The position numbers and the translations under genes are program-made. A DNA stretch of 64,000 bases. It comes from Cystobacter fuscus. Its GTDB lineage: Bacteria > Myxococcota > Myxococcia > Myxococcales > Myxococcaceae. The stretch covers positions 3,100,001-3,164,000 of the forward strand of contig NZ_CP022098.1 in NCBI RefSeq assembly GCF_002305875.1, given 5' to 3'. The notes under the pieces are model-generated. The model saw nothing but the letters and a program-made list of their open reading frames with translations. It was not told the DNA's origin and searched no databases. Positions 1-64,000 of this stretch are shown piece after piece; positions within the stretch are counted from its first letter, which is position 1; every line of letters starts with the position of its first letter.

Positions 1-98
1 CGTCAGCCGAGCTGCTCGCGGCGAACCAGCCCGTCACCGCGACGGTGGACGGGGCACATGGCGCAGGCGCGGCTCAATCAGGCGCAGGGCCACCATGA
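1..98 (+). CDS. 3' end of an upstream gene, unidentified
   Basis: Reading from base 3, an open frame enters the window and ends at TGA (96-98). The 31 visible codons encode an Ala/Gly-rich tail (starts SAELLAANQPVTATVDG). Codon bias fits coding DNA, but the fragment is too short to assign a family. It could be a chance open frame in GC-rich DNA. Confidence 0.3.
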   Translation, partial: SAELLAANQPVTATVDGAHGAGAAQSGAGPP

Positions 99-179
99 AG
101 GGGGCGGGTGGGGTAGAACTCTGGAGAGGGTCTTGGGCTAGCGCATGAACCGATTTCCTGGGTTGCACCCGGGACCCGG

Positions 180-206
180 TTGACATGACCTTGTAGGTCA
201 TGTCAA
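180..206. promoter_or_regulatory. perfect 11-bp inverted repeat
   Basis: TTGACATGACC is followed by TTGTA and then GGTCATGTCAA, a perfect hairpin or operator. No T-run follows on either strand, so a repressor operator is as likely as a terminator. It lies between the upstream gene end (98) and the gene at 327. The rest of 99-326 shows no coding signal that I trust. Confidence 0.55.
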
Positions 207-326
207 ATAGGCACGGCGCTTTGCACGTGCCTTCTGGTGGTCGGTACAGGGGCCCTGAGCTCGTGCGTAGGAGTCTCTTGCGTGTTTCGTTGGCTATCGA
301 GGACGAGGTGGCCTGGGCCATCAGAC

Positions 327-833
327 ATGAAACACTTGGCCGTGGCCCTATTCCTGGCTGGACGCGCCAACAGTGGCGTGGGGTCCGCTCGCTTTCATCA
401 AGCCGCCGCGCTCCCCACCCCTGTCCCAGCGCCTGTTCCCCAGTTCCCCCGTCCCAGCTACACCCCCGCGGGTGCCGGTGCGTCACCGCTCGGCCAGCCG
501 TGGCAGCCACCAGGCGTCCAGGTGGAGCGTTCACCGAACCGGCGGCTCCTCCCACCGACGCCAGAGCCGGGCCTTTGGGCAGCGGATGTCGTTGCGCGCT
601 TGTTCGAGTATTGCGCCATCCAGCGAGCATTTCGGCTACATAAAAAGCTCATGAAGGCAAATGCCGAGCCCTCCCGTGTATTGGAACAACGCGAGGCGGC
701 CATGGGCGTTGCCGTCCTGTTCGCCCAAAGCGCCTGCAACGAGCAGACGTATCCACGTGAAGCAGCGGACCTATACAATCAAGCAGCGAATGAATGGGCC
801 AGGCAGAACCGTATGGTGGAGGAAGGTTTGTGA
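327..833 (+). CDS. Hypothetical exported, proline-rich protein
   Basis: This is a 168-residue protein of unknown function. I chose the ATG at 327 because the product then begins with MKHLAVALFLAG, a short basic and hydrophobic start resembling a signal peptide. About 70 Pro/Ala-rich residues follow. The C-terminal ~65 residues look helical (WAADVVARLFEYCAIQRAF onward), with two Cys and a charged helix near the end. The stop TGA (831-833) overlaps the GTG start of the next gene, so the two are probably co-translated and may act together. I do not recognise the family. Confidence 0.5.
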   Translation: MKHLAVALFLAGRANSGVGSARFHQAAALPTPVPAPVPQFPRPSYTPAGAGASPLGQPWQPPGVQVERSPNRRLLPPTPEPGLWAADVVARLFEYCAIQRAFRLHKKLMKANAEPSRVLEQREAAMGVAVLFAQSACNEQTYPREAADLYNQAANEWARQNRMVEEGL

Positions 834-1264
834 GGACACCGCCTGATCCTCGAGCACCGATGACTCCAGGGGAGGAGGAGGCCTTCGACGGACGAGACGC
901 CTATGTGGGGTGTATCGTCAATCTCTACTGTGCGAAGGCCTGGGCGGAGCGCCGAGATTACAACGACCTTTCCGCTGAACTCATCCGCCTTGGATCTCCA
1001 TCCCCTGACTCTGGCCACGAATTCTGGCGAGTCAAATGGTCGTCGGGCGGTGACCCAGAGGAAGATGAATTGTTCGCATGGGCGCGGCGTAAAGCGCTTG
1101 AGCTGAAGCCAGACGTCAAAGGCTTGGACTGGGTGACCCTGGCAACGCAATTGTATGAGGGGGACGTCGCGGCGGAAGTCCACCGCCTTTTTCCAGGTTT
1201 CTCGGGAGGACCGCATGCCGGCTCCGGGTTGGTGTTCTTCCATCTGATGGGGCTGATTTCGTAG
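830..1264 (+). CDS. Hypothetical protein, partner of the preceding gene
   Basis: This is a 144-residue acidic, Trp-rich, probably cytoplasmic protein of unknown function. GTG 830 is chosen as start because it overlaps the previous stop (GTGA) and has GGAGGAAGG just upstream. A further start at 794 would overlap the neighbour by 40 bases. The body carries AYVGCIVNLYCAKAWAERRDY and ends in a hydrophobic segment (SGLVFFHLMGLIS). A secreted protein followed by an overlapping small acidic one could be an effector/immunity pair, but nothing in the sequence proves it. Confidence 0.5.
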   Translation: MRTPPDPRAPMTPGEEEAFDGRDAYVGCIVNLYCAKAWAERRDYNDLSAELIRLGSPSPDSGHEFWRVKWSSGGDPEEDELFAWARRKALELKPDVKGLDWVTLATQLYEGDVAAEVHRLFPGFSGGPHAGSGLVFFHLMGLIS

Positions 1265-1311
1265 GAGAGGCCGCGCAGATGCTCTGGTCCGAGTGGGTCT
1301 CGGGACCTGGC

Positions 1312-1953
1312 TCAAGCGATCCGCCGTCCGAGGAAGTCGAAGGCCTCGAGTGGGAGCAGGTGGGCCCGGGTCTGGGGGTACTCGGAGGCCAGGAGGGTGA
1401 AGCTCAGCAGGTCGCCGCGCGGGTGGTGCGGCGCGAGCTGCCGGTCGCGCAGTCGTCCCTCGAAGGTGAAGCCCAGCCGGCGCGCCATCGCCGCGCTCCG
1501 CTCGTTGTCTGGCGCGCAGAACAGGTCCAGGCGTTTCACCTTGTCGAATTCGAAGGCGGTCTTGACCAGCGCCGAGGCCATCTCCGTGGCGAGACCCTGG
1601 CCCGTCACGTCGCGGCGGAACCAGTAGGCGATCTCGAGCGCGTCGATGCCAGCGCGTTTGAGCAGTCCACCCTCGCCGAGCATCCTGCCGGTCTCCGGCT
1701 CGAAGGCGCCGTGGGCGCGATCCTGGTCCAGATCGAAGCTGCCTCGGAGCTTGCGGATCTGCGTGGCGTGGGCATCCAGGGACATGCGTCCCTCGGGAGT
1801 GAGAGGGAAGAAGTGCTCGAGGAACGCTCCGCTGGAGTCCACCGCGTCCTTGCGGAGCGCGGCATCGGAGGGCTCCATGCAGCGCAAGAGGAGGCGGGGC
1901 GTTCGCAAGCGATAGGGCGGTCTGATGGCGAGGGGGCCGGCGGGCGTCGTCAT
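1312..1953 (-). CDS. GNAT-family N-acetyltransferase (RimJ/RimL-like)
   Basis: This 213-residue protein probably transfers an acetyl group from acetyl-CoA to an amine or protein N-terminus. The N-terminus has the RimJ/RimL pattern (YRLRTPRLLLRCMEPSDA). The acetyl-CoA motif region is GQGLATEM (motif A, R/Q-x-x-G-x-G/A type), followed by LFCAPDNERSAAMARRLGF, the usual N-x-R/A-S helix and G-F strand. Upstream in-frame starts exist to 2094. ATG 1953 is preferred because similarity to the family begins right after it. The gene is divergent from the Uma2 gene and the substrate is unknown. Confidence 0.8.
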   Translation of the reverse strand: MTTPAGPLAIRPPYRLRTPRLLLRCMEPSDAALRKDAVDSSGAFLEHFFPLTPEGRMSLDAHATQIRKLRGSFDLDQDRAHGAFEPETGRMLGEGGLLKRAGIDALEIAYWFRRDVTGQGLATEMASALVKTAFEFDKVKRLDLFCAPDNERSAAMARRLGFTFEGRLRDRQLAPHHPRGDLLSFTLLASEYPQTRAHLLPLEAFDFLGRRIA

Positions 1954-2032
1954 GAGGTGGGAGTCTACGCCTGGGATGGTGGGCCTTCCGCTCCGGCCTT
2001 CAATGGTCCCGACGTTGCACCGTGAGAGGGCC

Positions 2033-2656
2033 ATGCGAAACTCTTCTCTCATGGTCTCTCGTCGCCCTCCCGAGTCCGAGTCCACCGAACCCAACGACCC
2101 GTCCGTGGAGGCGGCCTTCCAGGCGGCTCCCGAGGAGATGGTGGCGGAGATCCTGGATGGGGTGCTGCATCTCAGCCCGCGCCCGGCCCGCCCTCACGCC
2201 AACGTGGCGTCGAACCTGGGCATCCTCATCGGAGGGCCCTTCAAGTTCGGCAGGGGCGGGCCGGGGGGATGGGTCATCCTCTATGAGCCAGAGCTGCACC
2301 TCGGCCCACGTCCGGACAAGCTCGTGCCGGACCTGGCCGGGTGGACGCGCGAGCGACTGCCGCGTGCCGTCGGTGGCTCCGATGCGCCGGCGCACTACGG
2401 CCTGTCGCCGGATTGGGCGTGCGAGATTCTTTCCGACCGCACGCGCGGCCGGGACAAGGGCGCGAAGATGCGCATCTACGCCCGGGAAGGGGTGAGGCAC
2501 CTGTGGTTGGTGGAGCCGCTGGCCCGCACGCTGGACATCTACCGGCTCGTCGAGGGTCAGTGGGTGCTCGCGCAGTCCTTCGCGGGAGAAGAGCGGGTGA
2601 GGGTCGAGCCGTTCGAGGCCATCGAGTTCGAGTTGCCGCTCCTCTGGTCCGAGTGA
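2033..2656 (+). CDS. Uma2-family (DUF820) putative restriction-type endonuclease
   Basis: This 207-residue protein has the PD-(D/E)XK-like pattern of the Uma2/DUF820 family. LVPDLAGW supplies the PD, ACEILSDRTRGRDKGAKMRIY supplies the E-x-L and the Lys, and GVRHLWLVEPLARTLDIYR is the typical following strand. The N-terminal EEMVAEILDGVLHLSPRP matches the family start. ATG 2033 is preceded by GAGAGGG at good spacing. The ATG at 2051 is an alternative. Uma2 proteins are abundant in cyanobacteria and myxobacteria and most have no known role. It is encoded 46 bp before the radical SAM gene, perhaps by chance. Confidence 0.8.
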   Translation: MRNSSLMVSRRPPESESTEPNDPSVEAAFQAAPEEMVAEILDGVLHLSPRPARPHANVASNLGILIGGPFKFGRGGPGGWVILYEPELHLGPRPDKLVPDLAGWTRERLPRAVGGSDAPAHYGLSPDWACEILSDRTRGRDKGAKMRIYAREGVRHLWLVEPLARTLDIYRLVEGQWVLAQSFAGEERVRVEPFEAIEFELPLLWSE

Positions 2657-2702
2657 GGTGCCCTCGTCTGGCGGCCTCCGGGCTGGCATGCTGGGGGTGT
2701 CC

Positions 2703-3305
2703 ATGACCGAAGTCCCACAGCCTCCAGGTCCCGCCCTCCGGGTGGCCCAGTTCGTCCCCCGCACCGAGGCGGAGGGTCCCGGTCACCGCTTCGCCCTGTG
2801 GCTCCAGGGCTGTCCGCTGCGCTGCCCGGGCTGCTGCAACCCGGAGATGTTCGCCCCCGATCGCGGCCCCCTCGTCACCGTCGAGGAACTCGCCCGGCGC
2901 GTCCTCTCCACCCCGGACCTCGAGGGCTTCAGCCTCCTCGGGGGCGAGCCCTTCGCCCAGCCCGGCCCCGCCGCCGCCCTGTGCGAGCGCCTCCGCGAGG
3001 CCGGTCTCTCCATCATGATCTTCAGCGGCTACACCCTCGCCGAGCTGCGTGCCCAGGCCAATCCAGAGGTGGAGCGGCTTCTCGCCGCCGCCGACCTGCT
3101 CGTCGATGGCCGCTTCGAGAAGGACCAGCCGGACACGCGCCGCCGATGGATTGGCTCGCGCAACCAGGTCCTGCACTTCCTCACGTCCCGCTACTCGCCA
3201 GACGATCCCCGGTTCTCCGCTCCCAACACCGCCGAAATCCACTTCGTGGACGGCAAGCTCGTCATCAACGGTTGGCCCGAGCTCGCCAACCGGCTGCGGC
3301 CATGA
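2703..3305 (+). CDS. Radical SAM activating enzyme, NrdG/PflA-like
   Basis: This 200-residue protein is a short radical SAM enzyme resembling anaerobic ribonucleotide reductase activase. LQGCPLRCPGCCNP gives the C-x3-C-x2-C iron-sulfur motif, and FSLLGGEPFAQP is the GGE motif that binds SAM. The length suits a minimal activase without extra clusters. No glycyl-radical enzyme lies in this window. Instead the gene opens an operon of AAA ATPases, overlapping the next gene by ATGA at 3302-3305. Its target is therefore probably an operon partner or a small peptide, which is inference. Confidence 0.8.
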   Translation: MTEVPQPPGPALRVAQFVPRTEAEGPGHRFALWLQGCPLRCPGCCNPEMFAPDRGPLVTVEELARRVLSTPDLEGFSLLGGEPFAQPGPAAALCERLREAGLSIMIFSGYTLAELRAQANPEVERLLAAADLLVDGRFEKDQPDTRRRWIGSRNQVLHFLTSRYSPDDPRFSAPNTAEIHFVDGKLVINGWPELANRLRP

Positions 3306-4351
3306 TGTCCGTCTCCCCGAGCGAACACGCCCTCCTCTCCCTCGCCCGCGCCATCGTGGGCTCGGGGCAGTACGCCTCCGTCGAGGACCTCCTCCTCACC
3401 CGCCACGCCGTTCCCCCGAAGCTCGGCCCCCGCGCGCTCCACGTGCTGCGCGACCTGCTCGCCAAGGGCATCGTCCTCGCTCTCGTCCGGCGCGGGGGTT
3501 GGCGGCGGCAGCGTCACCTCCACGAGGGACAGGGCGTGGAGGGCCGGCTCTGGCAACGGCACTCCGCCCCCGTGCTGCACTTCTCGTCCGCCTGCGTGCG
3601 GACCCTCCAGTGGCTCACCTCCCAGCCCCTCGGACGGCTCGACTGCGAGCCGCTCGAGGTGGTGGCTCCCCTCACGCTCGCCGACGAGCTTTTCCTCTAC
3701 CTGTGCTGTCACCTCGTGGCGGGCACGCCCTGTGGGCCTTCCGTGGGCGCCCAGCCCCTCTTCCGGCACTCGGCGCTCTGCCGGCTCGGCTTTCCCGAGC
3801 TGCTCGGCGCGCCTCCGCCCGGCTTCGATGCCTCGGCCTTCACGCCACTGCTCGCGGACAAGGGCCTCGTGCTCGAGGCCTTGCAGGCGGACCTCGCCCG
3901 CCGCTGGCTCCGCCTCGAGGAGTCCAAGCGCCGTGTCTCCGAGCCCGCGGACATGGTGGCACTCGGCTCGGCTCAGGAGGCGGTGCTCTCCTCCTTCCTG
4001 GATGCGCTCGAGGCCGCCCAGCGGAGGGAGCTCGCTGGCTTCCTGCTGGAGGCGGGCAGGGGACTGGTGGAACGCCCCGCGGCGCTTTGGGTGGAAGGAC
4101 TCTCCCCGCTCGCCTCCTTGCGCGCCCGTGCCGAGGCCTCCCGGGCCGCGGGCGCCTGGCTGAGGAGTCTCGCCCGGCTCGCCCGCTGGGACGCCGAGCA
4201 CCGCGCCGTGCGCTTCTTCGACGATGACTACGACGCGGCCCAGTTCCTGCTCTCCCAGTGGAACGCGTTCGGCGAGGCCGGCTTCCGGCTCGCGGCGGAG
4301 CGCGAGCGGACCCTCGCTTCCTTCGGCCCCATCGAAGCGGTTTCCAGCTAG
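3302..4351 (+). CDS. Uncharacterised helical protein of the FtsH-MoxR operon
   Basis: This 349-residue protein has no family I can name. It is rich in Leu, Arg and Ala and appears almost wholly helical (for example LARRWLRLEESKRR). Cys occur in a cluster around residues 127-162. The start ATG overlaps the stop of the radical SAM gene (ATGA); a second ATG follows immediately. Position and tight coupling suggest it is a structural or adaptor component of the FtsH-vWA-MoxR ternary system, corresponding to one of the family-specific accessory X domains. The exact domain class cannot be settled without a profile search. Confidence 0.6.
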   Translation: MMSVSPSEHALLSLARAIVGSGQYASVEDLLLTRHAVPPKLGPRALHVLRDLLAKGIVLALVRRGGWRRQRHLHEGQGVEGRLWQRHSAPVLHFSSACVRTLQWLTSQPLGRLDCEPLEVVAPLTLADELFLYLCCHLVAGTPCGPSVGAQPLFRHSALCRLGFPELLGAPPPGFDASAFTPLLADKGLVLEALQADLARRWLRLEESKRRVSEPADMVALGSAQEAVLSSFLDALEAAQRRELAGFLLEAGRGLVERPAALWVEGLSPLASLRARAEASRAAGAWLRSLARLARWDAEHRAVRFFDDDYDAAQFLLSQWNAFGEAGFRLAAERERTLASFGPIEAVSS

Positions 4352-4363
4352 CCTCCACTCCCC

Positions 4364-4930
4364 ATGAGTCGCGCCTACCGCATTTCCGTCTCCGAGTCCC
4401 TCAACCGCGTGGTGCGGGCCGAGGATGGTGTCTGCTCCAAGCTCGAGCTGTTGCCCATCCTCTCCCAGGAAGAGCTGGGGGGACTGCTCGCCGAGGAGCT
4501 GGCGCGCCGCGGCTTCACGCGCGAGGGCCCCGTCGCCCTGCGCACCGAGGCCGATGGCGTCCGGCTGGCCATCGACGTGCAGACGGGGGACGTGAGCGTC
4601 ACGCTCGCCGACGAGCGGGCCGTGGAGCTTGAGGCCACGGCGCAGCGCGGCTACGCCCGGGAGGAGGAGAAGGCGCAGGCCGAGGAGCAGGCCCGGGAAC
4701 AGGCCCGGGCGCGGCTGGAGGACCGGGCCAGCGTCGCCCGGGAGTCGCTGCGCGAGGACCTCACCCGCCGCCTGGAAGCCCGGTTGCGCGACCTGAAGCA
4801 GGAGCTGGACGCCGTCTCCAACAAGGTGACGGCCGAGGCCCTCAAGGTCCGGGCGCGGCAGCTCGGCACGGTGGAGGAGATCAGCGAGGATCCCGCCACC
4901 GGTTCGCTCACCATCAAGGTCCGTCTGTGA
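4364..4930 (+). CDS. Uncharacterised protein with beta N-terminus and coiled coil
   Basis: The 188-residue product has two parts. The first ~95 residues look beta-rich (YRISVSESLNRVVRAEDGV, then RLAIDVQTGDVSVTLADER). A highly charged coiled coil follows (REEEKAQAEEQAREQARAR to ~145), and a short strand-rich tail ends GSLTIKVRL. It follows the previous gene by 12 bp and overlaps the FtsH-like gene by GTGA. A beta domain plus coiled coil next to an AAA protease suggests a substrate- or partner-binding adaptor in the ternary system. It may correspond to one of the accessory domains described for those systems; no motif gives a direct function. Confidence 0.6.
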   Translation: MSRAYRISVSESLNRVVRAEDGVCSKLELLPILSQEELGGLLAEELARRGFTREGPVALRTEADGVRLAIDVQTGDVSVTLADERAVELEATAQRGYAREEEKAQAEEQAREQARARLEDRASVARESLREDLTRRLEARLRDLKQELDAVSNKVTAEALKVRARQLGTVEEISEDPATGSLTIKVRL

Positions 4931-7044
4931 GTGCCCTCATCCCCGAACAGGAACTGCCCGTCGAGCTGTCCCCCTTCGCGGCGGTGGAAGCGGCCTACCC
5001 CGCGGAGCTGGGTCGCGTGTGCGAGGCGCTGCAGCGGGGCCTCGCCGTCATGGTCGAGGCCGACAAGGAGCTGACGCCCTTCTTCTACAAGTGCCTGCGC
5101 GACCGGCTCAAGCGCGAGGGCAAGCAGTTCCTCTACCTGGATGGCCGCACCGCCCAGGAGCCCCCTCCGGGCATGCCGGCGCCGAGCCTCATGTCCACGC
5201 TCATCGCCCAGTTGCGCGATGCCGTGCGCGGCGCGGTGCGCGAGCGCATCGTGGTGTTGCCCCACCTGGATCTGCTCACCACCAGCAGCGGGGGACTCAC
5301 CTCCGAGGCGCGCGAGGTCATCCCGCTGCTCTACGAGAACCCGGAGATGGTGTGGGTGGGCTTCAAGGATCCCTCCTTCCCGCTGCCGCGCGTCATCGAG
5401 AACCTCTTCCCCCACCGCGAGAGCATCCTGGGCGTGGGCCGCGATCGGCTGCGCTACCTCGTCACCCAGCGCGAGAGCCGGAAGTTCGGCCGGGGACTCC
5501 AGCCCTACGCGCTCTACAAGCACGTGTCCGGCGTGAACGCCGTCCGCCTGCGGCGCCTGCTCGGGGCCATCACCGGCGAGGACTACCCCGCGGACGCCCG
5601 TCCCGCGTACGTGCAGTTGCGCACCGCCACCCTCTCCGGCTCGCTCAGCGTGCCGAACCTGGATCTGCACGGAGCCATTGGCGGCTACGCCAAGGTGAAG
5701 GAGCGGCTCCAGCGCGAGCTGCTGGACGTGCTGGCCCACAAGGAGACGCTCGGGGACGCCGAGCAGGTCAAGCAGGTGGAGTCGCTCCTGCCGCGCGGGA
5801 TGATCTTCTGGGGCCCGCCCGGCACGGGCAAGACGCTCTTCGCCAAGGCGATGGCCTCGGCGCTCGGCGCGGCCGTCACCGTGGTGAGTGGCCCCGAGCT
5901 CAAGAGCCGCTGGGTGGGCGAGAGCGAGGAGAACCTCCGGCAGATCTTCGTGCGCGCCCGTCAGGCCGCCCCCAGCATCATCATCTTCGACGAGCTGGAC
6001 TCGTTCGCCTCGGCGCGCGGCACGTACACGGGCTCGGGGGTGGAGCACTCCATGGTGAACCAGCTCCTCACGGAGATGGATGGCTTCCGCAAGGAGGAGC
6101 TCGTCTTCGTGGTGGGCACCACCAACTTCGTCGAGTCGCTGGATCCCGCGCTCCTGCGTCCCGGCCGCTTCGAGTTCCAACTGTGCATTCCCTATCCCAA
6201 CAGCACGGACCGGCGCGCCATCCTCTCCATCTATGACCGGAAGCTCGGCCTGGGCCTGTCCGAGCGGGCCATGGATTATGCGGTGAAGCGCACGGGAGAC
6301 CTGGTGGAGGGCACCGGCTCGCGCTACTCCGGCGATCACCTCCAGGCGCTGTGCCGGGCGCTGGCGCGGCGGCGGCTGCGCGAGGGCCACCTGGGCCCCA
6401 CCGAGCCGCTCGACGTGGAGCGCGCCCTCTCCGACTACCTCGATCGGCCCGAGCTCACCGCCGCCGAGGAGAAGGTGGTGGCCACCCACGAGGCCGGCCA
6501 CGCCCTCTGCGCGTTGCATTGTCCCCACGCTCCGCCCATCGATCGCATCTCCATCCGGGGGGACCTCGCCGGCTCGCTCGGCTTCGTGCAGTACGCGGAC
6601 CGGGCCCACCGCTACGTCGTCACCCGGGGCCAGCTCCTCGACAACCTCTGCGTGCTCTTCGGTGGCCGCGAGGCCGAGGCGCTCCTCCTGGACGACATCT
6701 CCATCGGTAGCGCGCAGGACCTGGAGCAGGCCACGGAGATCGCCCGCGCGCTCGTGCAGGAGTTCGGCATGGGCGAGGGCGACGCGCTCGCGGTGCAGCG
6801 CTTCGCCCCCTACGATCCTCGAGCGCCCTCGCTCCCGCTCTCCAATGCCACGCTCGAGCAGCTCGACGCCCAGGTGCGGCATCTGCTCGATTCCCAGCGG
6901 AAGCGGGCCCGGGACATCCTCCAGCGCGAGCGCGACCGCCTCCTCGCGCTGCGCGAGCTGCTGCTCGAACGCAAGGTGCTCGACCGCGAGGCCTTCGCCC
7001 ACCTGATGCCCTCCGCGGCGCCCAAGGAGCTCCCTCGTGGCTAG
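4927..7044 (+). CDS. Soluble FtsH-like AAA+ zinc metalloprotease
   Basis: This 705-residue ATP-driven protease starts at GTG 4927, overlapping the previous stop. Residues ~1-250 resemble a degenerate AAA module (FLYLDGR, VVLPHLDLL) and carry no membrane segment, unlike housekeeping FtsH. The active AAA domain has Walker A GPPGTGKT (296-303), Walker B IIIFDELD and the second region of homology LDPALLRPGRFE. The M41 peptidase domain has HEAGH at 521-525 and the third metal ligand Asp in GSAQDLEQA (598), so both activities look intact. Together with the MoxR and vWA-like proteins downstream it marks an FtsH-vWA-MoxR ternary system, presumably unfolding or degrading a specific client. Confidence 0.88.
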   Translation: MSALIPEQELPVELSPFAAVEAAYPAELGRVCEALQRGLAVMVEADKELTPFFYKCLRDRLKREGKQFLYLDGRTAQEPPPGMPAPSLMSTLIAQLRDAVRGAVRERIVVLPHLDLLTTSSGGLTSEAREVIPLLYENPEMVWVGFKDPSFPLPRVIENLFPHRESILGVGRDRLRYLVTQRESRKFGRGLQPYALYKHVSGVNAVRLRRLLGAITGEDYPADARPAYVQLRTATLSGSLSVPNLDLHGAIGGYAKVKERLQRELLDVLAHKETLGDAEQVKQVESLLPRGMIFWGPPGTGKTLFAKAMASALGAAVTVVSGPELKSRWVGESEENLRQIFVRARQAAPSIIIFDELDSFASARGTYTGSGVEHSMVNQLLTEMDGFRKEELVFVVGTTNFVESLDPALLRPGRFEFQLCIPYPNSTDRRAILSIYDRKLGLGLSERAMDYAVKRTGDLVEGTGSRYSGDHLQALCRALARRRLREGHLGPTEPLDVERALSDYLDRPELTAAEEKVVATHEAGHALCALHCPHAPPIDRISIRGDLAGSLGFVQYADRAHRYVVTRGQLLDNLCVLFGGREAEALLLDDISIGSAQDLEQATEIARALVQEFGMGEGDALAVQRFAPYDPRAPSLPLSNATLEQLDAQVRHLLDSQRKRARDILQRERDRLLALRELLLERKVLDREAFAHLMPSAAPKELPRG

Positions 7045-7303
7045 CCTCATCCTCCGTCTCCAGATCGATCCCTCCACGGGCAAGAAGGACATCCTCGTCA
7101 AGTACGAGAGCGATGCCGACGCCCTGCCCATGGAGCACGAGGAGGAGCATCGCCGCCTGGTGGACAAGCTCATCGCGGGCGGCGCGCTGAAGGCCTCCGA
7201 GGTGGGGCGCATCATCGTCGAGCGCGAGACGCCCGCGAGCACGGGCGGCGAGCAGACCCCGGCGTCCGAGGACGTCTCCGCACGCGTCGCGCGGAAGGCC
7301 TGA
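7037..7303 (+). CDS. Small beta-hairpin protein (DUF2997-like)
   Basis: This is an 88-residue protein. The opening strand-turn-strand (LILRLQIDPSTGKKDILVKY) resembles the short DUF2997 fold that often sits beside AAA ATPases. A helix (EHRRLVDKLIAGGAL) and a strand (RIIVERE) follow, with a disordered tail. It overlaps the FtsH-like gene by 8 bases and the next start by one base (TGATG). It may be a ubiquitin-like or adaptor component of the ternary system. The DUF2997 link is by eye and uncertain. Confidence 0.55.
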   Translation: MASLILRLQIDPSTGKKDILVKYESDADALPMEHEEEHRRLVDKLIAGGALKASEVGRIIVERETPASTGGEQTPASEDVSARVARKA

Positions 7304-10300
7304 TGCCCACGCTCTCCTTCCCCACCGAGGAGATCTTGCGGCTCGCGCTGACCTCGGGCCTCGTCCCCACCGAGGTCCAGGTGGCTCGCGCGCGCGTCCA
7401 GCGCACCGGGACGGGAGGACTCCTCGTCACGCCCGAGGCGCCCCTGACCCGTGCCCAGGTGAAGGCGCTCGGGGAGCTCGGCATCCGCCTCGATGAGCAA
7501 GCCTCCGGAGACGGCGCGGCCGTGAGCTGCTGGGCGGAGCTGCTCCCGGTCCGGCGGATGCCCGACCTGGACGTGCCCATCGGTCCGGTGCTCTTCCTGG
7601 CCGCGCACGAGCGCGAGCTGCTGCCCCTGGCCGGAGAGCTGCTGCGGCTCGGGTGTGACAGACAGGAGCTGTGCCTCGCCGGAAGTGGCTCCGAGCGCCG
7701 GGCGCTCCTGCGGGCCGTGGCCCCGCCGTACTTCACCCTCACGCGCGCCATCGATCGCATCGCGGGACTGCGCGCCTTCGCTCCCGTCACCGCCGGTTCG
7801 CAGGGGGTGTGGATGGAGCTGGGCCATACCCACCCCATGGCCCAGGCGCTCCGGGCGTCCCCGGGGACGTTGTTGCTGCTCCCGGGAGAGGGGCGCTGGA
7901 TGACCGCGCCGGACGGGCCCTGGCTGGACCTGTACCAGCTCGTGGACCTCCCGCTGCCCCAGCCCGCGGAGGACTGGGTGCCTCGCCCCGTGCCCGGACG
8001 CCTCTCGGTGCCCCTGCGGCTCCGCCAGGCCGCGCGCGTGGAGCCCGCCAGCCTCTGGGTGCTGCGCGAGAACGCCGTGGCCCAGGTCGAGTCCCTCGTG
8101 CACTCTCTGCCGGAGGCGCTGCTCGCGCAGCTGCGCTTCGCCGTCTCGGGCCCTCCCGAGGCTCCCCACGTCGTCCTCCGCGCCCGGCCGGGGCGGGAGA
8201 AGCCCCCGGAGCTCGGACTGTCCGCGACGGCCTACGCTCCCTTGCCCCAGCTTCCCACCCTCTACCTTCCCTGCGACGCGCTGCTGGAGCCTCCCTTGCG
8301 CGGGGACCGGCTGCGTGCCCTGCTCACGCCCGACGCGGACACCGTCACCTGGCTGCACCCCACGGGACAGGGGGCCTTCCGCGCCGAGCGCCTCCCGGAG
8401 CGCGCCTTCCAGCCGCTCGACGAGTGGGTGGAGTACGTCCTCGATACCGGCGCCGTGGCGCTCGAGCCCTGGGTGCGTGGCGCCACGTTCGACTTCGCGG
8501 CCTTCGAGGGCACGGACACCGGGCCGAGTGAAGAGTCCTCTCCGTCGGCGAAGGAGGAGGAGCCCGGGCGTCGCTCCTCTCGCCGCCGTTCCGCCGCCGC
8601 GCCCGCCTCCGAGCCCATCGCCGCGCCACGGATTCCCCGGGCGGAGGCGCCACGGCCTCCGCCCATGCGTCTGGCGCCCCTCACGCCCGCGCGGACGAGC
8701 GAGCTCGAGCGGGAACTCACCACGCGGGAGAAGGACTTCCTCGCGCTGGAGTCTCCGGCGGATGCGCCCGAGCGCCTGCCCGCGTGGGTGCGCATGGCGG
8801 AGCTCAACGGCCTGCTCGGGCGCGAGCGCGACGCGAGCCTGTGCTGGACCCGGGCCCTCTGGGAGACCTCGGGCGCCGAGGCGGCGTCCCTCGCGGCTCG
8901 CTGGGCGGAGTCCACGTCGCAAGGGGCCTCGCCCACCGAGCGGCTGGCCCTCGCCGCGCCCTCCGACGCGGACGTCCGCGCCCTCGCGAGTCACGTGCTG
9001 CGGGTGTTCCATGGCTCCGGTGAGCCGCTCGACGTTCCCGCGGTGCAGCGCTGGCTGGACCGGCACGATGGAGCGCTCGACGTGCGCTCGCTCTGGCTCA
9101 CCCGCGTCGCGCTGGCCCGGCTCGTCGGAGGCGATGCACTCGGACTGGCCCAGGCCGGAGACCGGGTGCTCGCCCTGTTGCACCGGGGCCTCTCCCGGTC
9201 GCGGGACGTGCCCACCTTCCTGCGCGCGAGCGTGGATGCGGCCCATGCCTCCCGGCTGCGCGCCCAGCTCGACGCGTTGCTCGAGCGCTTCGAGCGCACG
9301 CCCCGCCACCGCTCCGCTCTCGAGGCCCCCGTTGCCCTCACCGGATCCTATGTGCGCTTCGTCTTCGCCTGGGGACTCGCGCGGCTCGGGCACGCGGACC
9401 GGGCGCGGGAGCTGATGGCGAGCGCCACCTCCGGCCTGGAGGGGAAGGACCCCGTGCATGGCTTTCTCGGCCGGGCCTATGCGGCGCGGGTGGCGCAGGC
9501 CCTCGAGGGACTTCCTTCCGAGACACCGCTTCCCCACGAGCTGGCCACCGAGCTCCATGCCCTGGGCAGCTTCCACCGGTACAAGGTGGACCGGCTCCGG
9601 CAGGCCTCCACGATTCTCGAGCCGAGCGAGCGGTTGGATCCGGCGCGCTCCTTCGGACGGGGCGAGCGGGATCCTCGAGGCGAGGAGTTCGCCGTCCTGC
9701 GCGAGGAGAAGGACGTGGAGCGCCTCGTCACGGCCGTGGAGCAGCTCGCCGCCCGGGCGCTCTCCCTCCTCACGCCGGCCCCCGAGCGCCAGCGGTTGTT
9801 GGAAGGTCTGCTCGACACCCTTCCGCGGCTGCCACCGGCCCGAGCCCTGCCGCTGTTGGCCCGGCTGGTGCCCTCCATGGAAGGCCTGCCTGACGAGGCC
9901 CACGCCCTGCTCCTGGGGGATGCCCTCACGGTGGCGGGACACTTCGGCCGGGAGGATCACGTCAAGGCGCTGGTGGGACGGCTGCGCGCGCTGCTGGTGG
10001 GGCTCCAGCCAGGGGCGGAGGCCTGGGGCCATGGCATCCTCGGCGCGTCCCTGCGCGACCTGCGCCGCCTGGGACTGCTCCGCGAGGCCACCGGGCTGCT
10101 CGAGCCGGGCCAGCAGCTCCTCGCCCGTCCCGAGAAGGTTCCCCTGTCCACCCAGCTCGGCATCGCCGCCGGGCTCGCGCTGCTCGGACACCTGCCGGAG
10201 GCCACGGCCGTGTTCGAGCGCGCCTTCACCACCCTGGCCCGGTTCCAGGGACCCATGCCCGAGCGGCTCATCCTGACGCGGGGGCTCGCGGGGGCGCTGT

Positions 10301-10545
10301 CCCAGGCCCCGGTCGACGTGGCCCTGCCGGCGCTGGCGCGGCTGTCCGAGCAGCTCCCCGGGGTGACGGACAGCTACAACACCAACAGCCACTTCTGCCT
10401 GTCCGTGGTGGAATTCGCGGACGCGCTGGTGCTGGGGCACGTGGGAGTGGGGCAGGGGTCGGGTGAGCGCGCCCGGCGTTGGCTGGACGAGGACGAATTC
10501 CTGGTGCGGCGCCGCATCCACCGGGAGCTGGAGGAGCATCCATGA
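7303..10545 (+). CDS. Large ternary-system scaffold protein
   Basis: This is a 1,080-residue protein. Residues 1-430 mix strands and helices (PTEEILRLALTSGLVPTEVQ at the start). Residues ~430-490 form a Pro/Ala/Arg-rich, Ser-rich linker. Residues ~490-1080 are helical, with repeated Leu/Ala/Arg helices of TPR or HEAT type (ALLGDALTVAGHFGREDHVKALVGRL). No catalytic motif was seen. It overlaps its neighbours by 1 and 4 bases. Long proteins with variable helical halves are the usual accessory component of FtsH/MoxR ternary systems and probably recognise targets or assemble the complex. This role is inferred from context. Confidence 0.6.
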   Translation: MPTLSFPTEEILRLALTSGLVPTEVQVARARVQRTGTGGLLVTPEAPLTRAQVKALGELGIRLDEQASGDGAAVSCWAELLPVRRMPDLDVPIGPVLFLAAHERELLPLAGELLRLGCDRQELCLAGSGSERRALLRAVAPPYFTLTRAIDRIAGLRAFAPVTAGSQGVWMELGHTHPMAQALRASPGTLLLLPGEGRWMTAPDGPWLDLYQLVDLPLPQPAEDWVPRPVPGRLSVPLRLRQAARVEPASLWVLRENAVAQVESLVHSLPEALLAQLRFAVSGPPEAPHVVLRARPGREKPPELGLSATAYAPLPQLPTLYLPCDALLEPPLRGDRLRALLTPDADTVTWLHPTGQGAFRAERLPERAFQPLDEWVEYVLDTGAVALEPWVRGATFDFAAFEGTDTGPSEESSPSAKEEEPGRRSSRRRSAAAPASEPIAAPRIPRAEAPRPPPMRLAPLTPARTSELERELTTREKDFLALESPADAPERLPAWVRMAELNGLLGRERDASLCWTRALWETSGAEAASLAARWAESTSQGASPTERLALAAPSDADVRALASHVLRVFHGSGEPLDVPAVQRWLDRHDGALDVRSLWLTRVALARLVGGDALGLAQAGDRVLALLHRGLSRSRDVPTFLRASVDAAHASRLRAQLDALLERFERTPRHRSALEAPVALTGSYVRFVFAWGLARLGHADRARELMASATSGLEGKDPVHGFLGRAYAARVAQALEGLPSETPLPHELATELHALGSFHRYKVDRLRQASTILEPSERLDPARSFGRGERDPRGEEFAVLREEKDVERLVTAVEQLAARALSLLTPAPERQRLLEGLLDTLPRLPPARALPLLARLVPSMEGLPDEAHALLLGDALTVAGHFGREDHVKALVGRLRALLVGLQPGAEAWGHGILGASLRDLRRLGLLREATGLLEPGQQLLARPEKVPLSTQLGIAAGLALLGHLPEATAVFERAFTTLARFQGPMPERLILTRGLAGALSQAPVDVALPALARLSEQLPGVTDSYNTNSHFCLSVVEFADALVLGHVGVGQGSGERARRWLDEDEFLVRRRIHRELEEHP

Positions 10546-11597
10546 GTGTTCCCAATCGGGAGCCCGCGGACGGCCGGATCGCCGTCGACCCCATCACCGA
10601 GCTGTCCCACGAGGCGCTCTCGCGCGAGTCGCAGGCGCTGCGCGATCGCATCAACCGCTTCCGGCTCTCGCTGGGGCGGCACTTCGTGGGCAAGCAGACG
10701 CTGGTGGACCTGATGACGGTGGCGGCGGTGGCGCAGGAGCCGCTGCTGCTGGTGGGTCCACCGGGCACGGCCAAGTCCGAGCTGGTGCTCAAGTTCAAGG
10801 ACGCCCTGCGCATCGGGGACGAGGACTACTTCGAGTACCTGCTCACGCGCTTCACCGAGCCCTCGGAGGTGCTGGGCCCCATCGACATCAACCTGTTGCG
10901 GCAGGGCCGCTACATGCGGCGCGAGAGGGGCAAGCTGCCCACGGCGCGGCTCGTCTTCCTGGACGAGGTCTTCAAGGCCAGCTCGGCCATCCTCAACGCG
11001 CTGCTCACGGTCATCAACGAGCGCAAGTTCTACCAGGACGGCGCGCCCCAGCCGGTGCGGCTCAAGGTGCTCTTCGCCGCCACCAACGAGCTGCCCGAGC
11101 ACGCGGAGCTGGGGGCGCTCAAGGATCGCTTCTGCCTGAAGGCGGCGTGCCGCCCGGTGCAGGACCGCTACTTCCTCGAGCTCATCGACGCGGGCCTGGA
11201 GTCGCAGACGCAGCGCGAGCTGAACCAGAAGCCCTGGGCGGAGGGCCACGCCACGCTGGAGGACTTCCTCAAGGCGCACCGCTACCTGACGCTGGTGATG
11301 AGCCGGCGCGAGCCGGGGCCGGAGGGGCGCGAGCTGCGCGACCGGGAGCTGTTCTTCCGCGACGAGCTGCTGCGCGAGTTCCGCCGCGTGGTGCAGACGC
11401 TCACCCGCGAGGACGGCGTCTTCATCAGCGATCGCAAGCTGGTGAAGCTCTACCGGCTGTTGCGCACGCGGGCGTGGATCTTCCATGGGGGCGCCGTCGA
11501 GCGGGAGGACCTGGTGCTGCTCTCCTTCCTGGGAGAGACGCGCGAGGAGATCGACCTGCTGGAGGAGAAGGTGCCGCGGCTGCTCGGGCTGACATGA
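10542..11597 (+). CDS. MoxR-family AAA+ ATPase
   Basis: This 351-residue MoxR/RavA-type ATPase probably remodels a vWA-linked partner. It has Walker A GPPGTAKS (72-79), Walker B LVFLDEVFKAS, sensor 1 LFAATNELP, and the MoxR hallmark EPSEVLGPIDI after the first helix insert. ATG 10542 overlaps the preceding stop (ATGA), and the next gene again begins at ATGA, so MoxR and the vWA-like protein are translationally coupled as usual for these pairs. The ATPase residues are all present. The family is close to RavA rather than to the shorter methanol-dehydrogenase MoxR group. Confidence 0.9.
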   Translation: MSVPNREPADGRIAVDPITELSHEALSRESQALRDRINRFRLSLGRHFVGKQTLVDLMTVAAVAQEPLLLVGPPGTAKSELVLKFKDALRIGDEDYFEYLLTRFTEPSEVLGPIDINLLRQGRYMRRERGKLPTARLVFLDEVFKASSAILNALLTVINERKFYQDGAPQPVRLKVLFAATNELPEHAELGALKDRFCLKAACRPVQDRYFLELIDAGLESQTQRELNQKPWAEGHATLEDFLKAHRYLTLVMSRREPGPEGRELRDRELFFRDELLREFRRVVQTLTREDGVFISDRKLVKLYRLLRTRAWIFHGGAVEREDLVLLSFLGETREEIDLLEEKVPRLLGLT

Positions 11598-13015
11598 CGA
11601 CGGAGCCACGGGGACCCGAGGAAGCGGAGCGGTGGCTGTGCGCGGGGCTGTGCCTCGCGCGGCTGGAGGGCACGTCCCCCGAGGCCGTGGCGCAAGCCGT
11701 GCCCTGGCTGCTGGCGGCCCACGCCGAGCTCCCGGCGCTGCCTCCCCTGGGGGTGGTGGTGGACCTCGGGAGGCTGGCGCTGGGCGCGCCACTCGAGTCC
11801 TCGCGGCCGGTGCCGGACTCCGTGCCCTCGCTGCGGGCGGCGGTGCGTGCCTATGAGGACCAGCTGCTCGCGCGGCTGGCCGCCGAGCCGCACCTGGAGG
11901 CGGTGGTGAACGCGCTGGCCCGCATGCCCGCGGAGCTGCGGCCCCGCGGCGTGGCCTTCCTGGTGGCCCGGGTGCTCACGCGGCTGGGGTTCACGGGGGG
12001 CACGGCGGTGAATCCCGGGCTCGCGCGGCGGGTGCTCGAACATCCTCCCGCCGAGCTGCTCCAGACGGGCCACGCGGCGCTGCGCGAGCGGGGCGCGGAG
12101 GTGGAGCGGCTGGCCGAGGCCTACGAGGCCCTGGGCGGCGCGGCCCGGCGGGCGCGGGCGCTGTTGGGCGACGCGGAGGTGTTCACCCTGGAGAACCTGG
12201 AGCGGCTCCAGGGGCGGGCGCGGCGGCTGGCGCTGGAGCAGGCGGTGGAGGCGGCGGAGGCGCTCGCCGAGGCCCTGCCCAGGCGGATGCGGCCCCGGAA
12301 GCCCGCCTCGGGTCAGACGCCCTCGCACCTGGAGGACGACGCGGCGTTTCCCCAGGGAGGCTTCTCCTCGGTGTCCAACGTGGGGAGCCTGGAGAACCTG
12401 GTCACGTCGGAGCTCGTCTACATGGAGGACGACGCGGGGTTGGATCTGTTCGATCTGCGCTACGTGGAGGGCGAGCTGCTCTACTACACGCGGGACGAGA
12501 GCCTCGTGGTGCGGCGGCGGCGGCGGGTGACGTTCGCGCTGCTGCCGGGGCTGACGGAGGCCCGCGTCAAGGACGCGGGGCTGCGCTGGCAGCGGGGCGT
12601 GCTGGTGCTGGGGCTGGTGCTGAGCCTGGTGCGGCGGTTGTCCGTGTGGCTGGGGGATGAGGAGCTGCGCTTCCGGGTGGTGGTGGTGGGCGAGGGGCTG
12701 GAGGCGGAGCGGGGCCTGTGCGAGCTGCTGCTGCGCGAGTGGCTCGAGCGAGGTAACGCGGAAGTGACGGCGGCGGAGCGCCTGGAGTCGGTCCTCGCCC
12801 AGGCCGGGGAGGACGCGAAGCGGGCCCGCACGGACGTGCTCCTCCTGGGGGGCCGGGAGATGCCTCCCGCTCCATCCCAGGTGGGCCTGGCGCTGCTCGA
12901 CGTCTCCCAGCCGGTGCCTCGGCTCTCGCCCGCCTCGTCTCCCGAGCCACCCGGGGAGGAGCCATGGGCCACGTGGCGTGGAGTGACGCTTGAGCTTGCG
13001 CGAGGGCTCCTCTAG
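11594..13015 (+). CDS. Degenerate vWA-like protein of the ternary system
   Basis: This 473-residue protein sits where MoxR systems place their vWA protein. Residues 1-230 are helical. After an acidic linker, residues ~290-430 have an alternating strand-helix order: RVTFALLPGLTEAR, then a helix, then LRFRVVVVGEG, a helix, and DVLLLGGREM. The expected metal-site motif D-x-S-x-S is absent; LLPGLTEAR sits at that strand end. It is probably a vWA fold that binds partners without the usual metal, which is inference. Start ATG 11594 overlaps the moxR stop. It is the last gene of the tightly coupled set. Confidence 0.6.
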   Translation: MTTEPRGPEEAERWLCAGLCLARLEGTSPEAVAQAVPWLLAAHAELPALPPLGVVVDLGRLALGAPLESSRPVPDSVPSLRAAVRAYEDQLLARLAAEPHLEAVVNALARMPAELRPRGVAFLVARVLTRLGFTGGTAVNPGLARRVLEHPPAELLQTGHAALRERGAEVERLAEAYEALGGAARRARALLGDAEVFTLENLERLQGRARRLALEQAVEAAEALAEALPRRMRPRKPASGQTPSHLEDDAAFPQGGFSSVSNVGSLENLVTSELVYMEDDAGLDLFDLRYVEGELLYYTRDESLVVRRRRRVTFALLPGLTEARVKDAGLRWQRGVLVLGLVLSLVRRLSVWLGDEELRFRVVVVGEGLEAERGLCELLLREWLERGNAEVTAAERLESVLAQAGEDAKRARTDVLLLGGREMPPAPSQVGLALLDVSQPVPRLSPASSPEPPGEEPWATWRGVTLELARGLL

Positions 13016-13039
13016 CGTCGCCGGGCCAAGGGGAACCAC

Positions 13040-14404
13040 ATGCCGCTTTACGAGTTCAAGGAGGGCAACTCCAGCAAGTTCTGGGAGATCACCCTCTCGG
13101 GTAACAGCTTCACCACGCGCTGGGGGAAGATCGGCACCAAGGGCCAGGAGAAGACGCAGAGCTTCTCCAACGCCGTCGAGGCCAAGCGCGAGCACGACAA
13201 GCTCATCGCCGAGAAGACGAAGAAGGGCTACGAGCTGGCCGACGGCCAGGAGGCGCCCGGCGAGGACGAGGAGGGTGATGACTCGGCGAACCTGGCCAAG
13301 CGCAACCCGGAGCTCGAGGCGGCCATCGAGAAGGATCCGGACAACGTCGAGGGCTACCTCGTCTATGGCGACTGGCTGCAGAGCCAGGGAGACCCTCGTG
13401 GCGAGCTGATCGCCCTGCAGTGCGCGGCGCACCAGGCGTCGGGCGAGGAGGCCACGAAGCTCAAGCGTCAGGCGTCGGCGCTGGTGCGCAAGTACAAGAA
13501 GTACCTGCTGGGGGCGCTGGCGGACAAGGAGGACAACGAGGTGGAAGTGGGGTGGCGCTTCGGCTTCATCCAGAGCGCCCGCCTGGCCCGGGGAGACTTC
13601 GACTCGGAGTTCGATTCCGCCGAGGCGGTGAAGCACCTGATGGCGCTGCCCTCGGCCCGCTTCCTGCGTGAGCTCACCTTCGGCATGGCGGATTACGAGG
13701 AGAACGACTACAGCGAGGCCATCGGGGCGCTGGCGGGGACGACGTGCCCCACGCTGGAGACGCTCTTCATCGGTGACTTCGAGTATCCGGACGAGACGGA
13801 GATCTCCTGGACGCACCTGCAAGACCTCTCGCCGGTGTACAAGGCCTTCCCCCGCCTGCGCTCGCTGAAGGTGCGTGGAGGCGAGCTGGAGATGGGCGAG
13901 GTGAACCTGCCGGAGCTGCGTGAGTTCACCGTGGAGACGGGTGGGTTGCCGCTGGATGCGGTCAAGTCCATCGTGAAGGCGAACTGGCCGAAGCTGGAGC
14001 GGCTGGAGGTGTGGTTCGGCTCGGAGAACTACGGCGCGGGAGGCGGCGTGGACGACATCCAGCCCCTGCTCGAGGGCAAGGGCGTGCCGGCGCTCAAGCA
14101 CCTGGGGCTGCGCAACGCGGAGTTCACCAACGAGCTGTGCAAGGCGCTGCCACGGGCGAAGATCCTCTCCCAGCTCGAGACGCTGGACTTGTCCATGGGC
14201 ACGATGACGAAGGAGGGCGCGGAGGCGCTGGTGGCGAACGCGGCGGCCTTCAAGCACCTCAAGCGCCTGGACGTGACGGAGAACCTCTTGTCGGACGAGG
14301 CCCAGAAGCAGGTGGCGAAGCTGGGCGAGTACGTGGCGCACGGCAACCAGCGTGACGACTACGACGAGGACGACGACTACCGCTACGTGGCGGTGGGCGA
14401 GTAG
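13040..14404 (+). CDS. WGR-domain / leucine-rich STM4015-family protein
   Basis: This is a 454-residue protein. Residues 1-75 form a WGR domain (RWGKIGTKGQEKTQSF), known from PARPs and bacterial regulators as a nucleic-acid or partner-binding module. Residues ~88-130 match the short repeat-companion domain (NPELEAAIEKDPDN, then YGDWLQSQGDPRGELIAL). Residues ~170-430 form irregular leucine-rich repeats (LKHLGLRNAEF, LETLDLSMG, LKRLDVTENLLSDEA) as in STM4015. The acidic tail is Asp/Tyr-rich. It starts 24 bp after the vWA-like gene and 12 bp before the ATP-grasp-like gene, so it may be shared between, or simply border, both systems. Confidence 0.8.
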   Translation: MPLYEFKEGNSSKFWEITLSGNSFTTRWGKIGTKGQEKTQSFSNAVEAKREHDKLIAEKTKKGYELADGQEAPGEDEEGDDSANLAKRNPELEAAIEKDPDNVEGYLVYGDWLQSQGDPRGELIALQCAAHQASGEEATKLKRQASALVRKYKKYLLGALADKEDNEVEVGWRFGFIQSARLARGDFDSEFDSAEAVKHLMALPSARFLRELTFGMADYEENDYSEAIGALAGTTCPTLETLFIGDFEYPDETEISWTHLQDLSPVYKAFPRLRSLKVRGGELEMGEVNLPELREFTVETGGLPLDAVKSIVKANWPKLERLEVWFGSENYGAGGGVDDIQPLLEGKGVPALKHLGLRNAEFTNELCKALPRAKILSQLETLDLSMGTMTKEGAEALVANAAAFKHLKRLDVTENLLSDEAQKQVAKLGEYVAHGNQRDDYDEDDDYRYVAVGE

Positions 14405-14416
14405 CGGGAGTCCCGG

Positions 14417-15541
14417 GTGGGCGCGCCGCCGTTCCTGCTCATCGGCAATCCGGAGAACCGGCGCGTCACCCTCTTCCAGGCGGCCCTGGCCGCCCGGGGC
14501 CTTCCTCCCGCGCACGTGGTGCCCTGGCGCGAGCTGCTGAGGGAGCCGGCGGTGCTCGCGGATCTGCCGGACACCGAGCGGCTCGTGCGCATCGACGCCG
14601 CGGGCGAGAGCTTCGAGGTGGAGAAGGCGCTGCTGAAGCGGGGCCACGAGGATGCGCGGGCGCTCGGGTGCGCCGTGCTCACGCCCGAGCAGATTGACGC
14701 CCTCCCCGAGGACCGTGGGCGCATCCTCTGCCCGAGGCAGTACCACCTGGGCTTCCTGCGGACCCTGAGCCAGTTGGAGGCCATCTTCGCCGAGCACCCC
14801 CGCTGGCGGGTGCTCTCCTCGCCCGCGAGCATCGCGGAGCTCTTCGACAAGCGCCTCACCTCGCGAAAGTACGCGGCGCGGGGCATCCCGGTGCCGCCGT
14901 CGCTGGAGGGCATCACGGACGTGGAGTCGCTGCGGACGCGGATGCGGGAGGAGGGCTGGCGCGAGGCGTTCGTGAAGCTCTCGTGCGGCTCCTCGGCGTC
15001 GTGCCTGGGCATCTTCCGGTTGGGCCGCTCGGACGAGTCCCTGTTCACCACCCTCGAGCAGACGGACACCGGCTGGTACAACTCACTCAAGGTGCGCCGC
15101 CTCCGCGAGCCCCGGCGGGTGGAGGCGGCCCTGGAGTTCCTCCTGCGCGAGGGTTCGCAGGTGGAGCGGGCCCTGCCCAAGGCACGGCTGCGCGGGGAGT
15201 TCTTCGACTGCCGGGTGCTGATGGTGCGGGGCGAGCCGGCCTTCACCGTCATCCGTCAGAGCCGCCACCCCATCACCAACCTGCACCTGGGGGGCAAGCG
15301 CGGCGACATGGACGCCTTCCTCGCGGCGGTGCCTCCGCGCGAGCTGGAGGCGGCGATGGAGACGTGCCGCCAGGTGGCGCGAGCCCATGATTGCCTGCAC
15401 GTGGGGATCGATCTCATGTACGAGGCGTACTTCCAGGGCCACGCGGTCCTGGAGGCCAACGCCTTCGGAGATCTGCTGCCCAATCTGCGGCGCGACGGGC
15501 TCTCCGTCTACGAGTGGGAGATCCGCGAGGCGCTGCGCTGA
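14417..15541 (+). CDS. STM4014-family ATP-grasp-like ligase
   Basis: This 374-residue protein resembles the ATP-grasp superfamily, whose members join carboxylates to amines using ATP. The N-terminal pre-grasp segment (FLLIGNPENRRVTLFQAALAARG) is followed by DKRLTSRKYAARGIPVPPS, AFVKLSCGSSASCLGIF as the nucleotide loop, RGEFFDCRVLMVRGEPAFTVIRQS, and CLHVGIDLMYE then HAVLEANAFGDLLPNL, with the Glu and Asn metal ligands. GTG 14417 has GCGGGAG upstream. Its 3' end overlaps the convergent radical SAM gene by 34 bp. By order and similarity it is the STM4014 member of a conserved, uncharacterised gene set. Confidence 0.78.
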   Translation: MGAPPFLLIGNPENRRVTLFQAALAARGLPPAHVVPWRELLREPAVLADLPDTERLVRIDAAGESFEVEKALLKRGHEDARALGCAVLTPEQIDALPEDRGRILCPRQYHLGFLRTLSQLEAIFAEHPRWRVLSSPASIAELFDKRLTSRKYAARGIPVPPSLEGITDVESLRTRMREEGWREAFVKLSCGSSASCLGIFRLGRSDESLFTTLEQTDTGWYNSLKVRRLREPRRVEAALEFLLREGSQVERALPKARLRGEFFDCRVLMVRGEPAFTVIRQSRHPITNLHLGGKRGDMDAFLAAVPPRELEAAMETCRQVARAHDCLHVGIDLMYEAYFQGHAVLEANAFGDLLPNLRRDGLSVYEWEIREALR

Positions 15542-16401
15542 GCCTGCCAGAGGGGCTCCACCGGCACGCGCTCGAGGATGCCCGAGCCGAACACGCGATC
15601 CAGCTCCAGGTAGTCCAGGTGCACGTAGCCGATGTGACACCCGCATGTCGCCTTGGCACAGGGGCGTGGGCGGAGGACCTGCTCGAAGCCGGGCTCGTAG
15701 ATGTTGCCGAGGAACTCGCGCACGAAGTGGCACCGGCGCGCCGAGCCCGCGCCGTCCACGGAGATGACGCTCTCCCCGGTGCGGCACGCCTTGCCGAGGC
15801 TCGGGTGGTGGGTGTTGTTGAGGGAGAAGAGGGGATCGACGCGGGAGAAGCGCTCCACGTCCTCGGGGGTGTAGCGCTCCTCCTTGCCGTCCTTGACGGC
15901 GTTGATCCACAGGTACACGTCTGGAGGCAGCTCGCCGCGCAGGGCCTCGGCCTCCTCGGCGAAGCGGCGGAAGCCCACCATGCCCACGCTGTAGCGCACG
16001 CCCAGGGCGCCCAGCCGCTCGCACTGCGACACGAAGCGCCTGCGCTTCATCCACTCGGGGTGGAAGGTGGCCCAGATGCCGAGCTTCTCCGGCTGGCAGC
16101 GCTCCACCCACTCCAGGGTGCAGGAGAGGTTCGTCTGGATGGCGGCCCGCTCGACGTGGGGCATCCGCGTGAGCCGCACCAGGGCCTCCTGATACCAGGG
16201 GCGGATGAGTCCCTCGCCCCACGGGGTGAAGAACACCGACACGGGGTAGGGCCGGGACCCGACCCAGTCGACGAAGCGCTCGACGCCCGCGCGATCCTCG
16301 GCCAGCTCCGCGTCGTCCTGCTTCCACTTGCCGAAGGGGCAGTACTCGCAGCCGAAGTTGCAGTTCGACAGCGGACCCCGGTAGAGCACGGTGAGCTTCA
16401 T
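15508..16401 (-). CDS. STM4011-family radical SAM protein
   Basis: This is a 297-residue radical SAM enzyme. CNFGCEYCPFGKWK near the N-terminus (residues ~13-20) is the C-x3-C-x2-C cluster motif, and FFTPWGEGL lies where the GGE motif is expected. C-terminal cysteines (ARRCHF, CAKATCGCHIGYVHLDYL) suggest a second iron-sulfur site. ATG 16401 overlaps the stop of the upstream STM4012-like gene (ATGA). Longer frames upstream only read through that neighbour. It probably acts on a peptide or small metabolite with the STM4012 partner. The reaction is unknown. Confidence 0.8.
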   Translation of the reverse strand: MKLTVLYRGPLSNCNFGCEYCPFGKWKQDDAELAEDRAGVERFVDWVGSRPYPVSVFFTPWGEGLIRPWYQEALVRLTRMPHVERAAIQTNLSCTLEWVERCQPEKLGIWATFHPEWMKRRRFVSQCERLGALGVRYSVGMVGFRRFAEEAEALRGELPPDVYLWINAVKDGKEERYTPEDVERFSRVDPLFSLNNTHHPSLGKACRTGESVISVDGAGSARRCHFVREFLGNIYEPGFEQVLRPRPCAKATCGCHIGYVHLDYLELDRVFGSGILERVPVEPLWQAQRSASRISHS

Positions 16402-17714
16402 CGCCACGAGTACCCCTCCATCAACGCGCGCACCGGCTCGGAGTGCAGCCACGGGCCGATGAGATCCGAGCGCTCCACGCCCGCGTCCGTGAGGTGCAGC
16501 GCCTCCGGGGTGCGCCGCGCGAGGCCATGGGTCTCCAGCTCGGCCAGCTCCGGGAAGTCCGCGAGCGCCTCGGTACCGAAGCGCTGGCGGTAGGCGGCGA
16601 ACTCCACGCCCTCGGCGAGCAGGGAGAGGAGCATGTGGCGCCGGCGCTGTTCCGCCTCGTCGAGGACGAAGCCGTAGCCCACCTCGCCGAAGGAGGCCTC
16701 GGTCCGCTCGCTGTAGGCGGCGATGATGGAGCGCACCTCGCGCGAGCCCACGGCGTACTCGGAGGAGTAGTGCATGCGCTCGGTGTACGAGCGGGCCCCG
16801 CACCCGAGCCCCACCATCCCATCCTCCTGGCAGCGGTACACGGGCCCTTCCACCGAGGGGGCGTGGCGGGCGCGGAACATGCGCATGGACACCTGGGTGT
16901 AGCCCTCGGAGCGCAGGAAGTCGCGGCCGGCGCGATAGAGGGCGAGCCGCTGATCATCCCAGGCCCGCGCCTTCTTGCCGAGGAAGGTGAGGGGCCGGAC
17001 ATAGAGGGGGTAGAGGTAGAGCTCCTCGGGGGCGAAGCGGAGGGCGGCGCGCAGCGAGGCGAGCCACGTCTCCTCGGTCTGGGCCTCCATGCCGTAGATG
17101 AGATCGATGTTGAGCGTGGGGAAGCCCGCGGAGCGCAGCAGGTCCAACGTGGCCTCCACCTGGGCCGTCTTCTGGGGCCGCTTGACCGAGGCCACCTCGG
17201 ACTCGAGGAAGCTCTGCACGCCGATGCTCACCCGATCCACGCCGCGCGAGCGCAGGGCGGCCACCTTGGCGGCGTCCACCGTTTCGGGAGAGACCTCCAC
17301 GGAGACGGGGAGGCGGTGCGGGTCGGCGCCCATGACCTGTTCGGCGAGGTCGAAGACGGTGTGCAGCCCGGCCACGTCGAGCAGGGTGGGGGTGCCTCCG
17401 CCCACGGCGATGCGCGCGAAGGGGGTGGGCCCGAGCGCCTCCTTCACCCGGCGGGCTTCTCGCGTGAGGGCCTGGAGGTAGACCTGGACGACGTCCTCCT
17501 TGGGACCGGCGGCGGTGAAGAGGTTGCAGAAGCCGCAGCGCATCTCGCAGAAGGGGATGTGCAGGTAGAGGAAGAGGGCCTCGCGCCGCTCCCGGGCCCA
17601 GACGGACTCCAGGGAGGGGGCTGGCGAGAGGGGACGGTAGGCCGTCTTGTGCGGATAGCCATAGAGGTACGCCACGTAGGGCGATCCTCCGAGCATCGTC
17701 TCCAGGCGCGTCAT
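16398..17714 (-). CDS. STM4012-family radical SAM protein (HemN/HemW-like)
   Basis: This 438-residue protein has the coproporphyrinogen-oxidase-like radical SAM fold. FLYLHIPFCEMRCGFCNLF holds C-x3-C-x2-C, IAVGGGTPTLLD is the second SAM motif, and VSVEVSPETVDAAKVAALRSRGVDRVSIGVQSF is the HemN-type segment. The C-terminal half has the HemW-like winged helix. Heme synthesis is unlikely given the neighbours. Start ATG 17714 overlaps the stop of the sulfatase-like gene (ATGA). It is the middle gene of a minus-strand operon running from HAD through STM4013 and STM4012 to STM4011. Confidence 0.85.
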   Translation of the reverse strand: MTRLETMLGGSPYVAYLYGYPHKTAYRPLSPAPSLESVWARERREALFLYLHIPFCEMRCGFCNLFTAAGPKEDVVQVYLQALTREARRVKEALGPTPFARIAVGGGTPTLLDVAGLHTVFDLAEQVMGADPHRLPVSVEVSPETVDAAKVAALRSRGVDRVSIGVQSFLESEVASVKRPQKTAQVEATLDLLRSAGFPTLNIDLIYGMEAQTEETWLASLRAALRFAPEELYLYPLYVRPLTFLGKKARAWDDQRLALYRAGRDFLRSEGYTQVSMRMFRARHAPSVEGPVYRCQEDGMVGLGCGARSYTERMHYSSEYAVGSREVRSIIAAYSERTEASFGEVGYGFVLDEAEQRRRHMLLSLLAEGVEFAAYRQRFGTEALADFPELAELETHGLARRTPEALHLTDAGVERSDLIGPWLHSEPVRALMEGYSWR

Positions 17715-18523
17715 GACTCGGGCTCTCCCGGCAGCGGAAACTCCGCGTAGGGAACCGTCCATACCACCGGATGGCCGATCCGGTGACCGGAGTAACCGTC
17801 CTCCCCGTACGCCGTGCCGTGGTCCGAGCAGACGATGCAGAAGGAGGGCCCCCGGCGGCGCAGGGCGGCGAAGAGGGGAGGAAGCTGGCTGTCCACGTAG
17901 GCGAGCGCCGCCGCGTGCGAGTCGCGCGAGTCCCCGGTGGCGCCGGGCAGGTAGAAAGAGTTGGGCTGGTGCAGGGCGGAGACGTTGAGGAAGAGGAACA
18001 CCCGGCGCTCGCGCGGCAGGGCATCGAGCAGCCGTACGGCGAGGCCTACCTGGTTCTCGGTGGAGCGGGGGTCGCGCACGCCCAGCTCGGGGCTCCAGTG
18101 GCTCTCGGCGAAGAAGCCGGGGAGGACGCTGCCCAGGGGGTTGAGCTTGTTGAAGAAGCCCACGCCGCCGATGCAGACGGTGTGGTAGCCGCGCCCGGCG
18201 AGCCCGGAGACGATGTCGGGGGTATCGAAGACGCAGGTGCCGGAGTCGGTGGTCTCGCTGCCCTGGAAGCGGGCGGCGAAGAGACGGGAGTGGCGGCTGG
18301 GCTCGACGGGGGTGGGCAGGAAGCCGGCGAAGAAGGCGTGGTGGGCGGCGTAGGTGAAGCTGGCGGGCGAGTGCCGCCGCTCCCAGCGTCCGCTGGGGAG
18401 GAGGGAGGCGAGGTGGGGCGTCCTGCCCTGGGCGAGCGTCTCCTCGGCCACGTCGAGGCGCAGGGTGTCCAGGGTGAGGAAGAGCAGGTCGTGGGTGCCG
18501 ACCAGGGCGTTCATGTCCGTCAC
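17711..18523 (-). CDS. STM4013/SEN3800-family sulfatase-fold hydrolase
   Basis: This 270-residue protein has the alkaline phosphatase/sulfatase fold. LLFLTLDTLRLDVA carries the metal-binding Asp and the Thr at the nucleophile position, and CIVCSDHGTAYGEDGYSGHRIGH carries the C-terminal Asp-His and His ligands. No C-x-P-x-R sulfatase signature is seen, so it may be a phospho- or phosphonohydrolase. GTG 18523 overlaps the HAD stop (TAGTG). ATG 18514 is an alternative start. It is coupled to the two radical SAM genes. Confidence 0.8.
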   Translation of the reverse strand: MTDMNALVGTHDLLFLTLDTLRLDVAEETLAQGRTPHLASLLPSGRWERRHSPASFTYAAHHAFFAGFLPTPVEPSRHSRLFAARFQGSETTDSGTCVFDTPDIVSGLAGRGYHTVCIGGVGFFNKLNPLGSVLPGFFAESHWSPELGVRDPRSTENQVGLAVRLLDALPRERRVFLFLNVSALHQPNSFYLPGATGDSRDSHAAALAYVDSQLPPLFAALRRRGPSFCIVCSDHGTAYGEDGYSGHRIGHPVVWTVPYAEFPLPGEPES

Positions 18524-19182
18524 TAGAGCACCTGGAGGAGCTCGTCGACACGGCTCACGGTGAGGGTGGGGGGAGGCAGCTCGTTGGGCCAGTCGCGCCC
18601 GCCGGAGATCCAGCAGGAGGCCATTCCCACACGGGTCGCCCCGGCGATGTCGCGCACCGGGTCATCCCCGACGTGGAGCACCTCCGCTGGAGCACAGCCA
18701 ACGTGCGCGAGCGCCGCGGTGAAGATGCGCGGGTCCGGCTTGCTCGCGCCCACCTCGCCGGAGAGGAAGACATCGGGCAGTACGTCCTCGAGTCCCGCGC
18801 GTGCGAGCTTGGCGCGCTGCATGCGCGAGGAGCCGTTGGAGACCACGGCCACCATGAAGCGGGACTTCACCCACTCCACGAGCGGGCGGATGCCGGGCTG
18901 GGGCTGGATGAAGGACGGCAGCCGGTGGGCGAAGTCCTCCCAGAGGGCCTCGGCGGAGAGGGACAGGCCTGGGAAGGCGAGGGTGACCTGGCGGAAGAAG
19001 AGGGTCCGTTCGGTGGAGCCCCGCGCATCGAGCGCGTGCAGGGTGGCCACGTCCTGGTCCCGGCGCTCCGGGGGGAAGGCGGCCGGGTGGCGGGAGAGGA
19101 GATCCTCGAGGTAGCGCGCGAAGGCACCGGCACGGTCGATGAGGGTGTCATCGAGATCGAAAAAGACGGCCCGGGGCCGCAT
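18523..19182 (-). CDS. HAD-family hydrolase (phosphatase-like)
   Basis: This is a 219-residue HAD-superfamily phosphatase. Motif I is FFDLDDTLID, motif II is VAVVSNGSSRMQ, motif III Lys is GASKPDPRIF, and motif IV is VLHVGDDPVRDIAGA, all intact. A helical cap lies between motifs I and II, as in REG-2/YjjG-type enzymes. ATG 19182 is used because GAGAGGAG lies about 10 bases upstream and the fold begins immediately. It opens the minus-strand operon with the STM4013-4012-4011 genes, so it may dephosphorylate an intermediate of that pathway. Confidence 0.85.
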   Translation of the reverse strand: MRPRAVFFDLDDTLIDRAGAFARYLEDLLSRHPAAFPPERRDQDVATLHALDARGSTERTLFFRQVTLAFPGLSLSAEALWEDFAHRLPSFIQPQPGIRPLVEWVKSRFMVAVVSNGSSRMQRAKLARAGLEDVLPDVFLSGEVGASKPDPRIFTAALAHVGCAPAEVLHVGDDPVRDIAGATRVGMASCWISGGRDWPNELPPPTLTVSRVDELLQVL

Positions 19183-19539
19183 CCGCGAAACTCCTCTCAC
19201 AGGGGAGGCCCAGGATACGCTGCCCACCGTGGTTCAGGCCAGCCTCCGCTCCCGTGGTGCGTTCGAAAAGCTTTGTCGGATCGCTGTTCGAAAGTCAGCC
19301 CCAGGTGGGTTCTTGACGAGAATGGGTGAGGACAAAGTGGAAGAGGTCTTGGACTGTCGGGTGTGAGAACTGTCAGGGATTGAGAAACATGGATGTGTCG
19401 AAGATGTTGATCGGACATTCGCGAGAATGCTCCCTATCTCACAGTTTTTTCCGCCCCCGGTTCACAGCGCGGCCGGATTGCAGCACAAGCCTTGTCTCCC
19501 CCCCATGAAGGGGTGCGTTTCCCCCGGGCTTCGAACGAC
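19183..19539. other. Intergenic region between divergent HAD and rsbQ genes
   Basis: These 357 bases hold no gene I trust. They must contain promoters for the minus-strand HAD/STM operon and for rsbQ. A TTGACG hexamer lies near 19313, and GTTCGAAA occurs twice near 19260 and 19284 as a possible regulator repeat. Short open frames here lack ribosome sites and similarity. Confidence 0.5.
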
Positions 19540-20346
19540 ATGAACTCGAACATTCTCGCCAGGAACAACGTCAAGCTCATGGGCCAGGGGTCGCGCACGA
19601 TGCTGTTCGCCCATGGCTTCGGTTGTGACCAGAACATGTGGCGCTTCGTGGCTCCGTCCTTCGCGGAGGACTACCGGCTCGTCCTGTTCGACTACGTCGG
19701 CTCGGGCCGCTCGGATCTCCAGGCCTACAATCCCGAGCGGTACTCGAACCTGAACGGCTACGCCCAGGACATCCTCGACATCTGCGCGGCGCTCGACCTG
19801 AAGGACGTCGTCCTCGTCGGGCACTCGGTCAGCGCCATGATCTCCCTGCTGGCCGCCATCAAGGAGCCCCAGCGCTTCCACCGCCTCGTCTTCGTGAGCC
19901 CTTCGCCCCGCTATGTCAACGAGGCGCCCGACTATGTGGGCGGGTTCGAGCGCAAGGACCTCGAGGAGCTCCTGGACACGATGGACAGGAATTACATCGG
20001 GTGGGCCAGCTTCCTGGCGCCCCTCGTCATGAGGAACCCGGACCGGCCGCATCTCACCTCGGAGCTCAAGGAGAGCTTCTGCTCCACGGATCCCATCATC
20101 GCCCGGCGGTTCGCCGAGGTGACGTTCTTCGCGGACAACCGGCGGGATCTGCCCAAGCTGACGGTTCCCTCGCTCATCCTCCAGTGCTCGGAGGATCTGC
20201 TCGCGCCCGTCTCGGTGGGCGAGTACGTCCATCGCCACTTGCCGCGGAGCACCCTGCGCATCATGCGGGCGACGGGACACTGCCCCCACATGAGCGATCC
20301 GGAGGAGACCACCGGACTCATCAAGGAATACCTGTGCTCGGCGTGA
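19540..20346 (+). CDS. rsbQ: RsbQ-like alpha/beta hydrolase
   Basis: This 268-residue protein is almost the same length as Bacillus RsbQ, the hydrolase needed to make a signal for the PAS-domain phosphatase RsbP. The triad falls at Ser96 (GHSVSA), Asp219 (CSEDLLAP) and His247 (ATGHCPHMSDPEET), the numbering reported for B. subtilis RsbQ. The start MNSNILARNNVKLMGQG matches the family, so ATG 19540 is preferred over the in-frame 19492. The next gene begins at or just after its stop and encodes a PAS sensor, reproducing the RsbQ-PAS pairing with a kinase-like output instead of a phosphatase. Confidence 0.9.
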   Translation: MNSNILARNNVKLMGQGSRTMLFAHGFGCDQNMWRFVAPSFAEDYRLVLFDYVGSGRSDLQAYNPERYSNLNGYAQDILDICAALDLKDVVLVGHSVSAMISLLAAIKEPQRFHRLVFVSPSPRYVNEAPDYVGGFERKDLEELLDTMDRNYIGWASFLAPLVMRNPDRPHLTSELKESFCSTDPIIARRFAEVTFFADNRRDLPKLTVPSLILQCSEDLLAPVSVGEYVHRHLPRSTLRIMRATGHCPHMSDPEETTGLIKEYLCSA

Positions 20347-20351
20347 AGCCC

Positions 20352-21578
20352 ATGCCCACCTTCCCCATGGAGGAGCTGCTGCAATGCGCGCCGTGCGGCC
20401 TCTTCTCGTACAACGGCGATGGCGCGCTCGTGGCCGTCAACGACACGGTGTTGGAGCTCCTGGGTTACACCCGCGACGAGCTGCTGGGCCGTCCCATGAC
20501 GACGATCCTGACGCTCGCGGGCCGCATGTTCTGCGAGACCCACGTCTTCCCGCTGCTGCGCATGCAGGGCCGGGCGGACGAGCTCCAGCTCCCACTGCGC
20601 TCCAAGGGCGGCGGGTCCATCCCCGTGCTCCTCAACGCCATCCGCAAGGAGCATGAGGACGGCGTCCTCCATCACTGCGCGTTCATGTCGGTGCGCGAGC
20701 GCGGCAAGTACGAGGACGAGCTGCTGAGGTCGAAGCGGACGGCGGAAGAGGCCCTGCGGAACAACGAGGCGCTCAACCAGGCCCGGCAGGCCGTGGAGGT
20801 TCATGCCCGGGATCTCGACCAGAAGATCAGCCAACTGGAGCAGCGCAATCAGGATCTCACGCGCGTGAGCACCGCCCTGGCGCAGGATCTGCGGCAGCCC
20901 GCCCGGCAGCTGTCCATGTTCGCCTGCCTCTTCACCCGGGAGGACTGGGAGGGGCTGTCGGTGACGGGCCAGCATTCGCTCGAGCGCATCAAGACCGTCA
21001 GCGTGAAGATGGAGCAGCTGGTGATGGGGCTGCATCAGTTCATGGCGCTGGACGTGCTCGACGAGCCGATCGAGGACGTGGATCTGCTCGAGAGCCTGGG
21101 AAGCGCCCGGCACCGGGTGGTGGAGATGGGCGGCTCTCCCTCGTTGGCGCTGCGGTGTGAGCCTCTTCCCGTCATCCAGGGCCGGCGGCGTCAGTTGATG
21201 CTGCTCTTCTTCCACCTGCTCGACAACGCGGCGAAGTTCCGCAAACCCCGCGGGGAAGCGAGGCTCGACATCGGGTGCCAGCTCATCGAGCACAACAGCT
21301 TCCGGTCCATCAAGGACAAGTATCACTACACGGACTTCGTGCGGATCACCTTCACGGACAATGGGATTGGCTTCGACCCCCTCCACCGCTCCCATGTGTT
21401 CGAGGTGCTCAGGAAGCTGAACCCGGATACTCCCGGGATAGGTGTCGGGCTCGCCATCTGCCGCAAGGTGGTGGAGAACCACCACGGCTCCATCTCGGTC
21501 GAGTCGGAGCCGGGCCGCGGCACCCAGTTCACGATCCTCCTGCCCGTGAAGCAACAGACCCGTTCGCCAGGGGAGTGA
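20352..21578 (+). CDS. PAS-domain sensor histidine kinase-like protein
   Basis: This 408-residue cytoplasmic protein has a PAS domain at ~1-120, a coiled coil at ~125-170 and a HisKA/HATPase_c core. The ATP domain is intact: LLDNAAKFRK (N box), FTDNGIGFD (G1), GIGVGLAICRKVVENHHG (G2). The dimerisation helix reads LAQDLRQPARQL, with Gln178 where the phosphorylated His of S-H-D-L-R-x-P-L should be. It may not autophosphorylate in the usual way. An alternative GTG start at 20343 would overlap the rsbQ stop (GTGA). Co-transcription with rsbQ suggests the PAS senses the RsbQ product. Confidence 0.82.
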   Translation: MPTFPMEELLQCAPCGLFSYNGDGALVAVNDTVLELLGYTRDELLGRPMTTILTLAGRMFCETHVFPLLRMQGRADELQLPLRSKGGGSIPVLLNAIRKEHEDGVLHHCAFMSVRERGKYEDELLRSKRTAEEALRNNEALNQARQAVEVHARDLDQKISQLEQRNQDLTRVSTALAQDLRQPARQLSMFACLFTREDWEGLSVTGQHSLERIKTVSVKMEQLVMGLHQFMALDVLDEPIEDVDLLESLGSARHRVVEMGGSPSLALRCEPLPVIQGRRRQLMLLFFHLLDNAAKFRKPRGEARLDIGCQLIEHNSFRSIKDKYHYTDFVRITFTDNGIGFDPLHRSHVFEVLRKLNPDTPGIGVGLAICRKVVENHHGSISVESEPGRGTQFTILLPVKQQTRSPGE

Positions 21579-21615
21579 CATTATATCAGAAAGACTTGAA
21601 GGTCGCCGCGTTGTT

Positions 21616-21960
21616 TCAATGTGAAACCGATTTCGAGAAGACGTTCACGATGATGACGCCGAAGATGATGAAGCCCAGGCCGATCATCGCCGCCGCGTCG
21701 AGCTTCTGGTGGAAGATGAAAAAGCCTATCACGGAGATCAAGACGATCCCGAGACCACTCCAGATCGCGTAGGCGATCCCGACCGGCATGGCCTTCAAGG
21801 CGATGGACAGGAAGTAGAAGGCTCCCGCGTAGCAGAGCGCCATGAGGGCCGTGGGCAGTGGGTTCGTGAATTGCCGCGACTGCTGGAGGCAGGTCGTTCC
21901 GACGACCTCGAGGGTGATGGCGGCTGCGAGTGCACCGTAGCTGATCAACGCTGGATTCAT
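21616..21960 (-). CDS. SMR-family (EmrE-like) drug/metabolite transporter
   Basis: This is a 114-residue inner-membrane protein with four hydrophobic helices. The essential membrane Glu is at residue 18 in AAITLEVVGTTCLQQS, and IAYAIWSGLGIV carries the Tyr and Trp of the substrate site as in EmrE. It probably exchanges protons for cationic or lipophilic compounds as a dimer. It lies 4 bp downstream of a TetR gene, so the pair should be one autoregulated transcript. A second TetR-SMR pair is at 36894-37836. Confidence 0.9.
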   Translation of the reverse strand: MNPALISYGALAAAITLEVVGTTCLQQSRQFTNPLPTALMALCYAGAFYFLSIALKAMPVGIAYAIWSGLGIVLISVIGFFIFHQKLDAAAMIGLGFIIFGVIIVNVFSKSVSH

Positions 21961-21964
21961 GGTC

Positions 21965-22534
21965 TCACGTGTCTTTTTCCTGGGTCATTGCCAGGAGCCG
22001 CGACAACAGTTTCTGGCGCTCCTTCAGCGGTTGTGTGTCCGGAGCTGACAGATCCGCGAACCACACCCCATCCGCCGCGTAGCGAATGATCTCGAGAGAC
22101 ACGCCCGCGTCGGTGTCCCGATGGCGGCTCAGGCGCGCTTTCAACCAATCGCTCCAGCTTCGGCTCAACGTCTCGTCCAGCAGCGTGGAGATGGACAGCG
22201 CCGCCCAGGGATTGCTCCTTCCATCGGGCTTCAGAAGCACGAAGGCGCGGACATAGGCCCGGGTGAAACGTCCGTACTCGACGGGATCTTTCTCCAGGTG
22301 GTGGTCTATCTCCCTGTCCAGTTTCTCGACCAGAGCGGCGCAGACCGCTTCCGTCAGCTTCTGCTTGTTGGGGAAGTGATGCAGGAGGCCTCCCTTGGTC
22401 ACGCCCGCCGCACTGGCGACCTCCTGGAGTGTCAGGTTCGCGAGCCCGCGTTCAGCCGCCATCCGCGCCGCGCAGTCGAGCAGCTTCTGGCGTACGACCT
22501 CCGGTTGCTTCTTCCTCTCGTAGGCACTGGCCAT
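21965..22534 (-). CDS. TetR-family repressor of the SMR gene
   Basis: This is a 189-residue TetR-type regulator. The N-terminal HTH reads LTLQEVASAAGVTKGGLLHHFPNK, with a C-terminal ligand domain. It precedes the SMR transporter gene, and a perfect palindrome lies just upstream at 22541-22564. It most likely represses itself and the SMR gene until a ligand binds. Its HTH shares the KGGLL(H/Y)HFP recognition segment with the TetR at 36894. Confidence 0.9.
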   Translation of the reverse strand: MASAYERKKQPEVVRQKLLDCAARMAAERGLANLTLQEVASAAGVTKGGLLHHFPNKQKLTEAVCAALVEKLDREIDHHLEKDPVEYGRFTRAYVRAFVLLKPDGRSNPWAALSISTLLDETLSRSWSDWLKARLSRHRDTDAGVSLEIIRYAADGVWFADLSAPDTQPLKERQKLLSRLLAMTQEKDT

Positions 22535-22540
22535 ACCAGG

Positions 22541-22564
22541 AAGATACCGTCCGGACGGTATCTT
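22541..22564. promoter_or_regulatory. Perfect palindromic TetR operator
   Basis: A 24-bp perfect palindrome with core ATACCGTCCGGACGGTAT begins 6 bp upstream of the TetR start codon. The core half site ACCGTC matches that of the operator upstream of the second TetR-SMR pair (36829-36850). It very probably binds the adjacent TetR protein. Confidence 0.85.
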
Positions 22565-22587
22565 TCAAGGGGAATATTCCATGAATG

Positions 22588-22665
22588 GTGGTGGACGACG
22601 GCCTCCGCCCCGCGATGGTGCTCGCGCTCACCGAGCAGGGGCTCACGGTGCTGCGCGTGAGGTAG
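22588..22665 (+). pseudogene. Possible 3' remnant of a gene (ABC ATPase-tail-like)
   Basis: A short frame reading VVDDGLRPAMVLALTEQGLTV and ending at TAG 22665 resembles the extreme C-terminus of an ABC-type ATPase. No upstream coding sequence remains in this frame. The call rests only on the look of the peptide and may be chance. Confidence 0.2.
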
Positions 22666-22715
22666 CCGGGCGGGGCGGAGATGCTGTGTGGGGCTCACCC
22701 CTGGCTTCGGGGGAA

Positions 22716-23486
22716 CTATTCAGCGGCCTGAGGGCGGGAGTAGCCAAGCATCCACGTATAGATGTCGTGGCCCGCCGAGCCGCTGTAGGTGCGTCCCCAG
22801 GAGTCATGCCCGACACCCGAATAGAGCGTGAGCTGCGCGGGAGGACTCGCCCGCGGGGTGCAGACGGTGTTGAGCTTGTTGACCGGATCGACCGAGCCCC
22901 AATACGAGACAGTCCCGTCACTGGTGCCATGGAACGCCCACACCGGCACATCCCACAGCGCGCAGACGTTGACGCCATTGCCATTGCCAGCGATGGGGAC
23001 GATGGCGGCGAGCTTCTGGGGATGGGCCGCCGCGTAGGTCCAGGTCACGATGGCTCCCGCGGAGAGCCCCGTGAGATAGACACGCGAGGGATCGACGCGG
23101 TAGTGGCTCTTCGCGAACTCGAGCACCGCGTCGAGCTCCGCGTTGCTCCACCAGGCGTTGAAGCGCTGCGGTGAGATCAACACGAACGGGAACTGCCGCC
23201 CATTGCGGATGAGTTTTGGTGGCGCGGTGGGACTCATGAGCTTCTCGAGCCCCGTCGTGGTACCGGCACTTCCATCGCCCGCCTCGCCGAGCCCTCCCAG
23301 GAAGATCACGAGCGGGAACGTCGCCTCCGGATCGTCATCGTAGTCCTGGGGCAGGTACTCCCAGAACCCGTGGTTGATCCCCGACACCGTCCCGATGGGA
23401 CGAGCAACGATTTGTCCCGGAGCTGCCCATGCGAGCTGCGCGGCACAGACAACCAGAATCAACAGGACGCGATTCACGATGGCCAT
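22716..23486 (-). CDS. Secreted alpha/beta-hydrolase (PHB depolymerase/esterase type)
   Basis: This 256-residue exported protein has a clear signal peptide (MAIVNRVLLILVVCAAQLAWA, cut near AWA-AP). The esterase core includes LVIFLGGLGEAG (oxyanion strand), the nucleophile motif LTGLSAGAIVTW (G-x-S-x-G), PVWAFHGTSDGTV (acid region) and GVGHDSWG (catalytic His). It resembles phospholipase/carboxylesterase or PHB-depolymerase-like proteins acting on extracellular esters. It stands alone, convergent to the remnant at 22588 and divergent from the FHA gene. Confidence 0.8.
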   Translation of the reverse strand: MAIVNRVLLILVVCAAQLAWAAPGQIVARPIGTVSGINHGFWEYLPQDYDDDPEATFPLVIFLGGLGEAGDGSAGTTTGLEKLMSPTAPPKLIRNGRQFPFVLISPQRFNAWWSNAELDAVLEFAKSHYRVDPSRVYLTGLSAGAIVTWTYAAAHPQKLAAIVPIAGNGNGVNVCALWDVPVWAFHGTSDGTVSYWGSVDPVNKLNTVCTPRASPPAQLTLYSGVGHDSWGRTYSGSAGHDIYTWMLGYSRPQAAE

Positions 23487-23706
23487 ACAGGTCCTCTCTG
23501 ATGGAGTGGAGGATCTGTCTACCTGAATGTCTTACAAATAACAAGGGTTAATCTATTTTTACTGGTATTCCGTGGTAGGTTCGTATCGGTTCCGCTTGTC
23601 CGGCTGTCCCGCCTACGGGACTCGCGAGTTGTGAAAATCGACAGGAACCTACCGCTCTCCGCGTTGTCCTAGGGATCGCCGCATCAGGCCTACCCGAGGA
23701 ATCGCA

Positions 23707-25533
23707 ATGCCCGTGCCTTTGACACTCCGGGTCTTCAAGGGTGACACCCTGGTCACCTCCAAGGACTTCGAGCGCGACATCATCAAGATTGGCCGTCTCG
23801 TTTCGGCACATCTGTGCCTGGACGACGAGAAGGTCAGCCGTATCCACTCCGTCATCGAGGTCGCCTCGGATGGCAGCCTGTCCATCATCGACATGGGCAG
23901 CGTCGAGGGCACCTACGTCAACGGCAAGCGGGTGAAAAAGGGCCTGCTGTCCTTCGGCGATGAGATCAAGGTCGGTGGCACCACCCTCCGACTGGAGGAC
24001 ACCACGGTCATCGCCGCGGCGAACCTCGCCTCGGCCGCCGCGAGTACCACGCCCGTCGCGACCGCTCCTCCGCCCGACGCGGCGCTCGCTGCGGGGCTCG
24101 CCCAGGTCGCCGGTTCCAAGCAAGAGGCGGCCGCGGTGGAGGCTCCGACCGAGCAGGCCGCGCCCCGCGTGCGCCGGGTTCCGTCCCGGTCCAAGGGGCC
24201 GCTGGGCCTGGGCCTGCACTTCATGTGGGGCGACCAGCGCGTGGGCGACTTCTTCATCGCCCCGGGCCAGAAGCGCGTGTTCTCCGTGGGCAGCGCCAAG
24301 GACGTGGACTTCGTCATGGGCGACTCCAAGCTCGGCGGGGAGCGCTTCGAGGTGATCCGCTCGGACGGCCAGTCCTATACGGTGCTCTTCACGGGCAAGA
24401 TGAAGGGCGAGCTCATCCGCGAGGGCGAGACGCTGGACCTCGAGGCGGTCATCGAGTCCGGCAAGGCCTCGCACGAGGGCGACGCCTACGCGCTCACACT
24501 CGAGGACGACGACTCCCTGGCGGTGGACCTGGGTGGCGTGACGCTGGAGGCCTGCTTCGAGTCCGTGCCCAAGCGCGCCTGGGCGCCGCTGGGCGAGTCG
24601 CTGGACATCTCGGTCATCAACATCTTCCTGGTGCTCTTCTTCATCGCGTCGATGTTCGTCATCAGCGCGTCCAACCTGGCCGCGGCGGGCGACAGCTACG
24701 CGGATGAGCTCGCGGGCAACGACTCGCGCATCGCCAGGTTCATCGTGAAGCCTCCGGAGACGCAGAAGAACAAGTTCCTGGAGAAGCTCGACGCGCAGAA
24801 GGCGGAGAAGACGGCCAGGAAGGAGAAGGTGGCCCGCGGGGACGACACCCAGGTCGCCAAGAAGGAGAGGCTCAAGTCCACCTCGACCCTGACCAGGCTC
24901 GACAAGAAAAACACGGCCAGGGACGTGGTGAGGGAGATCTTCGGTGACAAAAAGAGCGTGGCGAGCCTCTTCGGCGGCGGGATGAACAAGAACCTCAAGG
25001 TCGTCGTTGATAACATTATCGGCGTCAGGGTGGGCGCGACCAGCATCGATGGCCTGCGTATCAAGGGTGGCGGCGGGGGTGGCGCGGGCTCCATGGACGT
25101 GGTGGGCATCGGCGTGGTGGGCACCAAGGGCCGTGGCGGTGGCATGGGCGGCTATGGCAGCAGTGTCGGCGGCCTCGGCGGCACCAAGCAGAGCGTGGAA
25201 GTGGGCATCGCGGCCGAGGAGGCCACGGTGGGCGGCTCGCTCGACAAGGAACTCGTGCGTCAGGTCATCCAGCGCAACCGCGGGCAGATCCGCTTCTGCT
25301 ACGAAAGCCTGCTCAACCGCTTCCCCAAGCTGGGCGGCAAGGTGGCCATCCGCTTCACCATCGCCACCGAGGGCAACGTCGTCACCTCCTCCGTGGCCCA
25401 GTCCACGGCGGGTAACTCCGAGCTGGAGCAGTGCGTGTCCGGCCGCGTGCGCTCCTGGACGTTCCCCAAGCCCCAGGGCGGTGGCTCGGTGGTCGTCACC
25501 TACCCGTTCATCTTCAAGGCGTCCGGAGAGTAA
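23707..25533 (+). CDS. FHA-domain / AgmX-PglI C-terminal protein (GltG/GltJ-like)
   Basis: This 608-residue bitopic protein has an FHA domain at ~1-100 (KIGRLVSAHLCLDDEKVSRIHSVIE and SVEGTYVNGKRV) that should bind phosphothreonine in the cytoplasm. A second beta-rich segment (~160-280) and one transmembrane helix near 300-322 (INIFLVLFFIASMFVISAS) follow, then a charged periplasmic region, a Gly-rich stretch and a C-terminal AgmX/PglI (TonB-like) domain with RNRGQIRFCYESLL. This matches myxobacterial gliding or envelope-spanning motor proteins such as GltG and GltJ. It stands alone here, so it is probably a paralogue. Confidence 0.85.
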   Translation: MPVPLTLRVFKGDTLVTSKDFERDIIKIGRLVSAHLCLDDEKVSRIHSVIEVASDGSLSIIDMGSVEGTYVNGKRVKKGLLSFGDEIKVGGTTLRLEDTTVIAAANLASAAASTTPVATAPPPDAALAAGLAQVAGSKQEAAAVEAPTEQAAPRVRRVPSRSKGPLGLGLHFMWGDQRVGDFFIAPGQKRVFSVGSAKDVDFVMGDSKLGGERFEVIRSDGQSYTVLFTGKMKGELIREGETLDLEAVIESGKASHEGDAYALTLEDDDSLAVDLGGVTLEACFESVPKRAWAPLGESLDISVINIFLVLFFIASMFVISASNLAAAGDSYADELAGNDSRIARFIVKPPETQKNKFLEKLDAQKAEKTARKEKVARGDDTQVAKKERLKSTSTLTRLDKKNTARDVVREIFGDKKSVASLFGGGMNKNLKVVVDNIIGVRVGATSIDGLRIKGGGGGGAGSMDVVGIGVVGTKGRGGGMGGYGSSVGGLGGTKQSVEVGIAAEEATVGGSLDKELVRQVIQRNRGQIRFCYESLLNRFPKLGGKVAIRFTIATEGNVVTSSVAQSTAGNSELEQCVSGRVRSWTFPKPQGGGSVVVTYPFIFKASGE

Positions 25534-25580
25534 TCAGCATGGGCAGGCTCATACCTGCACGCCATGCGCGAAGGCCATCG

Positions 25581-25620
25581 CGCGCGCTCCACGCCGCGAA
25601 GAGGGCGCGAGGAGCGCGCG
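25581..25620. terminator. Candidate bidirectional terminator
   Basis: CGCGCGCTCC and GGAGCGCGCG form a perfect 10-bp stem around a 20-base loop. It lies between two convergent genes ending at 25533 and 25629. No U-run follows, as is common in GC-rich genomes. Confidence 0.5.
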
Positions 25621-25628
25621 CCGCGGCT

Positions 25629-26441
25629 TCAGGCCGGGGGGGCGGCGGGCGGGAAGAGCCGGGCCATCCACGCGCGCCACGACGCCTCCGCGTGCGCCTT
25701 GGCCCCGGGCGCCTGCTCGCCGAACAGGAAGTAACGGACGGTCAGGAAGACCTGACCGCCCATCTCGAGCGGGAAGAGGTGGGCCAGGCCAGGGGCCGGC
25801 GTGTCGAGCCGGAGGAGCAGCTCGGGCCATTCGGACGGGCCGGACGACTCCACGACGCCCCCCAGGGCGGGCACGCCCTCGGGAGCGCGCACCCGGGTGC
25901 CAACGGTGGCCCCCGCGAGGCCGAGCGGACGGGTGAGGGCCTCCCACGCCACGGCCTTGGGCCCGGAGGTGATGCCCATGAGTTGGAACGACGCGGCGCG
26001 CTGGCCCGGGAAGTGGGCGAGGTAGGCGCGCAGGAGCCGGAAGAAGGCGCGCCAGCCGTGCACGTGGCCCTCGAACTGGCCATCCCAGTCATCGGTGCTC
26101 GCGAACCAGCGGTGCACCACGCGCACGACGCAGGTGTCCCCCGAGCGCGTCTCCACGGACCATTCGGTGGCCACCGGGCCGGGACCCTCCTGGGGGGCTT
26201 CGGCGACGAAGCGGTGGGGCGGCTCCCACGTGGTGATCTTCGCCACCGAGTCCATGCTGGAGTCCTCGGCGAAGTGGGAGACGGTCGTGCCGCCCGCGCG
26301 CTCCTCGAGCTCGGTGGGAACGAACCAGGCGGAGATGCCAGGGCCCGTGGCGATGGCCCGCCAGACGGCCTCGGGGGTGCCGGGGACCTCGACCTCGGCC
26401 TGGACGGAGCGGTGTCCGGATGCGTCCTTCTTCACGGTCAT
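25629..26441 (-). CDS. SRPBCC (AHSA1/START-like) domain protein
   Basis: This 270-residue cytoplasmic protein begins with an AHSA1-like ligand-binding fold: VEVPGTPEAVWRAIATGPGISAWFVP, GDTCVVRVVHRWFASTDDWD, and the long C-terminal helix HGWRAFFRLLRAYLAHFPG. A second, SRPBCC-like half follows (PELLLRLDTPAPGLAHLF). Such proteins bind hydrophobic ligands in an internal cavity. ATG 26441 overlaps the stop of the regulator gene upstream (ATGA), a common HTH-AHSA1 pairing. The ligand is unknown. Confidence 0.85.
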   Translation of the reverse strand: MTVKKDASGHRSVQAEVEVPGTPEAVWRAIATGPGISAWFVPTELEERAGGTTVSHFAEDSSMDSVAKITTWEPPHRFVAEAPQEGPGPVATEWSVETRSGDTCVVRVVHRWFASTDDWDGQFEGHVHGWRAFFRLLRAYLAHFPGQRAASFQLMGITSGPKAVAWEALTRPLGLAGATVGTRVRAPEGVPALGGVVESSGPSEWPELLLRLDTPAPGLAHLFPLEMGGQVFLTVRYFLFGEQAPGAKAHAEASWRAWMARLFPPAAPPA

Positions 26442-27034
26442 GCGGTTTCCTTCGTGGGAGTGGGGAGGGGGTGGGCGGCGAGCACCACGCGATGGGGGCG
26501 GCCCCCGGGCGCCGAGGCGTCGTGGTAGCGCGCGGCCAGCGCCGTGACGGCCTGGGTGAGCTCGTGGGTGAAGGCGGCGCGCTCGGCGGGCGAGCGGAAG
26601 CGGATCTCCGTGTCGATGGCCAGGGTGGCCAGGGCCTTGTTCGCCTCCCGGGCCCGGTGCCAGAGCGAGCCGACCTCGCGCACGAGGCGGGCTCCCAGCG
26701 CGATGAGGTAGCTCGCGGACAGGCGGTCCGCGGTGCGCTCCGGATCCGCGGCGATCGGGCCCAGCGCGCCCGGGGACACGACGTAGGAGGACGCGGTCGC
26801 CACGAGCAGGCGCTCCGTCAGCCCACCCCACTGCCGCTCCTCGGCGAGGCGCACCAGCTTGTGCTCCTCGAGCGCCCGCAGGTGGTAGTTCACCTTCTGC
26901 CGGGCCATCCCCACGCGCGTGGCGAGCGTCGCGGCGGAGGCGGGGGTGACCAGATGCGCCAACAGCTGGCTCTTGACGGCGTCGAGCGCCACCGCCGCGG
27001 CCTCTGGCTCCTCGATGACTTCCACGTCGAGCAT
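26438..27034 (-). CDS. ArsR/HTH_20-type transcriptional regulator
   Basis: This is a 198-residue winged-helix regulator. The DNA-binding domain is AAVALDAVKSQLLAHLVTPASAATLATRVGMARQKVNYHLRALEEHKLV. The C-terminal half is helical and lacks arsenic-type cysteines. It is translationally coupled to the SRPBCC gene. An inverted repeat TTGACAA-N6-TTGTCAA lies at 27050-27069, just upstream of its start, and is the likely autoregulatory operator. Confidence 0.85.
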   Translation of the reverse strand: MLDVEVIEEPEAAAVALDAVKSQLLAHLVTPASAATLATRVGMARQKVNYHLRALEEHKLVRLAEERQWGGLTERLLVATASSYVVSPGALGPIAADPERTADRLSASYLIALGARLVREVGSLWHRAREANKALATLAIDTEIRFRSPAERAAFTHELTQAVTALAARYHDASAPGGRPHRVVLAAHPLPTPTKETA

Positions 27035-27049
27035 GGGCCCATGAAGCCT

Positions 27050-27069
27050 TTGACAACTTTTTTTGTCAA
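27050..27069. promoter_or_regulatory. Operator-like inverted repeat TTGACAA-N6-TTGTCAA
   Basis: This AT-rich symmetric site sits 15 bp upstream of the HTH regulator start (27034). The spacer is C plus T-run, which puts the repeat in the promoter region of the regulator/SRPBCC operon. It fits autorepression. Confidence 0.6.
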
Positions 27070-27228
27070 TATCCTCGCCGTGCCAGATGAATGGCCGGAG
27101 GAGCCCGCGCGGGCCCCGGTGTCACCAGGGCCCGCCGCCCTTTGCTGGGGGACTCCCAGGGCTCGAAGTACACCTCGGCGGTGGTCGCGCTCTGGTCACG
27201 CGCATGTCTCCCTATCTGTACGCCAGGC

Positions 27229-27258
27229 CTGGGGTGGCTGTCTGCGCAGCCACCCCAG
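27229..27258 (-). terminator. Rho-independent-like hairpin
   Basis: CTGGGGTGGCTG and CAGCCACCCCAG form a perfect 12-bp stem with a 6-base loop, 17 bp past the stop of the minus-strand secreted-protein gene (27276). No strong U-tract follows. Position and stability support a terminator. Confidence 0.65.
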
Positions 27259-27275
27259 ACGGTGCACGGCTCAGC

Positions 27276-27839
27276 TCACTGAATGCTGGTGACGATCTGC
27301 GTCTCGCACGTGGTTGGGTTGATGACGGAGTTGACCGTGTCGACCGTACAGACGGCGCCGCCGTAGGTGCCGGAGAAGACCTGCGCCGAGCAGGAACCGC
27401 CTACGTCGCTGACCTCCACCCGCCAGACACATGTCTTCGCGCCGGCCGGGTTCGCCGGATCGACCGTCCAGTAGTACTGCTGGGCCACCAGCGGCGTGGG
27501 GGCGGGGGCGCTGACCTGGAACCCGCCATAGGTGGCGGTGGGCACGGGGTAGGGGTTGAACACGCCGTTGAGCGTCCCCGTCAACACCTGGATGCCCAGG
27601 GAGATGTTGGCGCCGGTCTGGTTGAGGACCAGGAGGTTCTCCAGGGCGGGGGCGACGGACGCCACCGTCCCGTTGCGCAGCACGGGAATCTGGACCACTT
27701 CCTCCCGGACGGTGACGAACTCGTCACGCTGGGAGAGGAGGTCCAGGAAGAATCCGGACTCAACCTCCCCGGCGAACGCGATCGACGGCGTGAGGGACAG
27801 CAGCGAGGCAGCCAGGAAACGCTTCACGTTCCTCGTCAT
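27276..27839 (-). CDS. Hypothetical secreted protein
   Basis: This is a 187-residue exported protein of unknown function. It has a typical signal peptide (MTRNVKRFLAASLLSLTPSIAFA, cut before GEVES). The mature part is beta-rich, with four Cys in the C-terminal third (TCVWRVEVSDVGGSCSAQ, AVCTVDTV, TTCETQ) that could form two disulfides. ATG 27839 has AGGAGAAG directly upstream. It is followed by the hairpin at 27229-27258, so it is likely monocistronic. Confidence 0.7.
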   Translation of the reverse strand: MTRNVKRFLAASLLSLTPSIAFAGEVESGFFLDLLSQRDEFVTVREEVVQIPVLRNGTVASVAPALENLLVLNQTGANISLGIQVLTGTLNGVFNPYPVPTATYGGFQVSAPAPTPLVAQQYYWTVDPANPAGAKTCVWRVEVSDVGGSCSAQVFSGTYGGAVCTVDTVNSVINPTTCETQIVTSIQ

Positions 27840-28104
27840 GGACTTCTCCTGATTGGTTTGTACAGGGGTTGGCCGAAGCCAATGCCTCACTAGCACTGCC
27901 AGTCACAAGATTTCAAATCAAAACTTTATTTCAAGGTATTTCCTGCAAAGCTGGATGATTGCATCCCGGGCGTGCTCATGGCTGCGGCTGTCTGGATGAA
28001 CTCGTCCATGGCTCGGTGGGAGTGGACGAAAACGTCCAGGTGGCATCATCGCTCCTCCGCCATTGTCCTATGGTGGACTCCTGTTTCCCAGGGAGGTCCA
28101 TACG

Positions 28105-29268
28105 ATGAGGCTGTCACCGCAACGCAAGAAGGGGATCACGGAGCTGTGGGTCGCGAGCCTGCTGCTGTCGTCACTGGCGGGGACGTCCGCGCTCGCGGCC
28201 TACGTCCCGCCCGCGGATCAGGGCGTGGGCGTTCCACCTCCCACGCTGGCGAGCAAGGCCCGGGGATTGACGGCCGATGGCAGCAACAACGACGTCGGCT
28301 ACTGCCATGCCGGCTACTGCATCTCCTCGGTTTCGAGCACCTACTACAACGCCAGGAAGATCCAGTTCAACGTGGACCTGATCACCCACCGCGACGACCC
28401 CAACCTGCACCAGGTGTTGGCCCGGGCGTTTCATCCGTACTACGTCACCAGGGACGAGAACTTCAGCGCCAATGATTGTCTTGGCGGCTGGCGGCTGTGC
28501 AATCCGAAGGCGGTCTACGACATGGAGGTGCGGACGATCAGCTCCTGCTCGGGCATGCCCACGGACTGCATCACGCAGGCCTGGACCTTCCAGATGCTGC
28601 ACTCGTACCTGTGGGGCAACCAGGTCGCCGGCTCGTCCGATCACTGTGGGGACGCCGAGGGAAACATCGTGGTGATCCGCGTGGATCCGGCCGATCCGAC
28701 CATCGCCTATGTCTGGTATGTGAAGGCCCGGGACGACGGCTATACCGTGCATGCCAGCAACCTGGACTTCACCGGGGCCCATCCCCAGTTCGCGAACAAC
28801 CGGGACGGCTGTGGAATCAGTGGCTGCATGGGCTCGCACCACAAGCAGTACGCCCGGCGGACCAACGATGACGACGCACACGGCTGGACGGTGGACAACA
28901 CCCTCGTCTTCTTCCACCCGGGCCTCGAGTACGACTACAAGCGGGAGGTGAACCCCGCGCTCACCTGCGAGATGCCCTACCATGGCTATCGTTGCAACGT
29001 GACCTCGAATGACAAGCACGACAACGACGACGCGCGCTGCAACCGCAGCGGCTACACCCAGACGCTCATCCAGAGCACGAACACGGCGGGCAGTAGTGGC
29101 CCCTGGGGCGCGAACAAGTCGGGCGCGGGGGCGTTCTACGGCGGCTACCTGAACTTCTGCCCGCTCACCAGTGACAGCACCTCCGGATGGGGCATCGGGC
29201 TGAACGCCAGCTGGACCTACGGGGATTCGGACGTCAAGGCTGGACACCCCAAGGGGACGCGCCAGTAG
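28105..29268 (+). CDS. Hypothetical secreted cysteine-rich protein
   Basis: This is a 387-residue exported protein of unknown function. A signal peptide ends near SLAGTSALA-AYV, and GGGAGG precedes ATG 28105. The mature protein has at least a dozen Cys in pairs (YCHAGYC, NDCLGGWRLC, SSCSGMPTDC, GCGISGCMG), many aromatic residues, and Asp/Asn-His segments (NVTSNDKHDNDDARC) that could bind metal. Disulfide-rich secreted proteins of this type occur in myxobacteria without known roles. No protease or glycosidase motif was seen. Confidence 0.7.
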   Translation: MRLSPQRKKGITELWVASLLLSSLAGTSALAAYVPPADQGVGVPPPTLASKARGLTADGSNNDVGYCHAGYCISSVSSTYYNARKIQFNVDLITHRDDPNLHQVLARAFHPYYVTRDENFSANDCLGGWRLCNPKAVYDMEVRTISSCSGMPTDCITQAWTFQMLHSYLWGNQVAGSSDHCGDAEGNIVVIRVDPADPTIAYVWYVKARDDGYTVHASNLDFTGAHPQFANNRDGCGISGCMGSHHKQYARRTNDDDAHGWTVDNTLVFFHPGLEYDYKREVNPALTCEMPYHGYRCNVTSNDKHDNDDARCNRSGYTQTLIQSTNTAGSSGPWGANKSGAGAFYGGYLNFCPLTSDSTSGWGIGLNASWTYGDSDVKAGHPKGTRQ

Positions 29269-29418
29269 CTGGAAGATTTCCATACGCCAGGGGCGCCCTC
29301 CCGCCAGGTCCTGAACCCGACAGGAGAGCAGGCTGAGTAGTTCCACGGTTGGCAGGCAAGCAGGCGCATGCAGAGGCCACGCGCTCCTGGTGGCGAGGGG
29401 CATTCATACTTTAGGGCC

Positions 29419-31491
29419 ATGGCCGAGAGCGGGACAGACACATCGGAGAGGAGGCGTCTGTGCGACTTCATCCGGGAAAACCGGCCCGGCATCCTGGCGG
29501 AGTGGGAACGGGAAGTGCGCGACCATCCCTGCTCGCAGGGCCTCTCCCGCCCTCGGCTCATCAATCACCTTCCCGACCTGCTCGAGCGGGTGTCGAACAT
29601 GGTGGAGACGGTCCACACGGGCCAACACGAAACGCTGGCGGGGGTGCCAGAGGTCCATGCCCTGGACCGGCTGGAGGCGGGCTACGACCTGGAGCAAGTG
29701 GCCCACGAGTACGCCCTGCTGCGAGCGTGCATCCTCCGGCTCTACGAAGCACATGCCAAGAGCGTGGGGACGGGGAACCTGGTGGCCACGCTGGCGGAGG
29801 TGCGGCGCTTCAACGAGACATTCGACGAGGCCTTGTCCACCGCCGTGTCCCGTTACGCCCAGACCCGTGCGCGTACCCTGGCGGCCCTGGACCGCATCTC
29901 CCAGGCGGCCCTCGGACAGGGGAACGTGAACGACTTCCTGCCCAGGCTGCTGCGCGTCATCCTCGAAAGCACGGAGTCGGTGGATTCGGTCATCCTGCTG
30001 CTGCGCGAGGGGAACACCCTGCGCGTGCGCGCCGCCGTGGGAGTGGAAGAGGAAGTGCCCGCTGATTTCAGTCTCCAGGTGGGTGAGGGCTTCACCGGGA
30101 AGGTGGCCGCCGAGGGGCGCCCACTGGAATTGCACTCGGCGGCCACGGATCCGCTGGTGAAGAACCCGGTCGTTCGCGCCCGGGGCGTCCAGGCTCTCTA
30201 CGGAGTGCCGTTGTCCTACGAGGGGCAGGTCATCGGCGTGGCCAAGATGGGCAGCCTGTCGGCCTCCACGTTCTCCAACGAAGACAAGCTGCTCTTCCGG
30301 GTGATGGTGCAGCGCATCTCGTCCCTGCTCTTCCAGGTCCGCCTCCAAGAGCGAGATCAGGTCCAGACGCGCCTGTTGGATGCCATCCTCGTCCAGCTCC
30401 CGGTGGGGGTCGTGGTGGTCGAGGCCCCCTCGGGTCGCGTGCTCCTCGGCAACGCGGCCTTCGTGCGCCTCTGGCGGCATCCCGTCATCTACTCGTCCGA
30501 CGTCGCGGGCTACCGCGAGTATCGGGGCTTCCACGCGGACGGTCGCCCCTTCGAGCCGCACGAGTGGCCCGTCGCGCGCGCCCTCAAGGGGGAGGTGGTG
30601 CACGACATGGAGATCGGCATCTTGCGTGGCGATGGCACGCGCGGGGTGACGATTCAAAGCTCCGCCCCCATCCGCGACGCCGAGGGCCGCATCATCGCGG
30701 CGGTGGTCACCACGGTGGACATCACCGACCGCAAGGCCGCCGAGGAGCAGCAGCGCCGGATGGTCGAGTTCCGCGAGCGTTTCCTGGGCATCGTCAGCCA
30801 CGACCTGCGCAACCCGCTCAACGCCGTCCTGTTCTCCGCCAAGGCGCTGATGCAATCCGAGAGCGTGATGAAGGAGCAGGTGAAGAACGTCCGCCGCATC
30901 CTCGGCAGCACCGAGCGCATGACGCGGATGATCACCGACCTGCTCGACTACACGCGAGGGCGGTTGGGTGGAGGCATTCCCATCACCGCCGAGCCCGTCA
31001 ATCTCCGCCATCTCTGCCACCACGTCCTGGAGGAACTGGAGACCAGCCACCCGGGATGCGAGCTGCGGCTGGAGGCCTCAGGCGACTTCGAGGGTGAATG
31101 GGACCCCGACCGACTCGCGCAAATGGTGGGCAACCTCGGCAAGAACGCGCTCGACTACAGCCCCGAGGACACGCCCGTGAACCTCGTGCTGCACGACGAA
31201 GGCGACACCGTGGGCCTGGAGGTCCACAACCAGGGCGCCCCCATTCCATCCGACCAGCTCCCGCACATCTTCGAGCCCTTCCGGCAGGCCACCACGGACA
31301 GGAGGCCTCCCACCTCCGGGCTCGGGCTGGGGCTCTTCATCGTCGAGCAGATCGTCCACGCCCACGGCGGAACCATCACCGTCCACTCCACCCAGGCGGA
31401 GGGGACCACGTTCTCCGTGAAGCTGCCCCGACGCTCCCCGAAGAGTCCGACCGCGATCGCGAGCACAGGCGCCTCACCCTGCTCGAAGTGA
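29419..31491 (+). CDS. Soluble multi-sensor histidine kinase (RsbRD-GAF-PAS-HisKA-HATPase)
   Basis: This is a 690-residue cytoplasmic kinase. Residues ~10-130 resemble the RsbRD N-terminal sensor (LCDFIRENRPGILAEWEREV). A GAF domain follows at ~145-310 (FSLQVGEGFTGKVAAEGRPLEL, GVQALYGVPLSYEGQVIGV), then a PAS domain at ~325-440. The HisKA phosphosite is His461 in GIVSHDLRNPLNAV, and the ATP domain carries LGKNALDYSPED and SGLGLGLFIVEQIVHAHGG. ATG 29419 is used. No response regulator is adjacent, so it is an orphan, as is common in myxobacteria. The 3' end lies 33 bp before the recombined repeat. Confidence 0.88.
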   Translation: MAESGTDTSERRRLCDFIRENRPGILAEWEREVRDHPCSQGLSRPRLINHLPDLLERVSNMVETVHTGQHETLAGVPEVHALDRLEAGYDLEQVAHEYALLRACILRLYEAHAKSVGTGNLVATLAEVRRFNETFDEALSTAVSRYAQTRARTLAALDRISQAALGQGNVNDFLPRLLRVILESTESVDSVILLLREGNTLRVRAAVGVEEEVPADFSLQVGEGFTGKVAAEGRPLELHSAATDPLVKNPVVRARGVQALYGVPLSYEGQVIGVAKMGSLSASTFSNEDKLLFRVMVQRISSLLFQVRLQERDQVQTRLLDAILVQLPVGVVVVEAPSGRVLLGNAAFVRLWRHPVIYSSDVAGYREYRGFHADGRPFEPHEWPVARALKGEVVHDMEIGILRGDGTRGVTIQSSAPIRDAEGRIIAAVVTTVDITDRKAAEEQQRRMVEFRERFLGIVSHDLRNPLNAVLFSAKALMQSESVMKEQVKNVRRILGSTERMTRMITDLLDYTRGRLGGGIPITAEPVNLRHLCHHVLEELETSHPGCELRLEASGDFEGEWDPDRLAQMVGNLGKNALDYSPEDTPVNLVLHDEGDTVGLEVHNQGAPIPSDQLPHIFEPFRQATTDRRPPTSGLGLGLFIVEQIVHAHGGTITVHSTQAEGTTFSVKLPRRSPKSPTAIASTGASPCSK

Positions 31492-31524
31492 CACACCGCC
31501 GCCCATCCGACACGTCTACCGCGC

Positions 31525-31608
31525 CCCCACCTCATGTCCAGCGGCCACGAGCCCGGTGGCGAGCACCGTGGCGACACGGCCCGGGCCCAGAATGCCAATG
31601 CGATTCAT
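31525..31608 (-). pseudogene. 5' fragment of an NADPH-dependent F420-reductase-like gene
   Basis: Only the first 28 codons of the gene intact at 45404-46042 remain, starting at the ATG complementary to 31606-31608 and covering the Rossmann start MNRIGILG. The reading frame then leaves the repeat. The fragment cannot encode a functional enzyme. Confidence 0.85.
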
Positions 31609-31642
31609 CCGATGTTCTCCGTTCAGGGAAGGGGGCCCAGGG

Positions 31643-31832
31643 TCAGGCGATGGTGGACAGCACCTCGACCGAGGCGGCATGCAGAGCGGACGCGGTGGCC
31701 AGGAAGTCGCGGCTCGTGAAGCTCCACGGGCGGCCGTGGGTGTCGGAGATCCGGCCGCCGGCCTCCTCGACGAGGAGGGCTCCCGACAGCAGTCCGGAGA
31801 GGACCTGGCTGTACTGCCAGAAGGCCTCCATC
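31643..31832 (-). pseudogene. 3' fragment of an inositol-monophosphatase-family gene
   Basis: This is the last ~63 codons of the phosphatase-like gene intact at 46077-46880 (YSQVLSGLLSGALLVEEAGG onward). The first ~200 codons and the promoter were lost with the 649-bp deletion. It is a non-functional remnant. Confidence 0.85.
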
Positions 31833-31838
31833 GAATGT

Positions 31839-31850
31839 GAGCAAACGCTC
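31839..31850. promoter_or_regulatory. Copy of the putative TetR operator
   Basis: GAGC-AAAC-GCTC lies ahead of the chimeric tetR frame and is identical to the site at 46922-46933 before the intact tetR gene. Confidence 0.4.
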
Positions 31851-31873
31851 TCTTTCACTACTCGCTTTCGCCC

Positions 31874-33506
31874 ATGGCCTCCCGAACCACTCCCCACCCG
31901 CTCGAGCCGAGGAAGAAACCCGGTCAGGCCCGCTCGGCGGCGACCGTCGCGGCCGTGCTCGAAGCCGCTGCTCGCATTCTGGAGACCGAGGGCTTCGAGG
32001 GGTACACCACCAACGCCGTGGCCCGGCGTGCCGGCATCAGCATCGGCTCGCTGTACCAGTACTTTCCCAGCAAGGACGCCATCACCAAGGCGCTGATGCT
32101 CCGGGAGACGACCCAGCTCCTGGCGGATGTCGCCGCCATCCATACGGACGCGGGCGGGCGCGCGGGCCTCGAGCGGCTCATCGCGGTGGCCGTTGCCTAT
32201 CAGTTCCGGCGTCCGGCCCTCGCGCGGCTGCTGGACATGGAGGAGCGCCGTCTGCCCGTTGGGGAAGAGGTGCGGCGCATTGGCGAGCAGCTGCTCCTCA
32301 CCGTCCAGCGGTGTCTCGACGCGCCGGACCTCGCGGGCACGTTCCGCTCACCGTTCGCCGCCGAGGATCTCCTGGCGATCGTGAAGGGCCTCGTCGACGC
32401 CGCGGGGGACCGGGGCGAGATGCTGGCGCTGGCACGGCCCGAGGTGAAGGAGCTCTTCCCGGGACTCTGGGCGAAGCGCCTGCAGGAGGTGCTGCTCCAC
32501 GGCCTGAGCCCCAAGGCCTGCGCCCGGCTGGTGCGTGAGGTGTTGGGGCCCCAGGTGCCCGAGCGCGTGGCGCGGCGTGCGGTGGAGCAGTCGGACGGCA
32601 ATGCACTCTTCCTGGAGGAGCTCATCCGCATGGCGGCGGAAGGGCGCGGGGATGAGGCACCGGAGACGGTGCTGGCGGTGCTCCAGGCCCGCTTGATGCG
32701 GATGGATCATGGGGTACGCCAGGTGCTGCTGGCTGCCAGCATCTTCGGCCGCGTCTTCTGGCCGGAGGGAGTGGGTGAGCTGTTGAGGGGCCAGACAGAG
32801 CAGGCACTGTTGGAGCAGCACCTGCGATGGCTGGTGGAGCAGGAGGTCATCGAGCCGATGCCCGACAGCCGCTTCCCCTCCGTGACCGAGTACCGTTTCC
32901 GTCACGCGCTGGTGCGGGATGCGGCTTACGGCCTGGTGCCCGACAGTCACCGGCCCATGGGTCACCAGCTCGCGGGGACTTGGTTGGAGCGGATGCTCGA
33001 ACCCGATGCGCTGGTGCTTGCCACGCACTTCCAGTGGGGGCAGCGGCCAGAGCGCGCTGCCTCCTTCTACACCCGGGCCGCTGAGCGGCTCTTCGAGAGG
33101 AACGATCTGCAGGGGACGTTGCGGTGCGTGGAGTCGGCCCTGGCCTGTGGCGCGAGCGGCGAAGCCTTGACCCGGCTGCGTGCGCTCCATGCCATGGTGT
33201 TCTTCTGGATGGTTCAGCTGCCCAGGGCCCTGGAGTGCGGTATCCCGGCATTGGCCGGGTTGAAGGCGGGCAGCCCCCTGTGGTGCAGGTTGATCGGGAA
33301 CCTGATCGTCGGGAGCTCCATCTCCGGACATCCGGAGCAGTCGGCCAGCCTGTGCGAAACGTTGGTCCACACCCCTCCGGTGCGTGAGGGCCCGCGCCAG
33401 CGACCTCCCCGAAGCCGAGGCCCGAGAGCGCTTCCTGCACCAGGTGCCCGAGAACGCCCGGACGCTGGAGCTGGCCCGCCAGCGTTGGGGCGAGAGCGCG
33501 GCTTAA
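31874..33506 (+). pseudogene. Chimeric remnant: TetR N-terminus fused to kinase/ATPase-TPR gene pieces
   Basis: Codons 1-182 are nearly identical to the intact TetR at 46957 (HTH YTTNAVARRAGISIGSLYQYFPSK). At 32420 the frame runs straight into another gene, which matches the middle and C-terminal part of large myxobacterial kinase/AAA-ATPase/TPR proteins (ARRAVEQSDGNALFLEELIR, FRHALVRDAAYGLVP, then TPR-like helices). Near 33384 the frame shifts by one. The expected tail (RERFLHQVPENARTLELARQ, stop at 33504-33506) is read in another phase. An uninterrupted frame does extend to 33925 but is nonsense after ~33380. A product may be made, but its original functions are broken. Confidence 0.75.
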
Positions 33507-33745
33507 CTCCGTGTAGCCCACGGACATGGACGCCTCCGTTGATGGGTGCGCCGGAGCCATGCCACGTCTCCGAGGCCGACGGGAGAGGTGGTGTTGAGGC
33601 TCAAGCAGCCACAGCCAACAGGCCCACACCCCCCTGTCGCCCCCTCCAGAGAGGGCGGACCAGACAGGCGTGTACCCCAAGAGGGCTCCACCCAGAGTGC
33701 ACCGGCATGGCTCACATTGCCCCCATTCCTCTCATGATCGGGCTG

Positions 33746-33796
33746 ACGACAACACGCATCGTTGAGCGGCACCTGGGGTGCCTCGCAAGGCGGTGT
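33746..33796 (-). pseudogene. Remnant duplicate of the neighbour's C-terminal motif
   Basis: Just after the stop at 33801, the minus strand reads TPPCEAPQVPLNDACC, echoing PPCTLPQVLLNDACW of the intact gene. It is a short decayed paralogue fragment. The rest of 33507-33800 shows no gene. Confidence 0.4.
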
Positions 33797-33800
33797 CTGT

Positions 33801-34361
33801 CTACTCGTCCACGCTGGTGGGCGCGCGCTTCTTCTCGACGATGGGCACGTAGCAGCGTCCTTCGTGCTCATAGAAATCCTCGCACGGCGCGGTGCGCTTC
33901 ATCTCTTCCCAGCACGCGTCGTTGAGCAGCACTTGGGGCAGGGTGCACGGCGGCGCCGCTTGGCCCTTCATCCGCTTGCTGGGCATCTTCTTGGCCACCA
34001 CCCCGGCGTCGCCCTGGCCGGTGAGGATCCACTCCGGCACCTCCGTGTCCTCCACCTCCATCTCCGCGTGCGGGGCCGGGCCCTCGCTGAGCGTGAGCAC
34101 GCCCCAGATGGCGATACCCATGGCGATCGCCCCCACGGCGCGCGGGGCCCACGTTGGAGGCGCGTGCCACGCCGCGCGAGCCACTCGACCTCGAGTGGGT
34201 GCAACCCGCGGCACGACACGCAAGGCCACCCGGAAGGGCACCACGGTGCCCAACTGCCTTGCGCACTCGACGGAGAAGAGGATGAGTCTCAGCCTGCCAA
34301 GCCCTTGTTGCCTGGCGCTGATGAAGACGCGGGCCCACTCCCACCTTTTCTTTGGAGTCAT
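33801..34361 (-). CDS. Small single-pass membrane protein (kinase-cluster associated)
   Basis: This is a 186-residue protein. The N-terminal half is basic (MTPKKRWEWARVFISARQQG), and one transmembrane helix follows (VGAIAMGIAIWGVLTLSEG). The C-terminal part is extracytoplasmic with four Cys: PPCTLPQVLLNDACWEEMKRTAPCEDFYEHEGRCY. I associate this C-terminal pattern with small proteins encoded next to Ser/Thr kinase genes in myxobacteria, which fits the kinase/ATPase remnant nearby. An upstream in-frame ATG at 34403 is possible. Function unknown. Confidence 0.6.
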   Translation of the reverse strand: MTPKKRWEWARVFISARQQGLGRLRLILFSVECARQLGTVVPFRVALRVVPRVAPTRGRVARAAWHAPPTWAPRAVGAIAMGIAIWGVLTLSEGPAPHAEMEVEDTEVPEWILTGQGDAGVVAKKMPSKRMKGQAAPPCTLPQVLLNDACWEEMKRTAPCEDFYEHEGRCYVPIVEKKRAPTSVDE

Positions 34362-34491
34362 GTTGGCGAGGTGACTTAGCGTGTAGTGCGAGCCGGCGTC
34401 CACGGTCCACGCTCTCGGACACCGGCACTCAACAGACGGGATCGCTCGGGTCGGTGTGTTTCAGCAACTCGGAGGGGTCGAGCCTCGCGTC

Positions 34492-35754
34492 CTACTCGTC
34501 GAAGCGGACGCGGAGCCGCCCCGCATCCCGTGTGACGCGCAGGTTCCGGTAGCGGCTCAAGTAGGCGAGTCCGACGAGCGCCGCGGCGAAGCCCGCGCTC
34601 GCGCCGACGCCGAGGGCCCACCGGGGGCTGAAATGGTCCGCGACCCAGCCGACGATGGGCGCGCCGAGGGGCGTGCTGCCCAGGGCGATGGCCAGGAGGA
34701 TGGCCAGGAGGATGGCCACCACCCGGCCCCGCATGTTCGGCTCGGTGGCGAGCTGGACCAGGCTGTTGGTCGAGGTGGTGAAGGTCTGCGCGGACAAGCC
34801 GATGAGGACGAGCGTGGCGCCGAAGAGCCCGTAGCTGGGCATGAGCGCCGCGAGCGCGCAGCCGGAGCCGAAGACCAGGGCGCCGGACAAGAGCAGCGTG
34901 AGGCGGGGTTTCACCCGCCGGGCGGCGAGGAGCGCACCCGTGACCGAGCCAATCGCCATGATCGACGTCAGGAGCCCGAACTGTCCTGCTCCGGCGTGAA
35001 AGACGGAGACCGACATGGTGGAGATGAAGATGGGGAAGTTGAGCCCGAAGGTGCCGATCAGGAAGAGCATGAGCAGGATGGCTTTCAGATCGGGGCGCTT
35101 CCAGACATAGACGAAGCCCTCGGCCAGACCCGCCCGGGACTGCGCGGCGCGTCCTCCCCGATGCAACTCATCGACGCGAAGCAGCGCCAGCGCGCCAATG
35201 CTGCCCAGGAAGGAGGCCGCGTTGAGCAGGAACACCCAGCCAGAGCCCACCGAGGAGATGAGGACACCCGCCAGGGCCGGGCCCAGCATCCGCGCGGCGT
35301 TGAACGAGGTGGAGTTCAGCGCCACGGCGTTGGGGAGATCCGCTTCGCCCACCAGCTCCGAGACGAAGGTCTGACGCGCGGGGGCGTCGAACGCGGCGAC
35401 ACCTCCCAGCAGGAGCGCGAACCCATACACGTGCCACAACCGGACGAGGCCCGTGATCGTGAGGACGCCCAGACCCAGGGCCAGTACGCCCAGGGCCGAC
35501 TGCGTGGCGAACAGGAGCTTGCGTTGGTCGAGGTGATCCGCCGCGAAACCCGTCAAGGGCAGCAGCACCAGCTGCGGTCCGAACTGCAGCGCCATGACCA
35601 CACCCACGGCGGTCGCGTTGCGCTCCGTCAATTGGGTGAGGACGATCCAGTCCTGGGCGGTGCGCTGCATCCACGTTCCCACGTTGGACACCAGCGCTCC
35701 ACCGGCCCACAACCGGTAGTTGGGGTTCTTCAGCGAGCGGAAGGTGCTGCTCAT
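34492..35754 (-). CDS. MFS transporter (MFS_3/EntS-like exporter)
   Basis: This 420-residue inner-membrane protein has about 12 hydrophobic helices. The family pattern is FRSLKNPNYRLWAGGALVSNVGTWMQRTAQDWIVL at the start and FAADHLDQRKLL, the loop 2-3 motif. AFDAPARQTFVSELV is typical of MFS_3 exporters related to EntS and macrolide efflux proteins. ATG 35754 overlaps the stop of the upstream small membrane protein (ATGA). It is divergent from the MarR gene, which probably controls it. Likely a drug or metabolite efflux pump. Confidence 0.88.
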   Translation of the reverse strand: MSSTFRSLKNPNYRLWAGGALVSNVGTWMQRTAQDWIVLTQLTERNATAVGVVMALQFGPQLVLLPLTGFAADHLDQRKLLFATQSALGVLALGLGVLTITGLVRLWHVYGFALLLGGVAAFDAPARQTFVSELVGEADLPNAVALNSTSFNAARMLGPALAGVLISSVGSGWVFLLNAASFLGSIGALALLRVDELHRGGRAAQSRAGLAEGFVYVWKRPDLKAILLMLFLIGTFGLNFPIFISTMSVSVFHAGAGQFGLLTSIMAIGSVTGALLAARRVKPRLTLLLSGALVFGSGCALAALMPSYGLFGATLVLIGLSAQTFTTSTNSLVQLATEPNMRGRVVAILLAILLAIALGSTPLGAPIVGWVADHFSPRWALGVGASAGFAAALVGLAYLSRYRNLRVTRDAGRLRVRFDE

Positions 35755-36092
35755 GTGGAGGGCGTGCCCCTCGGAGGCTCGTTGCCTCCGTTGAACCGTC
35801 CGAACCGTCGGGCGAGCCACACGGACCCGGCCACCGCCGGCAGCCCCGCGAGCGCGACATGTCCCAGGTCACGCGGCTCGAACGCGCCCACGTGGAACAA
35901 GAGGAGATAGCCCACCGAGGCGTTGAACGCTCCCCACAGCACGTTCACCGTGGAGGACGACAGCCCTTCTCCCCGAGGCTTGGCGAACGGGCTTTGAAAT
36001 GGCCTGCCCATCACTCCGCTCACCCAGTGGGGAATCGCGTTCGCCAGGAACAGTCCCCCGAAGCCATAGGCGACACCATGAGACCAGGGCAT
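35751..36092 (-). CDS. Small integral membrane protein of the MFS operon
   Basis: This 113-residue protein has probably three transmembrane helices (VAYGFGGLFLANAIPHWVSGVMG, VNVLWGAFNASVGYLLLFHVG, VALAGLPAVAGSVWLARRF). It precedes and overlaps the MFS gene. The family is unnamed to me but is often seen beside transporters. A shared promoter with the divergent marR gene lies at 36093-36181. Confidence 0.7.
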   Translation of the reverse strand: MPWSHGVAYGFGGLFLANAIPHWVSGVMGRPFQSPFAKPRGEGLSSSTVNVLWGAFNASVGYLLLFHVGAFEPRDLGHVALAGLPAVAGSVWLARRFGRFNGGNEPPRGTPST

Positions 36093-36137
36093 TCCAACGC
36101 TCCTTTCGTGGAGTGGCTTGGCGACGGGCCTCCGAAT

Positions 36138-36185
36138 TCATGGACCCGTCCAGCAATCATGGACAATTCATAGAGGGGTCCATGA
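36138..36185. promoter_or_regulatory. MarR operator candidate: inverted repeat around promoter
   Basis: TCATGGACCC (36138-36147) and GGGTCCATGA (36176-36185) are perfect inverted repeats, and a third TCATGGAC lies between them at 36157. The array covers the divergent promoter region and reaches the marR ATG. It fits autorepression plus control of the MFS operon. Confidence 0.6.
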
Positions 36186-36700
36186 TTTCCGTCAAGGCGA
36201 TGGGGGAGGGGTTGCGTGCGCCTCGCCTCTCGACTACAGGTGCGTGCGTGGCCCGACGCGATCCGGAAGAATTCCTCGAAAGACTCAGTGCCCTGTCACA
36301 GGGTTTGAGGTTGGTTGCCGCGCGGGAGTACGCCACCTTCGAGGTCGGCAGCACCCAGGCCAAGTTCCTGCGCTACATCGGCCGGCATGGCCGCATCTCC
36401 CAGGCCGAGCTCGCACGGGCCACGGGGACGGATCCGACGCTCACCGGACGCGCGCTCGAGACGCTGATCGAACGGGGTTGGGTGCGCCGGGAGCGCAGCG
36501 AAGAGGATCGCCGTCAGTACGTCCTGGAGCTGGCGGAGGCCGGACAGCGCGCCCGCAGGCGGGTGGAGGACACGCGCAGGCGCATCAGCGTGCGTCTCGT
36601 CGCGGAGCTCGACGAGCGGGACTTCGAGGACTTCGACCGGATCATGAAGAAGCTGCTGGCCACGCTCGAGGAGTCACTGGAGGCTCGCTCGAAGCCGTGA
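36182..36700 (+). CDS. MarR-family transcriptional regulator
   Basis: This is a 172-residue winged-helix repressor. STQAKFLRYIGRHGRISQAELARATGTDPTLTGRALETLIERGWVRRERSEEDRRQYVLELAEAG-type helices and wing are complete. The C-terminal helices permit dimerisation. ATG 36182 lies inside the inverted repeat, so the true start may be the GTG at ~36247 (VARRDPEEF), where family similarity begins. It is divergent from the small membrane protein/MFS operon, its likely target. The last ~50 bases are duplicated at 45337-45396. Confidence 0.85.
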   Translation: MISVKAMGEGLRAPRLSTTGACVARRDPEEFLERLSALSQGLRLVAAREYATFEVGSTQAKFLRYIGRHGRISQAELARATGTDPTLTGRALETLIERGWVRRERSEEDRRQYVLELAEAGQRARRRVEDTRRRISVRLVAELDERDFEDFDRIMKKLLATLEESLEARSKP

Positions 36701-36710
36701 GGGCCTCGCC
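36651..36710 (+). repeat. 60-bp direct repeat, left copy (marR 3' end)
   Basis: It matches 45337-45396 with a single mismatch. It covers the final codons and stop of marR plus 10 bp. The two copies bracket the 8.6 kb biosynthesis/export cluster. Confidence 0.95.
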
Positions 36711-36828
36711 TCACGGTGGAAGAACTGTACGCGAGCACGACTGCCCGGTTCGCGGCGCGCCCGCGCTGCCGTCCAGGGCTTCATTGCCCTACGGCCGTCC
36801 TCCCAGGCCATTCTCACTCATCCTGCGA

Positions 36829-36850
36829 CTGTACCGTCCAGACGGTACAG
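36829..36850. promoter_or_regulatory. TetR operator (second TetR-SMR pair)
   Basis: CTGTACCGTC and GACGGTACAG form perfect 10-bp arms around CA, 43 bp upstream of the tetR ATG (36894). The half site ACCGTC is the same as in the operator at 22541-22564, implying related repressors or cross-regulation. Confidence 0.85.
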
Positions 36851-36893
36851 TCAGGGCAGTGGGTATTGACAAGCCAAACCTGGAGAGCACGCC

Positions 36894-37505
36894 ATGGTGC
36901 AATCCCGAGCCAAGCAAGCGAAAGATCCCTCGCTGCCAGCCCCCTCGGGCGCGCGGACGTCCGATACCCGCGCCCACATTCTCGACGCGGCGGAGGCCGT
37001 CGTCTCCGAGTTCGGGGGACGGGAACTGACCCTGGAGCAGGTGGCCAGGGCGGCCCACTTGAGCAAGGGCGGCCTGTTGTACCACTTCCCCACCAAGACC
37101 GCGCTCCTGCAAGGCATGCTGGCGCGCCTGCTCGAACGCGTCGAGGCGGAGTTCCAATCAGATGCCGTCGACTGCACACCGGGCGAGCGGCTGATGGCCT
37201 ATACGCGCGTCAGTCTTCATGCCAATGGCAAGGACAAGCGGTTGGGCGCCGCGCTGCTCGCGGTGCTGGCCGATGATCCGTCTTTGTTGGAGCCCTTGCG
37301 AGCGTTCTACCGCGCACGTTTCGCGGAATTGCGAGGTCTGGGAGCAGATCAGGGCCGCGCGCTCGTCACCCTCCTGGCAGTGGAAGGCCTCTTCCTGCTC
37401 GAACTCCTGGATCTATCCGACCTGAGCACCGACGAGCGGAACATGCTCGAGCGAACCCTGAACGCATTGGCCGACACGCGAACCCCGGGAGGGGCCCATG
37501 TTTAA
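36894..37505 (+). CDS. TetR-family regulator of the exporter/biosynthesis cluster
   Basis: This is a 203-residue TetR regulator. The HTH reads LTLEQVARAAHLSKGGLLYHFPTK, close to that of the TetR at 21965. The C-terminal ligand domain contains LLAVEGLFLLELLDLSDLS. The gene overlaps the SMR gene by 8 bases and heads a run of co-directional genes up to 45201. It probably represses the cluster through the palindrome at 36829-36850 and responds to an exported compound. Confidence 0.9.
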   Translation: MVQSRAKQAKDPSLPAPSGARTSDTRAHILDAAEAVVSEFGGRELTLEQVARAAHLSKGGLLYHFPTKTALLQGMLARLLERVEAEFQSDAVDCTPGERLMAYTRVSLHANGKDKRLGAALLAVLADDPSLLEPLRAFYRARFAELRGLGADQGRALVTLLAVEGLFLLELLDLSDLSTDERNMLERTLNALADTRTPGGAHV

Positions 37506-37836
37506 ACCCTACATCATTCTGTGCGGGGCCATCCTCGCCGAGATCCTCGGGAGCGTGGCGTTGAAGTATTCGCAGGGAATGTCCCGGCTCTGGCCCTCGG
37601 TGGCGGTCCTGGTGGCCTATGGCCTGACGTTCTGGTGGCTGTCGCTCGCGCTCAAGGTGCTGCCCCTCGGGATCACCTCGGCGCTCTGGGCGGGCCTTGG
37701 CATCGTGGGCTCCGCCGCGCTCGGCGTCCTGCTGTTCCATGAGCGGCTGGGCTGGGTGGAGTTCGTCGGCATGGGAATGATCCTGGGGGGCAGCCTGGTG
37801 CTCACCCTGTTCGCCCGGGTGCCGGCCCATGCCTGA
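37498..37836 (+). CDS. SMR-family transporter
   Basis: This is a 112-residue four-helix membrane protein. The conserved membrane Glu is residue 15 in CGAILAEILGSVALKYS, and TSALWAGLGIVGSAALG is the helix-3 motif, with Ser at the position of the usual Tyr. It is translationally coupled to the TetR gene. It probably exports a cationic or lipophilic compound, and its placement before the ABC exporter suggests two efflux routes. Confidence 0.88.
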   Translation: MFKPYIILCGAILAEILGSVALKYSQGMSRLWPSVAVLVAYGLTFWWLSLALKVLPLGITSALWAGLGIVGSAALGVLLFHERLGWVEFVGMGMILGGSLVLTLFARVPAHA

Positions 37837-37863
37837 CACCCGGGACTGAGGAGGGAAGGCATC

Positions 37864-38991
37864 ATGGTGGATCTGGCGCGCAAGAACCTCTTGCATGACA
37901 AGCTTCGGTTTTTCATCACCCTTTCCGGTGTGGCCTTCGCCGTGATGCTGGTCCTGGTCCAGTTGGGGCTGTTCTTCGGCATGCTGAAGAACGCCACCAT
38001 CACCATCGACAAGCTGGAGGCCGACCTGTGGGTGACCTCGCGGAACACGCACAACGTGGACTTCGCGCACACGTTCCCGGAGTCCCGGGTCCAGCGCGTC
38101 CGCGCCATTCCCGGCGTCCAGCGCGCCGACAACCTCATCGTCACCTTCATGGATTTCACCCTGCCCAATGGCGCGCAGGACGCGACGCTCGTCTACGCGC
38201 TCGAGCACTTCGAGGAGTGGCGGTTTCCCTGGTCGGTAGAGGAGGGGCGCGTCTCGGACTTGCGGCGGGGCAACTGTGTCTTCGTCGATAACTCGGCCGT
38301 CCGGCGGTTCGGTTCCTTCTCCACCGGCGAGTACCGCGAGTACCTGGGGACCCGGCTGAAAATCATCGGACGGACCAACGAGGCCCGCTCGTTCACCACC
38401 ACTCCCATCTCCTTCATGGATTACAGCCTCGCGCAGCGGCTCATGCCGGGGAACGCTCAAGACCAGACGACCTATATCCTGGTCAAGCTGGCGCCGGGCG
38501 CGAACCTGGAGCAGGTACGTGCCGAGCTCCAGCGGCGTCTGCCCTACAACGATGTCCACACGGCCGCAGAGTGGGCGGCGCGCTCCCGCGCCTATTGGAT
38601 CGACAACACCGGGCTGGGCTTCAACATGGTGATGACGGTGTTCCTGGGCTGTCTGGTCGGTGTCGTCGTGGTGGCGCAGACCCTCTACACCTCCACGATG
38701 GAGCACCTGCGGGAGTTCGGCACGGTCAAGGCGATCGGCGGCAGCAACCGGGACATCTACGGCATCCTGGCCCGGCAGGCGCTCATCTCGGCGGGGGTGG
38801 GGTTCGTGCTGGGCATCATTCCCACGCTGCTCGTCCGCGAGTTGGTCCCGCTGATGGACCTCGAGTTGATCATCTCGTTCAAGCTCGTGCTCACGGTCCT
38901 CATCGGAACGGTCGGGATGTGCCTCGCCGCCGCGATGATTTCCTTCCGCAAGGTGGCCTCCATCGACCCCGCGCTCGTGTTCAGGACTTGA
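37864..38991 (+). CDS. ABC transporter permease, FtsX/DevC family
   Basis: This 375-residue inner-membrane protein has the MacB/DevC topology: one N-terminal helix (FFITLSGVAFAVMLVLVQLGLFFGML), a ~230-residue extracytoplasmic domain, and three C-terminal helices (VMTVFLGCLVGVVVVAQTLY, ISAGVGFVLGIIPTLL, VLTVLIGTVGMCLAAAMISF). The tail HLREFGTVKAIGGSNRDIYGIL is the typical coupling helix for the ATPase. With the ATPase and adaptor downstream it forms a DevBCA-type exporter, the type that exports glycolipids in cyanobacteria. Confidence 0.9.
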   Translation: MVDLARKNLLHDKLRFFITLSGVAFAVMLVLVQLGLFFGMLKNATITIDKLEADLWVTSRNTHNVDFAHTFPESRVQRVRAIPGVQRADNLIVTFMDFTLPNGAQDATLVYALEHFEEWRFPWSVEEGRVSDLRRGNCVFVDNSAVRRFGSFSTGEYREYLGTRLKIIGRTNEARSFTTTPISFMDYSLAQRLMPGNAQDQTTYILVKLAPGANLEQVRAELQRRLPYNDVHTAAEWAARSRAYWIDNTGLGFNMVMTVFLGCLVGVVVVAQTLYTSTMEHLREFGTVKAIGGSNRDIYGILARQALISAGVGFVLGIIPTLLVRELVPLMDLELIISFKLVLTVLIGTVGMCLAAAMISFRKVASIDPALVFRT

Positions 38992-39001
38992 GGAGACCGT
39001 C

Positions 39002-39685
39002 TTGCCCGTGCTCGAGGCCCACGACATCACCAAGACATTCCAGGAGGGCCGGGAGACGGTGACCGTGCTCCGGGGCGTGTCCCTCGCCCTGGAGCGCGGG
39101 GAGATCGTCACCCTGGAGGGCCCCTCCGGCTCAGGCAAAACCACGCTGTTGTCCATCCTCGGGTGCATCCTGACGCCCACCAGCGGTCGGTTGGTGGTGG
39201 ATGGCGAGGTGCTCGACGGCCAGCGGCCCGAGCGGCTGCCCGGGATTCGCAAGCGCTCCATGGGCTTCGTCTTCCAGCAGTACAACCTCTTTCCCGCGCT
39301 GAGCGCCGTCGAGAACGTCGAGTTCGCCCTCAACATCAAGGGCTGCGAGGGCCGGCCGGCGCGCGAGGAGGCCGAGCGCGTGCTGCGCGCGGTGGGCCTG
39401 GCCGACCGGATGAACTTCCTGCCCCGGGAGTTGTCGGGCGGACAGAAGCAGCGCGTGGCGCTCGCACGCGCTCTGGCGGGACAATCTCCCATCCTCCTGG
39501 CCGACGAGCCCACCGCCAATCTCGACTCGGAGGCAGGGGGGCAGGTGCTCCGCCTCTTCCATGCGCTGGCCAAGACGGAAGACCGGGCGCTGCTTATCGT
39601 GACCCACGATCCCAAGGTGCGAACCATCTCCGATCGTGTGCTCCGGATCCACGATGGATGTCTGACAGGAGGAGCGCCGCCATGA
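39002..39685 (+). CDS. ABC transporter ATP-binding protein, DevA/LolD-like
   Basis: This is a 227-residue ATPase with Walker A GPSGSGKT, Q-loop FVFQQYNLFPAL, signature LSGGQKQR, Walker B ILLADEPTANLD and switch His IVTHD, all present. TTG 39002 is taken as start because GAGGAGA lies at correct spacing and the fold (LEAHDITKTF) starts at once. GTG 39008 is an alternative. Its stop overlaps the next ATG (ATGA). It energises the DevC-like permease. Confidence 0.92.
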   Translation: MPVLEAHDITKTFQEGRETVTVLRGVSLALERGEIVTLEGPSGSGKTTLLSILGCILTPTSGRLVVDGEVLDGQRPERLPGIRKRSMGFVFQQYNLFPALSAVENVEFALNIKGCEGRPAREEAERVLRAVGLADRMNFLPRELSGGQKQRVALARALAGQSPILLADEPTANLDSEAGGQVLRLFHALAKTEDRALLIVTHDPKVRTISDRVLRIHDGCLTGGAPP

Positions 39686-40557
39686 TGTCTCGCAAGCTGA
39701 TGAAGGTCGGGTTGCCGCTGGTGGCGGTGGCGCTGGTGCTCGCCGTGCTGCTCGGCGTCCACATCCCCCGCGCGGCCGAGCCGCAAGCGCCTGCGCCTCG
39801 CGCTCCACCCCCCACCGACGTCCGAGCGGAGGGCCGCATCGTTTCCTATCCGGGCGCTTCGGTCACGGTCGGCACGGAGGTCACCGGAAGGCTCGTGGAG
39901 CTGCGGGTGGAGGAGAAGAGCCAGGTGCGCAAGGGCGAGGTGATTGCCGAGTTGGACGCGACCGAGCAGCGCGCCGCGCTGACCCAGGCCCGTGCCCAGT
40001 CCGCCGAGATCCGCACCGAGGTGCGCCGGCTCCAAGCGGACCTGGAGCGGTATCGGTCCCTGTTCGAAGCCAAGGCGATGTCGCGGCAGAATTTCGAATA
40101 CACCCAGCGAGCCGTGGAGTCGGCGCGGGCTCGGATGGCCGCGGCCCAGGCCCAGGAGCAACGGCTGGAGAGTGTCCTGGCCAAGACCCGCATCCGCTCG
40201 CCCATCGATGGGGTCGTCATCTCGCAACTGATACAGCAGGGCGAGCTCATCACGGCGGGCTCCCCGTTGGTGGTCGTGGCCGATCTCACCCGGAGCCGGG
40301 TGGAAGCGGAAGTGGATGAGTTCGACACCGGCAAGGTGGTGCTCGGCGCCCCGGTGCGCATCATGGCCGAGGGTTTTCCTGGCACCAGTTGGAAGGGGAC
40401 GGTCGAGGACATTCCCAACGCCGTCATGAACCGGCGCCTCAAGCCGCAGGACCCCGGACGGCCCGTCGACCTCCGGGTGCTGCTGATCAAGGTCTCCTTC
40501 GATGAGCCCACGCCGCTCAAGCTGGGTCAACGGGTGGAGCTGCTCATCAGCTCCTGA
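39682..40557 (+). CDS. HlyD/DevB-family periplasmic adaptor
   Basis: This 291-residue membrane-fusion protein has an N-terminal anchor (VGLPLVAVALVLAVLLGVHI), a biotinyl-lipoyl half (TVGTEVTGRLVELRVEEKSQVRKGEVIAELDA), a coiled-coil hairpin (~100-165) and a barrel domain (KTRIRSPIDGVVISQLIQQGELI). AGGAGGAG precedes ATG 39682, which overlaps the ATPase stop. It would link the ABC exporter to an outer-membrane channel that is not encoded here. Confidence 0.9.
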   Translation: MMSRKLMKVGLPLVAVALVLAVLLGVHIPRAAEPQAPAPRAPPPTDVRAEGRIVSYPGASVTVGTEVTGRLVELRVEEKSQVRKGEVIAELDATEQRAALTQARAQSAEIRTEVRRLQADLERYRSLFEAKAMSRQNFEYTQRAVESARARMAAAQAQEQRLESVLAKTRIRSPIDGVVISQLIQQGELITAGSPLVVVADLTRSRVEAEVDEFDTGKVVLGAPVRIMAEGFPGTSWKGTVEDIPNAVMNRRLKPQDPGRPVDLRVLLIKVSFDEPTPLKLGQRVELLISS

Positions 40558-40644
40558 GTTCGCGCGTCGCGCCTTCCCCCCGGAAGACGGCGCGCCATCA
40601 CATCGGGACGGGGCGGACTTCACCTGAAAAGAATGGAGAACGAC

Positions 40645-41901
40645 ATGGAGATCAACCTTTCCAATCTCGCGTCGCCCCCGTCTTCCCCACCCAGGGATGT
40701 GTTCGGATTCAATGCCTTCCTGGAGGCGGCCGTGGCTCGCGGGTATTTCTACGATTTTCCCATCGCCAATGGGAGCAGCGGCTCGCGTCTGCATCATGGC
40801 GGCCGGGAGCTCGTCAACTTCGCTTCCATCAGCTTCATGGGCTTCCAGGAGAACTCGTCCGTCATGGACTACTTCTGCGCGGCCGCGAAGGAGTATGGCC
40901 TGGTCACGGGAGGCTCTCGGGCCACCCAGGGGATCTGCATGGCCCACGCGACGCTGGAGCAGACCATGAACCACCTCACGGGCATGGAGCATACCGTGAC
41001 CTTCGGCAGCGGCCTGCTCGCGAACATCGGCTTCCTGAATGCCATGACGGTCCAGTTCAAATTCGACTCCGACTGCAAGGTCGACAACCGGGACGCGGTG
41101 TTCATCCTGGATCGGGATTGCCACTGGAGTCTGTGGAAGGGCGCGTCGCATCTGGAGCACGGCAAGAGCCTGTTCTCCTTCCAGCACAACGACCCGGCCT
41201 CGTTGGAGGCCACGCTGTCGCGGATCACCGTGAAGAAGAAGGTGGTCATCTTCGAGAGCGTCTACTCCTCGGACGGCAGCGTCGCGCCCATGGGGGCCCT
41301 GCTGGATGTGTGTGAGAAGCACGGCGCGCTGTCCTACGTGGACGATGCCAACGGCTTCATGATCTACGGCCCGCCCAACCGGCCCTACCACGCGGAGTAT
41401 CAGGAGATGCGGCGGGCCACGTTCCGGATGGTGTCGTTCTCCAAGGCGGTGGGCCTGGAGGGAGGCGCCATCAGCGGTCCCCGAGAGTACGTGCAACCCT
41501 TCGCGTTCCTGTCGGGAACCGCAATCTTCACCGCGGCCATGCAGCCGCCCACGGCGGCCACGGCGGTCCATCTCCTCGAGAAGCTCAACTCCGAGCCCGA
41601 GTTGATGGACAACTACCTGGCGAAGGTGGCCCAGTTCCGCGGACGGCTGTTGCAGGAGGGCTTCCGGCTCTACGACAGTGAGTCCTATATCCTCTCGATC
41701 TGGATCGGACAGGACCTGGTCGCGGAGAACGTGCGCCAGTTCCTCGCGTCCAACGGGTTCGCGGTGCCTGTCTTCCGCTACCCCGCCGTGCAGCGCAATC
41801 GTGCGGTGCTCCGGGTCATCCTGAATGATCGTCATTCCTCCCGGGACATCGAGAACTTCATCGCCATGCTGCGCGAGGCCCGGCGGCAATTCGGTTTCTG
41901 A
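40645..41901 (+). CDS. Alpha-oxoamine synthase (serine palmitoyltransferase/CqsA-like)
   Basis: This 418-residue PLP enzyme condenses an amino acid with an acyl thioester to an alpha-amino ketone. The PLP lysine is in VSFSKAVGLEGGAISG, and the ring-stacking His is in DRDCHWSLWKGA. The usual D-E-A-H motif reads DDANGFMIYG, with Asn for the conserved His. Gly-rich loops (GSRATQGICMAH, FGSGLLANIGF) fit the family. ATG 40645 has GGAGA upstream; an ATG at 40633 is possible. It is downstream of the exporter and 11 bp before the methyltransferase. The product is probably a long-chain amino ketone or sphingoid base. Confidence 0.82.
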   Translation: MEINLSNLASPPSSPPRDVFGFNAFLEAAVARGYFYDFPIANGSSGSRLHHGGRELVNFASISFMGFQENSSVMDYFCAAAKEYGLVTGGSRATQGICMAHATLEQTMNHLTGMEHTVTFGSGLLANIGFLNAMTVQFKFDSDCKVDNRDAVFILDRDCHWSLWKGASHLEHGKSLFSFQHNDPASLEATLSRITVKKKVVIFESVYSSDGSVAPMGALLDVCEKHGALSYVDDANGFMIYGPPNRPYHAEYQEMRRATFRMVSFSKAVGLEGGAISGPREYVQPFAFLSGTAIFTAAMQPPTAATAVHLLEKLNSEPELMDNYLAKVAQFRGRLLQEGFRLYDSESYILSIWIGQDLVAENVRQFLASNGFAVPVFRYPAVQRNRAVLRVILNDRHSSRDIENFIAMLREARRQFGF

Positions 41902-41912
41902 GGAGCGCACCC

Positions 41913-42740
41913 ATGGACCAGACCATCGACCGCGTCCCCGCGGATTGGGTGATGGGCCTGCTGCGATGCCCGAGCTGCTCGGAGCCGGCCCTCCGCCGCC
42001 GCGAGGGCCCCTCCTTGATGTGTGACGGGTGTGCGGCCCACTTCCCGGTGCAGGAGGGAATCCTGGACCTCGCCCTGCCCGGCAACGAGTCGCTCCGAAC
42101 GGACCGTCCCTACGAAGGGCTGTCGGGCAGGATGTACGCCACCTTCATGGAGCATCCGTGGTTACAGAACCTGGATGCGTGGCTGCTGGGAATGAAGGTG
42201 GAGGACTACTACGCGCGGATCCAGGAACAGCTGGCCGTGCTGGGGCCCGGCCCCAGCCTGGACATGCCCTCGGGGGGCGGCCCCTTCCTCGGGCGGGTGC
42301 ACACGTACCAGCGGGCGGGTCCCTGGCTGTTCGCCGATCTCTCGTGGACCATGCTGCACCGCCTCCGGCGCAAATGCGAGGCGCTTGGACTGCGCGAGGT
42401 GGTGTTGATCCGGGCCGATGCGACCCGGCTGCCCCTGCGTGACGGGGTGCTGAACAACCTCGTGTCCTTGTTCGGCTTGCACTGCTTCCACGACAAGGCC
42501 TCCGTGTTCGGGGAGCTGAACCGGTGTCTGAAGCCCGGGGGGCGGATCCTCGCCAGCACGTTGACCAGCGAGGGACCGCGCAGGTCCCGCTTCTACCTGA
42601 AGCTGAATCAGCGGGATGGCACCTTCGCCCCCAACAACTCGCTCCATGAATTCCGGGAGCAGGCCCGTCATCAGTGCATGGGACTGAGGGTCCTCAACCA
42701 GCTGGGCGCCACGCTCGTGCTCGAGATGAGCCATGGGTGA
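41913..42740 (+). CDS. SAM-dependent methyltransferase with N-terminal zinc ribbon
   Basis: This is a 275-residue class I methyltransferase. A Trm112/RlmA-type zinc ribbon opens the protein (LRCPSCSEPALRR, then MCDGCAAHF). The SAM motif is SLDMPSGGGPFLGRV, the adenine-binding part is LIRADATRLPLRDGVLNNLVSLFGLHCF, and ELNRCLKPGGRILAST is the post-motif strand. RlmA-like RNA targets are possible, but the operon position favours a small-molecule substrate made by the oxoamine synthase. It overlaps the next gene by 8 bases. Confidence 0.82.
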   Translation: MDQTIDRVPADWVMGLLRCPSCSEPALRRREGPSLMCDGCAAHFPVQEGILDLALPGNESLRTDRPYEGLSGRMYATFMEHPWLQNLDAWLLGMKVEDYYARIQEQLAVLGPGPSLDMPSGGGPFLGRVHTYQRAGPWLFADLSWTMLHRLRRKCEALGLREVVLIRADATRLPLRDGVLNNLVSLFGLHCFHDKASVFGELNRCLKPGGRILASTLTSEGPRRSRFYLKLNQRDGTFAPNNSLHEFREQARHQCMGLRVLNQLGATLVLEMSHG

Positions 42741-45201
42741 GCGCGCATGGGCCCTCGGGCAATCAACGGCCGTGGCCTCCTCCGGATGGACGGTGGAGAA
42801 CGCGGACAGCATCCACCGGTTCTCCGCCGCGCAATGGGACGCGCTGCTGGCGCCGACCGACTTCTTCACCCACGGCTATCTCGCGGCCCTGGAGGCCAGT
42901 GACCTGGACTGCCAGTTCCACTACGCGGTCCTCCGCGCGGGCCCCTCGCTCGTGGGCCTGGGCTTCGGCTGTCTCATGCGCTTCGACCTCGGACTCTGGC
43001 GCCCGCGTATCTGGTTGGGCGGGTCGCCCGTCAACCTGGGCACTCCGTTCGCCTTCGCTCCTGGTCACGACGCGCCCGAGGCCCATTACCGGTTGCAGGA
43101 AGCCCTGTTCGCCCGGGCGCGCCAGTCCCGGGCGCTGTATTTCATCCTGCGCGACTTCCGTGTGTCCGCGGACACGCCGTTCGCCCCCAGCCTCCAACTG
43201 TCTCCAGTGCCCCTGCATCACACCGCGATCCTGCCCCTGGAGTTCGACGGCTTCGAGGCATACCTGGCCCACTTGAAGGGCTCGCGGCGCAAGACAGTGA
43301 AGAAAGACATCCGGGCCGTCGAGGCGGCGGGCTTCCGCTTGAGCATCGAGCGCCCGGCGCCGGAGCTGGCCCCCCGTCTGCTCGCGTTGTGGTTGAACCT
43401 CTACCGCAAATACAAGTCTCCGGATCAAATCCGGCTCACCGAGGGCTACTTCCGCGCCATGGCCACGTGTCCGGAGGCGGTCTTCTTGTTGCTCTGGCGA
43501 GGCGGAGAGCTGGTGGCGTTCGACCTCTGCCTTCGGTGGGGAGACCTGCTCGGCTCGATCTTCTCGGGGCTCGATCCCGAGGCGACGCGCGAGCAGCCGG
43601 TGCACCGCTACATGGGCCATGCGATCGTGCGGCATGCCCTCGACACGGGATGCCGGAGGATTGATTTCGGCATCTCCAATGAAGCCGCCAAGGAGCGCAT
43701 GGGCTGTCGTCTGGAGCTGCTGTACGGGCAGGGCCGGATGGTGCCGGCAGTGCTGCACGGACTGAGGGCGGAGCGCCTGGTCCGGCCCCTGATCGCCGCT
43801 CCGGTGCCCGCTCCCACGGCCCCCGAGGACGGCGGCGGCGCGCCCGGTGAAGCCGGGAGGACGCTCGCGGCGCCCGTGTTCCTCCGGGGCAGGAGGAAGG
43901 TGGTGGTGATTGGCGCCGGTCTGAGCGGACTGGCGGCGGCGGCGCGGTTGGCCTCGCGGAGCCACGATGAACTCGTGGTCCTGGAGCAGACGCCGTCGCC
44001 GGGCGGTATGTGCCGGACCGTCTCCTTCGAGCGGGACCTTCGGGGCTTCATCGCGGGCTGCAACCTGTTCCCGCCCCGCTTCTTCTCGCTCCTGGAGCGC
44101 GCCTACCACATCCGTCTTCCGACCCGCCGCGCGCGACTGAGGACTTATTACGACGGTCGGCTCCTGGAGGTCGGGACGCAGGCGGGTCACCTGGACGTGC
44201 GCCAGGAGTTCGCGGCCCTGGGGCGGCTGGCGCGCGGATGGGTGCACGACGCTCGGGACTTGAGCGCGACCGTCCGCGGTCCCTCGCTGGTGAGCGATCT
44301 CTCCCTGCTGCCGCTGCTGATGCAGGGACAGGCGCCCTGGCATTGGCCCGTGAGGGAAGGGGTGGCCCGGTTGCGTGCCGCGACCTCCACCCGGTACCCG
44401 GTGCCCGGGCTGACCGCCATTCCCCAGGCCCTCGAGCGTGTCATCCTGCGGAGCGGCTCCGCGCGGATCATCTACCAGGCGCCCGTTCAATCCATCGAGG
44501 TCCACGCGGGACGGGTCCTGGGCGTGCGCACGTCACAAGCCGAATGGCCCGCCGAACAGGTGCTCAGCAGCCTGCCGCCGCGCACCACCCGTGCGCTGCT
44601 CCACGGAGACGGCGAGGCGTCCCTCCCGGCAATGGGACGACCGGAGGGCTTGTCGGCGATGGCGGTCTTCCTGACGCTCGCGCCGGAGTTCGCCCTGCCG
44701 CGCGGCTGCTATGGCTTGAGCTTCGTGGAACGAGACATCCTCGGACAGCTGAGGGCACTGTTCGCCGGACAGGTCCCGGAGCGGCCCACCTTCGAATGGC
44801 TCTGCCCCGACCTGGCCGAAGATCAACCCTCCGCCAGGGGCTGGCGAGTGACCCTGTTCACCACGTGTCCGGCCTCTTGCTCCGCCGCCCAGGCCGCACA
44901 GCTCTGGGCGAGGATGACCGAGCGCCTGGAGCAGTGCTTTCCGGGGTTCACGCGCGCGATCCTCTGGAGCCTCCGGGTCCCGCCCGGTGACTACGAGCGG
45001 GTCGTCGGTTGTAGCAGTCGGCTGTCACCCCATGCCGATGCACCCCCACGCGAGCGCGAGGCTCCGTCTGGCATCGACGGGCTGTCGATCGCCCACGGAG
45101 GCGCGAGTGCCGGTGACGCGTTCCTCGCCCTGCGGGCGGGACTGGCGTGCGCCGATCAGCTCCTCGGCCCGGGCGCCACCGCCCTCGCGAGGCCTCGGTG
45201 A
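42733..45201 (+). CDS. Fusion of FemAB/GNAT-like acyltransferase and FAD-dependent oxidoreductase
   Basis: This is an 822-residue two-enzyme protein. Residues ~10-350 resemble the GNAT/FemAB-like acyltransferases (FEAYLAHLKGSRRKTVKKDIRAVEAAGF, then DFGISNEAAKERMG). A Pro/Ala-rich linker (~355-385) leads to an amine-oxidase/phytoene-desaturase-like domain with VVVIGAGLSGLAAAARLASRS, then VVLEQTPSPGGMCRT, and a C-terminal FAD segment GIDGLSIAHGGASAGDAFLALRAG. It may N-acylate and oxidise or desaturate the cluster product. The joining of these two activities in one chain is unusual to me. Confidence 0.75.
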   Translation: MGERAWALGQSTAVASSGWTVENADSIHRFSAAQWDALLAPTDFFTHGYLAALEASDLDCQFHYAVLRAGPSLVGLGFGCLMRFDLGLWRPRIWLGGSPVNLGTPFAFAPGHDAPEAHYRLQEALFARARQSRALYFILRDFRVSADTPFAPSLQLSPVPLHHTAILPLEFDGFEAYLAHLKGSRRKTVKKDIRAVEAAGFRLSIERPAPELAPRLLALWLNLYRKYKSPDQIRLTEGYFRAMATCPEAVFLLLWRGGELVAFDLCLRWGDLLGSIFSGLDPEATREQPVHRYMGHAIVRHALDTGCRRIDFGISNEAAKERMGCRLELLYGQGRMVPAVLHGLRAERLVRPLIAAPVPAPTAPEDGGGAPGEAGRTLAAPVFLRGRRKVVVIGAGLSGLAAAARLASRSHDELVVLEQTPSPGGMCRTVSFERDLRGFIAGCNLFPPRFFSLLERAYHIRLPTRRARLRTYYDGRLLEVGTQAGHLDVRQEFAALGRLARGWVHDARDLSATVRGPSLVSDLSLLPLLMQGQAPWHWPVREGVARLRAATSTRYPVPGLTAIPQALERVILRSGSARIIYQAPVQSIEVHAGRVLGVRTSQAEWPAEQVLSSLPPRTTRALLHGDGEASLPAMGRPEGLSAMAVFLTLAPEFALPRGCYGLSFVERDILGQLRALFAGQVPERPTFEWLCPDLAEDQPSARGWRVTLFTTCPASCSAAQAAQLWARMTERLEQCFPGFTRAILWSLRVPPGDYERVVGCSSRLSPHADAPPREREAPSGIDGLSIAHGGASAGDAFLALRAGLACADQLLGPGATALARPR

Positions 45202-45336
45202 ATCCTCTTGGAAATCACCGAGGGTTTCCCCACCAGGAGGGGGCCGTGGGGTGTGTCCTGCTCGCGGTGGAAGGCCGCGCCCGATGCCTCACTGCCTGTG
45301 AGGGGTCCGCCCTGCTCCGAGCGGTGGCTCTACAGT

Positions 45337-45396
45337 AGCTGCTGGCCACGCTCGAGGAGTCACTGGAGGCTCGCTCGAAGCCGTGAGGGACTCGCC
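45337..45396 (+). repeat. 60-bp direct repeat, right copy (orphan marR 3' end)
   Basis: It copies 36651-36710 with one mismatch (45390). Here it has no gene attached and lies between the fusion gene and the convergent reductase gene. Confidence 0.95.
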
Positions 45397-45403
45397 CCCC
45401 TTC

Positions 45404-46042
45404 CTACCGCGCCACCGTGAGCGCGAAGGGCGCGAAGCCACGGCGGCGGATGAGGTGGGGCACGAGCAGCATGAGGGCTTCCGTGCCCCGGGCGGTGGAG
45501 AGGTCTCCCAGGTCCTCGATCCACTCCACGGGCCACCCGAGCGATTGAAGCAGCCCACCGACGGCCGTCTTCGCTCCCGCGTCGTTGCCCGACAGGAACG
45601 CCGTCGGAGGCACGGAGAGGGCCCGGGGATTCGCCATGACGGAGAAGAGCATGGTGTTGAGCGCCTTGACGACCCGCGTCCCCGGCAGCGCCTGCTGCAG
45701 GTGCTCGGCCAGGCTGCTGTCCGGGTAGCACAGGCCCGCGGGCATCCCTCCCGCGCCGCGCCGGGTCGCGTTCGACACGTCCATCAGGATCTTCCCATCC
45801 AGGGCCTCGCGCAGGGCCCCGAGCCGCTCGAGGCTGGTGTCTCCCGGAGTGGCGTTGATGAGGAGCGAGGCCTCGCGCGCCGTCCGCTCGGGGTCCGCGA
45901 ACGCGACCGTCGGTCCGGTCCACCGCGCGGCCGCTCCGGTGGCGTCGCGCGTTCCAATCCCCACCTCATGTCCAGCGGTCACGAGCCCGGTGGCGAGCAC
46001 CGTGGCGACACGGCCCGAGCCCAGAATGCCAATGCGATTCAT
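45404..46042 (-). CDS. NADPH-dependent F420 reductase-like Rossmann oxidoreductase
   Basis: This 212-residue protein starts with a dinucleotide-binding fold (MNRIGILGSGRVATVLATGL, G-x-G-x-x-A, then GIGTRD). It continues as in the F420:NADPH oxidoreductase/NAD-binding family: LINATPGDTSLERLGAL, GKILMDVSNATRRG, RVVKALNTMLFSVMANP, FLSGNDAGAKTAVGGLLQSLGW. The family also includes enzymes that do not use F420. It lies 34 bp downstream of the phosphatase-like gene. A 5' fragment is duplicated at 31525-31608. Confidence 0.85.
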   Translation of the reverse strand: MNRIGILGSGRVATVLATGLVTAGHEVGIGTRDATGAAARWTGPTVAFADPERTAREASLLINATPGDTSLERLGALREALDGKILMDVSNATRRGAGGMPAGLCYPDSSLAEHLQQALPGTRVVKALNTMLFSVMANPRALSVPPTAFLSGNDAGAKTAVGGLLQSLGWPVEWIEDLGDLSTARGTEALMLLVPHLIRRRGFAPFALTVAR

Positions 46043-46076
46043 CCGATGTTCTCCGTTCAGGGAAGGGGGCCCAGGG

Positions 46077-46880
46077 TCAGGCGATGGTGGACAGCACCTC
46101 GACCGAGGCGGCATGCAGAGCGGACGCGGTGGCCAGGAAGTCGCGGCTCGTGAAGTTCCACGGGCGGCCGTGGGTGTCGGAGATCCGGCCGCCGGCCTCC
46201 TCGACGAGGAGGGCTCCCGACAGCAGTCCGGAGAGGACCTGGCTGTATTGCCAGAAGGCCTCCATCCGCCCCGCCGCGACCTGGATGAGTTGCAGGGTGG
46301 CCGGCACCGACACCCGCAGCACCAGCGCGCTCCCGAGCATCGCGGTGACGGACTGGCCGATCCGCCGATGGGTCTCCCGGTCCTCGCCGGGCCGCGCCTG
46401 GCCGGTGCCCACCAGGGCCGCGTCCAACGCCGTCTTGTCCGACACGCGCAGGCGCACGCCATCGAGGTACGCCCCGCCCCCCCGGACGGCCGTGTACGTC
46501 TGGCCCGTCATGGGCAGGTACACCACGGCGAGCACCGGCACGTTGTCGCGCACCAGCGTGGCCGTGACACACCAGTCGGCCATGCCGTGGATGTGATTGA
46601 TGTTGCCCTCCGCCGGGTCCGTGACCCACCACTCCCCCGGTGGCAACCTCCCCACCTGGAGCTCGTCCTCGATCCAGCCCGCGCCAGGACGCACCCGCGT
46701 CAGCGCCTCCCGCAGCACGCCCAGGGACGCTTCATCGTTGGCCTGGAGCGCGGCGAGCACCGCGTCCAGGTTTCCCGGACGCGCGTCGGCGGAGAACCGC
46801 TTCTTCAGGAGATGGCCAGCGGCCTGGACGGCCTCCACGACAGCGGGCAGCAACACTTCATCCGAGGGAATGGGCCTCAT
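46077..46880 (-). CDS. Inositol-monophosphatase-family protein with altered active site
   Basis: This is a 267-residue protein of the IMPase/FBPase fold. The first metal region WIEDEL is present. The classic D-P-I/L-D-G-T motif reads TDPAEGNINHI, with Glu for the second Asp. The C-terminal W-D-x-A-A-G motif reads YSQVLSGLLSGALLVEEAGG, without the expected Asp. Metal binding or specificity is likely changed, or the protein is not a phosphatase. AGAGGAA precedes ATG 46880. It is divergent from tetR and followed by the reductase gene. Confidence 0.8.
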   Translation of the reverse strand: MRPIPSDEVLLPAVVEAVQAAGHLLKKRFSADARPGNLDAVLAALQANDEASLGVLREALTRVRPGAGWIEDELQVGRLPPGEWWVTDPAEGNINHIHGMADWCVTATLVRDNVPVLAVVYLPMTGQTYTAVRGGGAYLDGVRLRVSDKTALDAALVGTGQARPGEDRETHRRIGQSVTAMLGSALVLRVSVPATLQLIQVAAGRMEAFWQYSQVLSGLLSGALLVEEAGGRISDTHGRPWNFTSRDFLATASALHAASVEVLSTIA

Positions 46881-46921
46881 GGGTTCCTCTTGAGTGGGGT
46901 GACTTGCGAGGAATAGAATGT

Positions 46922-46933
46922 GAGCAAACGCTC
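46922..46933. promoter_or_regulatory. Putative TetR operator GAGC-AAAC-GCTC
   Basis: A short inverted repeat lies in the 76-bp gap between the divergent phosphatase-like and tetR genes, positioned to control both. Confidence 0.5.
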
Positions 46934-46956
46934 TCTTTCACTACTCGCTTTCGCCC

Positions 46957-47574
46957 ATGGCCTCCCGAACCACTCCCCACCCGCTCGAGCCGAGGAAGAA
47001 ACCCGGTCAGGCCCGCTCGGCGGCGACCGTCGCGGCCGTGCTCGAAGCCGCTGCTCGCATTCTGGAGACCGAGGGCTTCGAGGGGTACACCACCAACGCC
47101 GTGGCCCGGCGTGCCGGCATCAGCATCGGCTCGCTGTACCAGTACTTTCCCAGCAAGGACGCCATCACCAAGGCGCTGATGCTCCGGGAGACGACCCAGC
47201 TCCTGGCGGATGTCGCCGCCATCCATACGGACGCGGGCGGGCGCGCGGGCCTCGAGCGGCTCATCGCGGTGGCCGTTGCCTATCAGTTCCGGCGTCCGGC
47301 CCTCGCGCGGCTGCTGGACATGGAGGAGCGCCGTCTGCCCGTTGGGGAAGAGGTGCGGCGCATTGGCGAGCAGCTGCTCCTCACCGTCCAGCGGTGTCTC
47401 GACGCGCCGGACCTCGCGGGCACGTTCCGCTCACCGTCCGCCGCCGAGGATCTCCTGGCGATCGTGAAGGGCCTCGTCGACGCCGCGGGGGACCGGGGCG
47501 AGAGCGACGACGCGGCCCTCCTCTCCCGCGTGCACCGGGCCGTCTTCGGCTACCTGGACTACACGCCGTCCTGA
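46957..47574 (+). CDS. TetR-family regulator (intact parental copy)
   Basis: This is a 205-residue TetR regulator. The HTH is YTTNAVARRAGISIGSLYQYFPSKDAITKAL, and the C-terminal domain has MEERRLPVGEEVRRIGEQLL and ends FGYLDYTPS. It is divergent from the phosphatase/reductase operon it probably controls. Its first 182 codons are duplicated at 31874, where they fuse to another gene. Confidence 0.9.
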   Translation: MASRTTPHPLEPRKKPGQARSAATVAAVLEAAARILETEGFEGYTTNAVARRAGISIGSLYQYFPSKDAITKALMLRETTQLLADVAAIHTDAGGRAGLERLIAVAVAYQFRRPALARLLDMEERRLPVGEEVRRIGEQLLLTVQRCLDAPDLAGTFRSPSAAEDLLAIVKGLVDAAGDRGESDDAALLSRVHRAVFGYLDYTPS

Positions 47575-47721
47575 ACCCCGCGCGGCCCTCGGCCTCGCGT
47601 GCGCCGCCGCGGGCGGATGGGTCCCCGGGCCGTCGAGGGGTCCACCACCCGGCCGCCCTGGAGGACTCCACCTCGCACCGCTCCCCGCGAGGATGGAAAG
47701 AGGCGAGGCGGTGGCCTCATG

Positions 47722-48258
47722 TCAGGGCCCCCATTCGAGTCCGACCATCAGGCGGTACTGGCGGTAGGCGAACGGGGTGCCGCGCAGCTGCGGGACGGGC
47801 ACCACCATGTCCGGCTTGAACTCGAGCCAGGTGCCCGGCGCCACCCGGACGGCCGCGCTCAGGGCGCCCAGGCCCAGGTATGCCCCCACCGAGCCCCTCG
47901 GCGCGCCCACCGCGCTGAACAGCAGCAGGCTCGTGCCCAGGTTCACCGTGGTGCGCAGCTCCACGCCCTCCACCTGCGTCCAGCGGTAGATGCCCGAGCC
48001 CACCAGGCTCAAGACCCCGGGCGCGAAGGAGCCGGAGAGCAGATCGATCCACGGGTTGAACTCCAGATCCACCCCCAGCGCGAGGTGGGCGAGCGGTGCC
48101 CAGCGGACGCCCGCGTCCACGCTCAGGGCGGAGCGGTCGAGGGAGGCGCCGGCCGCGACGTGGAGGCGGGGAGCGAACGTCTCGGGCGTCCCGGCGGGCG
48201 CGGCGGAGGGCAGGGCGGCGGCAACCAGACCGAACCAGAGCAGGAGGGGCCGTTTCAT
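47722..48258 (-). CDS. Probable outer-membrane beta-barrel protein
   Basis: This is a 178-residue exported protein. A signal peptide (LLLWFGLVAAALPSAAPA) is followed by alternating amphipathic strands (HLALGVDLEFNPWIDLL, GSVGAYLGLGALSAAVRV, RQYRLMVGLEWGP) ending near an aromatic-rich C-terminus, as in small barrels. ATG 48258 overlaps the stop of the upstream gene (ATGA). Function unknown; perhaps a surface partner of the phospholipase-like protein. Confidence 0.65.
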   Translation of the reverse strand: MKRPLLLWFGLVAAALPSAAPAGTPETFAPRLHVAAGASLDRSALSVDAGVRWAPLAHLALGVDLEFNPWIDLLSGSFAPGVLSLVGSGIYRWTQVEGVELRTTVNLGTSLLLFSAVGAPRGSVGAYLGLGALSAAVRVAPGTWLEFKPDMVVPVPQLRGTPFAYRQYRLMVGLEWGP

Positions 48259-49304
48259 GGCCGTCCCCGGTGGCCCCCGCGGCGCTGTCGCTGGCGGAGC
48301 AGGCCGAGCCCCGCCAGGAGGGCGCCCGCGGAGAGTACGCCGGGCGCGGCGGCGCACCCTTCGGAGCGGGTGGGGCTCGTGGCGTAGCTCTCCAGCGCGC
48401 CGCACCAGTTATTGCCGACGGAGCACCCGGGCGCGACCTGGAGGTAGCCCTGGAGCACGGCGTCCGCCCGCGCCAGGCGCCCCTGACGTCCCCCGCTCCC
48501 GTCGGCCAGGGCGGTCAGCAGGTCGGCCGAGGCCTGGGTGGCCGCGGCCACTCGCACTTGACCGGACGCGTCATCGTCCGTGCAGTGGTCGAAGGCCGAG
48601 ACGTGCGCCCGGCCATCTCGTGCCGGGTTGTAGTCGGGGGCGAGCGCGGGGTCGACGTAGTTGAAGACGCTCCAGACCTGCCGCATGTCGGGCGAGCGGT
48701 AGATGTGGGTGAAGCTGTCCTGGAGGGCGTGAAGGGCGCGCCCGAGCCGGTAGGCGTAGCGCGGCAGCGGCACGACCGCACGCTGGTACTTGAGGGCGAG
48801 CTGGACCGGCTCGGTGGCGGCCAGGTCGACGGCCTCGGCGTCCCCCAGTGCGAGCGCCACCTGCTCCAGGATGGAGTCGTGACACGCCTGGGCGGCCTGG
48901 ACGTCTCCGGCCGCGAAGTCCTGGTCCGACGTCCGCAGGCAGTGCTCGGGCTGCGAGGTGGGGGCGAGGTCCACCTCCACGTGCTCGGGCAGATCCGTGG
49001 CGGCGGCACCATGGAGGTCGTTGTCTCGGACCCCGGCCAGCATCGCCACCGTCCACGCGTCGCGAGCCGTCGGCAGGTGGAAGGGCAGGTTGTCCACGAG
49101 GACCTTCTGTCCGGCCGTCGGCGCGGGAGGCAGCGCTCCGTCCGGCCAGCCCGCCCGCGCCAGCGCGGCGGCGGTGAGCCGCTCGTGGCAGCCCTCCGTC
49201 ACCGGCGTCTCGATGGTGTACGCGCGGGCCGCGGTTGTACCGAGGAGGAGGGCGGCCAGCAGCGTCGAAGCAGCCAGCGGAAGGTAGCGGCGGAGGGAGG
49301 GCAC
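48255..49304 (-). CDS. Zinc-phospholipase C/S1-P1-nuclease-like exported protein with MYXO-CTERM-like tail
   Basis: This is a 349-residue protein. GTG 49304 gives a signal peptide (LPLAASTLLAALLLGTTAARA). The mature part has CHERLTAAALARAG and RLGRALHALQDSFTHIYRS, which match the His/Asp metal ligands of zinc phospholipase C and S1/P1 nucleases. The C-terminus is C-AAAPGVLSAGALLAGLGLL-RQRQRR, a Cys plus hydrophobic plus Arg tail as in MYXO-CTERM sorting signals, so it is probably anchored at the cell surface. It overlaps the outer-membrane protein gene by ATGA. Confidence 0.75.
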   Translation of the reverse strand: MPSLRRYLPLAASTLLAALLLGTTAARAYTIETPVTEGCHERLTAAALARAGWPDGALPPAPTAGQKVLVDNLPFHLPTARDAWTVAMLAGVRDNDLHGAAATDLPEHVEVDLAPTSQPEHCLRTSDQDFAAGDVQAAQACHDSILEQVALALGDAEAVDLAATEPVQLALKYQRAVVPLPRYAYRLGRALHALQDSFTHIYRSPDMRQVWSVFNYVDPALAPDYNPARDGRAHVSAFDHCTDDDASGQVRVAAATQASADLLTALADGSGGRQGRLARADAVLQGYLQVAPGCSVGNNWCGALESYATSPTRSEGCAAAPGVLSAGALLAGLGLLRQRQRRGGHRGRP

Positions 49305-49427
49305 GTGTGGAGACCGACGGGGCCTGACTGTACCACCGGGCGGGGATTGGGAGGAATTGGCCCCGGGGCGCGAGGTCACGGCTGCTCGCGGAGCAGGCCA
49401 GGGTGTCACCCTGGAAGACCCGCCAGA

Positions 49428-50145
49428 TTAGCGCTCGCTGTCGAGCATCTTCATCAACTGCGGCAGGTACCGGGTCCCGGCGACCGCCTCGGGCGGAACC
49501 GCCGCTTCGATGCGCGCGACGTCTTCCGCGCTCAACTGAAGGCGCAGGGCCGCGAGCGTGCTCTCGAGCTGCTCCATGGTCCGCGCGCCGACCACCGGCA
49601 CCAGGTCCGTCCGTTTCGCCAACGCCCAGGCGATGGCCATCTGCGACGCGGTCACCTGGTTCTCCGCGGCGATGGCGGCCAGCGCGTCGACCAGCTTCAT
49701 GTTCTGCTCGAAATTCCCCGGGTGGAACCACGGCAGATGCGACCGGTGACCACCCTTCTCCGCCGACTTCGCCTTGCCGCTGAACAGGCCGTGCGCGAGC
49801 ACGCCGTAGGCCGTCACGCCGATGCCGAGCTCGCTCAACACCGGGAACACGTTCTGCTCGGGCTTGCGCGTGAACAGCGAGTACTCGAATGCCGTCGGGC
49901 GAACGGAGCCCACCGAACTTCACCGACAACTTCACCTTGTCGCGCCGGCCTTCGAGCGCCTTGCCGATCAACATCTCGTCACCACCGGCGCCGTAGAAAT
50001 CGGCGGTGTCGATGAGGTCCACTCCGCGATCGATGGCTTCGTGGATGAGCCGCAGCCCGTCACCGTGGGTCAGCGCCTCCGAGCCGAGCGCGATGGGAAA
50101 AACCGAAGGGCCGTTGTCGCCGAGCGTTCTGGATGGGGTCGTCAT
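49428..50145 (-). pseudogene. Aldo/keto reductase pseudogene (internal deletion, frameshift)
   Basis: The N-terminal part from ATG 50145 (MTTPSRTLGDNGPSVFPIALG, with the catalytic Asp and Tyr in DLIDTADFYG and Lys in KLSVKFG) ends near 49912. The C-terminal part (AFEYSLFTRKPEQNVFPVL to LMKMLDSER) is read in another frame. About 80-90 residues between them, including the catalytic His, are missing compared with ~320-residue relatives. It is divergent from a TetR gene that would once have controlled it. Confidence 0.8.
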
Positions 50146-50167
50146 CAGTGGCTCCATTCGTTACTGT

Positions 50168-50189
50168 TTACAAAATACGTAAGTTGTAA
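50168..50189. promoter_or_regulatory. Symmetric operator between AKR pseudogene and tetR
   Basis: TTACAA-N2-TACGTA-N2-TTGTAA is fully symmetric in its defined bases and lies in the 74-bp divergent gap. Likely site for the TetR at 50220. Confidence 0.65.
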
Positions 50190-50219
50190 TAAACCGCTCG
50201 TCAAGGGAATCGCCACGCC

Positions 50220-50801
50220 ATGCCCCGCACCGGACTTTCCGCCGCTGAACTCAGGACCAAGGCCATCGACGTCGCGCTCGAACACATCCGCGCGCACGGG
50301 TTCGAGAAGGTGCGGCTCACCGACGTGGCCCGGGAGCTCGGCGTCAGCCACGTCGCGCTCTACGCGCATTTCGCGAACAAGGAAGCGCTGCTCGACGCGG
50401 TGCTCGAACGGTGGCTCGAGGAGACGAGCGTCGCCCTCGAGAAAGTCTGCGCGTCGAATCGCAAACCGGCGCAGAAGCTCGAGCAGTGGTTCGTGAACCA
50501 ATACGCGATGAAACGCGATCGCGCGCTCCATGATCGCGCCACCTATTCGGCGTTCGAGACGGCCACCGCGGCGAAGAAGCCGTTCGTGAAGGCCTATCTC
50601 GCGCGGCGGAGCGCACAGCTCGTCGGTCTGCTCGACGAAGCCGGTTTCGGTTCACCGCAACGCCACGCCGAGGTGCTGCTCGACGGCATGGCCGGCTTCT
50701 TTCATCCCCGCTTGATTCTCGAGAGCGCCGAGCAGAATCGCGAGCCGGAGCTCAAGCGGGTGCTGCAGACGCTCCTGCGCGGGCTCGAACGAGGAGCGTG
50801 A
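50220..50801 (+). CDS. TetR-family regulator
   Basis: This 193-residue TetR protein has HTH RLTDVARELGVSHVALYAHFANKEALLDAVL and a C-terminal domain that includes LLDEAGFGSPQRHAEVLLDGMAGFFHP. It is divergent from the aldo/keto reductase pseudogene with a symmetric operator between them. The regulator itself looks intact, so it may now control only itself or other loci. Confidence 0.88.
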   Translation: MPRTGLSAAELRTKAIDVALEHIRAHGFEKVRLTDVARELGVSHVALYAHFANKEALLDAVLERWLEETSVALEKVCASNRKPAQKLEQWFVNQYAMKRDRALHDRATYSAFETATAAKKPFVKAYLARRSAQLVGLLDEAGFGSPQRHAEVLLDGMAGFFHPRLILESAEQNREPELKRVLQTLLRGLERGA

Positions 50802-50974
50802 GTTGCTCCAGGGCACCTTTGGGCTGGGCTGAGGCCCTGCTCCCCGAGGTGGGTGCGTGCGTTGGTCAGCGCACCGAGGCGGGGAGCTCTTCCGCCTTGA
50901 GGCGGACCCGAAGGTCTTGACGTCCAACTGTAGTCGTAGGCCGCCCGCGCCTCACCACGCGGGCGCGGCCTGGC

Positions 50975-52138
50975 TCAGGCCCTTACCCCGACACCCGCTG
51001 GATCGCCCGAGAGGTCGTGGTAGCAGATGACGTTGCTGGCGTAGAAGTGGCACACCACCGACTTGCGCGTGTGCGAGCGCTCGCGGCGCCGCGAGCCGCC
51101 GTGGAGCAGGTTGTGGTGCCAGATGAGGACGTCGCCCTTCTTCGGGGTGAAGTAGGCAGGCTTGAGCCCCAGCTCGTCGATCTTCTTCTGGATGAAGGGC
51201 TCGTACTTGTTGGTGTACGGGTTGCGGCCCTGCTCCTTGTACTCAGTTGGCCCGATGCCCGTCTCCTTCGAGAGGAAGTAGGGCAGCCGATGGCTCCCCG
51301 GGTAGTACACCAGTGGCCCCGAGTCCGGGTGGATGTCCTCGAAGGCGACCCAGGCCGCGGACAAGAAGCCCAGCGGGTAGGTCGTCATATGGATGGCATC
51401 TGAGTGCGGCAGTTGCTCCGAACCCCGGAACGAGGGGATGGTCTGGAAGGGGATGGCCTCGCGCCCTACCAACAGGGAGATGCGCTGCTTCAGGCGCTCG
51501 TGGAAGAGCAGCTCCGCCATCTCCGGCACGTAGTTGTGGATGTTGAGCACGCGCCCCCACTCGGAGCGGTCCTCACCCGGCTTCTCCGGCTCCAGTGGGA
51601 CGCGGCCCGACTGGATATCGCGCAGGAACGCGGCCCAAAGCCTGTCGAGGAACGCGTCATCGAAGAGCTTCTCCACGACGACATAGCCATCGCGTGAGAA
51701 CTTGCGGCACATCTCGGCTTCCCCGGCGGTGATGAGGCCAGCGCGCAGTTTGTCGTCAATGCGCCGTTCGGCGTCCGGCGTGTCGAGCCACATCTTCGGC
51801 CCGTCATGGGGGAAGTTCTCCTGCCGGTACGCCTTGAGCTGGCGGAGCTGGATGCCCCGGGCCGAGAGGAACTCGGTGACGGGCGTCGAATCATCCTCCA
51901 CCACGGGCTTCACGCCGGGGCCTGGGACGCCCATCATGCTCCGGATTCGCTCCTTGACGGTGGGAGGAATCCGCTCTCGGAGGAACTCGGGAACCATACC
52001 CTTCACGAGCGGCAGGGCCTCCTCGAGGTTGCGCGGGACAGCGTCTTTCATGGTCGGGGGGATCCGGTCGATGACGAAGCGCGGAACGACGCTCTTCAGC
52101 AGGCTGAGCGCTGGAGGAAGGGGGTGCTTGGAGTTCAT
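50975..52138 (-). CDS. Phytanoyl-CoA dioxygenase (PhyH)-family oxygenase
   Basis: This 387-residue non-heme iron, 2-oxoglutarate-dependent oxygenase has ligands in PHSDAIH (H-x-D) and LIWHHNLLHGGSRR (distal His, then Arg for 2-oxoglutarate). LVYYPGSHRLPYF is the typical PhyH strand. The first ~110 residues are an extra helical segment with two similar repeats (FVIDRIPPTMKDAVPRNLEE and FLRERIPPTVKERIRSMMG). ATG 52138 is preferred over the longer frame to 52261. The substrate may be a lipid or natural product. Confidence 0.85.
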   Translation of the reverse strand: MNSKHPLPPALSLLKSVVPRFVIDRIPPTMKDAVPRNLEEALPLVKGMVPEFLRERIPPTVKERIRSMMGVPGPGVKPVVEDDSTPVTEFLSARGIQLRQLKAYRQENFPHDGPKMWLDTPDAERRIDDKLRAGLITAGEAEMCRKFSRDGYVVVEKLFDDAFLDRLWAAFLRDIQSGRVPLEPEKPGEDRSEWGRVLNIHNYVPEMAELLFHERLKQRISLLVGREAIPFQTIPSFRGSEQLPHSDAIHMTTYPLGFLSAAWVAFEDIHPDSGPLVYYPGSHRLPYFLSKETGIGPTEYKEQGRNPYTNKYEPFIQKKIDELGLKPAYFTPKKGDVLIWHHNLLHGGSRRRERSHTRKSVVCHFYASNVICYHDLSGDPAGVGVRA

Positions 52139-52232
52139 AGTTGTGGGCACGCCTCCCGGCCGAGCGTGCTGGATTGAGGGGTAAAGGAACGCCGGCCCTG
52201 GTTTTGCCCGAGGACAGGGAGAATGTCCACAT

Positions 52233-52622
52233 ATGGGGGATTGGTACGGGAAAAGACTCACATACCAGCCGCCGGCACATGCCGGTCCTGGCGGACCATC
52301 CGGGACGGAAGAAGCGAGTCAGGCGTTCTGCCTCCCATCGACCGTGATGCTGGTACCCGTCACGTACTCGTTCACGTCGGTTGGCAGCTACGTGCTGAAC
52401 CTGACGTCACCGGCCGGCACGCAGGCCCTGGTGGGAATCCCCAGGAAGCAGCCCTGGACGTCGGTCAGCGTCAACGGTGTCACGGTGTGGCGCGAGGTGC
52501 AGTTCGTGGATGGGGCAGCCGGGGTCAGCCAGGCTGGCGCCGACAGCGCGTACATCAAGTTCCTCTCCTGGCTCTGCCTCCGTTTGAAGGGTTCCCCTGG
52601 ACAAGTTATTTTGACGGTGTAA
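52233..52622 (+). pseudogene. Probable 3' fragment of a glycosidase (alpha-L-rhamnosidase-like)
   Basis: The frame holds YSFTSVGSYVLNLTSPAGTQ, VNGVTVWREVQF and DSAYIKF, which resembles the C-terminal beta-sandwich of GH78-type rhamnosidases. No catalytic part lies upstream, and the first ~35 codons look non-coding. It is best read as a truncated remnant. The GH78 link is by eye. Confidence 0.35.
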
Positions 52623-52743
52623 TCATGAATTCCAATGAGAATCTGAACGAGCAGAAGGCTGCCCTGCTCGAGCGGGCTACCGGCGGCTGACCTTCAACCC
52701 ATTCCCCTCAGGTTCAGACGGAACCAGTACAAGGAGAAGACAG

Positions 52744-53802
52744 ATGTGGAAGTTCTTCCTCTTGATCCTCATGGCCTGGCTTTCGGGCATTCCCGGAGCA
52801 GGCGGCCTCGTGCTCCTCGTGATGTTCTTCCTCTATCTGGCGTATTCAATCAGATACAGAGGCTATTACGGCAGACTGTCCAAGGAGGAGACGAAGTCAC
52901 TTCGCCTCGCATCCGCTGTCGATAATAATGGCATGCGCTCCCAATGGGACGTCATTCCGTGGCCGGGAACTTCCAAACACGTCATTCGCAAGTGGACTTG
53001 GGACAGAATCGCACTGGACACGACGATTCAGAACGCCATGAGTGAAGCGTCAAAGGCGCTCACGCATGCCTCCGGCGAACTTTCCAAGTGGATAGGCGAG
53101 AAAGCTGCGGGCTCATCGATAAACCCCTACAGCGGGACGTTGGCGGTGATCGACCAGGAGCACCAGAAGTCCCATAACCCGAAGACGGCGCTCGCTCTTC
53201 TACACAGGGTATCTTCGGGATATGAGTCCTGGACCAACCAGGCCATCTGCACGCTGGGCGGCACCTTCATCATTTGCGCTGAGGCGTACAAGGGCGAGGT
53301 CAAGACTGCTTTCCAAGGCAAGAAAAAGCAGGAGCCGCGCATGAAGTCCGGCACGGTTGCCGAAACGTCTCGGCTCACCTGGAAAATGGGTCAGCTCTTC
53401 CTGAATCCTGGCACCGCCTCCATCGCCAATTTCCTGAATGCCGTCTTCGCACGGATCAATCCGTGGGATAAGCACGCCATCGTCACGTACAAGGAGAAGG
53501 AGTACTACGCGCCGACAACGATGTTTGGTGCCTCCGCGACCATCATGAAGGTGATGAATCTCTGCGAAGCCCTGGGCTTGAGCGACGAACAGAAGGTATT
53601 CGTTGGTTATAGCGTGGCCATGCACTGGATCGACAAGTACCTGAACGACAACTCGTGGTTCCTTGGGGGGATGTTTACCCCTGATCGCCACTCCTTGATT
53701 GAGGCGCTGCAAGGTATGTACGCTCACATCGAGAATGACCCGCGCAAGGCTGCCGCTGTGCTGGTAGAGATGTATGAAAAAGCAGACGAAGCGAGGAAGT
53801 AA
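52744..53802 (+). CDS. Membrane-anchored protein of unknown function, atypical composition
   Basis: This is a 352-residue protein. Residues 1-36 form one or two hydrophobic helices (LLILMAWLSGIPGAGGLVLLVMFFLYLAYSI). The rest is soluble and helical with many Lys, Ser and Thr (SEASKALTHASGELSKWIGEK, WDKHAIVTYKEKEYYAPTTMF). GGAG lies upstream of ATG 52744. Its use of A/T-ending codons (aat, ata, tct) is clearly higher than in neighbours, suggesting transfer from a lower-GC source. No family recognised. Confidence 0.65.
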   Translation: MWKFFLLILMAWLSGIPGAGGLVLLVMFFLYLAYSIRYRGYYGRLSKEETKSLRLASAVDNNGMRSQWDVIPWPGTSKHVIRKWTWDRIALDTTIQNAMSEASKALTHASGELSKWIGEKAAGSSINPYSGTLAVIDQEHQKSHNPKTALALLHRVSSGYESWTNQAICTLGGTFIICAEAYKGEVKTAFQGKKKQEPRMKSGTVAETSRLTWKMGQLFLNPGTASIANFLNAVFARINPWDKHAIVTYKEKEYYAPTTMFGASATIMKVMNLCEALGLSDEQKVFVGYSVAMHWIDKYLNDNSWFLGGMFTPDRHSLIEALQGMYAHIENDPRKAAAVLVEMYEKADEARK

Positions 53803-53921
53803 GCTCCTCTTTTGCTACGTGGGAAGGCCCTGGCAGGGGATGGCTCCGTCACTCACCATGGCCAACGCGGGCCGCTCCAGAACGCGCTTTCTCCCTGTTT
53901 TCTGTCGATGTACGGTTTGCC

Positions 53922-55250
53922 ATGACCTCATTCCGTAGACCATCCACGTACCACCTCGTACTCGCGCTGCTCGCCGGGACCGCGGGCATCGCATGCGGCT
54001 CCGAGCCGATCCCCGACTCCGGCCCGCTGTCCACGCTCCCCGACGTCTGCCCGAGTGGCCTCGTCGCCGACAATCGCTACCCGCTCATCCAGGACAGCCC
54101 CTACGCCGCGGACTATCGGCTCCGCGTGTTCGGGCAGGTGGATTTCCAGGGGCAGACCTACAAGGTCGTGAACGCCCTGCCCTGGGACTACCTCGCCTCG
54201 CACGTCCAGGCGGGCAAGACGTTCCCCGTGACCGAGACGCCCTCGTACTACGTCGTCGACAGCAATTTCGAGCTGCCGTACCTGCCCTGCCTCATGGACG
54301 AGGTCGCCTGGACGCCGGGAAACAAGAACAAGGGCTGGGCCATCGGCTCGAACGACGATCCCGCCGCCCTGGTCGCGAAAAACGGCGCCGGCCGACCCTT
54401 CCTCTACCACGTGGTCACGGACAACGAGTACGGGTACTTCACGTACACCGAACCGCTCCCAGGTGATCCGATCCGCTACTCCGGGTTCCGTCCGACATGG
54501 GTCGTCCACGAGGAGGGCGCGTTGCACCCGATGTACTACCTCGACCCGGCCAGGCCCGACCGCCATGGCTTCTCCTGGCCACGGCACGGCGACAAGTGGG
54601 AGCTGAACTTCGGGCTCTTCGTCGACTCCGCCGGCAAGGTCTACGTGCCCAAGAAGGCGCCGCTGGCCGTCCCGCAGTGGGACACGTACCTGGAGTGCGT
54701 CGTCATCAACATGGCCAACGCTCCCATTCCGACGACCCGCACGCAGTTCCCCGGCAACGAGTCGTATTACGCCGCGGATACCTTCATCCCGGGGTACGCC
54801 GCGCCCCCCGCTGTCGGCCACCGCTACTGGGGACAGAAGGGGCGCGAGATGAGCGAAGTCGCCGTCTGGGAGGACGATGGTGGGCCGGGCCTGCCCAGCC
54901 CGGGCAACTACCACAAGCCCTATTCCGGCGGGTGCGATACGAAAGGCTACAACTTCGCGCACGCCGAGGGCTTCACGTGGCCGGAGCTCCGCGCCTACCG
55001 CACCGCGCACGGAGACGCCGTCACCCGGGACCAGCTCTACAGCATCACGGTCTACAAGGTCGCCAGGGACGGAACCGCCAGGCTGCTCGGGACCCTCTCC
55101 TACGAGCAGCAGGCCAATGGCGAGTGGATCCCCACCGGCTCTGGCCCAGAAGCCCACTCGCTCAACGACCGCAACGGGCGCTGGATCATCAACGGCCCGA
55201 TCTTCCCGGATCGCGGCGAGCGCGCCGTCGCCGTGCTGCGAAACCTCTAA
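53922..55250 (+). CDS. Exported protein of unknown function, possible lipoprotein
   Basis: This is a 442-residue secreted protein. The signal segment YHLVLALLAGTAGIAC-GS ends in a Cys that could be lipidated, although the box (GIAC) is atypical. The mature protein is rich in Tyr, Trp, Pro and Gly (SYYVVDSNFELPYLPC, TWVVHEEGALHPMYYLDPARPDRHGF, GHRYWGQKGREMSEVAVWEDDGG). It resembles no enzyme family I can name and may be beta-rich and surface exposed. It stands alone between unrelated genes. Confidence 0.65.
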   Translation: MTSFRRPSTYHLVLALLAGTAGIACGSEPIPDSGPLSTLPDVCPSGLVADNRYPLIQDSPYAADYRLRVFGQVDFQGQTYKVVNALPWDYLASHVQAGKTFPVTETPSYYVVDSNFELPYLPCLMDEVAWTPGNKNKGWAIGSNDDPAALVAKNGAGRPFLYHVVTDNEYGYFTYTEPLPGDPIRYSGFRPTWVVHEEGALHPMYYLDPARPDRHGFSWPRHGDKWELNFGLFVDSAGKVYVPKKAPLAVPQWDTYLECVVINMANAPIPTTRTQFPGNESYYAADTFIPGYAAPPAVGHRYWGQKGREMSEVAVWEDDGGPGLPSPGNYHKPYSGGCDTKGYNFAHAEGFTWPELRAYRTAHGDAVTRDQLYSITVYKVARDGTARLLGTLSYEQQANGEWIPTGSGPEAHSLNDRNGRWIINGPIFPDRGERAVAVLRNL

Positions 55251-55306
55251 TCTTGCGGTCGTTGCAGCGGCTCATCGGCGAGGTGCTGCGCGCCGCCTGA
55301 CAGGAC

Positions 55307-55915
55307 TCACTCGGGCTCGGGCGGCTCGGGTGCGAACTCCTCCGCGACCAGGCCGCCCACCAGGCCGAAGCGCACCAGCGCGCCCGCCAACATCATCAGC
55401 GCGAACTGTCCGTCGCTCGTGCTCGTCCAGTCAGCGAAACTGACGAAGAGCGCGACGAAGAGGCCAATGCCTCCCATGGCGAGGCTCGTCAGCAGGGTGA
55501 GGACGACGAACACGCTCCGGGTCACGGGCCCGAGCCAACGCTGGCTCAGCAGCAGTCCCGGCGCGAAAAGGGTGAGACCCGCGCCGAGCACCGCGACGAA
55601 CATCGTCTTGAAGCCGTCCTTGGAGAGAGTCTCGGTGCCGAGCGAAACGACCGGATGGAGCACCTCGGCGACGCTCCAGGCGATGGCCACAGCGCCGATG
55701 AGCGGACCCCAGGACCAGGCCTTGTCGGCCTCCGGGGCGTCGTTGTCATCCCTGCCAATGGGCTTCGGGGACACGCCCTGGAGGATCTTCCGGCCCTCGG
55801 CGGACAGTTCGCTCGCGTAGGGCTCGCCCAGGGCCATCAGGTCGAGCGCGTGCACCCGCTCCCGCAGTTCGTTCAAGGACGGGGGCGGGGCGGGGAACTC
55901 GGAGGGCTTCGTCAT
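55307..55915 (-). CDS. Integral membrane protein, unknown function
   Basis: This is a 202-residue protein. A ~65-residue soluble N-terminus (SLNELRERVHALDLMALGEPYASELSAEG) is followed by about four transmembrane helices (WGPLIGAVAIAWSVAEVL, MFVAVLGAGLTLFAPGLLL, SVFVVLTLLTSLAMGGIGLFVALF, FALMMLAGALVRFGLVGGLV) and an acidic Pro/Glu tail. No family recognised. Divergent partners and promoter not evident. Confidence 0.65.
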   Translation of the reverse strand: MTKPSEFPAPPPSLNELRERVHALDLMALGEPYASELSAEGRKILQGVSPKPIGRDDNDAPEADKAWSWGPLIGAVAIAWSVAEVLHPVVSLGTETLSKDGFKTMFVAVLGAGLTLFAPGLLLSQRWLGPVTRSVFVVLTLLTSLAMGGIGLFVALFVSFADWTSTSDGQFALMMLAGALVRFGLVGGLVAEEFAPEPPEPE

Positions 55916-55970
55916 GGAGGCGGCCCAGCATACCGTACATGTTGACCCTACCTGTGCCGAGCGGGCGGTC

Positions 55971-56795
55971 CTACACGTGGGTGTCTCCGGGCACCCGCGC
56001 GCGCTCGCCCGCGCTCGCCCGGCCCGAGTTCATCTCCCACAAGAGCGCGTACTTGGCGAAGACGTGGAACGCGAGCGCGGTGGCCACCGTCAGTCCGCCC
56101 ATGCCGAAGCGGCACAGGCCCTTGAGCAGGTAGAACTTGAAGAAGGCGCCCACCGTGTGGCTGACGGCGCTCGCCAGCGAAGCGCGGCGCCCACGCGCAT
56201 GGAAGTGTTTGGCGCCGCTCTGGGCGTAGCTGATCTGCTTGCGCAGCAGGTGGGAGACCGAGTCGTAGGAGCGGTGGGACAGCCCGTGCTCGAGCCGGCC
56301 CGCCTTGCCCTCGTGGAGCGCGGGCACGTGGATCCACTCCGAGTCCTCCCAGCGCACCTTGGCCAGGCGCAGCAGCCGCTTCTGCGAGGTCCAGAAGTAG
56401 ACCGGCCGCGGCCAGTGGTCCGGCAGGGTGTTCTTCTGGGGCACGTGGTAGGCGTCATGCCGAGGCGAGCCCCGGCCGAGCAGCGCGCGGATCTCCTCGC
56501 CCAGTCCGGGCAGGGCCTTCTCGTCGGCGTCCACGATGAGCACCCACTCGCCGCGCGCCTGGGCGCACATCGCCCGGCGATGCGAGGCGAAGGTGTCGAG
56601 CTTGCGCTGGAAGGCGCGTACCTTGGCCCCGCGGGACTGGAGGTACTCCCAGGTGCCATCGGTGGAGTGATCATCGACGACGACGATCTCATCGCAGAAG
56701 TCGAGCGAGTCGAGGCACTCCGGGAGGGTGCGCAGGCTGTCCTTGGTCATCACCGCTGCGCTGAGCAGGACGCGGGGGTTGTCGGGGCCGATCAT
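55971..56795 (-). CDS. Family 2 glycosyltransferase (LPS core/WaaE-like)
   Basis: This is a 274-residue GT-A fold glycosyltransferase. It has LLSAAVMTKDSLRTLPECLDSL, then DEIVVVDDHSTDGTWEYL and EWVLIVDADEKALPGL (D-x-D metal site). The LPS-type segment RPVYFWTSQKRLLRLAKVRW and a C-terminal hydrophobic patch resemble KdtX/WaaE proteins that add heptose or glucose to lipid A core. ATG 56795 is preferred over 56849. It is the last complete myxobacterial gene before the pmp3 junction. Confidence 0.85.
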   Translation of the reverse strand: MIGPDNPRVLLSAAVMTKDSLRTLPECLDSLDFCDEIVVVDDHSTDGTWEYLQSRGAKVRAFQRKLDTFASHRRAMCAQARGEWVLIVDADEKALPGLGEEIRALLGRGSPRHDAYHVPQKNTLPDHWPRPVYFWTSQKRLLRLAKVRWEDSEWIHVPALHEGKAGRLEHGLSHRSYDSVSHLLRKQISYAQSGAKHFHARGRRASLASAVSHTVGAFFKFYLLKGLCRFGMGGLTVATALAFHVFAKYALLWEMNSGRASAGERARVPGDTHV

Positions 56796-56860
56796 GACGC
56801 CGCCTTCTAGTGCGCTCCCGGCCACGTCAGGAAGGAATCTCGTCCTCACGGAGTATTGCC

Positions 56861-56938
56861 ATGGACCTGGTCCGCATCATCTTCGCCATCATCCGGCTAC
56901 ACCCCCGGTATCGTCCACGCCGTCTACATCATCGCGAA
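56861..56938 (+). pseudogene. Broken pmp3/yqaE gene at the myxobacterium-Pseudomonas junction
   Basis: From ATG 56861 (GGAG upstream) the frame reads MDLVRIIFAII, the start of the Pmp3/YqaE proteolipid family. The family's C-terminal part, [16 protein letters not shown], follows in another frame from 56895. The central ~25 residues are missing and no stop follows the last Arg. The end coincides with the stop codon of the minus-strand peptidase (56929-56931). The gene is therefore damaged twice, at or next to the change of DNA origin. Confidence 0.8.
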
Positions 56939-58782
56939 GCGTCGAGGATGTGCCGGTAGAAGCGCCATTCGGCATCCAGGGCGTGGGCCAGGTTCGCCGC
57001 CTGACGGAAGCCATGGCGCTCCCGCGGGTAGAAATGCCCCTCGGCCTGCACGCCCCGGCTTTGCAGTGCTTGCAACATGTCGCGGCTCTGCTGCGGTACC
57101 ACCACGGCATCCAGCTCGCCCTGGAAGAAGATCACCGGCACCTCGATGCGATCGGCATGCAATAGCGGTGTCCGTGCGCGGTAGCGCTCGGCGTCGCGCT
57201 CGGGGTCGCCGATCAGCCAGTCGAGGTAATCGCCTTCGAACTTGTGCGTCACCCGGCCCAGGGCCAGGGGATCGCTGACGCCATACAGACTGGCGCCACC
57301 GCGAAATACCTCGTGGAACGTCAGCGCGCAGAGCGTGGTGTAGCCGCCAGCGCTGCCGCCGCGGATGAATGCCTTGCCACCGTCGACCAGGCCCTGCTCG
57401 GCCAGGTAGCCGACCACGGCGCAGGCATCTTCGACGTCCACCACGCCCCATTGCTCATGGAGCTTTTCACGGTAGGCGCGGCCATGGTTGCTGCTGCCGC
57501 GGTAGTTCAGGTCGGCGACGGCGAAGCCGCGCTGGGTCCAGTACTGGATGCGCGTATCGAGTACCGGATAGCAGGCCGAGGTCGGCCCGCCATGGATGAA
57601 CACCACCAGCGGCGGACGGCTGTCCTCGCTGCAGGCGGGATAGAAGAAGCCATGGGCGGTTTCGCCGCCGCAGGGGTAGTGGATCGGCCGCGGACGGCTG
57701 ATGCACTCGGCGGGCAGGGGCGATTCGCCGCCTGCGATGACCTGCGCGTTGCAGGTCTGGCGGTCGATCGCCAGCACCGCCGGGGCGCTCATCGGCGAGG
57801 CGACGATGGCGTAGAAATAGCGGGTGTCCAGGTCCAGGCCGCGGAAACGGGTGTAGCCGCAGCTGAAATCCCGCGGGCGATCTTCTTTTTCACACAGGCC
57901 CAGGCGGCCGAAGCCGTCCTCGAACCAGGTGGCCAGGTAGCGCTCGCCGTCCAGCGGTGCCCAGGTGCTGGCGCTGCCCTGCCAGGGCGCCGGGGCGTGA
58001 TCGGCCGGCATCGCTGGCAGCGCGGCCCAGCCTTCAGCGGTTTCCATCCAGGGTTGCCAATAGCCGTTGCGGTCGGACAGACAGCCGAGCCGGCCATCGG
58101 CGCTGAAACGCGGTTGCTGCAGGGATTCGGCCTGCTCGCCGTCGCCGGCCACGCACCGTGGGTCGCCGTAGCCGCCATCGGCCTGGCGTCGAAGCGTGCA
58201 CAGCCGCGTGCGCGTCCAGGGCTGCTGGGGGCACTGCCATTCGATCCAGGCCAGGCGCTCGCCGTCTGCACTCTGCACGGGCGCGGCATAGAAGTCGGCG
58301 CCTTCGGCCAATACGAGGCGTTCGCCACCTTCCAGGCCGATGGCCACCAGGCGGTGTTCCACCGCGCCTTCGGCATGGGTCTCCTCGACGGCCAGCACCA
58401 CGCCGCGCCCCTGGCGCAGGTCGCCATGGCGCCGCTCGCCCCGGGTCAGCGCAACCGGATCGCCGCCGTCGAGCGGTTGGCGATAGAGCTGCTGGTCCGC
58501 CTCGTTGACGAACACCAGCCAGTCCGGCCCCAGACAGAAGGAGCCACCGCCGTACTCGTAGACCCGGCTGCGCACGCTGAAGCCCTCCGGCGTCAGGCAG
58601 CGCGGCTCGTCACCGTCACGCCAGCGCCAGATCCGGCAGCGGGCGTCCTGGGGACGGAATTCGTTGTAGTACAGCCCGGCGGGGCCGACCCGCAGTTCGG
58701 CGAAGTCGGTGGCGGCGGCAACGGCCTGGGCGGCGCTGAAGGATTCAGCCCTTCTTGGTGATGAGGCGCGAGTTTCGTTCAT
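56929..58782 (-). CDS. S9 prolyl-oligopeptidase-family peptidase of the pqq operon
   Basis: This 617-residue cytoplasmic serine peptidase has an N-terminal beta-propeller-like region (~1-350) and a C-terminal alpha/beta-hydrolase domain with nucleophile [13 protein letters not shown], acid region [10 protein letters not shown] and His in PRERHGFR. Pseudomonas pqq operons often end with such a gene (called pqqM in some strains), thought to help process the PqqA peptide. It overlaps the pqqE 3' end by 38 bases. Its stop lies exactly at the junction with myxobacterial DNA. Confidence 0.88.
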
Positions 58783-59908
58783 TGCGAAATGTCAGTTCTC
58801 CTATGGCCGCAGTGGCTGTTCTGGCTTCTTCGCGGGCCTTGAGAATGAGGTCGTGGCGTGGAGACTTGCCACACACCGGATCGGTGTTGCTGGCATCGCC
58901 CGTCAGCATGAAGGCCTGGCAACGGCAGCCGCCGAAGTCCTTTTCCTTTTCGTTGCAGGAACGGCACGGCTCGGGCATCCACTCGTAGCCACGGAAGCGG
59001 TTGAAGCCGAAGGAGTCGTACCAGATGTGGTGCAGGCTGTGATCGCGCACGTTGGGGAACTTCACCGGTAGCTGGCGCGCGCTATGGCATGGCAGCGCGG
59101 TGCCATCCGGGGTGACGGTCAGGAACAGGCTGCCCCAGCCATTCATGCAGGCCTTGGGCCGCTCTTCGTAATAGTCGGGGGTGACGAAGATCAGCTTGAC
59201 CGGTTTGCCCTCGGCGGCGAGCCTGGCGCGATAGTCGTTGGTGATGCGTTCGGCGCGCTCGAGCTGTTCGCGGGTCGGCAGCAGGCCGACGCGGTTGAGC
59301 TGGGCCCAGCCGTAGAACTGACAGGTGGCCAGCTCGACGAAATCCGCCTCCAGCGCCACGCACAACTCGATGATGCGATCGATTTTATCGATGTTGTGCC
59401 GGTGGGTGACGAAGTTCAGCACCATGGGGTAGCCATGGGCCTTGACCATGCGCGCCATCTCGAGCTTCTGGTCGAAGGCTTTCTTCGACCCGGCGAGCAT
59501 GTTGTTGACCTGCGCGTCGCTGGCCTGGAAGGAAATCTGGATGTGGTCCAGCCCCGCGTCCTTGAAGGCGCGGATCTTCTGCTCGGTCAGGCCCATGCCG
59601 GAGGTGATCAGGTTGGTGTAGTAACCCAGGCGCCGGGCCTCGCCGATCAGTTCGGCCAGATCCTGGCGTACCAGGGGTTCGCCACCGGAGAAGCCCAGCT
59701 GCGCCGCGCCCATCTCACGGCCCTGGCGCAGCACGGAAAACCACTCTTCGGTGGTCAATTCCTTGCCCTGGGCGGCGAAGTCCAGGGGGTTGGAGCAGTA
59801 GGGGCACTGCAGCGGGCAGCGGTAGGTGAGCTCGGCGAGCAGCCATAGCGGCAGGCCGACGGCGGGCTTCGGCGGCACTTCAGCCAAGTTCGATCCAGTG
59901 TTGTGCAC
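58745..59908 (-). CDS. pqqE: PqqE, radical SAM glutamate-tyrosine cross-linking enzyme
   Basis: This 387-residue enzyme makes the carbon-carbon bond between Glu and Tyr of Pqq[13 protein letters not shown] gives C-x3-C-x2-[12 protein letters not shown] is the GGE motif, and the SPASM part has [19 protein letters not shown] and a final Cys (VCGKSP) for the auxiliary clusters. I chose GTG 59908 because GGAGG lies 6 bases upstream, inside pqqD; the ATG at 59941 lacks this. It overlaps pqqD by 29 bases. Sequence is close to Pseudomonas PqqE. Confidence 0.95.
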
Positions 59909-60155
59909 GGGCGACCTCCATGAATTGCTCGACGTCTTCACCGAGCTCGGGGACGCCGGGGTACCGCTGGTCCAGCGCGTTGATGATCGTCTGCACGGAG
60001 CGGACGCCGTCGATCAGACCGCCGATGGCGGCGGCGCTCTCGTTGAGCTTGATCATTCCTTCGGGATAGAGCAGGACGTGAGCCTTCTGGGCCGGTTCGT
60101 ACTGGAACCGATAGCCCTGACGCCAGCGGGGTGTCAGGTTGCGATCGAAGCTCAT
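59880..60155 (-). CDS. pqqD: PqqD, PqqA peptide chaperone
   Basis: This 91-residue winged-helix-like protein binds the PqqA precursor and presents it to PqqE. The family pattern is complete: [38 protein letters not shown], then a helical C-terminus. ATG 60155 overlaps the pqqC stop (ATGA). In other organisms it can be fused to PqqE; here the genes overlap but stay separate. Confidence 0.95.
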
Positions 60156-60907
60156 AGGGCGATCCCCTTGTGCCAGGCGCGCTGGTTGGTGACGGTGTGG
60201 TAGGGCGGGCGGTTCAGCTCGTAGGCCATGCTCATGGCGTCGAGCATGGTCCAGAGGATGTCCAGCTTGAACTGCAGGATCTCCAGCATGCGCTGCTGGC
60301 CCTCGTAGGTGGTGTAGTGAGCGAGGGTGATCGCCAGGCCGTGCTCGACGTCGCGCCGGGCCTGGCCCAGACGGGTGCGGAAGTACTCGTAGCCGCTCGG
60401 ATCGATCCATGGGTAGTGCCGCGGCCAGCTGTCCAGGCGCGACTGGTGGATCTGCGGGGCGAACAGCTCGGTCAGCGAGCTGCTGGCCGCTTCCTGCCAA
60501 CTGGCGCGGCGGGCGAAGTTGACGTAGGCGTCGACCGCGAAGCGTACGCCGGGCAGCACCAGTTCCTGGGAGCGCATCTGGTCGGGATCCAGGCCCACGG
60601 CCTGGCCGAGGCGGAGCCAGGCCTCGATGCCGCCGTCCTCGCCAGGGGCGCCGTCGTGGTCGAGCAGGCGTTGGATCCACTCGCGGCGGATCTCCCGGTC
60701 CGGGCAGTTGGCCAGGATCGCGGCATCCTTCATCGGGATGTTGACCTGATAGTAGAAGCGGTTGGCGACCCAGCCCTGGATCTGCTCGCGGGTCGCGCGG
60801 CCTTCGTACATCGCCACGTGATAGGGGTGGTGGATGTGGTAGTAGGCGCCCTTGGCGCGCAGGGCCTGTTCGAATTCGGCGCGGGTCAGCGGTGTCTTGT
60901 CGCTCAT
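60152..60907 (-). CDS. pqqC: PqqC, final PQQ-forming oxidase
   Basis: This 251-residue cofactorless oxidase closes the ring and oxidises AHQQ to PQQ. It has the TenA/heme-oxygenase-like helical fold with [24 protein letters not shown], the anion-binding His/Arg-rich helices ([16 protein letters not shown]) and the C-terminal [11 protein letters not shown]. Length is normal for Pseudomonas. ATG 60907 lies 8 bp after pqqB. Confidence 0.96.
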
Positions 60908-60915
60908 GGTCACTC

Positions 60916-61827
60916 CTACAGCTCGATGCTCATGCCGTCGAAGGCGACTTCCACGCCCCGGCGCTCGAGCTCGGCACGCTCGGGCGAGTCTTCGTCGAGG
61001 ATGGGGTTGGTGTTGTTGATGTGGATCAGCACCTTGCGTGGCTTCTCGAAGCCGTCGAGCAGTTCCAGCATGCCGCCGGGACCGTTCTGGCACAGGTGGC
61101 CCATCTCGCGGCCGGTACGGGTACCGACGCCGCGGCGCTGCATCTCGTCGTCCGACCACAGCGTGCCGTCGACCAGCAGGCAGTCGGCGTCGGCCATGTG
61201 CTGCTTGAGCGCGGCGTCGACCTGGTACAGGCCAGGCGCATAGAACAGCTTGCCGCCAGTGCGTGGGTCCTCGACCACCAGGCCCAGGTTGTCGCCGGGG
61301 TGCGGGTCGAAACGGTGCGGCGAATAGGGCGGCGCGGCGCTGCGCAGCGGGAAGGGGGTGAACTTCAGGTTCGGGCAGGCTTCGATGGTGAAGCTGCCTT
61401 CGAGCCCGATGCGGTTCCACTGAAGGCCACCGTTCCAGTGGCTGAGCATCTTGAACAGCGGGAAGCCCGTGGTCAGGTCCTGGTGGACCATGTCGGTGCA
61501 CCAGACCTGATGCGGGCAGCCTTCGCGCAGGCTCAAGAGGCCGGTGGTGTGGTCGATCTGGCTGTCGAGCAGGATGATCGCATTGATCCCGGTGTCGCGC
61601 AGGGCCCTGGCCGGTTGCATCGGTGCGAAGGACTGCAATTGAGCGCGAATGTCGGGCGAGGCGTTGCACAGGATCCAATGCACGCCGTCATCGGACAGGG
61701 CAATGGAGGACTGGGTGCGGGCCTTGGCGCGCAAGGTACCGTCGCGGTAACCCTTGCAGTTGGCGCAGTTGCAGTTCCACTGTGGGAAACCACCGCCGGC
61801 GGCTGAACCTAGAATCTGAATGTACAT
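60916..61827 (-). CDS. pqqB: PqqB, metallo-beta-lactamase-fold hydroxylase
   Basis: This 303-residue protein hydroxylates the Tyr of the cross-linked dipeptide, according to recent work on the family. [11 protein letters not shown] holds the structural zinc Cys, [12 protein letters not shown] gives the metal site in variant form (D-H), and [13 protein letters not shown] the later ligands. ATG 61827 is used; GTG 61833 is also in frame. It is separated from pqqA by a hairpin at 61859-61882. Confidence 0.95.
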
Positions 61828-61858
61828 AACCACTCACTCGTGCGGCGGCTGAAACAAG

Positions 61859-61882
61859 AACGCCCCGGCGAACCGAGGCGTT
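61859..61882 (-). terminator. pqqA-pqqB intergenic attenuator hairpin
   Basis: On the minus strand AACGCCTCGG-TTCG-CCGGGGCGTT forms a 10-bp stem with one G-U pair and a stable TTCG loop, 14 bases after the pqqA stop. Such a hairpin lets more pqqA transcript than pqqBCDE accumulate, as known in other PQQ producers. Confidence 0.8.
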
Positions 61883-61896
61883 GTACTGCGGGCAGC

Positions 61897-61968
61897 TCAG
61901 CGGTTGGAGGCGTACATGGTGACTTCGAAGCCGATGCGCAGGTCGGTGTAAGCGGGCTTGGTCCACAT
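61897..61968 (-). CDS. pqqA: PqqA, PQQ precursor peptide
   Basis: This 23-residue peptide is the substrate of PQQ synthesis. It begins [16 protein letters not shown]. The conserved Glu and Tyr lie in FEVTMYA (Glu15, Tyr19) and become the PQQ skeleton. AAGGAG is 10 bases upstream of ATG 61968. It is too short for ordinary gene finding but unmistakable by motif and position between pqqF and pqqB. Confidence 0.95.
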
Positions 61969-62122
61969 AGGAAATGCTCCTTCTGAGGGTGGTTGTAAAT
62001 TCGGCCTTCACATCCAGGCCACCTCCAGGTGGAGATGTCCCGATGCTTGGGCCGTATGTTACTGAATCTCTCCCCTCGTGGACTTAATTTTATTGATGGT
62101 CCTCATGCATTCCTGGCAGGAG
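61969..62122 (-). promoter_or_regulatory. pqqA promoter and leader region
   Basis: These 154 bases separate the pqqF stop from pqqA and are AT-richer than the rest of the operon. They hold the pqqA ribosome site. I could not fix -35/-10 boxes with confidence. Confidence 0.45.
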
Positions 62123-64000
62123 TCAGACTGCCTCATACCAAGACGCACCCGGGCAAGGCCCGGTCGCCAGCGCGGTCCAGCTCACCTGGCTGGCCAACAG
62201 TCGATGAGCCGCCTCGACCAGCGTCGACCCATCCAGTTGACCGACCGATTCTCTCAATTTCGCCGATTCTCTCAATCTCAATGTATTGGAATAATCCGAC
62301 GAAGGGTCGGTCAATCTTGCTTGCCACTGCATCTCGAGTCGCTGCGCCAGCCCGAGGTTGCCGCCGTCGAGGCTGTCGGCCAGCGCCGCGCATTGCTCGC
62401 GCAGTCTTGTCCCCGGCCATTGCGCGAGACGCTCGGGCAGGGCATCGAGGAATTCGGCGATGTGCCCCCACAAGGCCGCACAGTCGCTGCCGGGTGACTG
62501 CACACCAAACAACAGTCCGGGGCGGCCGGCCAGCTGGCGGAATGCGCTGAACACCGCATAGCCCAACTGGAGTTCGGTTCGCAGGCGCTGGTAGAAGGGC
62601 ACCTGGATCAACTGGGCGAGTGCGCGCCAGGCCGCCTCGTCCTCGATCGACACGCTCGGTGCCGGACACCACACCAGCAGTGCATGTTCGTCCGAACCGC
62701 AGGTCACCTGGCTCCAGTTGGCTCGGCCGGGCAGTGTGGACGGCTGGCGGAGATCGTTCGAGGCGCTGCCCGGCAGGCGCGCGGCCACGGCGTCCAGGGC
62801 GAGCCGGTCGGCTTCGTCGAAGCCCAGCACCAGACCATCCCAGCGCGCCTGCTGCCACAGCCGTTGCAGCGCTTCGGGGTGCAGCTCGCTGCTGTCGTTG
62901 CGCGCCGGGCGGTGGTGGCCCAGCGCATGCTCGGGCCACTGGGCGAGCAGCTCGCGGATCGGTACCTGCTGGCGCGGAGGGGGGCTGGCCTGGTGCCAGC
63001 TCTCAGGTGTCGGGCGTTGCAGCAATTCCTCTGCCTGTTCGAGGATCGCCGGGATCGGCTCGCGTACGCCGTACAGGCGCAATTGCCAGTCCAGACCCAG
63101 GCGTGAGAATTCCAGTTGCACACCAGCCTGGCGGGCTTCTTCGCCGAGCCGGCGCAGGCTGGCGTCGAGCATGTGCCACAGCGCGGCGTGATGCCGGTTG
63201 GCCAGGCGCCAGCGCAGGTGCACGCCGCCCTCCAGGCCGCGGTTCGGTTCGAGCTCGCCCTGCTCCAGGGCCGCGATTCGAGGACCGGCCTGGGTCGGCC
63301 GGTGCTGGCCACGCAGGAAACGGTTGCGCGGCGGCAGGCGCCAGGGACCGAACGGCGGCAGCAGGGGCGGTTCGTCCAGCGCCTGGGCGCCGGGGGCGAG
63401 CAGTGCCTGGGGCGTGAAACGTTCGAGCAATGCTCGCAAGGCCGGGACGGCTTCGTCCGGCAGTTCCGAAGATTCTCCATGGGCCAGGCGCCGGGCCAGC
63501 TCCAGCGCACCCTCGGTCTGCGACTGGCGGCTGCGCAGCAGGCGATACTCCTCGCGCAGGGGCTCCCAACCGGCATGGGACTGGAAGTACTTCAGCCAGT
63601 CGAAGCACAGTGTCTGGGCCTCCGCCCGGGATTGCTGTCCGGCTTCGGTCAGCTGCACTTCGAAGTTGACCAGGGCCTGGTCGGCGTACTGGTACAGCGG
63701 ACTCAGCGACAGGCTCTGGGCCCAGCCCAGGCGTCGCAGTTCGGCCAGCAATCCGCCGGGATGAGCGGATCCGGCCCACGGTTCCAGGAAACGCAGCGCC
63801 TCGTCCGTGCCGGGCGGCAGGCCGTCGCATGCGAACAGCAGGTTGAGCCGTCGCGGGTCGCTGGTCGGCGGAGGCTCGCCCGGGTCGCCCAGCAGCGTCT
63901 CCACGGGTGCATTGGCGTTGCGCGGGCCCGCGGCCAGTGCGGCATCGGCGTCCGTGGCCAGCCCCGCGAGAATCCGCGGCGGCTGCGGCCCGACCAATTG
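62123..64000 (-). CDS. pqqF: PqqF, M16 zinc peptidase (N-terminus beyond window)
   Basis: Some 625 C-terminal residues of a ~760-800-residue insulinase-type peptidase are visible. The protein continues past base 64000, so the catalytic H-x-x-E-H domain is outside. Recognisable parts are the inactive M16 lobes: LGYAVFSAFRQLAGRPGLLFGVQSPG (the R/Y binding region typical of the C-terminal lobe) and RRLGEEARQAGVQLEFSRLGLDWQLRLYG. It cuts cross-linked PqqA in Pseudomonas. The pqqF-A-B-C-D-E order is the Pseudomonas arrangement. Confidence 0.88.
   Translation of the reverse strand, partial: QLVGPQPPRILAGLATDADAALAAGPRNANAPVETLLGDPGEPPPTSDPRRLNLLFACDGLPPGTDEALRFLEPWAGSAHPGGLLAELRRLGWAQSLSLSPLYQYADQALVNFEVQLTEAGQQSRAEAQTLCFDWLKYFQSHAGWEPLREEYRLLRSRQSQTEGALELARRLAHGESSELPDEAVPALRALLERFTPQALLAPGAQALDEPPLLPPFGPWRLPPRNRFLRGQHRPTQAGPRIAALEQGELEPNRGLEGGVHLRWRLANRHHAALWHMLDASLRRLGEEARQAGVQLEFSRLGLDWQLRLYGVREPIPAILEQAEELLQRPTPESWHQASPPPRQQVPIRELLAQWPEHALGHHRPARNDSSELHPEALQRLWQQARWDGLVLGFDEADRLALDAVAARLPGSASNDLRQPSTLPGRANWSQVTCGSDEHALLVWCPAPSVSIEDEAAWRALAQLIQVPFYQRLRTELQLGYAVFSAFRQLAGRPGLLFGVQSPGSDCAALWGHIAEFLDALPERLAQWPGTRLREQCAALADSLDGGNLGLAQRLEMQWQARLTDPSSDYSNTLRLRESAKLRESVGQLDGSTLVEAAHRLLASQVSWTALATGPCPGASWYEAV

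Follow-up and report, generated by a model that had tools for sequence, protein, structure and literature searches.

A simple-type FtsH ternary system in Cystobacter fuscus shares its radical SAM enzyme family with DUF1257/DUF2997 modules

Introduction

FtsH-vWA-MoxR ternary systems were proposed in 2020 on the basis of a genome survey (Kaur, Burroughs, Iyer, Aravind, eLife 2020, PMC7159879). In the sections of that survey devoted to them, a simple subtype comprises a vWA protein with a large N-terminal helical domain, a MoxR ATPase that often carries a GxxxTAKS P-loop, an FtsH and a standalone radical SAM enzyme, and it is defined by an FtsH whose second of two AAA domains is active and whose N-terminal AAA copy is devoid of the P-loop and of Walker B. 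The same sections note a P-loop variant common to the MoxR proteins of FtsH and beta-propeller ternary systems, propose that FtsH ternary systems act in conflict, and propose a peptide effector encoded by another standalone gene. In the literature searched, the phrase "FtsH ternary system" was found in PMC7159879 only, and there is apparently no bench test of these systems.

A complex subtype of the FtsH ternary systems, with Ubl conjugation and a beta-propeller vWA, has the FtsH, MoxR and vWA core in common with the locus described here. The Ycf46/DUF1257/DUF2997 module resembles this locus in combining an AAA ATPase with an X5/DUF1257-like protein and a small protein; ycf35 and ycf46 are plastid and cyanobacterial genes that have long been without explanation. 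In cyanobacteria, duf2997 and ycf35 lie beside a ferredoxin gene in the order duf2997-ycf35-fed7 (PMC4284462).

The window analysed here is a stretch of 64,000 nucleotides (positions 3,100,001-3,164,000) of the Cystobacter fuscus genome, which amounts to 12.35 Mb in one contig. All gene coordinates below are those of the window.

Results and Discussion

Gene Content and Class of the Operon

Eight co-directional ORFs span positions 2703-13015 of the forward strand and reproduce the coordinates of the eight genes of the original prediction; its 1-8 base overlaps and one 12-bp gap correspond to overlaps of 4, 4, 8, 1, 4 and 4 bases and a single 12-base gap. The first gene (2703-3305, +; alternative in-frame starts are possible upstream at 2658, 2688 and 2697) encodes a 200-aa radical SAM enzyme of the NrdG-like superfamily, here called rSAM (Fer4_12, 1.6e-32; Radical_SAM, 3.8e-8). 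It is followed on the same strand by fvmX6, or FtsH ternary system domain X6 (3302-4351, +; 349 aa; PF20004, E=3.2e-73), fvmX5 (4364-4930, +; 188 aa; PF20003, E=1.1e-49), an FtsH-like protease (4927-7044, +; 705 aa; AAA, 5.7e-40; Peptidase_M41, 8.7e-38), fvmX3-analog (7037-7303, +; 88 aa; PF20002, E=3.5e-31), fvmX7 (7303-10545, +; 1080 aa; PF20005, E=5.3e-76), a bpMoxR AAA+ chaperone (10542-11597, +; 351 aa; PF20030, E=2.2e-60) and an ivWA protein (11594-13015, +; 473 aa; ivWA, 1e-31; ivWA-helical_N, 9.8e-17). Downstream, the neighbour of the operon is an STM4011-4015-type cluster and not a defence island.

All eight proteins score above the curated Pfam cut-offs. The four gene products previously regarded as unknown partners are in fact the named families fvmX6, fvmX5, fvmX3-analog and fvmX7, and the profile search assigned the partners to no housekeeping family. 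Five proteins match Pfam families that were created for FtsH ternary systems and the MoxR protein is a bpMoxR, which bears out the class assignment made earlier from the letters. The gene pair of a MoxR (bpMoxR, 2.2e-60) and a vWA protein (ivWA, 1e-31) is present, the FtsH carries an active-type AAA domain (residues 292-423) ahead of its M41 domain (residues 511-692), the divergent vWA domain (residues 253-429) is fused to the N-terminal all-helical domain (residues 9-235), and the place of the standalone radical SAM or NEFF1 effector gene is taken by rSAM. The operon is, with very little doubt, a simple-type FtsH ternary system. With the simple subtype as outlined in PMC7159879 it shares the MoxR, the divergent vWA with its N-terminal helical domain, the FtsH and the standalone radical SAM enzyme, as well as the GxxxTAKS P-loop of MoxR and the deltaproteobacterial and planctomycete distribution. 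It differs from that outline in being filled out by X5, X6, X7 and X3-analog, and in having no separate peptide-effector gene, save possibly X3-analog, which is the only small gene of the operon. It is a further member of the class predicted in 2020 and not a new class.

Neither the eight proteins nor the two that flank them matched Ubl, E1, E2, JAB, EAD1 or beta-propeller domains in Pfam. The MoxR protein matches the bpMoxR model (2.2e-60) of the MoxR-vWA-beta-propeller ternary systems; unlike these, the operon has an FtsH and no beta-propeller. PADLOC returned only generic AAA matches for the operon proteins (IetA, TRIP13, RtcR and similar) and no system-specific model.

As judged from the alignments, the catalytic motifs of FtsH, MoxR and rSAM are intact, and the vWA region of the ivWA protein showed no DxSxS motif on inspection. 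In FtsH, the ATPase and HEAGH motifs announced in the original prediction were all recovered: Walker A (GPPGTGKT), Walker B (IIIFDELDS) and the SRH are conserved across 38 aligned sequences, and the zinc motif reads HE[ASC]GH in all 38. Residues 1-290 lack a P-loop and gave no AAA profile match, and RIVVLPHLDLL stands where Walker B could lie. The protease had also been described as soluble, and the 19-residue hydropathy means agree, since they reach no more than 1.51 in FtsH and 1.86 (ivWA) in the operon as a whole, with no clear transmembrane segment in any of its proteins. Two further M41 genes lie elsewhere in the genome, three in total, and therefore this FtsH is not the only one of the organism. 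The P-loop of MoxR is GPPGTAKS in the window protein and GxPGTAKS in 8 of 8 aligned sequences, which have FLDE[VI]F as Walker B. In fvmX7, the X7 domain occupies residues 1-381, and the long C-terminal remainder has no Pfam match.

The CX3CX2C motif of rSAM is CPLRCPGCC, and at least 19 of the 21 sequences in the alignment retain its cysteines. Like NrdG, the anaerobic ribonucleotide reductase activase, it is a small Fer4_12-type radical SAM protein. The earlier designation as an activase holds as far as the NrdG-like superfamily, but the TIGR02491 (NrdG) score of 92.4 bits falls below the curated cut-off of 126.1 bits, and the operon has no reductase gene. A role as activase of a glycyl-radical enzyme was considered and set aside, no such enzyme being encoded in the operon.

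Distribution, Co-inheritance and Descent

Among 195 Myxococcota genomes, fvmX5 was found above the cut-off in 52, X6 in 50 (all of them with X5) and X7 in 52 (49 with X5), and rSAM was present in every one of the 52 X5-bearing genomes. X5, X6, X7 and rSAM are thus near all-or-none across the 195 genomes, split operons included. Nearly all X5 genomes come from one family, within which the operon occurs in 27 of 27 g19 genomes (G112-G138) and, in the genus of the window, in three genomes out of four; the genomes listed for g3 and g6 all lack it. Relatives also fall within a standard laboratory genus, Myxococcus, with records for several species that include M. xanthus. Because it is absent from g3, g6 and one genome of its own genus, the operon is not essential. 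It is essentially single-copy, the exceptions being a second, divergent X5 in G068 and a second, partial X6 in G091.

The original prediction had staked itself on synteny in relatives, and synteny holds. The operon is compact in g19 and in the window's genus; in g4 and g26 its genes fall into three separate modules, [rSAM-X6], [X5-FtsH-X3-analog] and [X7-MoxR], and ivWA was not seen in those stretches. That these modules survive the split suggests working sub-assemblies: one for modification, one for proteolysis that includes the small partners, and one with chaperone function. In family f25, rSAM-X6-X5 is found and FtsH is absent from the stretch examined. Planctomycete loci have rSAM-X6-X5-FtsH (L136) or FtsH-(X7-like)-MoxR-ivWA-rSAM-(X3-like)-(X6-like)-X5 (L200), the bracketed genes of the latter being assigned by eye.

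MoxR, FtsH and NrdG-like radical SAM proteins belong to common superfamilies, so that unrelated housekeeping genes might have come to lie side by side by chance. This explanation is exceedingly improbable: the components have system-specific Pfam models, gene order is conserved, and two other M41 proteins are encoded in the genome. The all-or-none co-occurrence across the 195 genomes refutes chance adjacency, and chance assembly is excluded because the gene set is kept in other genomes.

In the FtsH tree, g1, g19 and g26 each stay together and g4 is interrupted only by g25. The tree therefore follows the genera, and vertical descent with losses is favoured. Where the operon is split, other genes, among them an 85-aa ORF and one for an FHA protein, separate X3-analog from X7. 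They were considered as variable effectors and rejected, because the three modules merely lie apart and the compact operons, in which no variable effector gene was found, lack such genes.

These patterns bear on the conflict role proposed in 2020, in which invasion would be sensed and MoxR-vWA thresholding together with FtsH proteolysis would release an effector, a modified peptide, to bring about death or arrest of the cell. The homology to the genome-survey class and its enrichment in multicellular bacteria, reported in the relevant part of PMC7159879, favour this anti-phage function, as does the patchy presence among genera of one family; an HExxH mini-protein accompanied by rSAM also recalls peptide processing. 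On the other side, the compact operon contains neither an effector domain nor a variable gene, it is single-copy in the 27 genomes of g19 with a tree that follows genus, it has no specific PADLOC match, and the STM4011-4015-type cluster downstream is not a defence island. We regard the conflict role as less likely than not. It accords only weakly with vertical inheritance as a single copy and with the lack of variable effectors; this inheritance and the constant composition argue against a fast-evolving effector system and are still compatible with defence.

The operon resembles a stable machine more closely than a locus engaged in an arms race. Insertion or removal of cofactors, or turnover of complexes, is the supposed task of other MoxR-vWA pairs. 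A maintenance or developmental machine of this kind, which would insert or remove a cofactor or turn over a specific complex and for which the link to conflict would be secondary, is a possibility that we place somewhat below even odds. Vertical inheritance, constant composition and the lack of variable effectors speak for it, as does the fact that the rSAM family is common to the Ycf46/DUF1257/DUF2997 module, whose cyanobacterial version adjoins a ferredoxin gene (PMC4284462); its absence from the listed g3 and g6 genomes and from one of four genomes in the window's genus speaks against it.

The Radical SAM Enzyme outside the Operon

Homologs of rSAM also occur in genomes without X5. In Myxococcota outside the X5 genomes, rSAM was found in 9 of 18 genomes with DUF1257 and in 7 of the 125 others (Fisher p=7e-6), and in five genomes (G042, G044-G047) no more than about 6 kb separates the rSAM gene from the DUF1257 gene. 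Of 199 Planctomycetota genomes, 17 had DUF1257, 22 had rSAM and 12 had both (p=5e-10), and the association persisted when X5 genomes were left out (Fisher p=2e-5); these p-values overstate the evidence, because related genomes are counted as independent.

Individual loci bring the genes together. Ycf46, DUF1257, DUF2997 and rSAM are clustered in L207 and L208, and in L068 the rSAM gene is convergent to a Ycf46/DUF1257/DUF2997 operon. DUF2997, a coiled-coil DUF1257 and rSAM are clustered without Ycf46 in L215, and the same trio is found in L216, where the middle protein was assigned by alignment; two coiled-coil DUF1257 proteins score above the Pfam DUF1257 cut-off and one DUF2997 above its own. 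A DUF1257-type gene is the neighbour of rSAM in both L225 and L232, DUF2997 is its neighbour in L223 and L226, and L225 presents a DUF1257/DUF2997-type context without Ycf46. In Planctomycetota loci without FtsH, rSAM lies directly beside X5. The DUF1257 link is not universal, since rSAM follows a different AAA protein (P-loop GPTGVGKT) and not DUF1257 in L218-L220, L222 and L227. In a tree of 46 rSAM proteins, those linked to FtsH, those paired with X5, some of those linked to Ycf46 and those from other contexts intermingle in a single group. The rSAM family is common to the FtsH ternary operon and to DUF1257/DUF2997 modules, with or without a Ycf46-type ATPase, in two phyla.

X5, X3-analog and the Ycf46/DUF1257/DUF2997 Module

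The AlphaFold2 model of X5 (pLDDT 89.5) has the order b-a-b-b-b-b, a 68-residue helix predicted as a coiled coil, and b-b. In Pfam, X5 matched fvmX5 and, weakly, NUDE_C, and it did not reach the DUF1257 model; profile alignment of full-length X5 to DUF1257 was weak (probability 1-4%). When the coiled coil was removed, a choice taken after inspection of the sequence and the only form in which the relation is visible, 95 columns aligned at E=0.0014 and a probability of 17% (reversed control, 0.2%), and once coiled-coil DUF1257 proteins had been added, hhalign gave an end-to-end alignment with E=5.8e-5 and a probability of 65.5%. In a column-shuffle control that covered eight deletion choices, the maximum score in 60 was 20.4, versus 25.3 observed. 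A profile made exclusively from DUF1257-type proteins linked to rSAM retrieved one planctomycete X5, the same in L102 as in L136, with E=0.0026 from a set of 25,309 ORFs, and retrieved nothing in reversed sequences; this X5 ranks between DUF1257 proteins and matches with its C-terminal half, coiled coil included. The X5 model had no PDB match in Foldseek at E<=0.001, its best VIA-align Z of 8.3 (KICSTOR) is not above the usual background, and no X5 relative was found in viral contigs. Taken together, the profile comparisons indicate that X5 is likely a distant relative of DUF1257/Ycf35.

The EHExxH motif of X3-analog occurs throughout its alignment (28 of 28 sequences) and is missing from two outliers (L048 and L200). 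The low-confidence model (pLDDT 57.9) has b-b-a-b and a disordered tail. X3-analog is probably too small to make up a full protease, and metal binding would be a guess. No profile relation to DUF2997 was found with Pfam or hhalign. In the sections of PMC7159879 on FtsH ternary systems, neither the DUF1257/Ycf46 link nor this HExxH motif appears.

The Ycf46/DUF1257/DUF2997 module thus resembles the operon in its gene types and, in some cases (L068, L207 and L208), in having the same rSAM family in or beside it. In contrast, the AAA protein of the operon is joined to an M41 protease, X5 contains a long coiled coil and misses the DUF1257 Pfam model, and MoxR, vWA, X6 and X7 were not found in Ycf46/DUF1257/DUF2997 operons. 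The N-terminal regions of FtsH and Ycf46 gave no match in hhalign. A Ycf46 HMM match to FtsH was discarded, as iteration had admitted general AAA domains. Because the X3-analog/DUF2997 and FtsH/Ycf46 N-region alignments are signal-free, no orthology to the Ycf46 module is claimed for the quartet as a whole. There is nearly an even chance that the rSAM-X5-FtsH-X3-analog quartet is an elaboration of an older module, made up of an AAA ATPase, a DUF1257/Ycf35-type protein, a small DUF2997-type protein and a dedicated radical SAM enzyme, to which M41, MoxR-vWA, X6 and X7 would have been added.

Proposed Mechanism and Implications

The identity of the operon together with the machine proposed below is the best explanation of these data, with a probability of roughly 0.6. 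For the activity itself we infer, tentatively, a soluble, ATP-driven remodelling and proteolysis of a complex that contains an rSAM-modified X5 or X3-analog. The radical SAM enzyme would modify a partner protein, X5 being the likeliest target and X3-analog the second. The soluble FtsH, presumably a hexamer, would recognise the modified partner or its complex, unfold it and cleave it. MoxR and its ivWA co-chaperone, together with X7, would assemble or disassemble the complex, and proteolysis may be unleashed only on a signal, which might be infection, stress or a cue from development. The pairing of enzyme and substrate, the sequence of steps and the nature of that signal are what we infer in this scheme.

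New here are the co-inheritance pattern, the single-copy descent that follows genus, the recurrence of rSAM beside DUF1257/DUF2997, the alignment of X5 with DUF1257 once its coiled coil is removed, and the HExxH of X3-analog. Co-inheritance indicates which genes belong together in experiments; the common radical SAM family and the X5-DUF1257 relation lead to a testable substrate hypothesis, and the HExxH of X3-analog, a protein of 88 aa, offers a further point of attack for experiments. An orphan component of a predicted conflict system would in this way be connected with plastid and cyanobacterial ycf35 and ycf46. If the operon is indeed an elaborated older module, a predicted immune system would be tied to the Ycf46/Ycf35 genes of cyanobacteria and algal plastids, and the radical SAM enzyme would be expected to modify a DUF1257/X5-type protein in both systems.

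Directly 3' of the FtsH ternary operon lies an STM4011/STM4014/STM4015-type cluster (window positions 13040-18523), which encodes a WGR/LRR protein resembling STM4015, with a score just under the STM4015 cut-off, together with STM4014 and, on the opposite strand, the radical SAM protein STM4011. Additional genes nearby look like the remainder of such a cluster. A WGR-LRR gene was also found 3' of the operon in loci of genus g19. Elsewhere in the window, inspection by eye revealed a candidate PQQ-type biosynthesis cluster on the minus strand (58745-61827), whose genes appear to encode a radical SAM protein, a small carrier-like protein, and PqqC-like and PqqB-like proteins.

Among the relatives with a compact operon, the g19 genome G138 (contig C10, 254367-266511) seems to carry an insertion of roughly 8 kb between the starts of X5 and X7, because these are about 11 kb apart rather than the usual distance of about 3 kb. 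Locus L034, from a genome that belongs to the same genus as the window, has an ORF for a hydrophobic protein of 163 aa between X6 and X5 (14568-15059).

A second, partial copy of X6, covering profile positions 220-343, is located far away from the operon in the Myxococcota genome G091 (contig C1, 704262-704621). A Myxococcus-type operon is present in locus L073, whose record BNCN01000003.1 bears the probably wrong title Comamonas sp. KCTC 72670.

In the split operons, whose genes lie in separate modules, the X3-analog gene is followed in L036, L037, L038, L041, L042, L043, and L044 by a gene for a protein of 84-87 aa that gave no Pfam match, and in L036, L037, and L038 this gene is in turn followed by one that encodes an FHA-type protein.
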